From assembly GCF_000499845.2 (NCBI RefSeq), contig NC_023749.2:26509621-26573620 (forward strand): a stretch of 64,000 bases of DNA, in the 5' to 3' direction. The number at the start of each line of letters is the position of its first letter. The first letter of the stretch is position 1. This DNA comes from Phaseolus vulgaris (Eukaryota; Streptophyta; Magnoliopsida; Fabales; Fabaceae). The translations under genes were made by a program, and so were the position numbers. Under the pieces are notes generated by a model. The model was not told the origin of the DNA. It saw nothing but the letters and a program-made list of their open reading frames with translations, and ran no database searches. Shown one piece after another: positions 1-64,000 of the stretch.

Positions 1-804
1 TTATGAATATCTTTGAAAAATAATTTCATGTGTTAAAATTGTGTTTTGATATGTTGAAAACTTCTTTTACAATCAAAGGTCTATTAATTGATTGAAACAC
101 TTATGATATCTTTGAAAAACAATTTCATGTGTTAAAATTGTGTTTTGATATGTTTAATACTTCTTTCATTTACAATCTAAGGTTTTATAAACTAGGAAAC
201 TATAAGAAAGTGAATATTCTGTATAATAATAGTTGAACAGTATCTTAACTATTGAAAAAAAGCGTATTACTTAACTAAATGTTTGCAACTTGTTCTTTTC
301 GCTATTAATTGATTAAAAACACTTATGATATCTTTGAAAACCAATTTCGTATGTTAAAATTGTGTTTTGATATGTTTAATATATCTATTATAATCCAAGC
401 CTATTAATTGATTGAAACAATTATGAGTATCTTTGAAAAACAATTTCTTGTGTTAAAATTGTGTTTTCATATGTTTATTATATTTTTTACAATCTATGGT
501 CTATAAGTTGATTCAAACACTTATGATACCTTTGAAAAACCATTTCATGTGTTCAAATTGTATTTTGATATGGTTAATACTTCTTTTACAATCTAAGGTC
601 TATTAATTGATTGAAACACGTATGATATCTTTGAAAAACAATTTCATGTGTTAAAATTGTGTTTTGATATGTTTAATACTTCTTTCATTTACAATCTAAG
701 GTTTTATAACCTATGAAACTATAAGAAAGTGAATGTTCTGTATAATAATAGTGTAAAAGTGTCTTAAATATTGAAAACAAGCGTATTACTTAACTAAATG
801 TTTG
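1..804. repeat. AT-rich ~100-bp tandem repeat (compound satellite)
   Basis: About six diverged copies of a ~100-bp unit are visible, each opening like ttatgatatctttgaaaa and closing near ctattaattgattgaaaca. Two copies (about 106-300 and 607-804) carry an extra ~100-bp block with aactataagaaagtgaat and aactaaatgtttg, so the repeat has a short and a long form. No coding potential is seen. The long form at 283-296 continues into gcaacttg, whereas the last copy is cut at the same place by the Tat-A LTR. A centromeric or pericentromeric satellite is possible but is not shown by the sequence. Confidence 0.85.
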
Positions 805-2001
805 TGATCCGATCGGTCATCGGTAGTCGATGACATCAGCATCAGAGAACCACGTGGACCACTCACAGGGTGACACGTGGACCAGGTGGCAGAGAGGTAG
901 GGGGACGATCGCCAAGAGAGGTGATCGGTGGTCAGTAACCAAGTTACCACCGACAGATCAGGCGGTAGAGAGGTCGGGGGATAGATCACCCAGAATGGTG
1001 ATCGGTGGTCAGTAGCCAAGTGACCACCAGCAGACCAGTTCCCAGACTCGCGCCTGGAGGCAGAGCGCGAGTAGCGAATAAACACTGATCAGTCATCGGG
1101 TGTATTGTCATCGGGGTCTCGTGTTACACGCAGTTAAACTGGGACTAAGGTTCCCAGCGAGAGCGTTACGCATGGACCTCGCATGAGCACACCTCAAGGA
1201 ATCATGCACGAGAGTGGCCTGAGGGAACCAGTAAGCCAGTCGGTGATTGGTGATTCCCTCAACCCATTACGTGCGTGTCATCCTGAAGGGTAATTTGCCT
1301 AGACCAGCCACACCCGACGTTCTCCTAAGAGTATGCAATTTGCCCAGATAAGAGAAGCATCCCAAGTTACTCCGCAAGGGTGTAGCTTAGGCAGACAAAG
1401 AGAGGCGCTAGAGCCCTTCCAGTAAGTGACACGTGTGTGGTTAGATGTGAGTTGCAGGCCTCCACGTGTCACCATCTGAGAGGGGTGCGGTCCAGACAAA
1501 AGAGCACTCCGTACCGCTAAAGGTACAGACAGGCGCAGCCAAGCGCAGACATGCGCAGACTCTCACGCTCCCCATTGCTGATTCTGAAGGTACGCTTTCT
1601 CTGAAAAGCACGACAGGGTTCTGACACATGCCAGAAAAGCATAACAGAATTCTGTTATGCCCAGAAGCAGGGAAAGAGGGATAAAAGACAGAATCAGAGG
1701 GAGAGTGGGGGAAAGAAAGAAAGGAAAAAAAAAGGAGAGAGGAAAAAAAACAGAGTGCAAGTTTTTCTGATACACACGTTTTTTACTAAGTTTCCAGTTT
1801 TCTGGTGGTTCTGTTGAACTAACTTGATCGTCGGAGTGCAAACGGCCGCTAGAGGCGCCGTCTGTGTATTTTGCAGGTCACATTTCGAAGACATCTGAGA
1901 GAGAGAGTTCAGAAGGTGATTCTTCAGGAGACACAGTCGCGAAGACAGGGCATAAAGTGTTACGAAGCGATTCACCCACGTTCAAGTTGCCGGCAGGATC
2001 A
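805..2001 (+). repeat. Tat-A copy 1, 5' LTR
   Basis: It matches 11530-12758 and 55264-56474 almost base for base. It begins TGATCC and ends GGATCA, directly before the primer-binding site. Four CACGTG (G-box) hexamers lie at 851, 874, 1430 and 1463. Relative to the other two copies it lacks about 31 bp after 1290. A GATAAAA stretch near 1679 is the only TATA-like site seen. Confidence 0.93.
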
Positions 2002-2003
2002 TT

Positions 2004-2021
2004 TGGCGCCCACCGTGGGGC
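2004..2021 (+). promoter_or_regulatory. Tat-A copy 1 primer-binding site
   Basis: The 18-nt tggcgcccaccgtggggc lies two bases after the LTR. The same string follows the Tat-C LTR (25279) and, with one change, Tat-A copy 2 (56477). It is the usual place and form for minus-strand primer annealing in Tat-type elements. I do not assign the tRNA. Confidence 0.85.
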
Positions 2022-2097
2022 ACGAGTGAATCGTTGTCCCACATATACCATAGTTTTAAAGTTCACCAGAGTTTCATCAGTTTCTCCGATAGAGAAG

Positions 2098-5000
2098 ATG
2101 CCTAGAAACAGACAACCATCACCTGCGCCGTCCGCTGACGAAGGAGCTGTGACAATGGCGCAGGTCCTGGAAATGGTGCGCACGCTGCAGGATAACGCTG
2201 CAGCGTCGAAAGTCGAACAAGAAAGGATGCAGGCGGAGTTGGCTGCGTCGCAAAGCAGGAACGACGAACTGAATCGTGTCAACGAAGAGTTGAGAAGAAC
2301 GCTGCAGGCGCAGAGGGAGCACGTCGTTGACGAAAGGGTGTCTAGGCAGCCTTCACCTCCAAGGGCATTTCCCATGCCATTCTCCCCCGAGATTATGGGA
2401 ACCATGGTGCCTTCCAACCTGGTGGGGGTAAAAGCGTCGTTCAAAGGGGTAGAAGACCCGGAGGCGCATCTGACGGCATTCCACACCCAGATGATGTTGT
2501 CTGGGGGCTCAGACGCTGTATACTGCAAGATGTTCATGAGCACACTGAGCGGAATCGCCATGGAGTGGTTCGTGAGTTTACCAGAAGGGCACATCACGTC
2601 TTTCTCTCAGTTCTCGAAGCTCTTCATTGAACAATACATCGTCAACAAGGCACCTGCAGTGGTGTCCTACGACCTGTTCGATGTGTGCCAATACCAGGGG
2701 GAGTCGCTGAAAGATTACCTCAACCGTTTTGGAGCACAAGTGGTTAGACTACCCAGCAAAGATGAAGATATGCTTGTGCACGCGTTTAAGAAGGGAGTGC
2801 TGCCTGGCCCTTTCAGTGAGTCTCTCATCAGGAGCCATCCCAGCACTTTTGCAGAGATCCGACGGCGTGCGGTGGCGCACATAGTGGCAGAAACAGAAGT
2901 TTCTGAGAAGAGGGGAAGTGCTGCACCACCCAGACCGCGTGGAGGGCAAGGAAAACCACAGCAAGCGAGGGTGCATGAGGCCAAAGAAGGGAAGAAGGTG
3001 CGAGAAAAACCTCGTCCCTATGCACCAGGCAAAGACCAGAGTAAGGGGCGTGCAAGGGAGAATAACGCACCCCCGAGATACAACTTCATGGTGGGATTGG
3101 CGGATCTCATCGCCCTTCCTGCCGTAGCAGCAAGGCTACGAGTACCAGAGAAGACAGACAAGGTACTCGGAAGGAAGAAGAATGAATGGTGTGAGTTTCA
3201 CCAGGCCTTTGGCCATACACTTCATTCCTGTTTGGCGCTGGGACACCAACTGGCAGAGTTGGTGAAGTCTGGCTTTCTAGCAGATTACCTGCGTGAGCCG
3301 CAGGGTGATCGCGCGTCAGGATCCCAAACTGGAGAGCAACAGCATGAGGTCCCTGTGCATGGGGAAGTGCAGACGATCGCTGGAGGCTTCTCTGGTGGGG
3401 GATGCACAGCTTCACAAAGAAGGAGATACACTCGATCTGTGATGGCGGTAGATGCAGTGAATGAGATTCATTACCCTGAGGTGGACATTGTCTTCAGGAA
3501 AGCAGACCTACGAGACGTTGTCCCGCACGACAACGACCCTGTGGTCATTTCTCTCATCACAGCAGGAAGACGGGTGCATAGAGTACTCGTAGATCAAGGG
3601 AGCTCGGCGGATGTCATGTTCTGGCCAACATTCAACAAGCTACAGTTGTCCCCTGATCAGTTGAGACCGTATGCTGGTTGTCTCTACGGTTTTGCAGGGG
3701 ATCAGGTAGAAGTGCGGGGATACATCGAGCTGAGGACAACGTTCACTGACGGAACGACAGCCCGCACGGAAAAGATAAAGTACCTGGTGGTGAACGCCCC
3801 TTCTGCGTACAATGTCCTGTTGGGAAGGCCAACGCTCAATAGACTGGGCGCAATACCATCGACAAGGCATATGAAGTTGAAGCTGCCATCGATGGAAGGG
3901 GCCGTGATAACCATCAAATCGGATCAGGCTGAGGCAAGACGCTGTTATGAGAACAGCTTGAAACAAAAAAGAAGTGTGTGCCATGTCACCACAAAACCAC
4001 CACCAGGCGTGCGCGAAGAGCGATTGGCGGTCAGGGAGACACAAGGCGCTCAGAGGATGGAGAGCGCTGCGGTGGGGGGCTCCCAGGTGGCCCAAGTTGA
4101 GGAAGAAGATGAAGGCACGATCACTCCTCGCGAGTCAGGGATCGCGAGAGCGGTCATTGCCAGTGAGAGGAGGCCCCACCCAGCTGAAGGATGGGTCGAG
4201 GTGGACATCAGGGGAAGAAAATTCAAGTTGGGGGAATCCCTCGTTGAAGAAGAGCGAAGGCTGATCATGGGTGTGATTGAGAAGCACATGAATGCCTTTG
4301 CATGGTCATCATCCGACATGCCAGGAGTCGACCCCGATTTCCTCTGCCATCGTCTTTCAATGGACCCCATGGTTCGACCGGTGCGACAGAGAAGAAGGAA
4401 ATTCAACGAGGAGAAGAGGAAGGTGATCCACGACGAAGCGCAGAAGCTCCTTGTCGCAGGGCATATAAGAGAAATCCAGTACCCTGAGTGGTTAGCGAAT
4501 GTGGTACTGGTGCGGAAGGCGAGCGGCAAGTGGAGAATGTGCGTGGACTTCACTGACCTCAATAAGGCGTGCCCCAAGGATTCTTACCCCTTACCCAGTA
4601 TAGATGCTCTAGTCGATAGCGCCTCGGGGGGAAAGCTACTCAGCTTCTTGGACGCTTTCTCAGGGTATAACCAGATCAGGATGCACCCAATGGACGAATG
4701 CAAGACCGCGTTTATGACGGAACGGTCTTGCTATTGCTACAAGGTCATGCCATTTGGGTTGAAGAATGCGGGGGCTACCTACCAGCGGCTCATGGATAGG
4801 GTGCTCTCGCCCATGCTGGGAAGGAACGTACACACCTATGTAGATGACATGGTGGTTACGTCCCAAGAGAAGAAGCATCATGCAGCTGATCTGGAAGAGC
4901 TATTCACCACCATTGCAAAGTATAGGCTGAAGCTCAACCCTGAGAAATGCATATTCGGAGTGGAGGCTGGGAAGTTCTTGGGTTTCCTCTTGACAGAGCG

Positions 5001-5958
5001 GGGAATTGAAGCCAACCCGGAGAAGTGTGCGGCGATCGTGGCAATGAGGAGCCCGACGACGGTGAAGGAGGTGCAGCAGCTCACCGGTCGCTTGGCAGCA
5101 CTGTCCCGATTTATGTCTGCTGGAGGGGAGAAAGGTCACCCATACTTCCAGTGTCTCAAGCGCAACAGCAGATTTCTCTGGACGCAGGAGTGCGAGGAGG
5201 CCTTCATTAAGTTAAAGGGTTATCTGGCAAGCCCACCAGTCTTGCGAAAGCCCCAGGTAGGCATCCCTCTCCGTCTATACTTTGCTGTTACGGAGAGGGC
5301 AGTCAGTTCAGTCCTGGTGCAAGAGCTGGACCAGGCCCAGAGGCCTGTTTATTTCGTAAGCAAGGTGCTGCAAGGCCCTGAAACCAGGTACCAGGCCCTC
5401 GAGAAGGCTGCTCTAGCGGTGGTATTCTCAGCCAGAAGACTCAGGCATTATTTCCACAGCTTCACAGTGGTGGTGATGACTGATCTGCCTATCCAGAATG
5501 TATTGAAGAAACCTGATGTGGCAGGAAGGATGGTCAAGTGGGCAGTAGAATTATCGGAATTCGATATTCAGTACGAGCCCCGAGGACCGATCAAGGGGCA
5601 GGTGTTCGCGGACTTCGTAGTCGAGCTATCATCCATCGCGACACCTGCAGAAGGGCTAGATTTTCGATGGGTGTTATCGGTGGATGGCTCCTCTAATCAG
5701 CAAGGAAGCGGTGCTGGGGTCATCCTGGAAGGGCCAAACGGAGTATTGATTGAGCAGTCCCTCCGTTTCGCCTTCAAGGCTAGCAACAATCAGGCGGAGT
5801 ACGAGGCCCTGATCGCGGGAATGTTGCTAGCAAGGGAAATGGGAGCAAGAAATCTGCTGGCCAAGAGCGATTCGTTACTGGTCACCGGGCAGGTTACCGG
5901 GGAGTTCCAAGCAAAGGACCCCAGATGGCGGCCTACCTGGAGTATGTGCAGCTCCTGA
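2098..5958 (+). CDS. gag-pol: Tat-A gag-protease-RT-RNase H-aRNase H polyprotein, frameshifted near its end
   Basis: This is the retrotransposon polyprotein for capsid, maturation and reverse transcription. I start it at the ATG at 2098 (MPRNRQPSP), just after the primer site; the frame is open further upstream, but that part lies in the LTR. Counting from this Met: gag capsid about 110-270; CX2HX4HX4C knuckle C365/H368/H373/C378; protease-like VLVDQGSSAD near 497; RT about 760-960 with D852 (LDAFSGYNQI) and YVDD 914-917; Ty3-type RNase H about 1010-1130; then a second, archaeal-type RNase H opening WVLSVDGSSNQQGSG. The protease has DQG in place of the common DSG/DTG. Copy 2 has one more C in the run at 5916-5919; its loss here shifts the frame and separates integrase (5925-7493). 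RT itself is unbroken. Confidence 0.92.
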   Translation: MPRNRQPSPAPSADEGAVTMAQVLEMVRTLQDNAAASKVEQERMQAELAASQSRNDELNRVNEELRRTLQAQREHVVDERVSRQPSPPRAFPMPFSPEIMGTMVPSNLVGVKASFKGVEDPEAHLTAFHTQMMLSGGSDAVYCKMFMSTLSGIAMEWFVSLPEGHITSFSQFSKLFIEQYIVNKAPAVVSYDLFDVCQYQGESLKDYLNRFGAQVVRLPSKDEDMLVHAFKKGVLPGPFSESLIRSHPSTFAEIRRRAVAHIVAETEVSEKRGSAAPPRPRGGQGKPQQARVHEAKEGKKVREKPRPYAPGKDQSKGRARENNAPPRYNFMVGLADLIALPAVAARLRVPEKTDKVLGRKKNEWCEFHQAFGHTLHSCLALGHQLAELVKSGFLADYLREPQGDRASGSQTGEQQHEVPVHGEVQTIAGGFSGGGCTASQRRRYTRSVMAVDAVNEIHYPEVDIVFRKADLRDVVPHDNDPVVISLITAGRRVHRVLVDQGSSADVMFWPTFNKLQLSPDQLRPYAGCLYGFAGDQVEVRGYIELRTTFTDGTTARTEKIKYLVVNAPSAYNVLLGRPTLNRLGAIPSTRHMKLKLPSMEGAVITIKSDQAEARRCYENSLKQKRSVCHVTTKPPPGVREERLAVRETQGAQRMESAAVGGSQVAQVEEEDEGTITPRESGIARAVIASERRPHPAEGWVEVDIRGRKFKLGESLVEEERRLIMGVIEKHMNAFAWSSSDMPGVDPDFLCHRLSMDPMVRPVRQRRRKFNEEKRKVIHDEAQKLLVAGHIREIQYPEWLANVVLVRKASGKWRMCVDFTDLNKACPKDSYPLPSIDALVDSASGGKLLSFLDAFSGYNQIRMHPMDECKTAFMTERSCYCYKVMPFGLKNAGATYQRLMDRVLSPMLGRNVHTYVDDMVVTSQEKKHHAADLEELFTTIAKYRLKLNPEKCIFGVEAGKFLGFLLTERGIEANPEKCAAIVAMRSPTTVKEVQQLTGRLAALSRFMSAGGEKGHPYFQCLKRNSRFLWTQECEEAFIKLKGYLASPPVLRKPQVGIPLRLYFAVTERAVSSVLVQELDQAQRPVYFVSKVLQGPETRYQALEKAALAVVFSARRLRHYFHSFTVVVMTDLPIQNVLKKPDVAGRMVKWAVELSEFDIQYEPRGPIKGQVFADFVVELSSIATPAEGLDFRWVLSVDGSSNQQGSGAGVILEGPNGVLIEQSLRFAFKASNNQAEYEALIAGMLLAREMGARNLLAKSDSLLVTGQVTGEFQAKDPRWRPTWSMCSS

Positions 5959-7493
5959 AGACGTCTTTCGCCGAGTTTGAGTTAGTGCATGTACCAAGAG
6001 AGCAGAACGCCCGAGCAGACCTGCTTGCCAAGCTGGCCAGCTCAGGCAAAGGGGGGAAGCAGAGGACTGTCATTCAGGAGACCCTGAAGGTGCCACGCGC
6101 GTTTGTATCAGACAACCAGGTACTTCATGTATACAAGTCAATGGAGCGTCTAACGATCGGTCATCGGTCGTTGACTCAAGAGACGCTGAGAGCGCCGAGG
6201 GTGAGATCGCGACCCTCAAAGATCGGTGAGTCGATGGAGGTCCACGCGGAGAAGGAACCCCACACCTGGATGACGCCATACCGGCTATACTTAGAAGATG
6301 GTGTACTCCCGCTCGATCTGGCAGAGGCAAAAAGAATAAAGAGGAGTTCAAGTAAGTTTACTCTCATAGATGGAAGCCTATTTAGATTTGGATTTTCTCA
6401 CCCTGTGCAGATCTGTGTACACGGCGAACAATGCACCAGACTCATGTCTGAGCTGCACGAGGGGGTGTGCGGAAGCCATGTAGGTGGTCGCGCTTTGGCA
6501 AGTAGGGTACTCCGCGCGGGGTACTACTGGCCAAAGCTGAAGGAAGATTGCATAAGGTTTGCTCAGCGATGCAAACAATGTCAGCTGCATGCAGATTGGC
6601 ACAAGGCACCCCCTGAGGAGTTGAGGTCCATCCATAGCCCGTGGCCATTCCATACATGGGGGATTGACATCCTAGGACCTTTTCCCCTGGCGACAAGGCA
6701 GATGAAGTTCCTCATTGTGGCCATTGAATATTTCACTAAGTGGGTGGAGGCAGAGCCAGTTGCCCACATCACCGCACAGAAAGTTGAACACTTCGTCTGG
6801 AAGAACATTGTCTGCCGCTTCGGAATACCCAAGAGGCTGGTTTCCGACAATGGCACCCAGTTCACCAGTCATCAGTTGAGGAAGATGTGTGAAGAGCTAA
6901 AGATACAACAGGTTTTCGCATCTGTGGAGCACCCACAAACAAATGGGCAGGTGGAGTCAGCAAATCGAGTGCTGCTCAGGGGGCTGAAGCGGAGGCTAGA
7001 CAAGGCCAAAGGAGGCTGGGCAGAGGAGGTCCCCAGAATTGTGTGGTCTTACCACACCACCCCACAGTCCAGCACCCATGAGACACCCTTCAGCCTTGTC
7101 TATGGGACAGACGCCATGATTCCTGTGGAGATACAGGAGAGCTCCCCCAGATTCTTGAACTTCGTTGCTGAAGAGTCCAATGAAGAGCGTAAGGTGAATT
7201 TGGACCTGCTAGACGAAGTGCGAGAAGAGGCCAGAGTCAGTGCTGAAGCTGTGAAGAGAAGAGTAGAGCGGAGGCACAACTCCAAAGTGAGGCCCAGGCG
7301 CTTCCAGGAAGGTGATCTGGTGATGAGAAAGGCGCATCAGAATGACATGCAGAATAAGTTATCCCCGAAGTGGACAGGCCCGTACAGAGTGGTGGAGACA
7401 TTAGAGAACGGAGCCTATCGCCTAGAGACTTTGGAGGGAGGAGCAATCCCCAGAACGTGGAACGCCACCCATTTAAAATTTTATTTCAGTTAA
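5925..7493 (+). CDS. Tat-A end of aRNase H plus integrase (second frame)
   Basis: This continues pol after the 1-bp deletion; the ATG at 5925 is only the first Met in the new frame. Residues 1-40 close the archaeal-type RNase H (ARADLLAKLAS, with the last acidic residue D32). Integrase follows: zinc-binding H178, H185, C216, C219, then the catalytic triad D248 (WGIDILGP), D308 (SDNGTQF) and E344 (QVESANR), all intact. The C-terminal part ends HLKFYFS before a TAA. The product would join element cDNA into the host chromosome. The triad and zinc ligands suggest that only the upstream frameshift disables it. In copy 2 the same part is fused in frame with RT. Confidence 0.93.
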   Translation: MAAYLEYVQLLKTSFAEFELVHVPREQNARADLLAKLASSGKGGKQRTVIQETLKVPRAFVSDNQVLHVYKSMERLTIGHRSLTQETLRAPRVRSRPSKIGESMEVHAEKEPHTWMTPYRLYLEDGVLPLDLAEAKRIKRSSSKFTLIDGSLFRFGFSHPVQICVHGEQCTRLMSELHEGVCGSHVGGRALASRVLRAGYYWPKLKEDCIRFAQRCKQCQLHADWHKAPPEELRSIHSPWPFHTWGIDILGPFPLATRQMKFLIVAIEYFTKWVEAEPVAHITAQKVEHFVWKNIVCRFGIPKRLVSDNGTQFTSHQLRKMCEELKIQQVFASVEHPQTNGQVESANRVLLRGLKRRLDKAKGGWAEEVPRIVWSYHTTPQSSTHETPFSLVYGTDAMIPVEIQESSPRFLNFVAEESNEERKVNLDLLDEVREEARVSAEAVKRRVERRHNSKVRPRRFQEGDLVMRKAHQNDMQNKLSPKWTGPYRVVETLENGAYRLETLEGGAIPRTWNATHLKFYFS

Positions 7494-8640
7494 AATTGTA
7501 CGGTAATGGCGTTCTCACGCTAAAAGGCACATGCTTTGTTTATGGTGGAAACAGTTGAACAGACAAGGGGGCACTCTTTTCCCTAAAGAGGGTTTTTAAC
7601 GAGGCCACCCAATTAAAGAAAAATTTCCAGCATATAAAGTGTTCTCAAGTATTAAAGTTAAAATCCTCCTTGCCCCAGGTGCAAGTGCAGGTGATTGGTT
7701 AGGCCCTACTTGCCCTAGGCGCAAGTACTGGCACCGATCTAAGTCTTCCTCACCCCAGGTGTGAGCGCAAGCAGAAAGGTTTGAAAGGCCAGGGGTGCTA
7801 GTAAGACCAGGAGAAGGAAAGGAAAGGTTTTGACAAAACGTCCTTACCCACTTGGCATGCACCAATATTGGCCCAGTAAAACTCTCAGTCAGAAAACCTT
7901 ACTCACCCCAGGAGTGAGACAGGGAGTGATCGACTCAACCCGCCAAAGGGTGATGACCTCGGGGAAAGGGAAAGGGGTTAGCGAGAAACACTTCCTTTTC
8001 CCCAAGATGAGGCCTCACTTTGAGCAATCGATGTCAAGGTCCTTTATGCACTTAGCGCTAGAGCGACAGAGAAAGCTAAGTAAGGACTAAAGAGCGATCA
8101 CCGATGAGTCGTCAGTAGTTGGCTAGTAGTACAAAGCAGCGCACGAGGACTGTTAAACACCAAGCTGAGGGAACAGCCAGTCGAGATCATGCAGATCGCG
8201 CTAAGCCTGAGTTGGTTAACACTTAGTCCGCGCAAAGAGAAGAGAAGCAGATCGCGCTAAGCCTGAGTTGGTTAACACTTAGTCGCGCGCAAAGAGAAGA
8301 GAAGCAGATCGCGCTAAGCCTGAGTTGGTTAACACTTAGTCGCGCGCAAAGAGTAAGAGAAGCAGATCACGCTAAGCCTAAGCTGGTTGACACTTAGTCG
8401 TGTGCGAAAGGAAAGGCAAAGCCCAAGATCGCACTGAACCTAAACTAGCTAACAGTTAGTCGCGCACATAAAGGTAAGTGGAGTTCAAAGAAAATACAAA
8501 GAAAAATTGAGCAATTGAAACCAAGGTATATCACCAGAGATGTTCATACAATTGTCAGTTACAAAGAGTTGAATGGTGCAGAAACATAAGGTTACAAAAT
8601 GAAACTTTGTACAGAAGAAGTCAAAATTACAGAAGGAAGA
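7494..8640 (+). other. Tat-A spacer between pol and the antisense gene
   Basis: No supported coding region. It holds imperfect CCCCAGGTG-type repeats near 7675-7770 and the 57-bp tandem repeat listed separately. Because pol runs rightwards and the antisense gene leftwards, both transcripts would end in this interval. It is conserved almost unchanged in copy 2 (61967-63063). Confidence 0.7.
8192..8470 (+). repeat. ~57-bp tandem repeat, five units, Tat-A copy 1
   Basis: Units start at about 8192, 8248, 8305, 8363 and 8424, each opening cagatcgcgctaagcctgag and closing near acttagtcgcgcgcaaagag. The fourth and fifth units are more diverged. The spacing is 56-61 bp. The same array is at 62662-62938 in copy 2. 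No fixed repeat with variable spacer is present, so this is not CRISPR-like. Confidence 0.88.
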
Positions 8641-8643
8641 GAT

Positions 8644-10923
8644 TCAGGGAGTAGGAGGCTTGAGCTTCCCATCTACCACCGAGTGATGAATGCTGAATTG
8701 CGCAAGGTCCAGTTCTGGAAGGACGCAGCGGACTTGCTCGAGCGCCAGCTCGAATCCATCAATGAGGGAATCGGCGCCCACGTTCATCAAGTCCTCTTTC
8801 TCCGCCTCCAGACTTCGCCTCGAAGCCTCTGCAGCATCCCTCTGCGTGGTAAGGGTAGCAAGGGAGGAGGCAGCCTCAGAGAGCTTGCCCACTGCCTCCT
8901 CAAGCTTCTTTTCGGCGGCAGCAGTTGCCTCCTTGGCGGCCTTGAGCATCTCTACCCGCTGAGAATCCTGTTGGCGTAGGGAGGAGTTCTCAGCCTCTAA
9001 CTCCTCCACCATCTGACTCCGTTCGAGCAAAGAGGAATTCTCAGCCTGTAACTCTGCCACCTTCCAGTCCAGAGGACCAACAGTCTGCCCCATCAAGATC
9101 TCCATCTTGATGGTCTCCTGGACCTGCAGCAAGTACTCCCTTCTGGCCTTCTCCACCATGCCTCGCATCAGCTCGACGGACCCCTGAGCGGCTTCAAGGT
9201 CACTGCGCAGCGACTCGTTGTCGTGCTCGAGTTCCCTCACCCTTTTCTCCAGGACCTTCTGCTTGCGATGCTGGTTGGAGAACTCCAGCGAGAGCACCAC
9301 CTGCTTGGCAAGGTGTGCGTCAATCTCCTCCCCGCTCCAGTCGACGAGCTCCCCATTGCTGATGTGCTGTCGCACCATGGAGATAACTCTGCTGAAGTTT
9401 TCATGGTTGGCTCCAGTGTTGCTTGGGCGCGAGCCAGACCCACCATGTTCAGCATTGGCGGTGGAGATTGTCATTGGAGGCGGGGCACACTCTTTTTGAG
9501 CAGAAACACCCCCAGCAGGGTGAGCGGATGGACCAGGTGATTGGCCTGCTGGGGGGGAAGTTGGTGGTTGAGAGGTTGGGGGCGATTTTTGGCCAGGAGA
9601 AGGAGGACATGCGGGCTCTGGGGCCGGTCGTGTAGAGGGAGAGGGAGGTGGTGAACCTTCTTCTACCTCTACCACCTCTATCCCTCCAGGCTGGAGAGAC
9701 GAGACCCCCTCAGCCACTGCTTTCTTCCTCTGGCGGTGAATGAGGGGGGAGCCTGAGCTTTCCTCTTCCACTGAGACAGCAGCAGCAGCAGGAGCCAGCG
9801 AAGAAGCCTTCACCAGTCTCTTCCTTTTCTTCCCTTGCTCGGGGCCTTCGGCTGGCGCGATCGAGAGCGGAGGGGCTTCGATTGGCTCGGTGGTGGAAGA
9901 GGAAGAGCCAGTCCCTTTGGCCGCTCGGCGTTTAGCGAGCTCCAACACCGCCAACCTCCTATCTTTCCCTGACATTGAATCTGCATAGGCAAGAAAGAGG
10001 AAAATTAGACAGCTAAGAGACGCAAGCAAGGTGGAAAGTATAAGAGCATGCATGAGGAAGTATAAATGTCCTAAGGGGCGGCAGAGAAAGAACTACCTAT
10101 ATATTTCTTCAGGGAAACCACATCAAACTCATCCTTGATGAGGCGAGCGGAGTCATACTTAGCCCCCAGGAGCAGCCCACACAGCTCGCGCTCATAGGGG
10201 GCCATGGTCTCGAGATCCTTGGGTTTTTTAAATTGAACCTGGGGAACCCAGTAGAGGGGGTAGATGAGGGCTTTGTGGGGTGGCGGATATCATATAAAAT
10301 CTGCCCTTCCAGTCTTTGAAGGACTGCTGGTACAGGCCCAGAAGCACCCGTCCAGCAACCCCGTTCAGGCTGACCCAAAACCTATCCCCTGGTTTCTTCG
10401 CCTCAAAGAAGTAGAGGAACACCTCCACCGAGGCGTTGTGCCCAAAGTAGTTGCACAGAATCTGAAACGCCCGGATGAAGGCCCAGGCATTGGGGTGGAG
10501 TTGGCAGGGCGCGACGTTCAACTCCATCATCAGCTCTTTCTCGAAGAAGGTGAAGGGGAGTCGCAACCTCAACCTTTTGAAGATCGCGGAGTAAACAAAA
10601 ACGAAGGGCACCCCATTGGTGGCCCTGTCGTCAGCGCAAATGGGCATCCCTCGGGGAGGGATGCGGACTCGGATGTGGAAGTCGTTTTCCCTGTCTATGG
10701 AACACGAGGGTTCATCCGGGTCGTGGCTCAGAAGCGAGTTAAGATGGTCCTCAGGTAGCAAGATGGACGTTTCAGATAGCAACGCCAGAGGGGCCCAGTC
10801 ATAGACTTTGGCGTTGTCATGGAATGAGGTGACAACGGGCGGTGGCGAAGCTGGTGCACTCGCGGAGGGCTGTGCACCAGAAGAAGAGGCAAGGACGCGA
10901 GCGGTCTGCTTCAAGCGAGCCAT
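8644..10923 (-). CDS. Tat-A antisense gene: H3-tail-like N-terminus, PF04195-like exon 1, coiled-coil exon 2
   Basis: This is a minus-strand gene between pol and the 3' LTR. Proposed exon 1 is 10923-10097, the intron 10096-9981, exon 2 9980-8644; about 720 codons. I choose the ATG at 10923 because it begins MARLKQTAR, close to histone H3 (MARTKQTAR), and because a 3'-splice-like ttgcag ends ten bases before it. Exon 1 holds a domain I recognise as like PF04195 (putative gypsy-type transposon family), with motifs such as LHPNAWAFIRAFQILC and ERELCGLLLGAKYD. Two small compensating indels near 10275-10300 break exon 1. Exon 2 opens DSMSGKDRRL, has a KKRKRLVK basic patch that could be a nuclear signal, a Pro/Ser-rich stretch, and then long heptad-like coiled coil. 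The role is unknown. Antisense extra ORFs are known in Tat elements. Confidence 0.75.
9981..10096 (-). other. Predicted 116-bp intron in the Tat-A antisense gene
   Basis: On the minus strand the exon end atatag is followed by GTAGTT. The 3' end reads ctaat, then a pyrimidine-rich stretch (tttcctctttcttgcc), then tatgcag. Splicing joins the reading frame ...SLKKYI to DSMSGKDRR in phase 1. The Tat-C antisense gene has an intron at the same domain position and phase (31736-31921). RNA evidence is absent. Confidence 0.7.
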
Positions 10924-11375
10924 CGTGAGATAGCTGCAATGGAGGAAAAACGAAGGGTCAGAAATAGAAAGGGAGAGAGTGATGGATGGTTCGGTGAAAA
11001 ACAGAGAGGGGGAATGAGGAAGAAATGCCCAGGTAAAGGAGAAAGAAGGGGAGGCAGAAGCCAAAGCGGAAACATGGGAAAAACCCTAGCGCGGGTTGAG
11101 AAGAAGAAAAACAGGGAAGGTGAATGCATGATAACTAGAATGGTAAATGCAATCGGTAAAGATGACCAAAAAGGGGCCAGGGAAAAGAAAAACCATACCT
11201 TTGAATGATCGTAGGAGTATAGGATCACAGAGAATTCGAAGAAAGATGGGTGCGCAGAAGAAAGGTTCGCAGAGAGTTTGGGAGTCAAATGAAGAAGATG
11301 AAGGAACAGTGGAAGGGCGCGCCATTTTGAATAAGAGAAGCGCTAGCGACGCACAACGCTGGCCGTTGATGGTGC

Positions 11376-11462
11376 CACGTGTCGCGAGATTAAGGAAGGA
11401 AGCCCAAACGTTAAAGAAGCAGCACGTGAGGTGGCACGTGAGGCGGCCCCACTTGCCACGTG
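11376..11462. promoter_or_regulatory. Cluster of four G-box (CACGTG) sites upstream of the antisense gene
   Basis: CACGTG occurs at 11376, 11423, 11435 and 11457, four times in 87 bp, in the interval between the 5' end of the antisense gene and the 3' LTR. G-boxes are palindromic binding sites for plant bZIP and bHLH factors (ABA, light and stress). Two further sites follow at 11576 and 11599 in the LTR, so an antisense promoter here is plausible. Confidence 0.6.
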
Positions 11463-11515
11463 GACTGAGGGCACGACCACTTAGTCTCTTCGCTGAGAAC
11501 AAGTTCTCGACTCGA

Positions 11516-11529
11516 GACTGGGGGGCTTG
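11516..11529 (+). promoter_or_regulatory. Tat-A copy 1 polypurine tract
   Basis: gactggggggcttg lies directly before the TGATCC of the 3' LTR. A G-rich purine run at this place is the expected primer for plus-strand DNA synthesis. Confidence 0.7.
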
Positions 11530-12758
11530 TGATCCGATCGGTCATCGGTAGTCGATGACATCAGCATCAGAGAACCACGTGGACCACTCACAGGGTGACA
11601 CGTGGACCAGGTGGCAGAGAGGTAGGGGGACGATCGCCAAGAGAGGTGATCGGTGGTCAGTAACCAAGTTACCACCGACAGATCAGGCGGCAGAGAGGTC
11701 GGGGGATAGATCACCCAGAATGGTGATCGGTGGTCAGTAGCCAAGTGACCACCAGCAGACCAGTTCCCAGACTCGCGCCTGGAGGCAGAGCGCGAGTAGC
11801 GAATAAACACTGATCAGTCATCGGGTGTATTGTCATCGGGGTCTCGTGTTACACGCAGTTAAACTGGGACTAAGGTTCCCAGCGAGAGCGTTACGCATGG
11901 ACCTCGCATGAGCACACCTCAAGGAATCATGCACGAGAGTGGCCTGAGGGAACCAGTAAGCCAGTCGGTGATTGGTGATTCCCTCAACCCATTACGTGCG
12001 TGTCATCCTGAAGGGTAAGTCGCCTACGCAGAGAGTAACGTTTGGTGAGTGCGCCTAGACCAGCCACACCCGACGTTCTCCTAAGAGTATGCAATTTGCC
12101 CAGATAAGAGAAGCATCCCAAGTTACTCCGCAAGGGTGTAGCTTAGGCAGACAAAGAGAGGCGCTAGAGCCCTTCCAGTAAGTGACACGTGTGTGGTTAG
12201 ATGTGAGTTGCAGGCCTCCACGTGTCACCATCTGAGAGGGGTGCGGTCCAGACAAAAGAGCACTCCGTACCGCTAAAGGTACAGACAGGCGCAGCCAAGC
12301 GCAGACATGCGCAGACTCTCACGCTCCCCATTGCTGATTCTGAAGGTACGCTTTCTCTGAAAAGCACGACAGGGTTCTGACACATGCCAGAAAAGCATAA
12401 CAGAATTCTGTTATGCCCAGAAGCAGGGAAAGAGGGATAAAAGACAGAATCAGAGGGAGAGTGGGGGAAAGAAAGAAAGGAAAAAAAAAAGGAGAGAGGA
12501 AAAAAAACAGAGTGCAAGTTTTTCTGATACACACGTTTTTTACTAAGTTTCCAGTTTTCTGGTGGTTCTGTTGAACTAACTTGATCGTCGGAGTGCAAAC
12601 GGCCGCTAGAGGCGCCGTCTGTGTATTTTGCAGGTCACATTTCGAAGACATCTGAGAGAGAGAGTTCAGAAGGTGATTCTTCAGGAGACACAGTCGCGAA
12701 GACAGGGCAGAAAGTGTTACGAAGCGATTCACCCACGTTCAAGTTGCCGGCAGGATCA
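11530..12758 (+). repeat. Tat-A copy 1, 3' LTR
   Basis: TGATCC...GGATCA, near-identical to 805-2001 and 55264-56474. It retains the ~31 bp (12019-12050 area) that the 5' LTR has lost. CACGTG sites lie at 11576 and 11599 and twice more downstream. It is followed by atgaccaactcaattt, which belongs to a different repeat from the left flank of the element. Confidence 0.93.
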
Positions 12759-13614
12759 ATGACCAACTCAATTTGTTCCTAAGAATGTCAAAGAATCTTG
12801 TATTCTTGCTATTGCATTCACATCATGTGGTATCTAGAGCTATGGTTATGTGCAAATTTTTTTTGAGTTGCTGGACACTTTGGTTCTGTTTTGTGATTAG
12901 TAATTTTGTTTTTAGGCTTATTTGAGTTTTATTGCTGTTTTCTTTATGATGCCTATCATATGTTTGAGTATTTTCCCTTTTGAATCCTTACAAGTTTTGT
13001 CTTAGTCTTATTTTTCCATAATTGTCATTACTTCTTGTAGTACTTTTATTGCTTTGATTGTTTCTTGCTTTGGTTTACTCTCTGTTTTTGAAGTTTATTG
13101 CTTGATCCTTTGTGCATTTTCCTTTTTAGATTTGAGTTCATGCTTGTATTTTCATTCTATACAAGTTCCTTTACACAATTTCCCTTATGTCTTTTCTAGT
13201 TCATCATACTGTTTTTCATTCCTAAATAGGATACTATGTTTTCTTACAAACGTGCTACTGTTTTCAATTTACTGCAATTAATTTGCTCACTGGAAATTTG
13301 TGAAAATTTGGATTTACATTCTTCAAAGTGTTACAAAACCATACCAAAAAGAAGTACTCAAAAATTCCTAGTACACAAAAAACCGATAAATAAAATACGA
13401 AAAGTGTACAATTCTGCCGAAAAAAATACGGTAATTGGGCAGCGATTTTGAAAAATTTATTTCTCTCAATTGGCTTACTGTTTTTAACTCATTCCAGTGC
13501 CATTATTGAGTTGAGACATTGAAGCTTTTATGTTCGGTACATTTCAATTCTAAGCCATTTTGTTCGGTGCATTTGCTTTTCTTTCCAATTTAATCGGTTC
13601 AATTTGACAATAAT
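12759..13614 (+). other. Truncated gypsy 5' end: LTR tail, tRNA-Met primer site, AT-rich leader
   Basis: 12759-12825 resembles the last ~65 bp of the D LTR (22090-22156), ending attgcattcacatca. Two bases later tggtatctagagc (12828-12840) is one insertion away from the initiator tRNA-Met primer site TGGTATCAGAGC. The rest is T-rich, stop-laden leader without coding potential, like the leaders of the B elements. The LTR is cut on its left by Tat-A copy 1. Confidence 0.65.
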
Positions 13615-13776
13615 TGGAACTTCCATATGAGTTTGTGTTTTGGCACTAGTTTTGGTGAGTTCTTGTTCATAGAACCTTTATCCAATTCTATGATAAAGTG
13701 CCTATTTCATAACCAACTCAAGATGATTCCTAAGAATGTCAAGAATCATTCTCATTGTGCTAGTGGAATCATATCA

Positions 13777-14081
13777 CATCCCATACCTAGGCTTGATGAT
13801 TTGTTGGATGAATTGCATGGTTGAAAAATCTTTACAAAGATTGATATTAAAAGCGGCTACAATCAAATCCGTATCAAACCGGCTGATGAATGGAAGACGG
13901 CTTTTAAGACCAACTTTGGTTTGTATGAGTGGTTAGTTATGCCCTTTGGTTTAACAAATGCACCAAGTACCTTCATGCGCCTCATGCATCATGTTCTAAG
14001 ACCTTTCATTGGTAAGTTTGTTGTTGTTTACTTTGATGATATTCTCATTTATAGCTTATCTTTGAATGACCATAGGATGCA
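13777..14081 (+). pseudogene. Element D reverse transcriptase, N-terminal fragment
   Basis: The frame gives PRLDDLLDELHG, then after a stop in place of the next residue [20 protein letters not shown], the conserved [18 protein letters not shown], and the catalytic YFDDILIYS near 14031-14057. It is cut at ATGCA (14077-14081) by B1 and resumes at 18518. Upstream RT, protease and gag are absent. The stop and the loss of the 5' half make it non-functional. Confidence 0.85.
14077..14081 (+). repeat. Target-site duplication ATGCA, left copy (B1)
   Basis: ATGCA here is repeated at 18518-18522. Joining the two flanks restores the continuous RT sequence of element D, so 14082-18517 entered as a unit. 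Confidence 0.85.
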
Positions 14082-14170
14082 TGATGGAAACCATCCGGCC
14101 ACATACATCCACATAATGATGAAGAAGAAGCATTGGATTTGAGGACAAATCCTTTTCAAGAGGGAGGGGA

Positions 14171-14822
14171 TGATGGAAGAGGCCCAAGCCCATGATAGTA
14201 AAAGCCCAAGCCCAAGCCCAAATACAAGTTCAAGCTTCAACTCAAGCCCAACAAATAGAAGATATGGGCAAACAAAGCATCATTGGATGTCTTTCTTTTG
14301 TAATTACTTTTGAGTATTTTTAGTATAACATAAAGGGAGGTGTAGATATAAATATAAGAGGTGCAAATGTATAAAGCTAAGTCACACCTTCCATGTGACA
14401 CAATATAAGGTGTAGGTATAGATTTAGGAGGTGCCAAAAATAGAAACCAAGTCACACTTACCTTGTGACTAGGAATTGGCTCCAAATTCAAATGCTTCTC
14501 ATTTGAATTTCCCTCCACTTTCTTTTTAATTTCCAGCCCCCTAAACACTATAAATAAGAGGGCTTGGCTCATGTATTTGCAAGATTAATGAGAGTAAAGT
14601 TATGCTGCCAACATTGTGCCATGCTTTGCTTCTACCTAGTTTCTAGGCTCTAATCTTCATCTTCCTCACCTACCATAGGGCTGGCCGAACCTCCCTACTA
14701 CCATACACATCATGCACCTTCAAGATCACCATAGCTCCTAGGAGGATGTTGCACATTTACATCCATGGCTTCCGCACCATTTTTCACATGATTCCAACAA
14801 GAGCTTCATGAATTTGCCATCA
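14171..14822 (+). repeat. B1 left LTR
   Basis: 652 bp, TGATGG...CCATCA, preceded by the purine tract aagagggagggga and followed by a primer site. A TATAAATA box lies at 14549. The last ~250 bp match the right LTR (17899-18517), but the first ~400 bp do not; they resemble the D LTR instead (aagtcacaccttcc, ggaggtgtagat). Confidence 0.85.
14549..14556 (+). promoter_or_regulatory. TATA box in B1 left LTR
   Basis: TATAAATA in a position equivalent to the TATAAATA at 21599 in the D LTR and TATAAAAA at 18247 in the right LTR. It is the likely Pol II start region for element RNA. Confidence 0.6.
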
Positions 14823-14823
14823 T

Positions 14824-14835
14824 TGGTATCAGAGC
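14824..14835 (+). promoter_or_regulatory. B1 primer-binding site, initiator tRNA-Met type
   Basis: tggtatcagagc follows the LTR end CCATCA after one base. This matches the 3' end complement of plant initiator tRNA-Met. Confidence 0.88.
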
Positions 14836-16651
14836 ATAAGTTCTTCAAAGATGAGTTGTTCTTGGTCTTTTCATTTTTAGTTCTTCTTTATTTCATGTTG
14901 TTCATCTTGTTTCCATAATTGTCTTGCTGTTTTTTAAATTTTAATTTGTTTTGGTGTGCTATTTGGAAGATCCAACCGGTGCACTTTGTTCAATTGATCT
15001 TGAACAATCCTTGTGGAATTTGTGATAGGATTCCATACACCTTTGAGTTGCTATTTTTCTTTTAGGTTTTTGAGTGTTTATTGCACTTTTATTTTGGTTC
15101 ATATTATGCTCTTTGAGTCTTTAATTTCTGAATACATATATGTTTTGTCAAGTAATGTTCATCCACAATGTCATCAACTCATAGTAGTCCTTTGTTTGGC
15201 TTGATTGTTTCTTGATTTTGGGTAATTTTGCTTGATTTGAAACTGTTGTGATATTGATCTTTTGGTGCCTTTTATTTTTAGTTTGAGTTCATATTTGTGT
15301 TTAGATCTACACAAATTCCTTTATATTAATTCCATTGTGTTTATCTTTTGGTCTCTTGCTGTTTTTTTTCCAATTTTTACAGAATCCCCTGTTTTACATT
15401 CTCCGTGCTGGCTGTTTTGTTTCAGAAAATTATTTTCCCTCATAGGAAATTTTTGATTCTCTGGAATATGCAAGATTAGGCTGTTACAGAAAATACAAAA
15501 AAAGAATCAGCCCAAAAGAGTCAATATAAAAAAAATGATAAATATTTTAAAATCAGTGTGCAAATCTGGGCGCTACAGTTGGCGTAACTGAACACTGAAA
15601 TTGAAAAAATTATTAAAAACAAATGGCTCATGCGTTTGGAATGATTCCAAATCCAGATTTTACTTAAGATCTTTAATATCTTGCATATCAATTTTCAGAG
15701 ACAAATTCCAAAAGGGCAGCTCAGCATAAATTGGGGAAAAATACGTTCTCTGGCACACAACAATTTTCCAGTGGTGCTGTTTTTTATTTTGTAATCTAAT
15801 TCTAGTGCTATTCTTAGGATTGTTTTGTGTTCCTACCTTTCTTTGAGTACCTTTATTTGCTTGTCTAATATTTCTTGGAACTCTTTCTAGTTGTCACAAT
15901 CTAACTCCATTTGTGTGGTACTGTTTTTTTTCAATTAATTTGTTTCTTGCTTTTATTCTTTGACCTCTAAATTTGGTGCTGGATTCATTCTCAATTGGTG
16001 CTTATTTGAGTGGAAATTTGACTTGAGTGAGGTCTAGTTTGCTTGATAGGTGCTGGATTGGAGAATTAAGTCCCTAATTCTAAGAGGAACAAAGGCAAGG
16101 GCAGAAACAATTACTTACCAAAAAACACCACAAACACTTGGAGGGCCCAACAAAGAAAAGACAACCAAGGAAGTGCCAATAGCAAAAAAAAAAAAAAGAT
16201 CAACAAAGGGAGTTTTCTTAATTTTCTTTGCAACTTAACTTTTGTTAATTACTTCTTTAATTACGCAATTAGATGGTGAGTGTGTCTTCAAGGGCTCCAA
16301 GTGTCCAAAAAGCCTCACCTAGGGCCGACTAGTTTAGAACTTTCTAGCTTAGCAATTGTTAATTGCTTTTGTTTAGTCTTGTTTAAAGCTTTGATTATTT
16401 GTTTTGTTTGTTAAATAGTTTGCATTGTTTTCTTGCATTCAAAATTTGATTTATACATCCTCATTGTGTTTCAAGTGATTTACCTAAAGAAAGATTTGTG
16501 TGAAGGTCTTGAGGGATAGTTTTTGGCTAAGGCAAAGACTTGGTATTTAAGTAGTCCATTGTGACTCACCTCTCTTACCTGGAAAACTACCTTCATTAGC
16601 TTCCCTCCTCTTTCTTAAAAGTAAAACATTTCTAAACACAAAGCTTTAGTC
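14836..16651 (+). other. B1 leader region, non-coding
   Basis: T-rich sequence full of stops in all frames. It is clearly related to 34584-36427 (B2) and, in reverse, to 46040-47875 (B3). The shared motifs include gtgcaaatctgggcgctac near 15560 and aagtgccaatagcaaaa near 16172. It probably carries packaging signals. I see no gene in it. Confidence 0.7.
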
Positions 16652-17980
16652 ATGTCTTCTCACTCCTCTAAATCTCTTAAAAGTGAGGTGAAATCCTTGA
16701 AATCTCTTTTGAAACAACTTTCCAAGGATATGCAATCAATTTCATCTAAACAATTGGAGAATGAGGCTAAAACTAATGAATTGACTAAAGCAAAGGATGA
16801 GAAGTCTCACATTTTTAAAAAATTACGTTCTCGTGCATCTATCTCTAAAGATCATGATTCTTTTGGGGAGGGAAGCCTTAGAATAAATGATTATTATCAA
16901 GCACCCCCTAGAAGACATAGAAGAGATAGAAAAGAACAAGAAAACCCAAGAGAGGTTAGGGTAGATCAACCCCGTCTCCATGGAAAAGAAAGTATAGAAG
17001 CTGGCCTAGATTGGGAAATGAGGGTAGAAAAATTGTTTGCTTCCCATAAAGAAAGAAAGGAAAGAAAAATACAAAAGAAAAGAGAGGAAGTCGAAAGGGA
17101 AGCTACAGAAATAGAAAAAGAAAAAGAAAAGCATGAGAAGACCCTTGAGAAACAAAAGGCTTGGGAGAAGAGTGTTCCTTCCCACAAGGTCATTCAACGA
17201 GACAAAAGATTTAAAAATACCTTTGAAAATATGTGTCTTGTTGAACAACCTCAAAGCCTTATCTTTTGTAAAGGAACCCTTGCAAGCATAGAAAAAAGAG
17301 AAGAATCCTTAAAAGAGGCTTCCATAGATTATTTTACATATATACCAAGATATCCCCAAGTGAAGGTCAAGTTATCTATAGGTAACTACCAAACCAATTT
17401 TTTATGTGAGGTAGTACCTAAAGAAACTTGTCATGTCTTATTGAGACAACCCTTGCAAAGCATTAAAATTTTCATGAACAATGGTTGTATCAACGAGACT
17501 ACCTTCACACATAAAAGAAAAACTCTTCATATAGGAGAACTCATGGGACAAAATAGAGTTGATAAAACTGTAGAGCTTTTAAAAGGAAAACTTTTGTCAC
17601 CTATGAGAAAAGAAGTTCAAAGACATTACTTTAGGTACAATTCTTGTTTTCAAACTACACCTAAAGCAAAGTCTCAAGAACTCTATACTCCTTCACCTTT
17701 TGCAAATGATCCTTGGGAAGACACAAATTTCATATTAGAGCTTCCTAGGACAACAAAAGGTTTTGATTCGATTTTCATGGATATGGGTAAACTCTTCTCT
17801 AGAGAAGTGATACATCCTCATGGTTTATCTTCACTCATCCCCCTAGTTGAAGAAAAAGCTTTGGATTTGAGGACAAATCCTTTTCAAGAGGGAGGGGATG
17901 ATGGAAGAGGGCCAAGCACAACTTCACAAGAAAGACAAAAGCCAAGACATGAGCATCCAAAGCCAAACCAAGAGCTCTAG
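16652..17980 (+). CDS. B1 patchwork gag/protease/integrase-remnant ORF (442 aa)
   Basis: A single open frame, beginning MSSHSSKSLKSEVKSLKSLL. It keeps the gag N-terminus (heptad-like, Lys-rich; LGEGSLRINDYY type), then jumps to an E/K-rich linker, a protease-flank piece (SIGNYQTNFLCEVVPKETCH; the DSG active site is missing) and short integrase-flank pieces (SPMRKEVQRHY, PFANDPWED, TTKGFDSIFMDM). The zinc knuckle, RT, RNase H and the DDE residues are absent. The frame runs across the polypurine tract into the LTR. Related frames occur in B3 (44303-46039) and B4 (54093-55263). Compared with the autonomous B2 it is an internal-deletion derivative. It may make a gag-like protein; otherwise it is a fossil. 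Confidence 0.72.
   Translation: MSSHSSKSLKSEVKSLKSLLKQLSKDMQSISSKQLENEAKTNELTKAKDEKSHIFKKLRSRASISKDHDSFGEGSLRINDYYQAPPRRHRRDRKEQENPREVRVDQPRLHGKESIEAGLDWEMRVEKLFASHKERKERKIQKKREEVEREATEIEKEKEKHEKTLEKQKAWEKSVPSHKVIQRDKRFKNTFENMCLVEQPQSLIFCKGTLASIEKREESLKEASIDYFTYIPRYPQVKVKLSIGNYQTNFLCEVVPKETCHVLLRQPLQSIKIFMNNGCINETTFTHKRKTLHIGELMGQNRVDKTVELLKGKLLSPMRKEVQRHYFRYNSCFQTTPKAKSQELYTPSPFANDPWEDTNFILELPRTTKGFDSIFMDMGKLFSREVIHPHGLSSLIPLVEEKALDLRTNPFQEGGDDGRGPSTTSQERQKPRHEHPKPNQEL
17884..17898 (+). promoter_or_regulatory. B1 polypurine tract
   Basis: tcaagagggagggga lies directly before TGATGG of the right LTR. The same tract precedes the LTRs at 14171, and in reverse at 44137 and 54065. Confidence 0.8.
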
Positions 17981-18517
17981 GGCTAAGGGAGGAGCGTCTA
18001 GGCCAAAAGGGAGGAGCGTCTAGCTCAAGGTGGAGAGCGTCTAGGCCAATGAAAGGAGCGTCTAGGACCAAATTGCTAAGCCCATGGCCAAGCGAATCCT
18101 TGCAGATTTGGTTATGCCAAATCTAGATTTCCTAAAGATTTGGTCACTTTCTAGAAGGATTCTCCACATGGTCATGTGCTCCATGTGATCTAAATTTGCA
18201 TTTCATTTTGATTAGCATTAGGGTTGCATTATGATCCTCTTTAGCCTATAAAAAGAGGAGCCTACACCTTGTATTTTGAAGATTAATGAGAGTAAAGTTA
18301 TGCTGCCAACATTGTGCCATGCTTTGCTTTTACCTAGTTTCTAGGCTCTAATCATCTTCCTCACCTACCATAGGGCTGGCCGAACCTCCCTACTTCCATA
18401 CACATCATGCACCTTCAAGATCACCATAGCTCCTAGGAAGATCATGCACATTTACATCCATGGCTTCTGCACCATTTTTCACATGATTCCAAGAAGAGCT
18501 TCATGAATTTGCCATCA
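17899..18517 (+). repeat. B1 right LTR
   Basis: 619 bp, TGATGG...CCATCA, TATAAAAA at 18247. The first ~350 bp differ from the left LTR and carry diverged copies of the 21-bp ctaggccaaaagggaggagcg-type unit (about 17980-18065). It is followed by the right ATGCA duplication. Confidence 0.88.
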
Positions 18518-18913
18518 ATGCATGTTAGGCAAGTTTTAGAAACCCTTAGGAAGCAACATTTGTATGTTAATCTTGCTAAATGTATGTTTGCTCTTGATCA
18601 TATAGAATTCCTAGGGTTTGTTGTGAGTAGCAAAGGGGTCCATGTGGACAAAACAAAGGTGATGGCCATTCAAAATTGGCCTACACCGAAAACTTTGAAT
18701 GAAGTCCGAAGTTTCCATGGACTTGCTTCTTTCTATAGAAGATTTGTACCAAACTTTGGTACCATTGTTGCAGCTCTCAATGATATAGTGAAAAAGGATG
18801 TGGTTTTTCAATGGGGAGAAGCACAACAAAAAGCTGTTGAGATTTTAAAAGAAAAATTGACTAATGCTCCCATCTTAGCCCTTCCTAATTTCACTAAAAC
18901 ATTTGAGATTGAG
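18518..18913 (+). pseudogene. Element D reverse transcriptase C-terminus and RNase H start
   Basis: Continues D after B1: VRQVLETLRKQHLYVNLAKC, then FLGFVVSSKGVHVD, SFHGLASFYRRFVPNFGTI, and the connection to RNase H ending TFEIE. It is cut here by the reverse solo LTR and resumes at 19578 with ECDAS. No stops occur inside this piece. Confidence 0.88.
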
Positions 18914-19577
18914 TGATGGCAAATTTCATGAAGGTCTTCTTGAATCATGTAAGAAAATGGTGTGGAAGCTATGTATGAGTGTGTGCAAGATCCTCCTAAG
19001 AGTGGTGTTGATCTTGAAGGTGCATGATAGGTATGAATATAGGGAGGTTCGGCCAGCCCAAGGAAAGGTGAAGGATGTGAAGTTTAGAGCCTAGAGTTCT
19101 AGGGAGAAGCAAAGCTTGGCACAAAAAGGCAGCAAACTTTACTCACAATAAACTTGCAAATACAAGGTGTAGGCCTTCCTATTTATAAGCTAAATGGTCG
19201 TAGAAGCTAAGCTAATATCTAATGACCAAGCACATGGCACATGTGCTCATGACCGGCCAAAACAAAAGAGATTCTAGAATGTTCACTCAATTATGCTTTC
19301 TACACTACTCCAATTACTAAGTACCCCTAATGGGCCTCCATGTAACATGTACAAGGCTTTCTCTCTTCCATCCGTGGCTTCATTCAGTTGGGCGTGAATG
19401 TGCTTAGCCATTGATCTTGTAATTGGGCCTAGACGGTCTAGGCCTCCCCCTAGACGCTCCATGTGTAGCCTCCCCTCTTCACGTCCTAGACGCTCCTTCC
19501 TTGAGTCTAGACGCTCATCATGGTCTAGCTTTGGGTCTTGGCTTTCATGGTGGGATGTGCTTGGCCCTCCTCCATCA
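18914..19577 (-). repeat. Solo B-family LTR, reverse, inserted in element D RNase H
   Basis: TGATGG...CCATCA on the minus strand with no internal region. Flanking bases ttgag (18909-18913) and ttgaa (19578-19582) match at four of five positions, as expected for an aged duplication. It splits the RNase H motif FEIE/ECDAS. It contains several ctagacgctc-type minisatellite units near 19430-19520. A solo LTR arises by recombination between the two LTRs of a former full element. Confidence 0.87.
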
Positions 19578-21196
19578 TTGAATGTGATGCTTCAAGTATA
19601 GGCAATCCTCCTACAAGAGGGCCACCACATAGCTTATTTTAGTGAGAAATTGAAGGGAAGTCATCTCAATTATTCTACTTATGATAAAGAATTATATGCA
19701 CTTGTTAGAGCTTTGTTTACTTGGCAACACTATCTTTTTCCTAAAGAGTTTGTGATACATAGTGATCATGAATCTCTTAAGTATTTGAAAAGCCAAAACA
19801 AGCTTAACAAGAGGCATGCTAAGTGGGTGGAATTCATTGAGCAATTTCCTTATATGATCAAACATAAGCAAGGCAAAGTAAACATTGTGGCAGATGCACT
19901 TTCTAGAAGATATGCTTTGCTAAATCTTTTAAGTTCTCAATATATTGGCTTTGATCACATTAAGGAACTTTATCATGATGACCATGATTTTTCTCTCATC
20001 TATCAAGAGTGTCTTAAGGGAGGACACAAAGATTTGTTTTATACAAGATGGCTTTCTTTTGAAAGCAAAACGTCTTTGTGTGCCTCAAAGCTCTATTAGA
20101 TTATCTCTTGTTCGAGAAGCCCATGAGGGGGGTTTAATGGGTCACTTTGGGGTTGCTAAAACTTTGGATGTGTTACATGAACATTTCTTTTGGCCTCATA
20201 TGCATAAACATGTTCAGAGTTTGTGTGATAAATGCATAGCTTGTCGCAAAGCTAAATCTAAGATGCATCCCCATGGTTTATATACTCCTCTTCCTATCCC
20301 TTCAATGCCTTGGGTTGACATATCTATGGATTTCATCTTAGGATTACCCAAGACATCAAAGGGAAAGGACTCCATTTTTTTGGTAGTGGATCGTTTTTCA
20401 AAGATGGCTCACTTTATTCCTTGCCACAAAGTGGATGATGCATGTCATATTGCAAATCTCTTCTTTCAAGAAGTGGTTCGTTTGCATGGGATCCCTAGAT
20501 CTATTGTGTCCGATAGAGATCCCAAGTTCTTAAGTCACTTTTGGAAGACCTTGTGGGGTAAGCTTGGAACTAAACTTTTATTTTCTACCACTTGCCACCC
20601 ACAAACTGATGATCAAACCGAGGTGGTGAATAGAACTTTGGGACAACTATTGAGATGTTTCATTTCGGGGAATCCTAGAGTGTGGGAGAATTTACTACCC
20701 CATGTTGAGTTTGCATATAATCGTGTAGTAAATTCTACCACCTCACATTCTCCTTTTGAGGTTGTCTATGGGTTTAACCCCTTAACACCTCTTGATCTTC
20801 TTCCTATTCCCATTCTTGGAGATATCTTGTGCAAAGATGGGGATGAAAAGGCTTCTTTTGTGAAAACTTTGCATAAAGACATCAAGAAGAGAATTGAGAA
20901 TAAGGTTGGCAAGTATGTTGAACTTGCCAATAAAAGGAGAAAAACATTGTTGTTTGAGGAGGGTGATTGGGTTTGGCTTCATTTGAGGAAGGATCGTTTT
21001 CCTACTCAAAGGAAGTTCAAACTAATGCCTTGAGGGGATGGACCTTTCCAAGTCCTAAAGAGGATTAATGACAATGCTTATGAGTTATATATGCCTGATA
21101 CACTCTTAGGTAGTCATACTTTTAATATTAGTGATCTAACTCCTTTTCTGTAGGTCTCCAGAATTCGTGGTAGAATTCTCTCCAACTCGGGGAGTA
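19578..21196 (+). pseudogene. Element D RNase H and integrase
   Basis: RNase H continues ([43 protein letters not shown]), then integrase: [10 protein letters not shown]...[10 protein letters not shown] zinc motif, and a complete catalytic triad in [17 protein letters not shown] and [10 protein letters not shown] 1-bp loss near 20040 shifts the frame. At 21031-21033 TGA stands where B2 has CGA, a CpG-to-TpG change, and cuts off the C-terminal part. The sequence after that stop (DGPFQVLKRIN, TFNISDLTPF) is still recognisable. Confidence 0.87.
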
Positions 21197-22156
21197 TGAT
21201 GGAGATCAAGCTCAAGTGGACATGGAGGCCAATCATCAAGAGCAAGAAGAGGTTGAGGCTCAAATGGAGGATGCTCATGAAGATAATAGCCCACCTCAAA
21301 GGCTTACAAGGAGCATGTTCAAGGCTTTAGGAGCTAATGGACGTTTGTTTTCTCTTTTTGTAATTTCTTTGTTTGAAGGTGCTTAGAGGGAAACATAAGA
21401 AACCTCTTTTGTAAAAGAATCTTTAGGTCTTTAATTTAGGAAACATAGGGGGGTGTGCGTTTAGTAGGGAGGTGTAGATGTAATAGGGAGGTGCCAAACT
21501 AAGAGAGGAAGTCACACCTTCCTCATGCTCTAGGATTGGCGCCACTTTTTGGGGGGAATTTTGAATTTAATTAGCTTTGCATTTCAGCACCTCTAGGGTA
21601 TAAATAAAGGTGCTTAGCTTGTACAATTCAGATTGGAAATTTGTATTAGTGAAACTCTACTCAATTTCAGAGAGAATTCGAGAGCTTTGTGCCTTCCTCA
21701 CTTAATCTTATCTTGAGAGTTCATGGTTACCTCAAGTGGCGGCATAGCACACTCATATTGGAGTCTCCATCCTCTAAGTGGCGTGATCATCCAACCAATT
21801 CCTCCATCTTCATGAGCTTTCTCTTCTCCTTCCTTCCTTCTCCTTTTACGTTCATGTCTTAGCTTGTGTTCTTGCATTTTCAGTTCGGTATTGTAGTTAC
21901 TTTGCTGTTTTGCTTCGGTTCCTTTTGCTTTTGCCGATTCTCTTTGCTTCTTCTTCATTTCTAGTTGTTGTTTTTTATTCAATTTGAAAATACATGGATC
22001 TTCCATGTGAGTTTGGGTTTTCGTACTAGTCTTGGTGAGTTCTTGAAAATAGAACCTTCATCCAATTCTATAAAAAAGTGCCTACCTCATATCCAACTCA
22101 AGTTGATTCCTAAGAATGTCAAGAATCATTCATAATGTGCTATTGGAATCATATCA
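21197..22156 (+). repeat. Element D 3' LTR
   Basis: Begins TGATGGAGATC after a tract containing actcggggagta, ends ggaatcatatca. A TATAAATA box lies at 21599. The middle resembles the left LTR of B1 (gggaggtgtagat, aagtcacaccttcc). A coding-like tail of pol (RLTRSMFKALGANG) lies in its first 150 bp, as in other plant gypsy elements. The right end abuts satellite. The left boundary is less certain than the right. Confidence 0.65.
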
Positions 22157-23594
22157 AGTTTGGGAGCAAAAGAAATTGATCTTGGCATGGTTGGTGCATA
22201 GCTAAGTTCCATGATTTTGGTGTTTTGGCTTGATTTTGTGAGTTGGTGGTGTGTGGGGTGAAAAACGAAAATCATGGTTTTGGAAAACTGGCCCGACTCA
22301 ATCCTCACAAATTCCTCCAAAGTGATGTGGGAGAAGTTTGGGAGCAAATGGAATTGATCTTGGCATGGTTGGTGCATAGCAAAGTCCATGATTTTTGTGT
22401 TTTGGCTTGATTTTGTGACTTGGTAGTGTGTTGGGTGAAAAACGAAAATCATGGTTTTGGAAAACTGGCTGGACTCAATCCTCACAAATACCTCCAAAGT
22501 GATGTGGGATAAGTTTGGTAGCAAAAGGAATTGATCTTGGCATGGTTGGGGCATAGCCAAGTTCATGATTTTGGTGTTTTGGCTTGATTTTGTGACTTGG
22601 TGGTGAGTGGGGTGAAAAACGAAAATCATGGTTTTGGAAAACAGGCTAGACTCAATCCTCACAAATACCTCCAAAGTGATGTGGGAGAAGTTTGGGAGCA
22701 AATGGAATTGATCTTGGCATGGTTGGCGAATAGCAAAAGTCCATGATTTTGGTGTTTTGGCATGATTTTATTACTTGGTAGTGTGTTGGATGAAAAACGA
22801 AAAATCATGGTTTTGCAAAACTGGCTGGACTCAATCCTCAAAAATACCTCCAAAGTGATGTGGGAGAAGTTTGGGAGCAAAAGGAATTGATCTTGGCATC
22901 GTTGGTGCAAAGCCAAGTTCCATGATTTTGGTATTTTGTCTTGATTTTATGACTTGGTGGTGTGTTGGGTGAAAAACGAAAATCATTGTTTTTCAAAACT
23001 GGCAAGACTCAATCCTCTCAAATGCCTCCAAAGTCATGTGGGAGAAGTTTGGGAGCAAAAGAAATTGATCTTGACATGGTTGGTGCACAGCGAAGTTCCA
23101 TCATTTTGGTGTTTTGGCTATCTTTTGTGACTTGGTGGTGTGTGGGGTGAAAAACGAAAATCATGGTTTTCGAAAACTGGCTGGACTCAATCCTCACAAA
23201 TGCCTCCAAAGTGATGTGGGAGAAGTTTTGCAGCAAAAGGAATTGATCTTGGCATGGTTGGTGAATAATAAAGTCCGTAATTGTGGTGTTTTGGCTTGAT
23301 ATTGTGACTTGGTGGTGTGTGGGGTAAAAAACGATAATCATGGTTTTACAAAACTGTCTGGACCCGTTCCTCAAAAATGCCTCCAAAGTTATGTGGGAGA
23401 AGTTTGGGAGCAAAAGGAATTGATCTTGGCATGGTTGGTGCAAAGCCAAGTTCCCTGATTTTGGTGTTTTGGATTGATTTTGTGACTTGGTGGTGTGTTT
23501 GGTGAAAAACGAAAATCATGGTTTGCCAAAACTGGCTGGACTTAATCCTCACAAATTCCTCCAAAGTGATGTGGGAAAAGTTTGAGAGTAAAAG
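22157..23594 (+). repeat. ~178-bp satellite, block 1 (about 8 monomers)
   Basis: Tandem monomers of 177-179 bp: gatgtgg marks occur at 22324, 22501, 22678 and 22857. Each holds gaattgatcttggcatgg, gattttggtgttttggcttg, gtgaaaaacgaaaatcatgg and actcaatcctcacaaat. Single-base changes and small indels separate the monomers. The block ends at ...gtaaaag, and block 2 (39298) resumes two bases further on in the same monomer phase. Confidence 0.95.
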
Positions 23595-24138
23595 TCATGG
23601 AAGAGGGCCAAGCTTAACACCCCATGAAAGACAAGAGCCAAACCTAGAGCCTCTAAAGCCAAGTGGGGAGCGTCAAGCACATAAAGAAGAGTGTTTAGAG
23701 GGGGATCATCTAGAAGGAGGAGGAGAGCGTCTAGGACCTCTTACTAGGTCTATGTCCAAGCTACGGATGGGGGCCTTGGGCCAAGCCATGGATGGGAGAG
23801 AAAGCAACATGTATATGCTCCGTGAAGGCCCATTAAGGGTAGCTTAGTACTAAGTGTAGTGTAAATAGCATAAACGTGTCTTACATGTGATTTACCCTAG
23901 ATTTGGTTCACGTTCTAGAACATTTCCTCATATGGCCGGCCTTGTGCTCCATGTGATCCATGTGGAGTAATTTGCATTTCATTTTGATTAGCATTAGGGT
24001 TGCATTATGGTCCTCCTTAGCCTATAAAAGGAGGAGCCTACACCTTGTATTTTCAAGATTGAATAGAGTATTGTTATGCTGCCAATTTAGTGCCATACAT
24101 TACTCCTTGCCTAGTTTCTAGGTTTTAATCTTCATTTT
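23595..24138 (+). repeat. B-family LTR, left part (interrupted by Tat-C)
   Basis: Starts tcatggaagagggcc, a one-base variant of TGATGGAAGAGG, inside the satellite. TATAAAAG at 24023. It stops at ttcattttt, where Tat-C starts, and its last part resumes at 33783. Flanks attttt/atttc support Tat-C having inserted into it. Confidence 0.8.
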
Positions 24139-25276
24139 TGTACCGTCCCGTATCCGGGCGTTGACAAAGTCAAGGTCAAAGTCAACGTCGGGGGTCAAGG
24201 TCAACGTAAGGCGTCGCCAAGGTAAGGCGTCGCCTTGGTGAAGGCATCGCCCAGTTAAGGCGTCGCCCAACCAGGGCGTCGCCAAGGTCAGATATCACCA
24301 AGGCAAGGCAATCACAGTGTGGTTCCTCGATACCCATGGGTAGGAAAGACCATGGAGGGAGCGACGCCGTGGGAAGGCCTCAAGTCCCGATAATCCGGGG
24401 TAGTGATAAAGAGAAGAGAAAGGTGGCTTCAAGGCCATAGTGATAGCGCCAGTGTAGGGCAGGCTGACTCGTGAAGTGCCCCTGCCGCCCCAGAGACGCC
24501 CTTGGGATAGATACGACTCAAGAGGAGGGTCACGCCCTGGGTAGCCAGCTACAGGGTACGAGAGGAAGGCAGATACGCTCTCAAAGTGAGTGACTAGATG
24601 TTTGGAGGCATGAGTTGGCACCCAAAAAGTCACCTCTAGCGCAGATGCACTCCCAGGTAGGAGGACTCACATGAAGAAGTGCCCCCAGATGGGGTCACGG
24701 CGTTGTGAGGCCCTCCACGTGTACAACAACCAGGTTAGAATAGAAACGCCATTTTGTCAGGTACAAAGTAATTAAAGTTATTTAACACAATTTCCGTTTC
24801 GAGCGTTTAAGGTACTATAAATGCTCCCAAGCGTTATAAACGTCTTAAATGTGCTACGTTTTATAATTAAATGCGCTTTAAGGCGCTTTGAATGCGGGAG
24901 TAACTTAAATAGCGCTTTGAATGTTGGAAACGGGGTTCGAACTTTTGGCACATTTTCCAGAAACTCTCTAGTTGCTTGCTCGAGCCTTAAGGTTACGTAC
25001 AAGGGACTAGGGAAAGATCTTTGCCAGAGGGAGAAAATATACACTAGACATAGTTTCCCTTTTACCACCTTCAGAGTGCCATACGCGGTGCTCCGATACG
25101 GAGGTGCATAGTTTTTGGTGTTTCTTGCTGGCTGACTTGAGCGTCGGAGTGCAAACGGCCGCTAGGGCGCCCTTTTGTCCTTCTTTGCAGGAATCCACAG
25201 GTAACCAGTGGGAAGGAGTCCCTAGCTGACGGTCGAGGTCGCGCACGAAGACGTCCCAGGTCAACCGGACGGAACA
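24139..25276 (+). repeat. Tat-C 5' LTR
   Basis: 1138 bp, TGTACC...GGAACA, closely matching 32734-33782 and the solo LTR at 48200-49361. The left end has six TGAC cores in 45 bp, then gcgtcgcc repeats, and around 24790-24930 a run of GCGCTTTAA-type motifs. It ends directly before the primer site. Confidence 0.92.
24161..24204 (-). promoter_or_regulatory. W-box-like TTGAC cluster in Tat-C 5' LTR
   Basis: TTGAC at 24161 on the plus strand and GTCAA (TTGAC on the minus strand) at 24169, 24175, 24181, 24194 and 24200. TTGAC is the core of the W-box bound by plant WRKY factors. The solo LTR keeps three of these (48230, 48241, 48255). Confidence 0.5.
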
Positions 25277-25278
25277 TT

Positions 25279-25296
25279 TGGCGCCCACCGTGGGGC
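25279..25296 (+). promoter_or_regulatory. Tat-C primer-binding site
   Basis: tggcgcccaccgtggggc, identical to the Tat-A copy 1 site and placed two bases after the LTR. This supports common ancestry and the same primer tRNA. Confidence 0.85.
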
Positions 25297-25418
25297 CGAT
25301 ATAAAACATTGGTCCCATCGCAAGTTTGAAATGATCTATCAGGTCACGATAACGATTGAGAAAACAGTGAAGAATGGCCACCACTAGATGAGCTACCGCA
25401 CGCGCTACGGGAGAAGAA

Positions 25419-26357
25419 ATGTCCATGCAGCAGGTCCTGGAGATAATGAGGGGGCTGCAGGATGATATGGCGGAGTCGAAGATAGAACAAGAACGCATGC
25501 AGGCGGATCTCGAAGCCTCGCATGTGAGGAACGAAGAGCTCCGTCGCGTTAATGAGGAGTTGCGCCGGGGTCTGAGGAACAACCAGGTGCAACGCGAGAA
25601 CGAAGAGATGGAGCATCTCACCCCACCAAGAGAGTTTTCCACTCCCTTCTCGCAGGAGATCCTAGATGCGGCGATCCCCAACACCTTCGCAGGGCCCAAG
25701 GCGATTTTCACCGGGATGGAGGACCCCGAGGCGCATCTCACGGCGTTCCACACACAAATGGTGTTAGTAGGCGGCTCTGACGCCGCAAGATGCAAGCTCC
25801 TCATGAGCACTTTGACGGGAATGGCCATGGATTGTTTTATCAGCCTTCCTAGCGGCCGTATCACCTCTTTTCAGCAGCTGTCCCGGTTGTTCAGAGAGCA
25901 ATACCTGGCGAACAGGGCCCCGCCGTCGGTCTTCTACGATCTGTTTGATGTGAAGCAATACCAAGGGGAGAGTTTGAAGGAGTATATCAACCGCTTCGGG
26001 TCCCAAGTGGTGAAAGTGGGCACGTCGGAGGAGCCCATGATTGTGTATGCCTTCAGGAAAGGCGTGTGTCCCGACCCTTTTTGTGAATCTATTATTCGCA
26101 ATCGCCCAAGGACTTTTGCTGAAATCCGGCGTCGGGCAGTGGAACATATCGCCTCCGAAGGAGAGGTGTGTGAGAAGCGAACCAGCGTCGTGCCCTCACG
26201 CCCGAGGGCACACACGCGGGTTCAGCCCGTCAAGGTCAACGAGACAACGACGGGAAGGAAGAAGTCACGGCGGTTTTTCTGGCGGAGGACCCACCGCCTC
26301 CCAGCGGAAGAAATACGCGAGGGGGGTCAACTCGATCGAAGAAAGGATCTCGGGTGA
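25419..26357 (+). pseudogene. gag: Tat-C gag
   Basis: Homologous to Tat-A gag through MSMQQVLEIMRGLQDDMAES, the coiled-coil part (RNEELRRVNEELRRG), EDPEAHLTAFHTQM and QYQGESLKEYINRFGSQVV. The Met at 25419 aligns with MAQVLEMVRTLQD of Tat-A, so the Tat-A N-terminus before that point is not matched. After FAEIRRRAVEHIASEGEVCEKR the frame is lost, and the ~130 residues that carry the CX2HX4HX4C knuckle in Tat-A are missing. The element could not package RNA normally on its own. Confidence 0.85.
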
Positions 26358-26813
26358 GCTATGGGAATCGGACCTCGTGTTCACGAGAGGGGATCTTCGA
26401 GATGTGGTGCCGTATGACAATGACCCCGTGGTCATTTCGGTTGTCACGGCTGGAAGAAAGGTGCACAGGGTTCTTGTCGACCAGGGAAGTTCAGCAGACG
26501 TTATGTTCTGGTCGACATTCAACAAGTTACGTTTGTCTCCCGACCTTTGAGGCCCTACACAGGGTGCCTATATGGGTTTGCAAACAACCAGGTGGAAGTC
26601 CGCGGCTACCTGGAGTTGAGGACTACGTTCACGGATGGAGAGGCCTCACGTACCGAAAGCATCCGGTACTTGGTCGTGAACGCCCACTCCGCCTACAACA
26701 TTTTGTTGGGCAGACCGGCGTTGAATAGGCTGAACGCAGTAGCCTCCACGCGCCATATGAAGATGAAGCTGCCGGACCTCAGCGGCAAGGTGATAGTTAT
26801 CAAGTCGGATTAG
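26265..26813 (+). pseudogene. Tat-C protease region, frameshifted
   Basis: The first frame gives GGFSGGGPTASQRKKYARGV, DLRDVVPYDNDPVV and VLVDQGSSADVMFW (the same DQG variant as Tat-A), then stops at RLSPDL. The next frame continues RPYTGCLYGFANNQVEVRGY and ILLGRPALNRLN, and ends at VIVIKSD followed by TAG. One frameshift near 26548 and one stop at 26811-26813 separate it from RT. Confidence 0.85.
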
Positions 26814-26861
26814 GAGGAGGCGCGGAAGTGTTATGAAAACAGCCTGAAAACGAAGAAAAGC

Positions 26862-28565
26862 GTGTTCATGGTGTTTGAGCGTCCACCCAGTGTGGACACA
26901 TCGATGATTGAGGCGACGCCCACCGGGACAACGCCTGACGAGGCCACACCCGTGAGGGCGACGCCCGAGGTAGACACACTCATGGAGGAGGGACCTGACG
27001 GTACGGCGCCCGTGGAAGAGGCGGCGCCCATTCAGGATGATAGCAGGGACCAACCGGCGGCTAACGCCGTGGAGAGGGAGATTGGCGGCAAAACGTTTAA
27101 GTTAGGGAGTTTGCTGAGCCAAGAAGAGCAGGAGGGGGTGGCAGAGGTGATTGCACGCCACTTGGATAACTTCGCATGGTCTGCCTCGGATATGCCCGGC
27201 ATTGACCCGGATTTCCTATGTCATCACCTCAGCATGGATGCAACGGTCTGCCCCGTGCGCCAAAGGAGGAGAAAGTTTAACGAGGAGAGGCAGCTGGTGG
27301 TAAAGGAGGAAATGCAAAAGCTGCTGAGTGCTGGCCACATCAGGGAGATTCAATACCCTGAGTGGTTAGCCAACGTTGTCCTGGTGAAGAAAGCGAATGG
27401 GAAGTGGAGGATGTGCGTGGACTTCACGGACTTAAATAAGGCGTGCCCGAAGGACTCGTACCCACTACCCAGCATCGACGCGTTGGTGGATAGTGCATCT
27501 GGCTGCAAGGTGCTAAGCTTCCTGGATGCGTTCTCGGGATACAACCAGATTAAAATGCACCCGAGAGATGAGAGCAAAACTGCATTCATGACAGAGACTT
27601 GCAGTTACTGCTACAAGGTGATGCCTTTTGGGCTGAAAAATGCGGGCGCCACCTACCAAAGGCTGATGGACAAGGTCCTGGCGCCCATGTTAGGGAGGAA
27701 TGTCTACGCCTACGTGGATGATATGGTCGTGGCGTCGCAAGATAGGACACATCATTTGGCAGACCTAGAGGAATTGTTCGTCACTATATCCAAATATCGC
27801 CTCAAACTAAACCCTGAGAAGTGTGTCTTCGGGGTAGAGGCCGGTAAGTTCCTAGGTTTCATGCTCACGGAGAGGGGAATAGAGGCGAACCCCGACAAAT
27901 GCGCAACGATTATCGCCATGCGAAGCCCGACGTCAGTAAAGGAAGTGCAGCAGCTGACGGGGCGGATGGCGGCGCTCTCAAGGTTTGTTTCCGCCGGGGG
28001 AGAGAAGGGGCACCCATATTTCCAGTGCCTCAAGAGAAATAGTCGCTTTGCATGGACTGACGAATGCGAAGCGGCTTTCATTAAGTTGAAAGAATACCTG
28101 GCGACGCCACCGGTCCTCTGCAAACCGGTAACAGGCGTGACCCTCCGGCTGTACTTCACGGTGACAGAGCGGGCTATCAGGTCTGTGCTGGTCCAGGAGC
28201 AGGACCAGAGTCAAAAGCCCATTTATTTCGTGAGCAAGGCATTACAAGGCGCGGAGACGAGATACCAGGCGCTGGAGAAGGCAACGTTAGCAGTGGTGTT
28301 TTTAGCCAGGAGGCTCCGTCATTACTTCCACAGCTTTACGGTGGTAGTGAAGACAAACCTCCCTATACAGAAGGTGCTGCAGAAGCCTAACGTGGCTGGA
28401 AGAATGGTGCGCTGGGCGGTGGAGTTGTCAGAATTCGACATCCAGTATGAGCCTAGAGGATCCATCAAAGGGCAAGTATATGCAGATTTTGTGGCAGAAC
28501 TCTCGCCCGGAGGTGTACAAGAGGTGGAGGTGGGCTCACAGTGGTTGCTCTCGGTTGATGGCTAA
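26862..28565 (+). pseudogene. Tat-C reverse transcriptase and RNase H
   Basis: An intact RT core: KWRMCVDFTDLNKACPKDSY, SFLDAFSGYNQIKMHP, VMPFGLKNAGATYQRLMDK and YVDDMVV, then Ty3-type RNase H (RLYFTVTERAIRSVLVQEQD, ALEKATLAVVFLARRLRHYF). The frame ends at LSVDG, where TAA stands at the first Ser codon of the Tat-A DGSSNQQ motif, at the start of the archaeal-type RNase H. So RT could still fold, but the polyprotein is cut before aRNase H and integrase. Confidence 0.9.
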
Positions 28566-29483
28566 TCCAACCAACAAGGGAGTGGTGCGGGAATAGTCTT
28601 GGAGGGACCCAATGGTGTGCTGATTGAGCAAGCTCTGCGCTTCGCCTTTAAGGCAAGTAATAATCAGGCTGAATACGAAGCTCTGATCGCAGGAATGCTC
28701 CTGGCCAAGGAGATGGGCGCGCAAAATCTCTTGGTGAAAAGCGATTCCCAGTTGATTACTGGGCAGGTGTCTGGTGAGTTCCAGGCGAAAGACCCGCAGA
28801 TGGTGGCGTATCTGAAATACGTCCAACTATTGAAGGGAGCATTTAACGCTCTTGAGCTGATACATGTCCCAAGGGAGCAGAAAGCCAGAGCCGACCTGCT
28901 TGCCAAGCTGGCCAGCTTAGGAAAGGGGGGTAGACAGAGGACAGTGATCCAAGAGACGCTCAAAGCTCCACGTAAATTCGTGGAACATAACAGAGTGGAT
29001 GTCTTCCAGATCTGTACATCAAGAGGGAGTCCAAGGAGTCATCGCTCTTTGACCCAAGATACACTGAAGACGCCCCGCATCAGCACATACGCGGACACGC
29101 CCGAAGAAGGAAGGCAAATGCAGGTATGTGCCCTAGCCAAAGGAGACACCTGGATGACGCCATACAGACGGTACCTGGCGGATGGGGCTCTCCCAGTGGA
29201 GCCTGAAGAGCGTAAGAAGGTCAAGAGAAATTTCGCAAGATACACTCTGGTAGACGGAGTGTTGTTCAGGCACGGTTTCACTCACCCTATCTTAACGTGC
29301 GTAAGTGGCGACAAGTGTACCAGAATAATGGCGGAGCTCCACGAAGGTATTTGCGGGAACCACGTAGGGGGAAGGTCCTTAGCCTCCAAGGTGATACGCG
29401 TAGGCTTCTTCTGGCCAACGGTAAAAGAGGATTGCGCGTGCCACGCCCAGCGCTGCAAGCAATGTCAAAAACACGCTGACTGA
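28566..29483 (+). pseudogene. Tat-C archaeal-type RNase H and integrase N-terminus
   Basis: Continues in frame after the TAA: aRNase H (LRFAFKASNNQAEYEALIAG, VKSDSQLITGQVSGEFQAKD, ARADLLAKLAS), then a linker and the integrase zinc motif ELHEGICGNHVGGRSL with CKQC. At 29481-29483 TGA replaces the Trp codon of Tat-A ADWHKAPP. The HHCC ligands are all present. Confidence 0.88.
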
Positions 29484-29757
29484 CACAAGGCGCCGCCAGA
29501 AGAGCTGCGATCCATATACAACCCGTGGCCTTTTCATACCTGGGGGATTTACATCCTAGGTCCGTTGGCGATAAGGCAGATAAGGTACTTGATCGTTGCC
29601 ATCGAGTACTTCACCAAGTGGATAGAGGCGGAGCCCGTGGCCCAGATCACTGCGCACAAGGTGCAACACTTTGTGTGGAAGAACATTGTGTGCCGTTTTG
29701 GCGTACCTAGGCGGCTGATATCCGATAATCGAACCCAGTTCGCTAGTCAGCAGTTGT
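29484..29757 (+). pseudogene. Tat-C integrase core, inactive and truncated
   Basis: PEELRSIYNPWPFHTWGIYI: the first catalytic Asp of the DDE triad (WGIDIL in Tat-A) is Tyr here. Several residues between GP and IRQIRYL are deleted. The second Asp is kept (ISDNRTQF). Sequence similarity stops after QFASQQLL, before the catalytic Glu, and unrelated LTR-like sequence follows. Confidence 0.85.
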
Positions 29758-30498
29758 TGGCGGCGTCGCCTCCGCGATACCCACAGGTAGTAAAGACTGT
29801 GGAGGGAGACGAGATCGCCAAACGCCAGTGGACCGCTGACAGGGTTGTTCCCCGACACCCATGGGAAGGAAGGACCGCGGAGGGAACGACCCCCCAGAGC
29901 ACTCGGCGTTTTTAGACACCCTGGGACGATACGGCGCTGCTGTAGCAGGCCTCTCCTTGGGCGTGGGCGCCAGGCACCAAGAATCAAGGGATAGATCGCT
30001 TTGGTGTTTGAGACACCCCATGCACGATACGGCTCCGTTAGGCAAGCCTCTCCACGGGCGTGGGCATCGACGCGTGACCTTATCCCAAGCGCCTAGGACC
30101 CGGAGTAGGTCTCAACTTTCGCGTTGCGGCAATGGTAAAGCCACTGACGCCTTCACGAAGCAAAGGCGTCGGGCATACAGGGTCGCCCAACGCAGCGAAA
30201 GAAACGGGTAGAGTACAGGAAAAACGATCGAAGCACATGAAGGCGAAAAAATGAGGGTAAAATCATACAGGCGGAATTTGATAACTCAAAGGTACAAAAA
30301 TTGTCATGCAAAACCCACAGTTGTGACGAAAGTGCAAATAGTTCAAAGAATTACAAGTTTATCAAAGAGGGTAAAAAACAAGACAAAGCGCAAAGGAATA
30401 AGGTGGTGGTCGAGGGCGGCGGTTCAATCATCCAGCTCCAAGGGCACGACCTTCCCGTCAACGATGTGATGAGTGGAATCGCAGTTGGAAACGTCGAT
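29758..30498 (+). other. Tat-C spacer with LTR-like modules
   Basis: No gene. 29770-29885 twice repeats a pattern like the Tat-C LTR (gatacccatgggtagg...accatggagggagcgac). 29916-29970 and 30012-30065 are two copies of a gacacc...acgatacggc...ggcctctcc...cgtgggc unit. The rest is A-rich. It stands where the integrase C-terminus and post-pol spacer should be. Confidence 0.6.
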
Positions 30499-32689
30499 TC
30501 ACGGGTTCTCGCAGAAGGCCTGGGCCAGAGCCTCTTTGAACCCTTCCTCGAAGGTGCCCGCCATGTTATTGATAAGGGTCTTCTTGTCCTTCTCTAACTC
30601 CTCAATGGTGGCGTCCCCAGAAGCTACCTGCTTCTCCAAAGCCTCTTTCACCACACGGAGCCGGCTGACCTTGATCTGCAGTTTTTCGTAGTCAACCTGG
30701 AAAAGGCCCAAAGCCTTGGCCTGAGTAGCCATCTCCCCCTCCATCCGCTCCAGTTCGTCAGCCTGCCCACAACATCGGTCCTTCAAGTCCTTTTGAACTT
30801 CTTCGTAAGGTTCGACTATCTCTTGGAGGCTCGTTACTTGAACTTGGAGGGTGACTTCCCGAGTGTAGAAGTCGGCCTGAAGCTCCACCGCCTCTGCCAG
30901 TTGTTTTTCAGCCTCCTCTTTGGCCTCTTGCGCCAGCTTCAGAGTGGTTTGGTAGGCCTCGTTTTGGCATCCCAAAGTTTTCTTTCCTCCTCCAGGGCAG
31001 CTACCCTTGTTTCTAAGGCCTGAAGGGTTTGAGTCTGCAAAACAGCGTTTCTAGCTTGGGCACGCCATTCAAGGGCCACCGCCAAGAAGGCTCCCAAGTA
31101 GAAGGGCATTCCCTCCTTCCTGTCGGAGCCTTCTGGCATTGATCCCCCACTGAAGCCCCTCATCAGATGCATGATTGGAGGAGGGATGGAAATAAGATCT
31201 GGGGCGGCGGCGACAGAGGCGGGAGCAACGGAGACCTCTGCCGGTGGTAGGGGTGGAGCAGATTTGGCCCCTTCGCCTGTTTCCTCTTGGACCATTGTGG
31301 GAGGGAGAGAGGTAGCACTTGGAGGGTTGTCCCTGAAGGAATTCCCTCCCTGGGGCGACGCCGCTGGCAGAATGGGAACCCTCGTAGCCTTTCTCCTCTT
31401 GAAGACTAGCCCACCGTTAGAGTCTTCGTCATCGGAGATAATCTCCAACACCCTTTTTCCTTTGTCAAGGGGGGTTGGAGCAGGTGATGAAGCCACGGCC
31501 AGTGGGACGGCAGCAATGGGCGGAGGAGAGCCGGATGTGTGAAGTGGTTGTGGGCTATGTGAGGATGGTGAAGATGAGCCTAGTGGGGCTTCGGTAGTGG
31601 TTGGTGGTGGTAAAGGCAGGGTGAATGAGGGGTTTGGGTCAGTAGCAGGGGCGGAGGAGGCGCCAGCCTTGGCAGCACGAGCGGCCTTCATCGCTTTCGC
31701 CAAAACCATCCTCTTGGAGGCATCCATCACTGATCCTACGTTCAGGTAAACCAAATAGCAGAAGTTAAGACCAAAGCAGTTATACAAACCCACAAAACGC
31801 GTAGATGAATGAGACATAAGGCACTTAGCACGAAGGAAAAACAGATGGAAGAGGCCAATAGAGCAAGCATGAAGCAGTAAAATGCAGATAACAGAAGACA
31901 ATAAGAGAGGAGTCTCCCTACCAAAGTAGGTGGTCAGGGAGTGGGCATTGTACTCGCTTGCGATGAGCTTCAGCGTGTCGAAGACAATCCCCAGGCCAGC
32001 CAAGGCCTTGCATACCTCCCTATCAGCAGGGGATAGCTCATTCAGGGCCTTGGCCTTGAGCAGCTTGGGGTGCTCTGTCCAGTACAGGGGAAAGCCATCC
32101 AAGGCTGTAGGGTCATGCTTGGCGCAGCATACCCTGAAGAATTTTCCCTTCTAGCCCTTGTACGAGTTATGGAAGAGGGAAAGGAGGATCCTACTCGCGA
32201 TCCCGGAGAAGCTCACCCAAAAGCTTTTCCCCTGTTTCTTCACATCGAAGAAATGTAAGAAGACATCCACAAAGGGAAGGATGCCTAGATATCCGCAAAG
32301 AATTTGGAAGGCCCGAACGAATGCCCAGCTGTTGGGGTGTAGCTGGGCCGGGGCTGTGTTGATCTCTGTAAGAAGTTCCCTTTCGAAGGGCGTGAACGGA
32401 AGGCGCACCTCGACGCGTTTAAATACCGTTTGATACATGAAAAAGAAAGGGTTCCCCTTCCTGGGTCTGTCATCCACGCAAACAGGTTCCCCAGGCCTGC
32501 ATCATGGGTGCGGCAGAAGGCGTTAAAATTGTATAGGTGGGGATCACCGCGATGGTTCTCCAAGTCCTTCATGGTCGTTAGAGTGGTGCATTCGCTTAAA
32601 AGCACGTCGGGGGCCCATGAATAGAAGGCTTTATAGTTGGTCTTGGGGGTCTTGGGGGGAGAACCAGACTTTGAGTTCGGGCGCACCAT
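30499..32689 (-). pseudogene. Tat-C antisense gene: PF04195-like exon 1, coiled-coil exon 2
   Basis: Same place and orientation as the Tat-A antisense gene. Exon 1 is about 32689-31922: start MVRPNSKSG, then after a frameshift near 32480 a domain parallel to Tat-A (LHPNSWAFVRAFQILCGYLG; Tat-A LHPNAWAFIRAFQILCNYFG). TAG replaces the Trp of the SFKDWKG motif (rc near 32153). An intron follows (31921-31736). Exon 2 begins GSVMDASKRMVLAKAMKAAR, is Pro/Ser-rich, and then forms a coiled coil (QEAKEEAEKQLAEAVELQ), with one more frameshift near 30960. Unlike Tat-A it has no histone-like start. The function is unknown. Confidence 0.72.
31736..31921 (-). other. Predicted intron in the Tat-C antisense gene
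   Basis: On the minus strand TACTTTG is followed by GTAGGG. The 3' end reads tttggtttacctgaacgtag. Splicing keeps phase 1 and joins the PF04195-like exon to the coiled-coil exon, as in Tat-A. Length about 186 bp. Inferred from sequence only. Confidence 0.62.
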
Positions 32690-32733
32690 GATGCGGATAA
32701 ATAACTGGAGAAAGAGGAAAGGAAAGAGGAAGT

Positions 32734-33782
32734 GTCGCCTTGGTGAAGGCATCGCCCAGTTAAGGCGTCGCCCAACCAGGGCGTCGCCAAGGTCAAATAT
32801 CACTAAGGCAAGGCAATCACAGTGTGGTTCCCCGATACCCATGGGTAGGAAAGACCATGGAGGGAGCGACGCCGTGGGAAGGCCTCAAGTCCCGATAATC
32901 CGGGGTAGTGATAAAGAGAAGAGAAAGGTGGCTTCAAGGCCATAGTGATAGCGCCAGTGTAGGGCAGCCTGACTCGTGAAGTGCCCCTGCCGCCTCAGAG
33001 ACGCCCTTGGGATAGATACAACTTAAGAGGAGGGTCACGCCCAGGGTAGCCAGCTGCAGGGTCCGAGAGGAAGGCAGATACGCTCTCAAAGTGAGTGACT
33101 AGATGTTTGGGGGCATGAGTTGGCACGCAAAAAGTCACCTCTAGCGCAGATGCACTCCCAGGTAGGAGGACTCACACGAAGAAGTGCCCCTAGATGGGGT
33201 CACGGCGTTGTGAGGCCCTCCACGTGTACAGCAGCCAGGTTAGAATAGAAACGCCATTTTGTCAGGTACAAGGTAATTAAAGTTATTTAACACAGTTTCT
33301 GTTTCGAGCGTTTAAGGTATTATAAATGCTCCCAAGCGTTTTAAACGTCTTAAATGCGCTACGTTTTATAATTAAATGCGCTTTAAGGCGCTTTTGAATG
33401 CGGGAGTAGCTTAAATAGCGCTTTGAATGTTGGAAACGGGGTTCGAACTTTTGGCAAATTTTCCAGAAACTCTCTAATTGCTTGCTCGAGCCTTGAGGTT
33501 ACGTACAAGGGACTGGGGAAAGATCTTTGCCAGAGGGAGAAAATATACACTAGACATAGTTTCCCTTTTACCACCTTCAGAGTGCCATACGCGGTGCTCC
33601 GATACGGAGGTGCATAGATTTTGGTGTTTCTTGCTAGCTAACTTGAGCGTCGAAGTGCAAACGGCAGCTAGGGCACCCTTTTGTCCTTCTTTGTAGGAAT
33701 CCACATGTAACCAGTGGGAAGGAGTCCCTAGCAGACGGCCGAGGTCGCGCACGATGACGTCCCAGGTCAACCGGACGGAACA
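32734..33782 (+). repeat. Tat-C 3' LTR, left end deleted
   Basis: Matches 24228-25276. The first ~90 bp of the LTR, with TGTACC, the TTGAC cluster and the preceding polypurine tract, are missing; the sequence passes directly from gaaagaggaagt into gtcgccttggtgaagg. The right end GGACGGAACA is intact. Confidence 0.9.
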
Positions 33783-33856
33783 ATTTCACCACCTTCAAAG
33801 GGGCTGGCCGAACCTCCCCATTTCCACACTCTTCATGCACCTTCAAGGTCACCACA
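33783..33856 (+). repeat. B-family LTR, right part (continues 23595-24138)
   Basis: Carries gggctggccgaacctcccc and catgcaccttcaaggtcacca, the motifs found near the end of B LTRs. It is cut by the start of the B2 LTR before its own CCATCA end. Confidence 0.75.
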
Positions 33857-34568
33857 TGATGGAGGAGGGCCAAGCACACCTCACCATGGAGGCCAAGACC
33901 CAAGACTAGACCGTGATGAGCGTCTAGACTCAAGGAGAGAGCGTCTAGGACGTGATGAGGGCAGGCTACACATAGAGCGTCTAGGAGGAGGCCTAGACCG
34001 TCTAGGCCCTATTACAAGGTCAATGGCTAAGCATATTCACGCCCACACGGACCTAGCCACAGATGGAAGAGAGAAGACCTTGTATATGTTACATGGAGGC
34101 CCATTAGGGGTGGCTTAGTAATTAGGGTAGTGTTAGAAAGCACAAGTTTGTCTTATATGTGATTTACCCTAGATTTGTGCACTTTCTAGAACCTTAGCAC
34201 ACATGACCGGCCATGTGCCATGTGCCTTGTCATTTGCATTTCATTTTGCTCCAATTTGATGTGTAATTAGCTTAGCTTTCACTGCCCATTAGCCTATAAA
34301 AGGGAAGGCCATCTCTTGTATTTTTCAAGATTATTGTGAGTAAAGTTATGCTACCAACATTGTGCCATGCTTTGCTTCTACCTAGTTTCTAGGCTCTAAT
34401 CTTCATCTTCCTCACTTACCATAGGGCTGGCTAAACCTCCCTAATCCCATACATATCATGCACCTTCAAGATCACCATAGCTCCTAGAAGGATCTTGCAC
34501 ATACACATCCATGGCTTCCGCACCATCTTTCACATGATTCTAAGAAGAGCTTCATGAATTTGCCATCA
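33857..34568 (+). repeat. B2 5' LTR
   Basis: 712 bp, TGATGG...CCATCA, with TATAAAAG near 34295. Contains ctagacgctc-type minisatellite units in the 33908-34010 region. Preceded by the remnant of another B LTR. Confidence 0.88.
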
Positions 34569-34570
34569 TT

Positions 34571-34583
34571 TGGTATCATGAGC
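34571..34583 (+). promoter_or_regulatory. B2 primer-binding site, tRNA-Met type with one inserted T
   Basis: tggtatcatgagc two bases after CCATCA. It differs from TGGTATCAGAGC by one extra base; B3 has the same variant (47876-47888, reverse). Confidence 0.8.
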
Positions 34584-36427
34584 ATAGGTTCTTCAAAGAT
34601 GAGTTGTTCATGGTCTTTTCATTTCTAGTTCTTCTTTATTTCATGTTGTTCATCTTGTTTCCATAATTGTCTTGTTGTTTTTTAAATTTTAATTTGTTTT
34701 GGTGTGCTATTTGGAAGATCCAATCGGTGCACTTTGTTCAATTGATCTTGAACAATTCTTGTGCAATTTGTTATAGGATTCCATACACCTTTGAGTTGCT
34801 GTTTTCTTTTAGGTTTTTGAGTCTTTATTGCACTTTTAATTTTGGTTCATATTATGCTCTTTGAGTCTTTAATTTCTGAATCCATATATGTTTTGTCAAG
34901 TCATGTTCATCCACAATGTCATCAATTCATAGTAGTCCTTTGTTTGGCTTGATTGTTTCTTGATTTTGGGTATTTTTGCTTACTTTAAAACTGCTGTGAT
35001 ATTGATCTTTTGGTGCCTTTTACTTTTAGTTTGAGTTCATATTTGTGTTTAGATCCTACACAAATTTTATTTCACAAACTCCATTGTGTTTAAATTTTGG
35101 TCTCTTGCTGTTTTTGTTTCCAGTTTTATTTTCCAGAATCCCCTGTTTTACATTCTCTGTGCTGGCTGTTTTGTTCCAGAAAATTATTTTCACTCATAAG
35201 AAATTTTTGATTCTCTGGAATATGCAAGATTAGGCTGTTACAGAAAATACAAAAAAAGAATCAGCCCAAAAGAGTCAATAGAAAAAAAATGATAAATATT
35301 TTAAAATCAGTGTGCAAATCTGGGCGCTACAGTTGGCGTAACTGAACACTGAAATTGAAAAAATTATTAAAAACAAATGGCTCATGCGTTTGGAATGATT
35401 CAAAAGCCAGATTTTATTTAAGATCTTGAATATCTTGCATATCAATTTTCAGAGGCAAATTCCAAAAGGGCAGCTCAGCATAAATTGGTGAAAAACACGT
35501 TCTCTGGCACACAACAATTTTCCAGTGTTGCTGTTTTTTATTTTGTAATCTAATTCAAGTGCTATTCTTAAGATTGTTTTGTGTGCCTACCTTTATTTGA
35601 GTACCTTTATTTGCTTGTCTAATATTCTTGGAACTCTTTCTAGTTGTCACAATCTAACTCCATTTTTGTGGTACTATTTTCTTCAATTAATTTGTTTCTT
35701 GCTTTTATTCTTTGACCTCTAAATTTGGTGCTGGAATTTATTCTCTTTTGGTGCTTGATTGAGTGGAAATTTGACTTGGGTAAGGTCTAGTCTTCTTGAT
35801 AGGTGCTGGAATTGGAGAATTAGGACCTTCATTCTAAGGGGAACAAAGACAAAGGCAGAATCAAACACTTCCCAAAACACCACAAACACTTGGAGGGCCC
35901 AACAAGCAAAGACAACCAAGGAAGTGCCAATTGCAAAAAGATGATCAACAAAGGGAGTTTTTCTTAATTTCTTTGCAGCTTAGTTTGTGTTAATTACTTC
36001 TTAATTACGTGCTTAGATGGTGAGTGTGTCTTCAAGGGCTCAAAGTGTCCAAGAAGCCTCACCTAGGGCCGACTAGTGTAGAGTTTTTAATTAGCAACTG
36101 TTAATTATTTTTAATTACATAACTTGCTTCTTTAGCTACGCTTTGCATGTGTGGTTGGCTTGTTTAAGCTTTGTTAAATCCTCTAGCTTTATTAAGTAGT
36201 TAGCTTGCATTGTTTTCTTGCATTGAAAATCTGATTTCTCAACATCATTGTGTTCTAAGTAGTTTACTAAGAGAAAGCTTTGTGTGAAGACATTGAGTTT
36301 TTTGCTGAGGCAAAGGCTTGGTACTTAAGTAGTCCTTTGTGACTCACCTCCCTTACCTGGAAAACTACCTTCTTTGACTTTCCTAAATTTTCTCAAGGTA
36401 AAATATTTCTATACACAAAACTTTAGC
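34584..36427 (+). other. B2 leader region, non-coding
   Basis: T-rich, stop-laden, and homologous to 14836-16651. I see no gene. Confidence 0.7.
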
Positions 36428-37249
36428 CATGTTTTCTCCTCCTCACTCTCAAAGTCTATTGAAAGTGAAGTAAAATCTATAAAATCTCTTTAAAAAGAAG
36501 TTTCACAAGCTGTGCAAATGATTTCTTTTAGACAATTGGAGAATGAGACAAAAATTTATGAATTGGCTAAAGCCCAAGAAGAGAAATCACAAAAATCACA
36601 AAAATCAAGGAAAACTCATACTCATGCATCTAGGAGTAATGAGTCTCTAGGGGAGGGGAGCCTTAGAATTAATGACTATTACCAACCACCCCCTAGAAGA
36701 AATAGGCAAAGGGAACAAGAGGGGCCAAGGGAGGTTAGAGTAGATCTACCTCACTTCCATGGAAAAGAAAATGTAGAAATCTACCTAGATTGGGAGATGA
36801 AAGTAGAACAACTCTTTGCTTGCCATAGGGTGAGTGAGGAACGAAAGGTACCCCTAGCTGCCCTTAGTTTCCAAGGGAACGCCATGTATTGGTGGACCTC
36901 TCTCGAAAGAGAAAGACGTCTTCATAGGGAACCTCCCATTGCATATTGGAATGACCTTAGGGGAGCCCTAAGACGTCGCCACATACCTTCCTATTACCAT
37001 AGGGAGTTGATGGACAAGCTCCAAAGACTCCAACAAAAAACCATGAGTGGGGAAGAGTATAGGCAAAAAATGGAGCTCTACATGATGAGAGCATCCATTA
37101 GAGAAGAGGAGAACACCACCATTGCTAGGTTCCTTAGTGGCCTATCACTTGAGATAAGAGATAGGGTAGAACTCCTACCTTACCAAGACTTGAATGACTT
37201 GGTTCAACTTTGCATTAAAGTTGAACAACAAATCTTGCGCAAAACTTAA
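36428..37249 (+). pseudogene. gag: B2 gag
   Basis: The ATG at 36428 begins like B1 gag, but an early frameshift ends that frame at TAA. From 36512 the frame is open: LGEGSLRINDYYQPPPRRN, then the capsid core VDLPHFHGKENVEIYLDWEM, ALSFQGNAMYWWTSLERE, ARFLSGLSLEIRDRVELL (Retrotrans_gag type). It ends at an in-frame TAA (37247-37249), after which the same frame continues into the zinc knuckle, so a single substitution separates gag from protease. Confidence 0.85.
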
Positions 37250-38065
37250 AGTCAAAAGGTGAGTTCCTACTGTAGCTTTTACCCCAAGAAAGAGTTTAGA
37301 AGGGAGGGTAGTACATCAAAAGAAAAACCAAAAGAACCTACCAAACCCTTCACCAAAGAAACCTCAACCCCACCCATCCGAGCTAGAGATGTTAAGTGTT
37401 TCAAGTGCTATTGTAGAGGGCATGTGCAAGCACAATTCCCAAACCAAAGGACTTTGTTTCTTAAGGGTGTAGATGAATACACTAGTGGCGAGGAAGAGCC
37501 TAGTTACAGAGAGGAAGGGGGAGAGGATGAAAGGGTAGCTCCACTAGAGGGAGAATTGCTTATGATTAGGAGAACCCTCAACAATCACCCTAGCACATCC
37601 ATGGAAACACAAAGAGAGAACATATTTCATACAAGATGCAATGTTTTAGAAAACATATGTTCTCTCATTGTGGATAGTGGATCTAGTTGTAATTGTTTTA
37701 GTGCTAGAATGGTGGAAAAGCTTAATCTACAAATAGTTCCTCACCCAAAACCTTACAAACTTCAATGGCTTAATGAAAATGGGGAACTAAGTGTAGACAA
37801 GCAAGTGGAAATCAAGTTTTCCATAGGGAACTACAAAGATAAAGTTTTATGTGATGTAGTGCCTATGGAAGCTTGCCACATCTTATTAGGGAGACCATGG
37901 CAATTTGACAAGAAAACCTTGCATGATGGTCTCACTAACGAGATTTCCTTCACCCACAAACATAAGAAATTTGTACTTAGTACTTTACCACATTCTCAAG
38001 TGGTGAAAGACCAAATACAAATGAAACATAAGAGGGATGAGGAAAAAAAAAAAAAAGAGCGCTAG
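37250..38065 (+). pseudogene. B2 gag zinc knuckle and aspartic protease
   Basis: Same frame as gag. The knuckle CFKCYCRGHVQAQFPNQR has C-X2-C-X4-H but Phe where the last Cys is expected, so zinc binding is doubtful. The protease active site is intact as LIVDSGSSCNCFS, followed by KLNLQIVPHPKPYKLQWLN and ACHILLGRPW. The frame ends in a poly-A run (38046-38056) and the K/E linker, a likely slippage site. Confidence 0.85.
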
Positions 38066-38107
38066 AAAAAGAAAAAATCCTTAGGGATAGGAAGGCGTGG
38101 GAGAAGA

Positions 38108-38580
38108 GTGTTTCTTCCCACAAGGTTGATCAACAATAAAAGCCTCTTGAAAATTTGCTTCTTGTTGAACAACCAAGCCTTATCTTTTGTAAAGGAGCAC
38201 TTACACACTGCCACAAGTAGTGAACTTATGAATTTACCTCCTCCAATAGAAAAACTTTTAAGTGAATTTGAAGATATATTCTCTAATGAGGGGCCTATTT
38301 TACTCCCTCCCATTAGAGGTATAGAACATCAAATTGACTTCATTCCGGGGGCAAGCCTACCAAATAGGCCTGCTTCTAGAACAAACCCCGAAGAAACCAA
38401 GGAGATAGAATCACAAGTTCAAGACTTATTGGAGAAGGGTTGGGTTCAAAAGAGCCTAAGCCCTTGTGTTGTACCTGTCTTGTTGGTGCCCAAAAAGGAT
38501 GGAAAATGGCGCATGTGTTGTGATTGTCGAGTAATCAACAACATCACCATCAAGTATAGGAAAAATGTCCCATTTTATTC
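38108..38580 (+). pseudogene. B2 RT N-terminal fragment
   Basis: LPPPIEKLLSEFEDIFSNEG, HQIDFIPGASLPNRPASRTN and VLLVPKKDGKWRMCCDCRVI are the classical start of gypsy RT. Homology ends at NNITIKYR; the catalytic D and YXDD parts are gone, and the next bases code for integrase in another frame. Confidence 0.85.
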
Positions 38581-39297
38581 CATGCCACAAGGTAGATGAT
38601 GCTCAAAATATTTCTAGACTCTTCTTTAGAGAAGTGGAGAGACTCCATGGTCTCCTTAGAAGTATAGTATCCGATAGAGATCCAAAGTTCATAAGCCACT
38701 TTTGGAAAACTCTTTGGGGCAAACATGGAACAAGACTACAATTTTCAACTTCTTGTCATCCTCAAATGGATGGTCAAATCAAAGTAGTCAATAGATCTCT
38801 TGGGACTATGCTTAGGGCTATCATGAAGGGAAACCATAAATCTTGGGATGAGTATCTTCCCCACATTGAGTTTGCTTACAATAGAGTAGTCCACAAGACT
38901 ACTAATGCTTCTCCTTTTGAAGTGGTATATGGATTTAATTCTCTCACAGCTATGGATTTGTTACCTCTTCCTAATCCACAAGATTTTGTGCATAAGGAAG
39001 GAGTAATCAAAGCCAATTTTGTGAAGAAAATGCATGAGAAGATGAAAATCCAAATACAACAACAAAATGAAAAGTATACAAAATACAACAATAAAGGGAA
39101 GAAAGAAATAATTTTTGAGGAAGGAGACTTAGTTTGGCTTCACCTTCGAAAAGACAGATTTCCAACTCAAAGGAAGTCCAAACTAAGTTCCCGAGGTGAT
39201 GGACCCTTTCAAGTCCTCAATAGAATCAACAAAAATGCATATAAATTGGATCTACCTCTTGAATATGGAGTACACGATACTTTTAATGTAATTGATC
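38560..39297 (+). pseudogene. B2 integrase C-terminal part
   Basis: Starts within the motif [11 protein letters not shown], so the zinc domain and first catalytic Asp are missing. It keeps IVSDRDPKF and HPQMDGQIKVVNRSL, where the catalytic Glu of D (QTEVVN) is Lys. It continues to [20 protein letters not shown] and RINKNAYKLDLP. At TFNV it passes into satellite (aattgatcttgg). Confidence 0.85.
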
Positions 39298-42200
39298 TTG
39301 GCATGGTTGGTGCATAGCCAAGTGCATGATTTTGGTGTTTTGGCTTGATTTTTGTGACATGGTGGTGTGTAAGGTGAAAAACGAAAATCATGGTTTTGAA
39401 AAACTGGCTGGACTCAATCCTCACAAATGCGTCCATCATGTGGGAAAAGTTTGGGAGCAAAAGGAATTGATCTTGGCATGGTTGGTGCATAGCCAAGTGC
39501 ATTATTTTGGAGTTTTGGCTTGATTTTGTGACTTGGTGGTGTGTGGGGTGAAAAACGAAAATCATAGTTTTGGATAACTGGCAAGAATCAATCCTCACAA
39601 ATGCCTCCAAAGTGATGTGGGAGAAGTTTGGGAGCAAAAGGAATTGATCTTGGCATGGTTGGTGCATAGCCAAGTGCATGATTTTGGTGTTTTGGCTTGA
39701 TTTTGTCACTTGTTGGTGTGTGGGGTGAAAAACGATAATCATGGTTTTGGAAAACTGGCTGGATTCAATCTTCAAAAATGCCTCCAAAGTCATGTGGTAG
39801 AAGTTTCGGAGCAAAAGGAATTGATCTTCGCATGTTGGTGCAAAGCCAAGTTCCATGATTTTTGTGTTTTGGCTTTATTTTGTTACTTGGTGGTGTGTGG
39901 GGTGAAAAACGAAAATTATGGTTTTGGAAAACTGGTTGGACTCAATCCTCACAAATGCCTCCAAAGTGATGTGGGAGAATTTTGGGAGCAAAAGGAATTG
40001 ATCTTTGCAGGGTTCGTGCATAGCAAAGTCCATGATTTTGGTGTTTTGGCTTCATTTTGTGACTTGGTGGTGTTGGGTGAAAAACGAAAATGATGGTTTT
40101 GGAAAACTTGATGGACTCAATCCTCACAAATACCTCCAAAGTGATGTGGGAGAAGTTTGGGAGCAAATGCAATTGATCTTGGCATGTTTGTTGCATAGCC
40201 AAGTGCATGATTTTGGTATTTTGGCATGATTTTGTGACTTGGTGGGGTGTGGGGTGAAAAACAAAAATCACGGTTTTGGAAAACTGGTTGGACTCAATCC
40301 TCACAAATGCCTCCAAAGTGATGTGGGAGAACTTTCGGAGCAAAAGGAATTAATCTTGGCATGGTTGGTGCAAAGCCAAGTTCCATGATTTTGGTGTTTT
40401 GGCTTGATTTATTGACTTAGTGGTGTGTGGGGTGAAAAACGAAAATCATGGTTTTGGAAAACTAGCTGGACTCAATCCTCACAAATGCCTCCAAAGTGAT
40501 GTGGGAGAAGTTTGATAGCAAAAGGAATTGATCTTGCCATGTTGGTGCAAACCCAAGTTCCATAATTTTGGTGTTTTGGTTTGATTTTGTGACTTGGTGG
40601 TGTGTGGGGTAAAAAACGAAAAATCATGGTTTTAGAAAAGAGGCTGGACTCAATCCTCACAAATACCTCCAAAGTGATGTGGGAGTAGTTTGCGAGCAAA
40701 AGGAATTGTTCTTCGCATGTTTGGTGCATAGCCAAGGGCATGATTTTGGGGTTTTGGCTTGATTTTGTGACTTGGTGGTGTGTTGGGTGAAAAACGAAAA
40801 TCATGGTTTTGGAAAACTAGCTGGACTCAATCCTCACAAATACCTCCAAAGTGATGTGGGATAAGTAGCAAATGCAATTGATCTTGGCATGTTTGTTGCA
40901 TAGCCAAGTGCATGATTTTGGTATTTTAGCATGATTTTGTGACTTGGTGGGGTGTGGGGTGAAAAACGAAAATCATGGTTTTAGAAAAGAGGCTGGACTC
41001 AATCCTCACAAATACCTCCAAAGTGATGTGGGAGTAGTTTGCGAGCAAAAGGAATTGTTCTTCGCATGTTTGGTGCATAGCCAAGGGCATGATTTTGGGG
41101 TTTTGGCTTGATTTTGTGACTTGGTGGTGTGTGTGGTGAAAAACGAAAATCATGGTTTTGTAAAACTGGTAGGACTCAATCTTCACAAATGCCTGCAAAA
41201 TGATGTGGGTGATGTTTGGGAGCAAAAGGAATATATCTTAGCATGGTTGGTGCATAGCAAAGTCCATGATTTTGGTGTTTTAGCTTTATTTTGTGATTTG
41301 TTGGTGTGTGGGGTGAAAAACGAAAATCATGGTTTTGGAAAACTGGCTATACTCAATGCTCACAAATACCTCCAAAGTGATGTGGGAAAAGTTTGGGAGG
41401 AAAAGGAATTGATCTTGGCATGGTTGGTGCATAGCCAAGTGCATGATTTTGGTGTTTTGGCTTGATTTTATCACTTGGTGGTGTGTGGGGTGAAAAACCA
41501 AAATCATGGTTTTGGAAAATTGGCTGGACTCAATCCTCACAAATACCTCCATAGTGATGTGGGTGAAGTTTGGGAGCAAAAGGAATATTTCTTGGCATGG
41601 TTGGTGCATTGCAAAGTCCATGATTTTGGTGTTATGGCTTGATTTTGTGACTTGGTGGTGTGTTGGGTGAAAAACGAAAATCATGGTTTTGGAAAACTGG
41701 CTGGACTCAATCCTCACAAATACCTCCAAAGTGATGTGGCAAAAGTTTGGGAGCAAATGGAATTGATCTTGGCATGGTTGGTGCATAGCCAAGTGCATGA
41801 TTTTGGTGTTTTGGCTTGATTTTATCACTTGGTGGTGTGTGGGGTGAAAAACCAAAATCATGGTTTTGGAAAATTGGCTGGACTCAATCCTCACAAATAC
41901 CTCCATAGTGATGTGGGTGAAGTTTGGGAGCAAAAGGAATATTTCTTGGCATGGTTGGTGCATTGCAAAGTCCATGATTTTGGTGTTATGGCTTGATTTT
42001 GTGACTTGGTGGTGTGTTGGGTGAAAAACGAAAATCATGGTTTTGGAAAACTGGCTGGACTCAATCCTCACAAATACCTCCAAAGTGATGTGGCAAAAGT
42101 TTGGGAGCAAATGGAATTGATCTTGGCATGGTTGGTGCATAGCAAAGTCCATGATTTTGGTGTTTTGGCTTTATTTTGTGACTTGGTGATGTGCGGGGTG

Positions 42201-43852
42201 AAAAATGAAAATCATGGTTTTGGAAAACTAGCTGGACTCAATCCTCACAAATGCCTCCAAAGTGATGTGGCAAAAGTTTGGGAGCAAGTGGAATTGATCT
42301 TGGCATGGTTGGTGCATAGCAAAGTCCATGATTTTCGTGTTTTGGCTTTATTTTGTGACTTGGTGGTGTGTGGGGTGAAAAACGAAAATCATGGTTTTGG
42401 AAAACTGGCTGGACTCTGGTTGGTGCATAGCCAAGTCCATGATTTTGGTGTTTTGGCTTGATTTGGTGACTTGGTGGTGTGTGGGTTGAAAAACTTAAAT
42501 CATGCTTTTGGAAAACTGGCTGGACTCAATCGTCACAAATTCCTCCAAAGTGATGTGGGTGAAGTTTGGGAGCAAAAGGAATATATCTTCGCATGGTTGG
42601 TGCATAGCAAAGTCCATGATTTTGGTGTTTTGGCTTGATTTTGTAACTTGGTGGTTGTTGGGTGAAAAACGAAAATCATGGTTTTGGAAAACTGGCTGGA
42701 CACAATCCTCACAACTACCTCCAAAGTGGTGTGGGAGAAGTTTGGGAGCAAAAGAAATTGATCTTGGCATGGTTGGTGCATAGCCAAGTGCATGATTTTG
42801 GTGTTTTGGCTTGATTTTGTGACTTGGTGGTGTGTTGGGTGAAAAACGAAAATGATGGTTTTAGAAAAGAGGCTCGACTCAATCCTCACAAATACCTCCA
42901 AAGTGATGTGGGAGTAGTTTGCGAGCAAAAGGAATTGTTCTTCGCATGTTTGGTGCATAGCCAAGGGCATGATTTTGGGGTTTTGGCTTGATTTTGTGAC
43001 TTGGTGGTGTGTTGGGTGAAAAACGAAAATCATGGTTTTGGAAAACTCAATGGACTCAATCTTTACAAATGCCTCAAAAGGGATATGGGTGAAGTTTGGG
43101 AGGAAAAGGAATTGATGTTGGCATGGTTGGTGAATAGCAAAGTCCATGATTTTTGTGTTTTGGTTTGATTTTGTGACATGGTGGTGTGTAGGGTGAAAAA
43201 CGAAAATCATGGTTTTGGAAAACTGGCTATACTCAATCCTCACAAATACCTCCAAAGTGATGTGGGAAAAGTTTGGGAGCAAAAGGAATTGATCTTGGCA
43301 TGGTTGGTGCATAGCCAAGTGCATGATTTTGGTGTTTTGGCTTGATTTTATGACTTGGTGGTGTGTGGGGTGAAAAACGAAAATCATGGTTTTGGAAAAT
43401 TGGCTGCACTCAATCCTCACAAATGCCTCCAAAGTGATGTGAGGGAATTTTGGGAGCAAAAGGAATTGATCTTGGCCTGGTTGGTGCAGAGCCAAGTTCC
43501 ATTATTTTGGTGTTTTTGCTTGATTTTGTTATTTGGTGGTGTGTGGGGTGAAAAGCGAAAATCATGGTTTTGGAAAACTGGCTGGACTCAATCCTCACAA
43601 ATGCCTCCAAAGTGATGTCGGAGAAGTTTGGGAGCAAAAGGAATTGATCTTGGCATGGTTGGTGCATAATATAGTCCATGATTTTGGCGTTTTGGCTTGA
43701 TTTTGTGACTTGGTGGTGTGTTGGGTGAAAAACGAAAATCATGGTTTTGGAAAACTGGCTGGACTCAATCCTGACAAAGGCCTCCAAACTTATGTGGGAA
43801 ATGTTTGATAGCAAAAGGAATTGATCTTGGCATGGTTGGTGCGTAGCCAAGT
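39298..43852 (+). repeat. ~178-bp satellite, block 2 (about 25 monomers)
   Basis: The same monomer as block 1, continuing in phase from it. It contains local higher-order duplication: 41461-41814 and 41815-42168 are near-perfect 354-bp (two-monomer) copies. A variant monomer with gaaaagaggct, gggagtagtttgcgagc and tgttcttcgcatg recurs near 40631, 40982 and 42862. The block ends at gtagccaagt, the left duplication of B3. Confidence 0.95.
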
Positions 43853-44136
43853 TGATGGCATTTCATGAAGGTCTTCTTGAATCATGTAAGAAAAGTGGTG
43901 CGGAAGCTATGAAGGTGTGTGTGCAAGATCCTCCTAAGAGTGGTGTTGATCTTGAAGGTGCATGATAGGTATGATTATAGGGAGGTTCGGCCAGCCCAAG
44001 GATATGTGAAGGAAATGAAATTTAGAGCCGAGAAGCAAAGCTTGGCACAAAATGGCAGCATAACTTTACTCACAATAAACTTGAAAATACAAGGTGTAGC
44101 CATGCATGTGGGCTTGTGCTTGGGCCTCTTCCATCA
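43853..44136 (-). repeat. B3 3' LTR, internally deleted
   Basis: 284 bp compared with ~700 bp for the other LTR of the same element; the part between caaggtgtag and ccatgcatgtgggc is missing, including the TATA region. Ends are TGATGG/CCATCA. Confidence 0.88.
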
Positions 44137-44149
44137 TCCCCTCCCTCTT
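44137..44149 (-). promoter_or_regulatory. B3 polypurine tract
   Basis: tcccctccctctt, the reverse of aagagggagggga, next to the LTR. Confidence 0.78.
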
Positions 44150-44302
44150 GAAATGGATTTGTCCTCAAATCCATTGCTTCTTCTTCTTCATGGCTAGGGG
44201 AATGGATGTGGCTGGATGGTGTCCATCATCTCCTTCTCCTTGAGAAGATCTATCCTCAGATCTAGAGATTTGATCTCGGATAGCAGCCTCTTGCTTCTTC
44301 AA

Positions 44303-45217
44303 CTATGCTTGCCCTCCCGGATCAAACGTCCACCTAGGGGAATTATCAAATAAAGCAAATGAGTTAGTTGAAGCAGTTATATACAAATCAATTTTATGAA
44401 GTTGCCATTTTTGTTTTTCTTTTGTTTTTGGCAACTTTTTACAATATTTCTCTTTTGATGGTTGCATGTGTTCTCCAATCCTCTCATGCTTTGTAAAATT
44501 TTCAATAGTGGTTACTTGTTCCTTAGGCATAATTCCTTTAGGAAGTGGTAACAACGCAAAAAGAGAAAGAGGACTATGTTCACATACAACTTCAAATGTA
44601 GAAATATTAGTAGTCTTGTGGACTACTCTATTGTATGCATGCTCAATAGAAAAAGGATACTCATCCCAAGAATTGTGGTTGGCTTTCATGATTTCTCTAG
44701 GCATAGTAACAAGAGCTATGTTTTCAATTTTATTTTGACCATTCTTTTGAGGATGATAAGAATTTGAAAAGGACAACTTAGTTGCAAGTTTTTCCAAGAT
44801 AATCCTCAAATGATGGTTTTCAAATTTTGGAGCTCTATCCAACACTAAGTTTGAAGAGAAATCATGAAGACTTGTCACTTCTTTAAGGAAGAGTTTATCC
44901 ATGTCCATGACAATGGAATCAAAACCTTTTGTTGTCATAGGAAGATCTAATATGAAATTTAGGCTTATGTCTTCCCAAGGATCATTTGCAAAAGGTGAAG
45001 GAGTATAGAGTTCATGAGACATCGCCTTAGATGTATTTTTAAAACACGCAATGTATCTAGGGTAATCTCTTTGAACATCTTTTCTCATGGGTGACAATAA
45101 TTTTCCTTTTAAAAGCTCTAGAGTTTTATCAACTCTAATTTGACCCATGAGTTCTCCTTCATGAAGAATTTCTCTTTTATGTGTGAAGGTAGTCTCGTTG
45201 ATACAACCTTTGTTCAT
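44303..45217 (-). pseudogene. B3 patchwork ORF, integrase-remnant part
   Basis: In line with the next frame (45233-46039), with a short break between them. It keeps more integrase than B1: SPMRKDVQRDY, SLNFILDLPMTTKGFDSIV, VLDRAPKFENH, SNSYHPQKNGQNKIENIAL and EHAYNRVVHKTTN. Compared with element D, the first catalytic Asp (DFILGL) is Asn and the Glu (QTEVVN) is replaced by Lys; only the middle Asp remains. So it cannot work as an integrase. Confidence 0.75.
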
Positions 45218-45232
45218 GGAAATTTCAATTCT

Positions 45233-46039
45233 TTACAAAGGTTGTCTCAATAAGACATGACAAGTTTCTTTAGGCACTACTTCACATAAAAAATTGTCTT
45301 TGTAGATGCCTATAGATGACTTGACCTTCACTTGGTGATATCTTGGCATGTATGTAAAATAATCTACTATATTTTTATCTATGCAAGCCTTTTTTAAGGA
45401 TTCTTCTTCTTTTTCTAGGCTTGCAAGTGTTCCTTTACAAAAGGTAAGGCTAGGTTGTTCAACAAGAGGTATATTTTCAAATGTATTTTCAACTTTTCCT
45501 TCTTGTTGAATGACCTTGTGGGAAGGAACACTCTTCTCCCACGTCTTTTGTTTTCCAAGGGTTTTCTCTTGCTTTTCTATTTTTACATTTTCTTCACTCT
45601 CACTAGCTTCTTTTTCTTGGCTACTATTCTCATCTTTGTCCCTTAAGATCATAGATCTTTCATTGAAACATTGAGATGCTAATTGATCATTTCCAAGGTA
45701 TTCTAAACATGGATTTTCTCTAGCTTGAGTGTGAGAGATATGCTTGGTTAGGTTTTCTTGTCTCTCTTTCCTAGCTCTCCTAGGGAATTGTTGATGATAT
45801 TCATTTTTCCTAAGACTTTCTTCCCCAAGATAATCATGATGTTTAGAGCTAGATGCATGAGAATGTAATTTTTTTGAAAATTGAGACTTCTCATTCTTTG
45901 CTTTAGTCAATTCATTAGTTTTGATCTCATTCTCCAATTGTTTAGATGAAATTGATTGAATATCCTTAGTAAGTTGTTTCAAAAGAGATTTCAAGGATTT
46001 CACCTCACTTTTAAGAGATTTAGAGGAGTGAGAAGACAT
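45233..46039 (-). CDS. B3 patchwork gag-like ORF (268 aa)
   Basis: Begins MSSHSSKSLKSEVKSLKSLL, as in B1. It keeps the gag N-terminus (SKQLENEIKTNELTKAK) and then a piece of knuckle (NPCLEYLGNDQLASQCF), an acidic/basic linker with EKTLGKQKTWEKSVPSHKVI, and the protease flank IYKDNFLCEVVPKETCHVLL without the DSG centre. Its near-collinearity with B1 and B4 suggests one ancestor that spread in this deleted form. Confidence 0.7.
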   Translation of the reverse strand: MSSHSSKSLKSEVKSLKSLLKQLTKDIQSISSKQLENEIKTNELTKAKNEKSQFSKKLHSHASSSKHHDYLGEESLRKNEYHQQFPRRARKERQENLTKHISHTQARENPCLEYLGNDQLASQCFNERSMILRDKDENSSQEKEASESEENVKIEKQEKTLGKQKTWEKSVPSHKVIQQEGKVENTFENIPLVEQPSLTFCKGTLASLEKEEESLKKACIDKNIVDYFTYMPRYHQVKVKSSIGIYKDNFLCEVVPKETCHVLLRQPL

Positions 46040-47875
46040 GACTAAAGCTTTGTGTGTAGAAGTATTTTACCTTGAGAAAAATTTAGGGAAGTCAAAGAAG
46101 GTAGTCTTCCAGGTAAGGGAGGTGAGTCACAAAGGACTACTTAAGTACCAAGCCTTTGCCTTAGCCAAAAACTATCCCTCAATGTCTTCACACAAAACTT
46201 CCTCTTAGTAAACTACTTAGAACACAATTAAGTTGAGAAATCAAAACTTTTTTTTTCAATGCAAGAAAACAATGTATGCTAACTAATCAACAAAGCTAGA
46301 CGGTTTATCACAACTTAACAAAATAAGCATGCAAAGCGTCACTACCTAAGCAAAAGAAAAGGCAATTACAAACAATTAACAATTGCTAATTAAGAATTCT
46401 ATACTAGTCGGCCCTAGGTGAGGCTTCTTGGACACTTTAAGCCCTTGAAGACACACTCACCGTCTAAAACGTAATTAAGAGGTAATTAACACAAATTAAG
46501 TTGTAAGGAAATTAAGAAAATCTCCCTTTGTTGATCCTCTTTTTGCTAAATGCACTTCCTTGTTGTCTTTGCTTGTTGATCCTCCAAGTGTTTGTAGTGT
46601 TTTTCAAGAATGCTTGTTTCGGCCTTGTCTTTGTTTCCCCTTAGAATGAAGGTTTTAATTCTCCAATTCCAGCACCTATCAAAAGACTAGACCTTACCCA
46701 AGTCAAGTTTCCATTCAATTAAGCACCAAAGGAGAAATAAATTCCAGCACCAAATTAGAGGTCAAGAAACAAAAGCAAGAAACAATTTAATTGAATAAAA
46801 TAGTACCACAAAAAGGAGATTGATTATGACAACTAGAAAGAGGTCCAAGAAATATTAAGCAAGCAAATAAAAGGTACCAAAATAAAGGTAGGCACACAAA
46901 GGAATCCTAAGAATGGCACTAGAATTAGATGACCAAAGAAAAAAAAAAAACAGCACCACTGGAAAATGTTGTGGGCCAGAAACGTGTTTTTCCCCAATTT
47001 ATGTTGAACTGTGTTTTTAAGATATGATTCTGAAATTTCATATGCAAGATATTCAAGATCTTAACTAAATCACTCAAAACGCATGCACCAATTTTTTTTA
47101 ATAAATTTTGCAATTTTGGTGTTCAGTTACGCCAACTGTAGCGCCTCAGATTTGCACACTGATTTTAAAAGATTTATCATTTTTTTTTCTGTTGATTCTT
47201 TTGGACTAATTATTTTTTTGTCCTTTCTATAACACTTCAAACTTGCATATTCCAGAGAATCAGAATTTTCCTATGAGTGAAAATATTTTTCTGGAACAAA
47301 ACAGCCAGCACAGAAAATTTGAAACAGGGGATTCTGGAAACTGGAAACAAAAACAGCAAGATACCAAAATTTAAACACAATGGAGTTTGTGAAATAGAAT
47401 TGTGTAGGATCTAAACACAATATGAACTCAAACTAAAATTAAAAAGGCACCAAAAGATCAAAGAACAGCAGATTCAAAGCAATTAAAGATACCCAAAATC
47501 AAGAAACAATCAAGCCAAATAAAGGACTACTAAGAATTGTTGACATTGTGGATGAACATGACTTGACAAAACATATAAGATTCAGAAATTAAAGACTCAA
47601 AAGCATAATATGAACCAAATAAGAAAGCAATAAAGACTAAAAAGCCTAAAAGAAAATAGCAACTCAAAGGTGTATGGAATCCTATCACAATTTGCACAAG
47701 AACTTGTTCAAGATCAATTGAACAAAAGTGCTTCGGTTGGATCTTCCACAAAGCACACCAAAACAAATTAAAATGCAAAAAACAGCAAGACAATTATGGA
47801 AATAAGATAAACAACATGAAATAAAGAAGAACTAGAAATAAAAAGACCAAAAGCAACTCATCTTGAAGAACACAA
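46040..47875 (-). other. B3 leader region, non-coding
   Basis: Reverse-oriented counterpart of 14836-16651 and 34584-36427. A-rich on this strand, no supported gene. Confidence 0.7.
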
Positions 47876-47888
47876 GCTCATGATACCA
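47876..47888 (-). promoter_or_regulatory. B3 primer-binding site, tRNA-Met type
   Basis: gctcatgatacca on the plus strand, i.e. tggtatcatgagc on the element strand, two bases from the LTR. Same one-base variant as B2. Confidence 0.82.
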
Positions 47889-47890
47889 AA

Positions 47891-49752
47891 TGATGGCATT
47901 TCATGAAGGTCTTCTTGAATCATGTAAGAAAAGTGGTGCGGAAGCTATGAAGGTGTGTGTGCAAGATCCTCCTAAGAGTGGTGTTGATCTTGAAGGTGCA
48001 TGATAGGTATGATTATAGGGAGGTTCGGCCAGCCCAAGGAGATGTGAAGGAAATGAAGTTTAGAGCCTAGAATTCTAGGAGAAGCAAAGCTTGGCACAAA
48101 ATGGCAGCATAACTTTACTCACAATAAACTTGAAAATACAAGGTGTAGGCTCCTCCTTTTATAGGCTAAGGAGGACCATAATGCAACCCTAATGCTAGCT
48201 GTACCGTCCCGTATCCGGGCGTTGAATAAGTCAAGGTTAAAGTCAACACCAGCGTCAAGAAGAGGCGTCGCCAAGGCAAGGCGTCGCCTAGGTGAAGGCG
48301 TCGCCCAACCGCCAGATCAAACATTACTAAAGCGAGGCAATCACAGTGTGGTTCCCCGATACCCATGGGTAGGAAAGACCATGGGGGGAGCGACGCCGTG
48401 GGAAGGCCTCAGGTCCCGATGATCCGGGAGAGTGATAAAGAGAAGAGAAAGGTGGCTTCAAGGCCATAGTAACAACACCAGTGTAGGGCAACCTGACTCG
48501 TGAAGTACCCCCGCCGCCCCAGAGACGCCTTGGGACAAATACGACTCAAGAGGAAGGTCACGTCCAGGGTAGCCGGGTGCAGGGTACGAGAGGAAGGCAG
48601 ATACGCTCTCAAAGTGAGTGACTAGATAATTGGGGGCATGAGTTGGCACCCAAAAAGTCACCCCTTGCGCAGTAGCACTCCCAGGCAGGAGGACTCACAC
48701 GTAGAAACGTCCCCAGATGGGCAGAAACGCCCCCAGATGGGGTCATGGCGTCGTGAGGCCCTCCACGTGTACGACAGCCAGGTCAGAATAGAAACACCCT
48801 TTAGTCAGATACCAGGTAATTAAAGTCATTCAATACAGTTTCCGTTTCGAGCGTTCAGGTACTATAATGGCTCCCAAGCGTTTCAACGTCTTAAATGCGC
48901 TACGTTTTCTAATTAGACGCCTTAATTGAGCGCGTTTCGTTCGTGATTAAAAGCGCTTTAAGGCGCTTTAAATGCTTGGGTAGTTTAAATAGCGCTGAGA
49001 ATGTTGGGAACGGGGTTGGAAAGTTTTGGCAAATTTTCCCAGAATACACTCCAGTTGCTTGCTCGAAGTCGTGAGGCTACGCACAAGGGACTGGAAAAGA
49101 GGTTGTTTGCCAGAGCGAGAATATACACACAATACACAGTTCTTTTTACCACCTTTAGAGTGCCATACGCGGTGCTTAGACACGGAGGTGCACAGTTTTG
49201 GTGTTTCTTGCCGGCTGACTTGAGCGTCGAAGTGCAAACGGCCGCTAGGGCGCCCCTTTGTCCTCTTTTTTGCAGGAATCCACAGGTAACCAGTTGGAAG
49301 GAGTCCCTAGCTGACGGTTGAGGTCGCGCACAAAGACGTCACAGGTCAACCGGACGGAACACTAGCCAAATGAAATGTAAATGTGAAGCACATGGGTGCA
49401 CATGGCACACGGGTGCACAAATGAGCACATGGGGAGTGGTGTGTCTAGTTTTTATGCTCACCCCCTCCATGGGCTTTCTAGACCGGCCTTGGTAAATTTA
49501 GAGGTTTTTTTAGAAACTCTAAGTTTACCTAGGTTGGTGTTTTAGGTGCCAAAATTAATTCTAAGAAAATTACAAATAAAGTTCCTATGCTAATTTTGAC
49601 AGGAAATTAAAGTCTACTCTACACTAGAGTTTATGGCATTTGAACATGTAAAAGAACGTCTTCTTGGATCCTCTTGCCATAACTCTATGGTTGGCCCAAA
49701 TCTACCCTTTAGTGGGCTTGCATGTGGGCTTGTGCTTGGGCCTCTTCCATCA
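47891..49752 (-). repeat. B3 5' LTR, split by a Tat-C solo LTR
   Basis: Parts 47891-48199 and 49362-49752 (about 700 bp together). TGATGG/CCATCA ends. TATA motif ttttata (reverse TATAAAA) near 48157. The left part beyond the insertion is shared with 43853-44136; the right part (49367-49700) is not found in the other B LTRs of this window. Confidence 0.85.
48200..49361 (+). repeat. Tat-C solo LTR
   Basis: TGTACC...GGAACA, 1162 bp, matching 24139-25276, with perfect CTAGC duplications at 48195-48199 and 49362-49366. No internal region. It is the youngest insertion in this nest, because it sits inside B3, which sits inside the satellite. Confidence 0.95.
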
Positions 49753-50329
49753 CAAGTTCCATGATTTTGGTGTTTTGGCTTGATTTTGGGACTTGGTGCT
49801 GTGTTGGGTGAAAAACGAAAATCATGGTTTTGGCAAACTGGTTGGACTCAATCCTCACAAATGCCTTCAAAGTGATGTGGGAGATGTTTGAGAGCTAAAG
49901 GAATTGATCTTGGCATGGTTGGTGCAAAGCCAATTCCATGATTTTGGTGTTTTGGCTTGATTTAGTGACTTGGTTGTGTTTGGGGTGAAAAACGAAAATC
50001 ATGGTTTTGGAAAACTGGCTGGACTCAATCCTCACAAATTCCTCCAAAGTGATGGGGGAGATGTTTGGGAGCTAAAGGAATTGATCTTGGCATGGTTGGT
50101 GCAAAGACAAGTTCAATGATTTTGGTGTTTTGGTTTGATTTTGTGACTTGGTGGTGTGTGGGCTGAAAAACGAAAATCATGGTTTTGGAAAACTGGTTGG
50201 ACTCAATCCTCACAAATGCCTCCAAAGTGATGTGGTAGATGTTTGGGAGCAAAAGGAATTGATCTTGGCATGGTTGGTGCATAGCCAAGTGCATGATTTT
50301 AGTGTTTTGGCTTGATTTTGTGACCTGGT
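49753..50329 (+). repeat. ~178-bp satellite, block 3 (about 3 monomers)
   Basis: Continues block 2 after the B3 duplication CAAGT, in phase. It ends at gtgacctggt, where the reverse solo LTR begins. Confidence 0.94.
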
Positions 50330-50992
50330 TGATGGTATTCCTATGAGGTCTTCTTTGATTTTTGATGATGATGGGTGCGGAAGCTTGGTGGGGAAGAGTG
50401 GAATAAGGCCTTCCTTGGAAGTGTGGGTGCCTTGAAGGTGCATGAGGAGTAGTGAGGGTTGGAGTTGTTCGGCCATCTCCATTTGAGGGTGAAGATTGAA
50501 GACTAAAAACGTAATTCTAGAGAGAATTTGGCAAGGGAGTAATTTGAATGGCACTTGGGCAGCATTTCATTACTCAAAATAGTCTTGAAAATACAAGGTG
50601 TTGGCTCCTCCTCTTGAAATTTACATTTTACTCAAAATGTAAATTACATCACATGGCACATGGCCGGCCTAGTGGAGGATCCTTCTAGAATGTGACCAAA
50701 TCTTTAGTAAATCTAGGTAAAGTCTCATGTAGTCAAGTTTATGCTATTTACACCACAACTAATACGAAGCTACCCTTAATGGGCCTTCAAGTAGCATATA
50801 CAAATCTTCATGGATAGGCTTGGCCTAGATACTCCTCCCTTTGGCCTAGACGCTCCTCCCTTTGTCCTAGACGCTCCTCCCTTTGGCCTAGACGTTCCTC
50901 CCTTTGGCCTAGACGCTCTTGGTTTGGCTTTGGATGCTCATGTCTTGGCTTTTGTCTTTTTATGTGGGGATGTGCTTGGCCTTCTTCCATCA
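50330..50992 (-). repeat. Solo B-family LTR, reverse, in satellite
   Basis: TGATGG...CCATCA on the minus strand, 663 bp. Flanks ctggt (50325-50329) and ttggt (50993-50997) differ at one base; the satellite consensus is ttggt. Contains five units of a 21-bp repeat (50824-50925). This LTR subtype (ccatttgagggtgaagattg) is also found in B4. Confidence 0.9.
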
Positions 50993-51180
50993 TTGGTGGT
51001 GTGTTGGGTGAAAAACGAAAATCATGGTTTTGGAAAACTGGCTGGACTCAATCCTCACAAATACCTCCAAAGTGATGTGGGAGAAGTTTGGGAGCAAAAG
51101 GAATAAATCTTGGCATGGTTTGTGCATAGCCAAGTGCATGATTTTGGTGTTTTGGCTTGATTTTGTGACTTGGTGGTGTG
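50993..51180 (+). repeat. ~178-bp satellite, block 4 (last monomer)
   Basis: A single monomer after the solo LTR, ending ...cttggtggtgtg, where unique spacer sequence starts (catgaatcattaaatt). It is thus the promoter-proximal end of the array. Confidence 0.9.
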
Positions 51181-51640
51181 CATGAATCATTAAATTTTCA
51201 AAGTCATGGTTTTTGAGCTTTCTTGGTTGGGAAGTGTCACAAATGCATGCAGAATGAGGTCTACAAAGTTTCGTAGGAAAACCAAGCCATCTTAATGTGG
51301 TTTTGAATTTTTGAAATTTTACAAAATAGAGCGTTTTGAAAAAAATTCATGAAAATTCGAAACCTTGGCCAATCTTAACGAAACTTGGTGGGCACCTTCT
51401 TGATATTATTATGGGATGGACTGGAAAAAATCATGCAAAAATACAGTGTCCACATTTCGGGTCTTTGGAAAAATAAAAGAAATACTTCCCCATGTCGAAA
51501 AATTCTAATTTTTTGCAGCCAATGTTGTACCATTTTTATGAGGATCCCTGCAAATTCGTTCTCTAGGTCCCAAAACAGAACTTATGTCTGCTAAAAAAAA
51601 AGTGTATCTACTTGTACAAAAGTGGCTTTTGCATATTTAA
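51181..51640 (+). other. Putative 45S rDNA intergenic spacer, promoter-proximal part
   Basis: AT-rich single-copy sequence between the last satellite monomer and the Pol I promoter-like site. Assigned by position only: promoter, ETS and 18S follow on the same strand. No coding potential. Confidence 0.65.
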
Positions 51641-51658
51641 CTATTATAGAGGGGGGGA
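51641..51658 (+). promoter_or_regulatory. Putative RNA polymerase I promoter of 45S rDNA
   Basis: ctattatagaggggggga resembles the plant rRNA gene start motif TATATA(A/G)GGGG. It lies 1.2 kb upstream of 18S, and the sequence changes from AT-rich to GC-rich exactly here, as at a spacer/ETS boundary. Confidence 0.68.
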
Positions 51659-52842
51659 GGGCGGGTGCTCCTCAATCCAGCCAGGTTTGCACCCGAGAAG
51701 ATTTTGGTGCGGTCCATGCATTCCCCTCATGTTTTGTCTTGCTTTGTGTTGGGGCAAGTCAAAACACCCACACATGGTTGATCTGCCAACTTGGGTTGGT
51801 GTCACCCACGGTGGGCACGACATGGTGGTGGCCGCCGTCGGTTCCGGCCGACTGACCCGGTGGGGAAAAAATGTGAACATGTTATATGAATTTGTGGCAT
51901 GCCTGTGGAATTTTCGTTGTGTGGCTCATTTCTAGACTTGTGAGCATCATCAAGGGGGTATGGCTTCCAACCATTCGCGGGGAAGGGGCCATCATGTCTG
52001 GCTTGCGACCGACCGGGGGTAATGTCATCAGTCAGTCGCGCAGCCATGCATTGCAGGTTAGCGGTTGGCATAAAGGGCTTTATTACTCTCGGTCCAGTAG
52101 CAGCCACCACAGGGAAGGCACGACCTCATCCGCGTGGCTTCTCCCTCAAGAGCATCTTGGCCATCCGCCATGGTGGTCTTGCTGGAGAAGAAGCATGGAT
52201 GAGACGGGTTGGAACTGTGGCCCGGTGCGATCGGGGAAGATTTGGGCCACGCAAAGAAGTTTGGTGGGCACGGGCAGAGAAGTTTGTTGCACGCACGGGA
52301 CACGCGGAAGTTCTTTTCCTTACCTAACGATGCGAACACTGGGTCACTTGATGTTTTGCATTTGCTCACTCGCCAAGTGCAAGCGAGGGGGTGGACCGTC
52401 CGGTGGTGTGGTGTCTTGCTAACGCGAGGGTGTGTGAGTTGTAATGAGGATGTTGATGTCAGCTGGCTCCATGCCCCGTGCATCGAACGGTCAGACAGGC
52501 ATCCCCCTCGTTGCCACCCGGTTCCCCAGACGAGAGATCACGTTCCCTGTGCTGCCTACATACCAAAAGGCATCCTCGTGTGCTTGCAAATAGTGTTTCC
52601 GTTTGGGCTTCCACAACGCGGTGAAGGTCTCGGAGGACCTCGAAGTCACGCACGTGGTCCGCCATGTCCTCGCAAGCAAGCAACGGGCATGGCGGAACAC
52701 GCGGCGGGACAGTTCTCTTGGATTCGGTGCATGCGGCGAACCCCCGGGGCGACCCGTGCGGGTTCTAAATATTCGGTTACCAACCATCTTGGATGTCCTC
52801 CCGACCCGGCCACGTCCGAGCCGGGGCAACCCCGATGGATGC
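51651..52842 (+). other. Putative 5' external transcribed spacer of 45S rDNA
   Basis: About 1.19 kb of GC-rich sequence from the promoter-like site to the 18S 5' end. No protein-like frame stands out; the open frames here are GC-driven. Processed from the pre-rRNA in a working unit. Confidence 0.72.
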
Positions 52843-53482
52843 TACCTGGTTGATCCTGCCAGTAGTCATATGCTTGTCTCAAAGATTAAGCCATGCATGT
52901 GTAAGTATGAACTAATTCAGACTGAGAAACTGCGAATGGCTCATTAAATCAGTTATAGTTTGTTTGATGGTATCTACTACTCGGATAACCATAGTAATTC
53001 TAGAGCTAATACGTGCAACAAACCCCGACTTCTGGAAGGGACACATTTATTAGATAAAAGGTCAACGCAGGCTCTGCCTGTTGCTTTGATGATTCATGAT
53101 AACTCGTCGGATCGCACGGCCCCTGTGCCGGCGACGCATCATTCAAATTTCTGCCCTATCAATTTTCGATGGTAGGATAGTGGCCTACCATGGTGGTGAC
53201 GGGTGACGGAGAATTAGGGTTCGATTCCGGAGAGGGAGCCTGAGAAACGGCTACCACATCCAAGGAAGGGAGTAGGCGCGGGGAGGTAGTGACAATAAAT
53301 AACAATACCGGGCTCATTGAGTCTGGTAATTGGAATGAGTACAATCTAAATCCTTTAACGAGGATCCATTGGAGGGCAAGTCTGGTGCCAGCAACCGCGG
53401 TAATTCCATCTCCAATAGCGTATATTTAAGTTGTTGCAGTTAAAAAGCTAGTAGTTGGACCTTGGGTTGGGTTGATCGGTCC
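52843..53482 (+). pseudogene. 18S rRNA pseudogene, 5' third
   Basis: Starts tacctggttgatcctgccag, the plant 18S 5' end, and is collinear through ccatgcatgtgtaagtatga, gagcctgagaaacggctacc and gtctggtaattggaatgag. About 23 bases are missing near 53277, between caaggaagg and ggggaggtagtgac. The universally conserved gccagcagccgcgg reads gccagcaaccgcgg, and other stem bases are changed. The gene stops at gatcggtcc, about 640 of ~1800 bp, where a B LTR follows. It cannot give a working 18S. Confidence 0.95.
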
Positions 53483-54064
53483 ATTTGAGGGTGAAGATTG
53501 AAGACTAAAAACCTAATTCTAGAGAGAATTTGGCAAGGGAGTAATTTGAATGGCACTTGGGCAGCATTTCATTACTCAAAATAGTCTTGAAAATACAAGG
53601 TGTTGGCTCCTCCTTTTATAGGCTAAGGGAGGACCATAATGCAACCCTAATGCTAAACAAAATGAAATGTAAATTACATCACATGGCACATGGCCGGCCT
53701 AGTGGAGGATCCTTCTAGAATGTGACCAAATCTTTAGCAAATCTAGGTCAAGTCTCATGGAATCAAGTTTATGCTATTTACACCTCAAATAATACCAAGC
53801 TACCCTTAATGGGCCTTCATGTAGCATATACAAATATTCATGGATTCGCTTGGCCTAGATGCTCCTCCCTTTGGCCTAGACGCTACTCCCTTTGGCCTAG
53901 ACGCTCCTCCCTTTGGCCTAGACGCTCATCCCTTTGGCCTAGACGCTCCTCCCTTTGGCCTAGACGCTCCTCCCTTTGGCCTAGACGCTCTTGGTTTGGT
54001 TTTGGATGCTCATGTCTTGGCTCTTGTCTTTTTATGTGGGGATGTGTTTGGCCCTCTTCTGTCA
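53483..54064 (-). repeat. B4 LTR (truncated)
   Basis: Nearly the same as 50466-50992 (atttgagggtgaagattgaag, then the 21-bp units). It starts at the polypurine side with TGACAG instead of TGATGG. The other end is broken at 18S. Confidence 0.87.
53859..53995 (-). repeat. 21-bp minisatellite in B4 LTR (about seven units)
   Basis: Units of ctagacgctcctccctttgg on the plus strand, spaced 21 bp, with one-base changes. The solo LTR has five such units (50824-50925), and shorter versions are at 17980-18065, 19430-19520 and 33908-34010. Because 21 is a multiple of three, all frames translate into repeated heptapeptides, which I do not take as coding. Confidence 0.9.
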
Positions 54065-54092
54065 TCCCCTCCCTCTTGAAAAGGATTTGTCC

Positions 54093-55263
54093 TCAAATCC
54101 AACGCTTTTTTTTTTCTTCAACTAGGGGGATGGATGTGGCTGGATGGTGTCCATCATCTCCTCCTTCTTGAAAAGATCTATCCTCTGATCTACAAACTTG
54201 ATCTCGAATAGCAGCCTCTTGCTTAGTCAAAGTTTGTCCTCCCGAATCAAATGTCCATCTATGGGAATCTTGAAACAAAGGAAAGGAGTTAGTGTGAGCA
54301 ATTGGAGAAAACTTAATTGTATGAAGTTGCCATTTTTGTTTTTCTTTTGTTTTTGGCAACTTTTCACAATATTTCCCTTTTGATGGTTGTATGTGTCCTC
54401 TAATCCTCTTATGTTTTCTAAAATTTCCAATAGTAGTTACTTTTCCCTTAGGCATAATTCCTTTAGGGGTTGGTAATAACTTTAAAAGGGAAAGAGGACT
54501 ATGTTCACATACAACTTCAAATGCAAAAGTATGAGTAATCTTGTGGACTACTCCATTATATGCATGCTCAATATGAAAAGGATACTCATCCCAATAATGG
54601 TGGTTGTCTCTCATGATTTCTCAAAGCATAGTAGAAAGAGCTATGTTTTCAAATTTTGGAGCTCTATCCATCACTATTTTTGAAGATAAATCATGGAGAC
54701 TTGTCACTTTTCTAAGGAAGAGTTTATCCATATGCATGAAAAAGGAATCAAAACCTTTTGTTGTCCTAGGAAGCTCTAATATGAAATTTAGGCTTGTGTC
54801 TTCCCAAGGATCATTTGCAAAAGGTGAAGGAGTATAGAGTTCTTGAGACATTGCCTTAGGTGTAGTTTTAAAACAAGAATTGTACCTAAGGTAATGTCTT
54901 TGAACCTCTTTTCTCATGGGTGACAAAAATTTTCCTTTTAAAAGCTCTAGAATTTTATCAACTCTAATTTGGCCCATGAGTTCTCTCCTTCATGAAGAAT
55001 TTTTCTCTTATGTGTAAAGATAGTTTCGTTGTTACAACCATTGTTTATGAGAATTTGTACACTTGGTAATGGTTGTCTCAATAAGACATGACAAGTTTCT
55101 TTAGGCACTACCTCACATAAAAATTTGTTTTTGTAGATGCTTATAGATAACTTGACATTCACTTGGTGATATCCTAGCACATATGAGAAATAATCCACTT
55201 CATCTTCATCTACGCAAGCTTCTTTTAAAGACTCTTCTTTTTTTATTATGCTTGCAAGTTTTC
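54093..55263 (-). pseudogene. B4 patchwork gag/pol remnant
   Basis: Three overlapping minus-strand frames cover the same segments as B1 and B3: NIALSTML, SPMRKEVQRHYLRYNSCFKT, SPFANDPWEDTSLNFILELP, EHAYNGVVHKITH and the C-terminal KEKQKWQLHTIKF. Frameshifts near 54615 and 54960 separate them. The first integrase Asp is again Asn (SLNFIL). The gag part lies beyond 55263 and is cut off by Tat-A copy 2. Confidence 0.78.
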
Positions 55264-56474
55264 TGATCCGATCGGTCATCGGTAGTCAATGACATCAGCA
55301 TCAGAGAACCACGTGGACCACTCGCAAGGTGACACGTGGACCAGGTGGCAGAGAGGTAGGGGGACGATCGCCAAGAGAGGTGATCGGTGGTCAGTAACCA
55401 AGTTACCACCGACAGATCAGGCGGCAGAGAGGTCGGGGATAGATCACCCAGAAAGGTGATCGGTTGTCGGTAGCCAAGTGACCACCAGCAGACCAGTTCC
55501 CAGACTCGCGCCTGGAGGCAGAGCGCGAGTAGCGAATAAACACTGATCAGTCATCGGGTGTATGGTCATCGGGGTCTCGTGTTACACGCAGTTAAACTGG
55601 GACTAAGGTTCCCAGCGAGAGCGTTACGCATGGACCTCGCATGGGCACACCTCAAGGAATCATGCACGAGAGCGGCCTGAGGGAACTAGTAAGCCAGTCG
55701 GTGATTGGTGATTCCCTCAACCCATTACGTGCGTGTTATCCTGAAGGGTAAGTCGTCTACGCAGAGAGTAACGTTTGGTGAGTGCGCCTAGACCAGCCAC
55801 ACCCGACGTTCTCCTAAGAGTATGCAATTTGCCCAGATAAGAGAAGCATCCTAAGTTACTCCGCAAGGGTGTAGCTTAGGCAGGCAAAGAGAGGCGCTAG
55901 AGCCCTTCCAGTAAGTGACACGTGTGTGGTTAGATGTGAGTCGCAGGCCTCCACGTGTCACCATCTGAGAGGGGTGCGGTCCAAACAAAAGAGCACTCCG
56001 TACCGCTAAAGGTACAGACAGGCGCAGCCAAGCGCAGACATGCGCAGACTCTCACGCTCCCCATTGCTGATTCTGAAGGTACGCTTTCTCTGAAAAGCAC
56101 GACAGGGTTCTGACACATGCCAGAAAAGCATAACAGAATTCTGTTGTGCCCAGAAGCAGAAAAAGAGAGATAAAAGGCAGAATCAGGGGGAGAGTGAGGA
56201 GAGAGAAAAAAAGAGATAGGAAAAACAGAGTGCAAGTTTTTTCTCACACACACATTTTTACTAAGTTTCCAGTTTTCTGGTGGTTCTGTTGAACTAACTT
56301 GATCGTCGGAGTGCAAACGGCCGCTAGAGGCGCCGTCTGTGTATTTTGCAGGTCACATTTTTAAGACATCTGAGAGAGAGTTCAGAAGGTGATTCTTCAG
56401 GAGACACAGTCGCGAAGACAGGGCAGAAAGTGTTACGAAGCGATCCACCCACGTTCAAGTTGCCGGCAGGATCA
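55264..56474 (+). repeat. Tat-A copy 2, 5' LTR
   Basis: 1211 bp, TGATCC...GGATCA. The base before the LTR here (ttttc) differs from copy 1 (gtttg), which fixes the LTR start at TGATCC. CACGTG sites are kept. A purine-rich leader near 56155-56225 is shorter than in copy 1. Confidence 0.93.
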
Positions 56475-56476
56475 TT

Positions 56477-56494
56477 TGGCGCCCACCGTGGGAC
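56477..56494 (+). promoter_or_regulatory. Tat-A copy 2 primer-binding site
   Basis: tggcgcccaccgtgggac; the last GG of copy 1 is GA here. Confidence 0.82.
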
Positions 56495-56570
56495 CCGAGT
56501 GAATCGTTGTCCCACATATACCACAGTTTTAAAGCTCACCAGAGTTTTATCAGTTTCTCTGATAGAGAAG

Positions 56571-58748
56571 ATGCCTAGAAACAGACAACCATCACCTGCG
56601 CCATCCGCTGACGAAGGAGCTGTGACAATGGCGCAGGTCCTGGAAATGGTGCGCACGCTGCAGGATAACGCTGCAGCGTCGAAAGTCGAACAAGAAAGGA
56701 TGCAGGCGGAGTTGGCTGCGTCGCAAAGCAGGAACGACGAACTGAATCGTGTCAACGAAGAGTTGAGAAGAACGCTGCAGGCGCAGAGGGAGCACGTCGT
56801 TGACGAAAGAGTGTCTAGGCAGCCTTCACCTCCAAGGGCATTTCCCATGCCATTCTCCCCCGAGATTATGGGAACCATGGTGCCTTCCACCCTGGTGGGG
56901 GTAAAAGCGTCGTTCAAAGGGGTAGAAGACCCGGAGGCGCATCTGACGGCATTCCACACCCAGATGATGTTGTCTGGGGGCTCAGACGCTGTATACTGCA
57001 AGATGTTCATGAGCACCCTGAGCGGAATCGCCATGGAGTGGTTCGTGAGTTTACCAGAAGGGCATATCACGTCGTTCTCTCAGTTCTCGAAGCTCTTCAT
57101 CGAGCAATACATCGTCAACAAGGCACCTGCAGTGGTGTCCTACGACCTGTTCGACGTGCGCCAATACCAGGGGGAGTCGCTGAAAGACTACCTCAACCGT
57201 TTTGGAGCACAAGTGGTTAGACTACCCAGCAAAGATGAAGATATGCTTGTGCACGCGTTTAAGAAGGGGGTGCTGCCTGGCCCTTTCAGCGAGTCTCTCA
57301 TCAGGAGCCATCCCAGCACCTTTGCAGAGATCCGACGATGTGCGGTGGCGCACATAGTGGCAGAAACAGAGGTTTCTGAGAAGAGGGGAAGTGCTGCACC
57401 ACCCAGACCGCGCGGAGGGCAAGGAAAATCACAGCAAGCAAGGGTGCATGAGGCCAAAGAGGGAAAGAAGGTGCGGGAAAAACCTCGTCCCTATGCACCA
57501 GGCAAAGACCAGAGCAAGGGGCGTGCAAGGGAGAATAACGCACCCCCGAGATATAACTTCATGGTGGGATTGGCGGATCTCATCGCCCTTCCTGCCGTAG
57601 CAGCAAGGCTACGAGTGCCAGAGAAGACGGATAAGGTACTCGGAAGGAAGAAGAATGAATGGTGTGAGTTCCATCAGGCCTTTGGCCATACACTTCATTC
57701 CTGTCTGGCGCTGGGACACCAACTGGCAGAGTTGGTGAAGTCTGGTTTTCTAGCAGATTACCTGCGTGAGCCGCAGGGGGATCGCGCGTCAGGATCCCAA
57801 GCTGGAGAGCAACAGCATGAAGTCCCCGTGCATGGGGAAGTGCAGACGATCGCTGGAGGCTTCTCTGGTGGGGGATGCACAGCTTCGCAAAGAAGGAGAT
57901 ACACTCGATCGGTGATGGCGGTCGATGCAGTGAATGAGAGTCATTACCCTGAGGTGGACATTATCTTCAGGAAAGCTGACCTACGGGACGTTGTCCCGCA
58001 CGACAACGACCCTGTGGTCATTTCTCTCATCACAGCAGGAAGGCGGGTGCATAGAGTACTCGTAGATCAAGGAAGCTCGGCGGATGTCATGTTCTGGCCA
58101 ACATTCAACAAGCTACAGTTGTCCCCTGATCAGTTAAGACCGTATACTGGTTGTCTCTACGGGTTCGCAGGGGATCAGGTAGAAGTGCGGGGATACATCG
58201 AGCTGAGGACGACGTTCACTGACGGAACGACAGCCCGCACTGAAAAGATAAAGTACCTGGTGGTGAACGCCCCTTCTGCGTACAATGTCCTGTTGGGGAG
58301 GCCAACGCTCAATAGACTGGGCGCAATACCATCGACAAGGCATATGAAGTTGAAGCTGCCATCGATGGAAGGGGCCGTGATAACCATCAAGTCGGATCAG
58401 GCTGAGGCAAGACGCTGTTATGAGAACAGCTTGAAGCAAAAGAGAAGTGTATGCCATGTCACCACAAAACCACCACCAGGCGTGCGCAAAGAGCGACTGG
58501 CGGTCAGGGAGACACAAGGCGCTCAGAGGATGGAAAACGCTGCGGTGGGGGGCTCCCAGGTGGCCCAAGTCGAGGAAGAGGAGGAAGGCGCGATCACTCC
58601 TCGCGAGTCAGGGATCGCGAGAGCGGTCATTGCCAGTGAGAGGAGGCCCCACCCAGCTGAAGGATGGGTCGAGGTGGACATCAGGGGAAGAAAATTCAAG
58701 CTGGGGGATCCCTCATTGAAGAAGAGCGAAGGCAGATCAAGGGTGTGA
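56571..58748 (+). CDS. gag: Tat-A copy 2 gag-protease, frameshifted before RT
   Basis: Start MPRNRQPSP at 56571, as in copy 1. The same capsid part, the CX2HX4HX4C knuckle (CEFHQAFGHTLHSC) and the VLVDQGSSAD protease site are intact. The frame leaves the pol frame at ggggggatccctc (58703-58715), where copy 1 has one more A (gggggaatccctc), and ends at 58748. Gag itself looks whole and could supply particles. Confidence 0.92.
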   Translation: MPRNRQPSPAPSADEGAVTMAQVLEMVRTLQDNAAASKVEQERMQAELAASQSRNDELNRVNEELRRTLQAQREHVVDERVSRQPSPPRAFPMPFSPEIMGTMVPSTLVGVKASFKGVEDPEAHLTAFHTQMMLSGGSDAVYCKMFMSTLSGIAMEWFVSLPEGHITSFSQFSKLFIEQYIVNKAPAVVSYDLFDVRQYQGESLKDYLNRFGAQVVRLPSKDEDMLVHAFKKGVLPGPFSESLIRSHPSTFAEIRRCAVAHIVAETEVSEKRGSAAPPRPRGGQGKSQQARVHEAKEGKKVREKPRPYAPGKDQSKGRARENNAPPRYNFMVGLADLIALPAVAARLRVPEKTDKVLGRKKNEWCEFHQAFGHTLHSCLALGHQLAELVKSGFLADYLREPQGDRASGSQAGEQQHEVPVHGEVQTIAGGFSGGGCTASQRRRYTRSVMAVDAVNESHYPEVDIIFRKADLRDVVPHDNDPVVISLITAGRRVHRVLVDQGSSADVMFWPTFNKLQLSPDQLRPYTGCLYGFAGDQVEVRGYIELRTTFTDGTTARTEKIKYLVVNAPSAYNVLLGRPTLNRLGAIPSTRHMKLKLPSMEGAVITIKSDQAEARRCYENSLKQKRSVCHVTTKPPPGVRKERLAVRETQGAQRMENAAVGGSQVAQVEEEEEGAITPRESGIARAVIASERRPHPAEGWVEVDIRGRKFKLGDPSLKKSEGRSRV

Positions 58749-61700
58749 TTGAGAAGCACATGAATGCCTTTGCGTGGTCATCATCCGACATGCCAGGAAT
58801 CGACCCCGATTTCCTCTGCCATCGTCTATCAATGGACCCCATGGTTCGACCGGTACGGCAGAGAAGAAGGAAATTTAACGAGGAGAAGAGGAAGGTGATC
58901 CACGACGAAGCGCAGAAGCTCCTTGACGCAGGGCATATCAGAGAAATCCAGTACCCCGAGTGGCTAGCGAATGTGGTACTGGTGCGGAAGGCAAGCGGCA
59001 AGTGGAGAATGTGCGTGGACTTCACTGACCTCAATAAGGCGTGCCCCAAGGATTCTTACCCCTTACCCAGTATAGATGCTCTAGTCGATAGCGCCTCCGG
59101 GGGAAAGCTACTCAGCTTCTTGGACGCTTTCTCAGGGTATAATCAGATCAGGATGCACCCAATGGACGAATGCAAGACCGCGTTCATGACGGAACGGTCT
59201 TGCTACTGCTACAAGGTCATGCCATTTGGGTTGAAGAATGCGGGGGCTACCTACCAGCGGCTCATGGATAGGGTGCTCTCGCCCATGCTGGGAAGGAACG
59301 TACACGCCTATGTAGATGACATGGTGGTTACGTCCCAAGAGAAGAAGCATCATGCAGCTGATCTGGAAGAGCTATTCACCACCATTGCCAAGTATAGGCT
59401 GAAGCTCAACCCTGAGAAATGCATATTCGGTGTAGAGGCTGGGAAGTTCTTGGGTTTCCTCTTGACAGAGCGAGGAATCGAAGCTAACCCGGAGAAGTGT
59501 GCGGCGATCGTGGCGATGAGGAGCCCAACGACGGTGAAGGAGGTGCAGCAGCTCACCAGTCGCTTGGCAGCACTGTCCCGGTTTATGTCTGCTGGAGGGG
59601 AGAAAGGTCACCCATACTTCCAGTGCCTCAAGCGCAACAGCAGATTTCTCTGGACGCAGGAGTGCGAGGAGGCCTTCATTAAGTTGAAGGGATATCTGGC
59701 AAGCCCACCAGTCTTGCGAAAGCCCCAGGTAGGCATCCCTCTCCGTCTATACTTTGCTGTTACGGAGAGGGCAGTCAGTTCGGTCCTGGTGCAAGAGCAG
59801 GACCAGGCCCAGAGGCCTGTTTACTTCGTAAGTAAGGTGCTGCAAGGCCCCGAAACCAGGTACCAGGCACTCGAGAAGGCTGCTCTAGCGGTGGTATTCT
59901 CAGCCAGAAGACTCAGGCATTATTTCCACAGCTTCACAGTGGTGGTGATGACTGATCTGCCTATCCAGAATGTATTGAAGAAACCTGATGTGGCAGGAAG
60001 GATGGTCAAGTGGGCAGTAGAATTATCGGAATTCGATATTCAGTACGAGCCCCGAGGACCGATCAAGGGGCAGGTGTTCGCGGACTTCGTAGTCGAGCTA
60101 TCATCCATCGCGACACCTGCAGAAGGGCTAGATTTTCGATGGGTGTTATCGGTGGATGGCTCCTCTAATCAGCAAGGAAGCGGCGCTGGGGTCATCCTGG
60201 AAGGGCCAAACGGAGTACTGATTGAGCAGTCCCTCCGTTTCACCTTCAAGGCTAGCAACAATCAGGCGGAGTACGAGGCCCTGATCGCGGGAATGTTGCT
60301 AGCAAGGGAAATGGGAGCAAGAAATCTGCTGGCCAAGAGCGATTCGTTACTGGTCACCGGGCAGGTTACCGGGGAGTTCCAAGCAAAGGACCCCCAGATG
60401 GCAGCCTACCTGGAGTATGTGCAGCTCCTGAAGACGTCTTTCGCCGAGTTTGAGTTAGTGCATGTACCAAGAGAGCAGAACGCCCGAGCAGACCTGCTTG
60501 CCAAGCTGGCCAGCTCAGGCAAAGGGGGGAAGCAGAGGACTGTCATTCAGGAGACCCTGAAGGTGCCACGCGCGTTTGTATCAGACAACCAGGTACTTCA
60601 TGTATACAAGTCAATGGAGCGTCTAACGATCGGTCATCGGTCGTTAACTCAAGAGACGCTGAGAGCGCCGAGGGTGAGATCGCGACCCTCAAAGATCGGT
60701 GAGTCGATGGAGGTCCACGCGGAGAAGGAACCCCACACCTGGATGACGCCATACCGGCTATACTTAGAAGATGGTGTACTCCCGCTCGATCTGGCAGAGG
60801 CAAAAAGAATAAAGAGGGGTTCAAGTAAGTTTACTCTCATAGATGGAAGCCTATTTAGATTTGGATTTTCTCACCCTGTGCAGATCTGTGTACACGGCGA
60901 ACAATGCACCAGACTCATGTCTGAGCTGCACGAGGGGGTGTGCGGAAGCCATGTAGGTGGTCGCGCTTTGGCAAGTAGAGTACTCCGCGCGGGGTACTAC
61001 TGGCCAAAGCTGAAGGAAGATTGCATAAGGTTTGCTCAGCGATGCAAACAATGTCAGCTGCAAGCAGATTGGCACAAGGCACCCCCTGAGGAGTTGAGGT
61101 CCATCCATAGCCCGTGGCCATTCCATACATGGGGGATTGACATCCTAGGACCTTTTCCCCTGGCGACAAGGCAGATGAAGTTCCTCATTGTGGCCATTGA
61201 ATATTTCACTAAGTGGGTGGAGGCAGAGCCAGTTGCCCACATCACCGCACAGAAAGTCGAACACTTCGTCTGGAAGAACATTGTCTGCCGCTTCGGAATA
61301 CCCAAGAGGCTGGTTTCCGACAATGGCACCCAGTTCACCAGTCATCAGTTGAGGAAGATGTGTGAAGAGCTAAAGATACAACAGGTTTTCGCATCTGTGG
61401 AGCACCCACAAACAAATGGGCAGGTGGAGTCAGCAAATCGAGTGCTGCTCAGGGGGCTGAAGCGGAGGCTAGACAAGGCCAAAGGAGGCTGGGCAGAGGA
61501 GGTCCCCAGAATTGTGTGGTCTTACCACACCACCCCACAGTCCAGCACCCATGAGACACCCTTCAGCCTTGTCTATAGGACAGACGCCATGATTCCTGTG
61601 GAGATACAGGAGAGCTCCCCCAGATTCTTGAATTTCGTTGCTGAAGAGTCCAATGAAGAGCGTAAGGTGAATTTGGACCTGCTAGACGAAGTGCGAGAAG

Positions 61701-61966
61701 AGGCCAGAGTCAGTGCTGAAGCTGTGAAGAGAAGAGTAGAGCGGAGGCACAACTCTAAAGTGAGGCCCAGGCGCTTCCAGGAAGGTGATCTGGTGATGAG
61801 AAAGGCGCATCAGAATGACATGCAGAATAAGTTATCCCCGAAGTGGACAGGCCCGTACAGAGTGGTGGAGACATTAGAGAACGGAGCCTATCGCCTAGAG
61901 ACTTTGGAGGGAGGAGCAATCCCCAGAACGTGGAACGCCACCCATTTAAAATTTTATTTCAGTTAA
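58664..61966 (+). CDS. pol: Tat-A copy 2 RT-RNase H-aRNase H-integrase
   Basis: One open frame from just before the shift to the natural pol stop. The nominal ATG at 58664 is in the old gag region; real pol sequence starts near 58707. RT catalytic D in LDAFSGYNQI and YVDD (HAYVDDMVV), Ty3 RNase H, archaeal-type RNase H (LSVDGSSNQQGSGAG ... ARADLLAKLAS), integrase HHCC and DDE (WGIDILGP, SDNGTQF, QVESANR) are all intact. This shows the uninterrupted order of the pol domains. In one late motif, SLVYRTDAM, Arg replaces Gly of copy 1 (SLVYGTDAM). Confidence 0.93.
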   Translation: MGRGGHQGKKIQAGGSLIEEERRQIKGVIEKHMNAFAWSSSDMPGIDPDFLCHRLSMDPMVRPVRQRRRKFNEEKRKVIHDEAQKLLDAGHIREIQYPEWLANVVLVRKASGKWRMCVDFTDLNKACPKDSYPLPSIDALVDSASGGKLLSFLDAFSGYNQIRMHPMDECKTAFMTERSCYCYKVMPFGLKNAGATYQRLMDRVLSPMLGRNVHAYVDDMVVTSQEKKHHAADLEELFTTIAKYRLKLNPEKCIFGVEAGKFLGFLLTERGIEANPEKCAAIVAMRSPTTVKEVQQLTSRLAALSRFMSAGGEKGHPYFQCLKRNSRFLWTQECEEAFIKLKGYLASPPVLRKPQVGIPLRLYFAVTERAVSSVLVQEQDQAQRPVYFVSKVLQGPETRYQALEKAALAVVFSARRLRHYFHSFTVVVMTDLPIQNVLKKPDVAGRMVKWAVELSEFDIQYEPRGPIKGQVFADFVVELSSIATPAEGLDFRWVLSVDGSSNQQGSGAGVILEGPNGVLIEQSLRFTFKASNNQAEYEALIAGMLLAREMGARNLLAKSDSLLVTGQVTGEFQAKDPQMAAYLEYVQLLKTSFAEFELVHVPREQNARADLLAKLASSGKGGKQRTVIQETLKVPRAFVSDNQVLHVYKSMERLTIGHRSLTQETLRAPRVRSRPSKIGESMEVHAEKEPHTWMTPYRLYLEDGVLPLDLAEAKRIKRGSSKFTLIDGSLFRFGFSHPVQICVHGEQCTRLMSELHEGVCGSHVGGRALASRVLRAGYYWPKLKEDCIRFAQRCKQCQLQADWHKAPPEELRSIHSPWPFHTWGIDILGPFPLATRQMKFLIVAIEYFTKWVEAEPVAHITAQKVEHFVWKNIVCRFGIPKRLVSDNGTQFTSHQLRKMCEELKIQQVFASVEHPQTNGQVESANRVLLRGLKRRLDKAKGGWAEEVPRIVWSYHTTPQSSTHETPFSLVYRTDAMIPVEIQESSPRFLNFVAEESNEERKVNLDLLDEVREEARVSAEAVKRRVERRHNSKVRPRRFQEGDLVMRKAHQNDMQNKLSPKWTGPYRVVETLENGAYRLETLEGGAIPRTWNATHLKFYFS

Positions 61967-63060
61967 AATTGTACGGTAATGGCGTTCTCACGCTAAAAGG
62001 CACATGCTTTGTTTATGGTGGAAACAGTTGAACAGACAAGGGGGCACTCTTTCCCTAAAGAGGGTTTTTAACGAGGCCACCCAATTAAAGAAAAATTTCC
62101 AGCATATAAAGTGTTCTCAAGTATTAAAGTTAAAATCCTCCTTGCCCCAGGTGCAAGTGCAGGTGATTAGTTAGGCCCTACTTGCCCTAGGCGCAAGTAC
62201 TGGCACCGATCTAAGTCTTCTTCACCCCAGGTGTGAGCGCAAGCAGAAAGGTTTGAAAGGCCAGGGGTGCTAGTAAGACCAAGAGAAGGAAAGGGAAGGT
62301 TTTGACAAAACGTCCTTACCCACTTGGCATGCACCAATATTGGCCCAGTAAAACTCTCAGTAAGAAAACCTTTCTCACCCCAGGAGTGAGACAGGGAGTG
62401 ATCGACTCAACCCGCCAAAGGGTGATGACCTCGGGAAAGGGAAAGGGGTTAGCGAGAAACACTTCCTTTTCCCCAAGATGAGGCCTCACTTTGAGCAATC
62501 GATGTCAAGGTCCTTTATGCACTTAGCGCTAGAGCGACAGAGAAAGCTAAGTAAGGACTAAAGAGCGATCACCGATGAGTCGTCAGTAATTGGCTAGTAG
62601 TACAAAGCAGCGCACGAGGACTGTTAAACACCAAGCTGAGGGAACAGCCAGTCGAGATCATGCAGATCGCGCTAAGCCTGAGTTGGTTAACACTTAGTCG
62701 CGCGCAAAGAGAAGAGAAGCAGATCGCGCTAAGCCTGAGTTGGTTAACACTTAGTCGCGCGCAAAGAGAAGAGAAGCAGATCGCGCTAAGCCTGAGTTGG
62801 TTAACACTTAGTCGCGCGCAAAGAGTAAGAGAAGCAGATCGCGCTAAGCCTAAGCTGGTTGACACTTAGTCGTGTGCGAAAGGAAAGGCAAAGCCCAAGA
62901 TCGCGCTGAACCTAAACTAGCTAACAGTTAGTCGCACACATAAAGGTAAGTGGAGTCCAAAGAAAATACAAAGAAAAATTGAGCAATCGAAACCAAGGTA
63001 TATCACCAGAGATGTTCATACAATTGTCAGTTACAAAGAGTTGAATGGTGCAGAAACATA
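61967..63060 (+). other. Tat-A copy 2 spacer with 57-bp repeats
   Basis: Counterpart of 7494-8640. Four to five units of the 57-bp repeat at 62662-62938. No gene seen. Confidence 0.72.
62662..62938 (+). repeat. ~57-bp tandem repeat, Tat-A copy 2
   Basis: Same units as 8192-8470 (cagatcgcgctaagcctgag). The first three are here almost identical to each other, more so than in copy 1, which suggests local homogenisation. Confidence 0.87.
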
Positions 63061-63063
63061 AGG

Positions 63064-64000
63064 TTACAAAATGAAACTTTGTACAGAAGAAGTCAAAATT
63101 ACAGAAGGAAGAGATTCAGGAGTAGGAGGCTTGAGTTTCCCATCTACCACCGAGTGATGAATGCTGAATTGCGCAAGGTCCAGTTCTGGAAGGACGCAGC
63201 GGATTTGCTCGAGCGCCAGCTCGAATCCATCAATGAGGGAATCGGCGCCCACGTTCATCAAGTCCTCTTTCTCCGCCTCCAGACTTCGCCTCGAAGCCTC
63301 TGCAGCATCCCTCTGCGTGGTAAGGGTAGCAAGGGAGGAGGCAGCCTCAGACAGCTTGCCCACTGCCTCCTCAAGCTTCTTTTCGGCGGCAGCAGTTGCC
63401 TCCTTGGCGGCCTTGAGCATCTCTACCCGCTGAGAATCCTGTTGGCGTAGGGAGGAGTTCTCAGCCTTTAACTCCTCCACCATCTGACTCCGTTCGAGCA
63501 AAGAGGAATTCTCAGCCTGTAACTCTGCCACTTTCCAGTCCAGAGGACCAACAGTCTGCCCCATCAAGATCTCCATCTTGATGGTCTCCTGGACCTGCAG
63601 CAAGTACTCCCTCCTGGCCTTCTCCACCATGCCTCGCATCAGCTCGACAGACCCCTGAGCGGCTTCAAGGTCACTGTGCAGCGACTCGTTGTCGTGCTCA
63701 AGTTCCTTCACCCTTTTCTCCAGGACCTTCTGCTTGCGATGCTGGTTGGAGAACTCCAGCGAGAGCACCACCTGCTTGGCAAGGTGTGCGTCTATCTCCT
63801 CCCCGCTCCAGTCGACGAGCTCCCCATTGCTGATGTGCTGTCGCACCATGGAGATAACTCTGCTGAAGTTCTCATGGTTGGCTCCAGTGTTGCTTGGGCG
63901 CGAGCCAGACCCACCATGTTCAGCATTGGCGGTGGAGATTGTCATTGGAGGCGGGGCACACTCTTTTGAGCAGAACACCCCCAGCAGGGTGAGCGGATGA
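63064..64000 (-). CDS. Tat-A copy 2 antisense gene, coiled-coil exon (partial)
   Basis: Counterpart of exon 2 in copy 1. The window ends inside the exon. A 1-bp deletion near 63120 (aggag against agggag) removes the stop used in copy 1 (...KLKPPTP) and adds 17 residues. Another 1-bp loss near 63966 (cttttgag against ctttttgag) shifts the frame upstream of KECAPPPMT. The coiled coil between them is conserved residue for residue with few changes. Confidence 0.78.
   Translation of the reverse strand, partial: HPLTLLGVFCSKECAPPPMTISTANAEHGGSGSRPSNTGANHENFSRVISMVRQHISNGELVDWSGEEIDAHLAKQVVLSLEFSNQHRKQKVLEKRVKELEHDNESLHSDLEAAQGSVELMRGMVEKARREYLLQVQETIKMEILMGQTVGPLDWKVAELQAENSSLLERSQMVEELKAENSSLRQQDSQRVEMLKAAKEATAAAEKKLEEAVGKLSEAASSLATLTTQRDAAEASRRSLEAEKEDLMNVGADSLIDGFELALEQIRCVLPELDLAQFSIHHSVVDGKLKPPTPESLPSVILTSSVQSFIL

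What the first reader, a model, noticed from the sequence alone, without database searches (positions are those of the whole stretch)
10897..10923. Histone H3 N-terminus mimic at the start of a retrotransposon antisense protein
Seen: the minus-strand ATG at 10923 opens a frame reading MARLKQTAR. Known: plant and animal histone H3 begins MARTKQTAR, so eight of nine residues match, including R2, K4, Q5, T6 and R8. After Met removal the protein would present a free Ala-Arg-x-Lys end, the form that H3K4 readers, writers and erasers recognise. Only T3 differs (Leu), which would remove the H3T3 phosphorylation site. The match stops at residue 9 and is followed by a PF04195-like domain. Inference: the element may use a histone mimic to recruit or occupy chromatin factors that act on H3K4, or it captured the 5' end of an H3 gene. 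A splice-acceptor-like ttgcag sits ten bases before the ATG, as 5' leader introns do in H3.3 genes. Tat-C lacks the motif, so it would be a gain in Tat-A.
Basis: partly seen in the sequence, partly recalled or inferred. Interest (0 to 1): 0.87.

Follow-up and report, generated by a model that had tools for sequence, protein, structure and literature searches.

The report
Histone-like start of retrotransposon accessory proteins
A backward-facing protein carried by bean retrotransposons starts with almost the same eight amino acids as histone H3, and natural selection has kept this start in many relatives, which suggests, but does not prove, that these mobile elements imitate a chromatin protein.

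Summary
The reading changes in three ways. (1) It is not a Tat-A gain. Among 128 relatives with a clear start the commonest is MARTK (56), and such starts lie on both sides of a midpoint-rooted tree built without the tail (5 changes among 123 rows), so A-R-T-K-x-T looks ancestral to these antisense Transposase_28 (PF04195) proteins. Tat-C lies in a clade that changed it. (2) It is not a captured H3 gene: similarity stops at residue 9 and intermediates exist. (3) It is kept by selection at the protein level. In 40 bean copies of the Tat-A clade, codons 2-9 show 5 amino-acid against 30 synonymous changes (linker 89:97, p = 1.6e-4; domain 257:660, p = 0.08). Whether the tail binds H3-tail readers or enzymes cannot be tested here. 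I favour H3-tail mimicry (SNAG-like docking on, or blocking of, H3K4 machinery) at about 0.35. The main rival is a conserved tail with an H3-unrelated partner. Against mimicry: no row is identical to H3, Tat-A lost T3, and several clades changed or lost the motif and persist.

The parts
10897..10923 (-). codons 1-9, MARLKQTAR, H3-like N-terminus (A1 R2 L3 K4 Q5 T6 A7 R8 after Met removal)
   Evidence: purifying selection
10228..10923 (-). antisense ORF, exon 1 (231 aa as read); reading departs from other copies after residue 221
10396..10569 (-). Transposase_28 / TRP28 domain (PF04195), aa 119-176
   Evidence: 30.3 bits against cut-off 26.2
9981..10096 (-). candidate intron (GT at 10096-10095, CAG ending at 9981) between exon 1 and the downstream ORF; inferred from sequence only
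   Evidence: no transcript data
8644..9980 (-). candidate exon 2, Ser/Pro- and charge-rich, repetitive helical (coiled-coil-like) sequence; no Pfam match
   Evidence: the coiled-coil reading is by eye
10934..10939 (-). TTGCAG, acceptor-like, ten bases before the ATG
   Evidence: function not tested
803..2001 (+). 5' LTR of element Tat-A, followed by a TTTGGCGCCCACCG primer-binding-site-like stretch
   Evidence: PBS reading is by eye
2098..5958 (+). gag-RT-RNase H ORF
5925..7493 (+). integrase ORF
11528..12758 (+). 3' LTR of Tat-A; 2 mismatches and 3 gap openings in 1232 aligned columns against the 5' LTR

Best explanation
The motif is the N-terminal tail of the antisense accessory (TRP28) protein of Tat/Retand-type LTR retrotransposons, a probably ancestral A-R-T-K-x-T tail kept by selection and here drifted to A-R-L-K-Q-T-A-R. 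Most likely mechanism (inferred): after removal of Met the free Ala-Arg-x-Lys end is bound in the pocket of a host protein that normally takes the H3 N-terminus, such as an LSD1-like LDL H3K4 demethylase, a PHD reader or another H3K4 enzyme. The predicted folded domain and the helical C-terminal part would hold it at nucleic acid. By occupying or recruiting that factor the element would slow its own silencing, as animal SNAG tails occupy LSD1. Shown: the tail, its distribution in the family, protein-level constraint, low model confidence (likely disorder) of the first ten residues. Known from papers for relatives: nuclear localisation and antisense expression (maize Grande). Inferred: any H3-reader partner and the anti-silencing effect.
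For: Two searches with the N-terminus neither scored nor used for words plus one search gave 277 listed proteins (capped lists: best 120 of 294, 444 and 166). Of 161 that reach the anchor, 128 have a clear start: 56 MARTK, 91 Ala2, 78 Arg3, 90 Lys5, 84 Thr7, 62 MAR-x-K-x-T. MARTK rows lie on both sides of the midpoint-rooted domain tree. With rows chosen by tail length only, 95 rows: motif mean rate 0.80, spacer 1.50, domain 0.98 (motif vs spacer p = 0.02, vs domain p = 0.30). Bean DNA: Tat-A clade codons 2-9, 5 amino-acid vs 30 synonymous changes; linker 89:97, domain 257:660; A1 R2 K4 T6 A7 R8 together 2:24. Wider set of 71 loci: codons 2-7 26:48, linker 88:47 (p = 4e-5), domain 746:1143 (p = 0.47). 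Arg2 codons vary CGT/CGC/CGA, 66 of 71 Arg. Plain charge is not what is kept: Lys4 to Arg 1 of 95, Arg2 to Lys 2 of 95. Three forms each reach 7 of 8 H3 residues: ARTKTTAR, ARTKRTAR (one locus), ARLKQTAR. Models: residues 1-10 at mean pLDDT 40 (window protein) and 47 (relative P0067, folded behind residue 10). Precedent: a SNAG peptide copies the H3 tail and blocks LSD1 (PMC5896174, passages). LDL2 is needed to remove H3K4me1 downstream of H3K9me2 in Arabidopsis genes (PMC13157976, abstract).
Against: No binding, localisation or expression data for this protein. No row is identical to H3 1-8 (best 7 of 8; 0 of 123). Residue 5 is usually Thr, not Gln, and Tat-A lost Thr3. Clades with an altered or lost tail persist: MVR/MTR (20 of 20 fetched, out of 36 bean matches not starting at residue 1), MSS and MDQ, so it is not indispensable. 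Arg2 is not unusually slow at the protein level (rate 1.17), and a hoped-for pattern of residues 2/4/6 conserved against 3/5 variable was not supported there. The motif is only as constrained as the average domain codon or site. Ala2 may partly reflect start context and Met-removal rules (recalled). In Tat-A part of the linker is also invariant. The window protein's own model is poor: 124 of 231 residues under pLDDT 50, confident only at about 121-200. Fold searches gave nothing significant.
Confidence: 0.35

Rival explanations
1. A conserved N-terminal tail with an H3-unrelated job (contact with nucleic acid, the element's own proteins, or protein stability); the likeness to H3 is coincidence frozen by descent.
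For: Constraint equals that of the domain, and neighbouring NPPP residues recur in short-tailed members; 0.08-0.8 families with 5 of 6 H3 residues are expected among 1e4-1e5; clades without the tail persist; no row is identical to H3.
Against: Arg2 and Lys4 are rarely swapped for each other; 7 of 8 identity in three forms; authors suggest nuclear, DNA-related roles for the family (PMC11963269 discussion and PMC7264820 section 7).
Confidence: 0.5
2. Neutral coincidence: the nine codons drift like the rest of a dead element.
For: Many copies carry stops in the ORF, and variants such as Arg to Cys or His look like CpG decay.
Against: 5 vs 30 amino-acid to synonymous changes against 89 vs 97 in the linker, p = 1.6e-4; motif spread through the domain tree.
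Confidence: 0.03
3. Capture of the 5' end of a host H3 gene by Tat-A.
For: Eight of nine residues match H3; an acceptor-like CAG sits upstream of the ATG.
Against: No similarity after residue 9; sister and distant families carry MARTKTTAR, MARTKRTAR and MARTKTTAN, so the start arose step by step in the element.
Confidence: 0.02
4. The start is constrained as DNA or RNA (splice or regulatory signal), not as protein.
For: A CAG upstream of the ATG recurs in distant subfamilies; part of the Tat-A linker shows no change, even synonymous.
Against: Inside the motif third positions vary: K AAA/AAG, T6 ACC/ACT/ACG/ACA, R CGT/CGC/CGA, A GCG/GCT/GCA over 71 loci.
Confidence: 0.05

Closest known systems
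TRP28 / Transposase_28 antisense proteins of Retand elements (Vicient 2025, PMC11963269; maize Grande gene23; rice RIRE2; common-bean ORF2 families of Gao 2014, PMC4093653)
   Same: PF04195 domain (Retand), antisense between pol and 3' LTR, long 3' internal region; some bean ORF2 proteins have an SMC match
   Different: An H3-like tail is not mentioned where I looked: no 'histone' or 'mimic' in the main text of PMC11963269 or PMC7264820, no 'histone' in PMC4093653
SNAG domain of SNAI1/GFI1 (LSD1 pseudosubstrate)
   Same: A free N-terminal tail likened to H3 that enters an H3K4 enzyme's pocket (PMC5896174, passages); works-like comparison only
   Different: Animal transcription factors; SNAG residues differ (recalled); binding is measured there, not here
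EZHIP and viral histone mimics (influenza NS1 recalled)
   Same: A non-histone protein carrying an H3-like stretch
   Different: EZHIP acts by an H3 K27M-like mechanism (PMC6513997, abstract start in the search listing); NS1's stretch is C-terminal (recalled); neither is a plant element family
Histone H3 / CENH3
   Same: First 4-8 residues of H3 (CENH3 likeness recalled)
   Different: No histone fold: the Pfam scan of the window protein gives only PF04195

Membership tests
TRP28 (PF04195) antisense accessory protein of Retand/Tat elements | PF04195 above Pfam's gathering score | tested here: met
   30.3 bits against 26.2; 110 of 112 aligned relatives match at E <= 0.01
TRP28 (PF04195) antisense accessory protein of Retand/Tat elements | antisense, between pol and 3' LTR | tested here: met
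TRP28 (PF04195) antisense accessory protein of Retand/Tat elements | reverse transcriptase falls in the Retand lineage | not tested
   no RT tree was built; inferred from structure and PF04195
Histone H3 mimic | matches the H3 N-terminus beyond chance | tested here: inconclusive
   7 of 8 in Tat-A; 5 of the first 6 in 58 of 123 rows; rough chance figures
Histone H3 mimic | the likeness is kept by selection | tested here: met
   protein-level constraint; that H3 likeness itself is the selected property is not shown
Histone H3 mimic | binds an H3-tail reader, writer or eraser | not testable with these tools
   no binding data or complex prediction available
Histone H3 mimic | protein is made and nuclear | not testable with these tools
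   only reported for a relative (Grande gene23, PMC7264820 sections 7-8)
Histone H3 gene or fragment | homology beyond residue 9 / histone fold | tested here: not met

The most novel reading that the evidence does not exclude
A widespread family of plant LTR retrotransposons has carried, for as long as the antisense TRP28 gene can be traced here, a histone H3 N-terminal mimic that engages host H3K4 machinery to counter its own silencing.
Probability: 0.3. Interest if true: 0.88.

Novelty: new variant of a known kind. Interest (0 to 1): 0.62.

Why it matters
The function of TRP28 antisense proteins, encoded by 97% of the recently active Retand clusters surveyed (PMC11963269, abstract), is unknown. 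A selected H3-like tail gives a concrete, cheap test: does the tail bind H3K4 readers or LDL-type demethylases? If yes, it would be a plant transposon family using histone mimicry against silencing, a parallel to SNAG tails and viral mimics. If no, a conserved tail still marks where the protein's partner may bind.

Tried and rejected
Rejected: H3 gene capture and Tat-A-specific gain. Rejected: a 2/4/6 versus 3/5 alternation of constraint. Pairwise DNA counts hinted at it, but protein site rates did not. One search chose rows by Lys at residue 5 and is circular for that site; one search repeats it with rows chosen by tail length.

Literature: all ten paper searches were made; those aimed at an earlier mention of the tail were 19, 31, 60, 61 and 98, read as listings only. 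In one search no listed paper has MARTKTT at the start of a word; a paper holding it would hold two of the terms, and all five two-term papers had MARTKQTAR instead.

Limits and dropped rows. The tree is a quick one (30 of 120 inner branches starred, 43 open, long-branch warnings for P0107, P0113 and P0084) and has no outgroup. In one search, 7 proteins with a lost or inner start (P0096, P0100, P0153, P0193, P0229, P0236, P0250) were removed. One search set aside 16 ambiguous and 17 short starts of 161; its rule sent P0004 (MARLKQTAR) to the ambiguous pile, and one search put it back. 'Synonymous' means fewest codon changes minus fewest amino-acid changes. In one search, L116 was dropped because its start is out of frame, and rows were found by a motif-shaped start, a bias that favours the motif. 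The bean loci (L009-L038), 35, 43 and 92 were, but for L116, chosen from matches starting at residue 1. Matches not starting at residue 1 were 1 of 150, 36 of 140 and 6 of 150 (hand count); 20 of the 36 were then read: 19 start MV or MT like the MVR/MTR clade and one has lost its start. These 20 were not added to the codon tests.

Full report
What is there. The minus strand from 10923 reads MARLKQTAR and opens a 231-aa ORF with a PF04195 domain. It lies antisense between pol and the 3' LTR of a young element, LTRs 803-2001 and 11528-12758, two mismatches and three gap openings. The genome is 537.7 Mb in 467 contigs, contigs C1-C11 being 31 to 63 Mb long, and the window lies on C11; I take it to be common bean, which is recall, not a lookup. 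A first look gives 11,582 candidates for this ORF; 150 were scored, and 149 of these match from residue 1 (hand count).

The start belongs to the family, not to Tat-A. Three protein searches, two of them scoring only residues 26-215 of other members, gave 277 listed relatives; the lists are the best 120 of 166, 294 and 444. Among 161 that reach the YxWA anchor, 128 have a clear start: 56 begin MARTK and 62 fit MAR-x-K-x-T. On a quick tree built without the tail (123 rows) the Lys5 state changes 5 times, and MARTK rows lie on both sides of the midpoint; without an outgroup, gain and loss cannot be strictly told apart. Clades without it: MDQ/MAQ-N; MSS, whose neighbours read MARTKM-TANPP and whose first-branching member reads MTANPP, suggesting a shift to the inner Met; and MVR/MTR, which the window's Tat-C (MVRPNSK) resembles. 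The closest sisters of Tat-A, also in bean, mostly begin MARTKTTAR, and one divergent locus begins MARTKRTAR. So 7 of 8 identity to H3 exists in three forms, two differing at residue 5 and one at residue 3.

Selection. In 40 copies of the Tat-A clade (21 Tat-A copies, L001 and L039-L058, and 19 of the 20 loci) the fewest-change count for codons 2-9 is 5 amino-acid and 30 synonymous changes, for the linker 89 and 97, for the domain 257 and 660 (Fisher p 1.6e-4 and 0.08). In 71 wider loci codons 2-7 give 26 and 48, the linker 88 and 47, the domain 746 and 1143 (motif vs linker p 4e-5, motif vs domain p 0.47). In disjoint pairs, over the four distance bands tried (25, 30, 27 and 35 pairs), the nonsynonymous/synonymous ratio was 0.11-0.23 for A1/R2/K4/T6, 0.26-0.75 for residues 3 and 5, 0.29-0.82 for the spacer and 0.16-0.22 for the domain. 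Protein site rates with rows chosen by tail length give 0.80 motif, 1.50 spacer, 0.98 domain (p 0.02 against the spacer, 0.30 against the domain). The tail is therefore constrained like the folded domain and more than the spacer between them. Tree counts treat changes as independent events, so the p-values are guides.

Structure. The AlphaFold model of the window protein is poor (mean pLDDT 55, pTM 0.41; only about 121-200 confident); that of the relative P0067 is better (74.5, 0.76). The first ten residues have mean pLDDT 40 and 47; in P0067 the chain behind them is folded. No solved or viral fold matched significantly.

How it may work. In H3 readers the free Ala1, Arg2 and Lys4 carry most of the contacts (recalled). 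The bean copies keep Ala, Arg and Lys and vary more at residues 3 and 5, though the protein rates over the wider family do not single out 3 and 5. SNAG tails show that an H3-like N-terminus on a DNA-bound protein can sit in LSD1 and block it (PMC5896174, passages). In Arabidopsis LDL2 is needed to remove H3K4me1 downstream of H3K9me2, and this goes with repression of genes (PMC13157976, abstract). An element protein that occupies or diverts such an enzyme, or recruits an H3K4 reader, would benefit from it. Every step after 'conserved, probably exposed tail' is inference.

Novelty. The antisense TRP28 proteins are known and their function is not (PMC11963269: abstract, first of two parts of results section 11, discussion; PMC7264820: sections 5, 7, 8; PMC4093653: passages). 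I found no mention of the H3-like start in the searches named under Tried and rejected; most subscription papers are not held.

Noticed in passing
window 10852-10879: Eight-base inverted arms TGGTGCAC / GTGCACCA in the Tat-A linker; in 21 copies codons 15-18 and 20-22 of the ORF show no change, not even synonymous, which hints at a nucleotide-level element.
   Followed up: partly
window 10228-10300: After residue 221 the antisense ORF of this copy departs from other scored copies, most of which match only residues 1-221, and from the conserved FPLYW region of relatives; the copy's antisense gene is probably broken.
   Followed up: partly
window 8190-8420: Tandem copies of a roughly 60-nt unit (agatcgcgctaagcctgagttggttaacac...) between pol and the antisense gene, seen by eye, like the tandem arrays described for Retand elements.
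   Followed up: no
window 22075-23620 and 39280-44000: Arrays of a 177-nt repeat (37 copies in family D1) in two separated blocks, satellite-like, with long minus-strand open frames across them.
   Followed up: no
window 55260-64000: Second Tat-A-like copy, 97% identical to Tat-A over its length in the window, cut by a run of N just past the window end, so its antisense start cannot be read.
   Followed up: yes
P0193, P0236, P0250, P0271: Proteins starting MTANPP or MTANPL beside relatives reading MARTKMTANPP: the H3-like tail may be lost by a shift of the start to an inner Met.
   Followed up: partly
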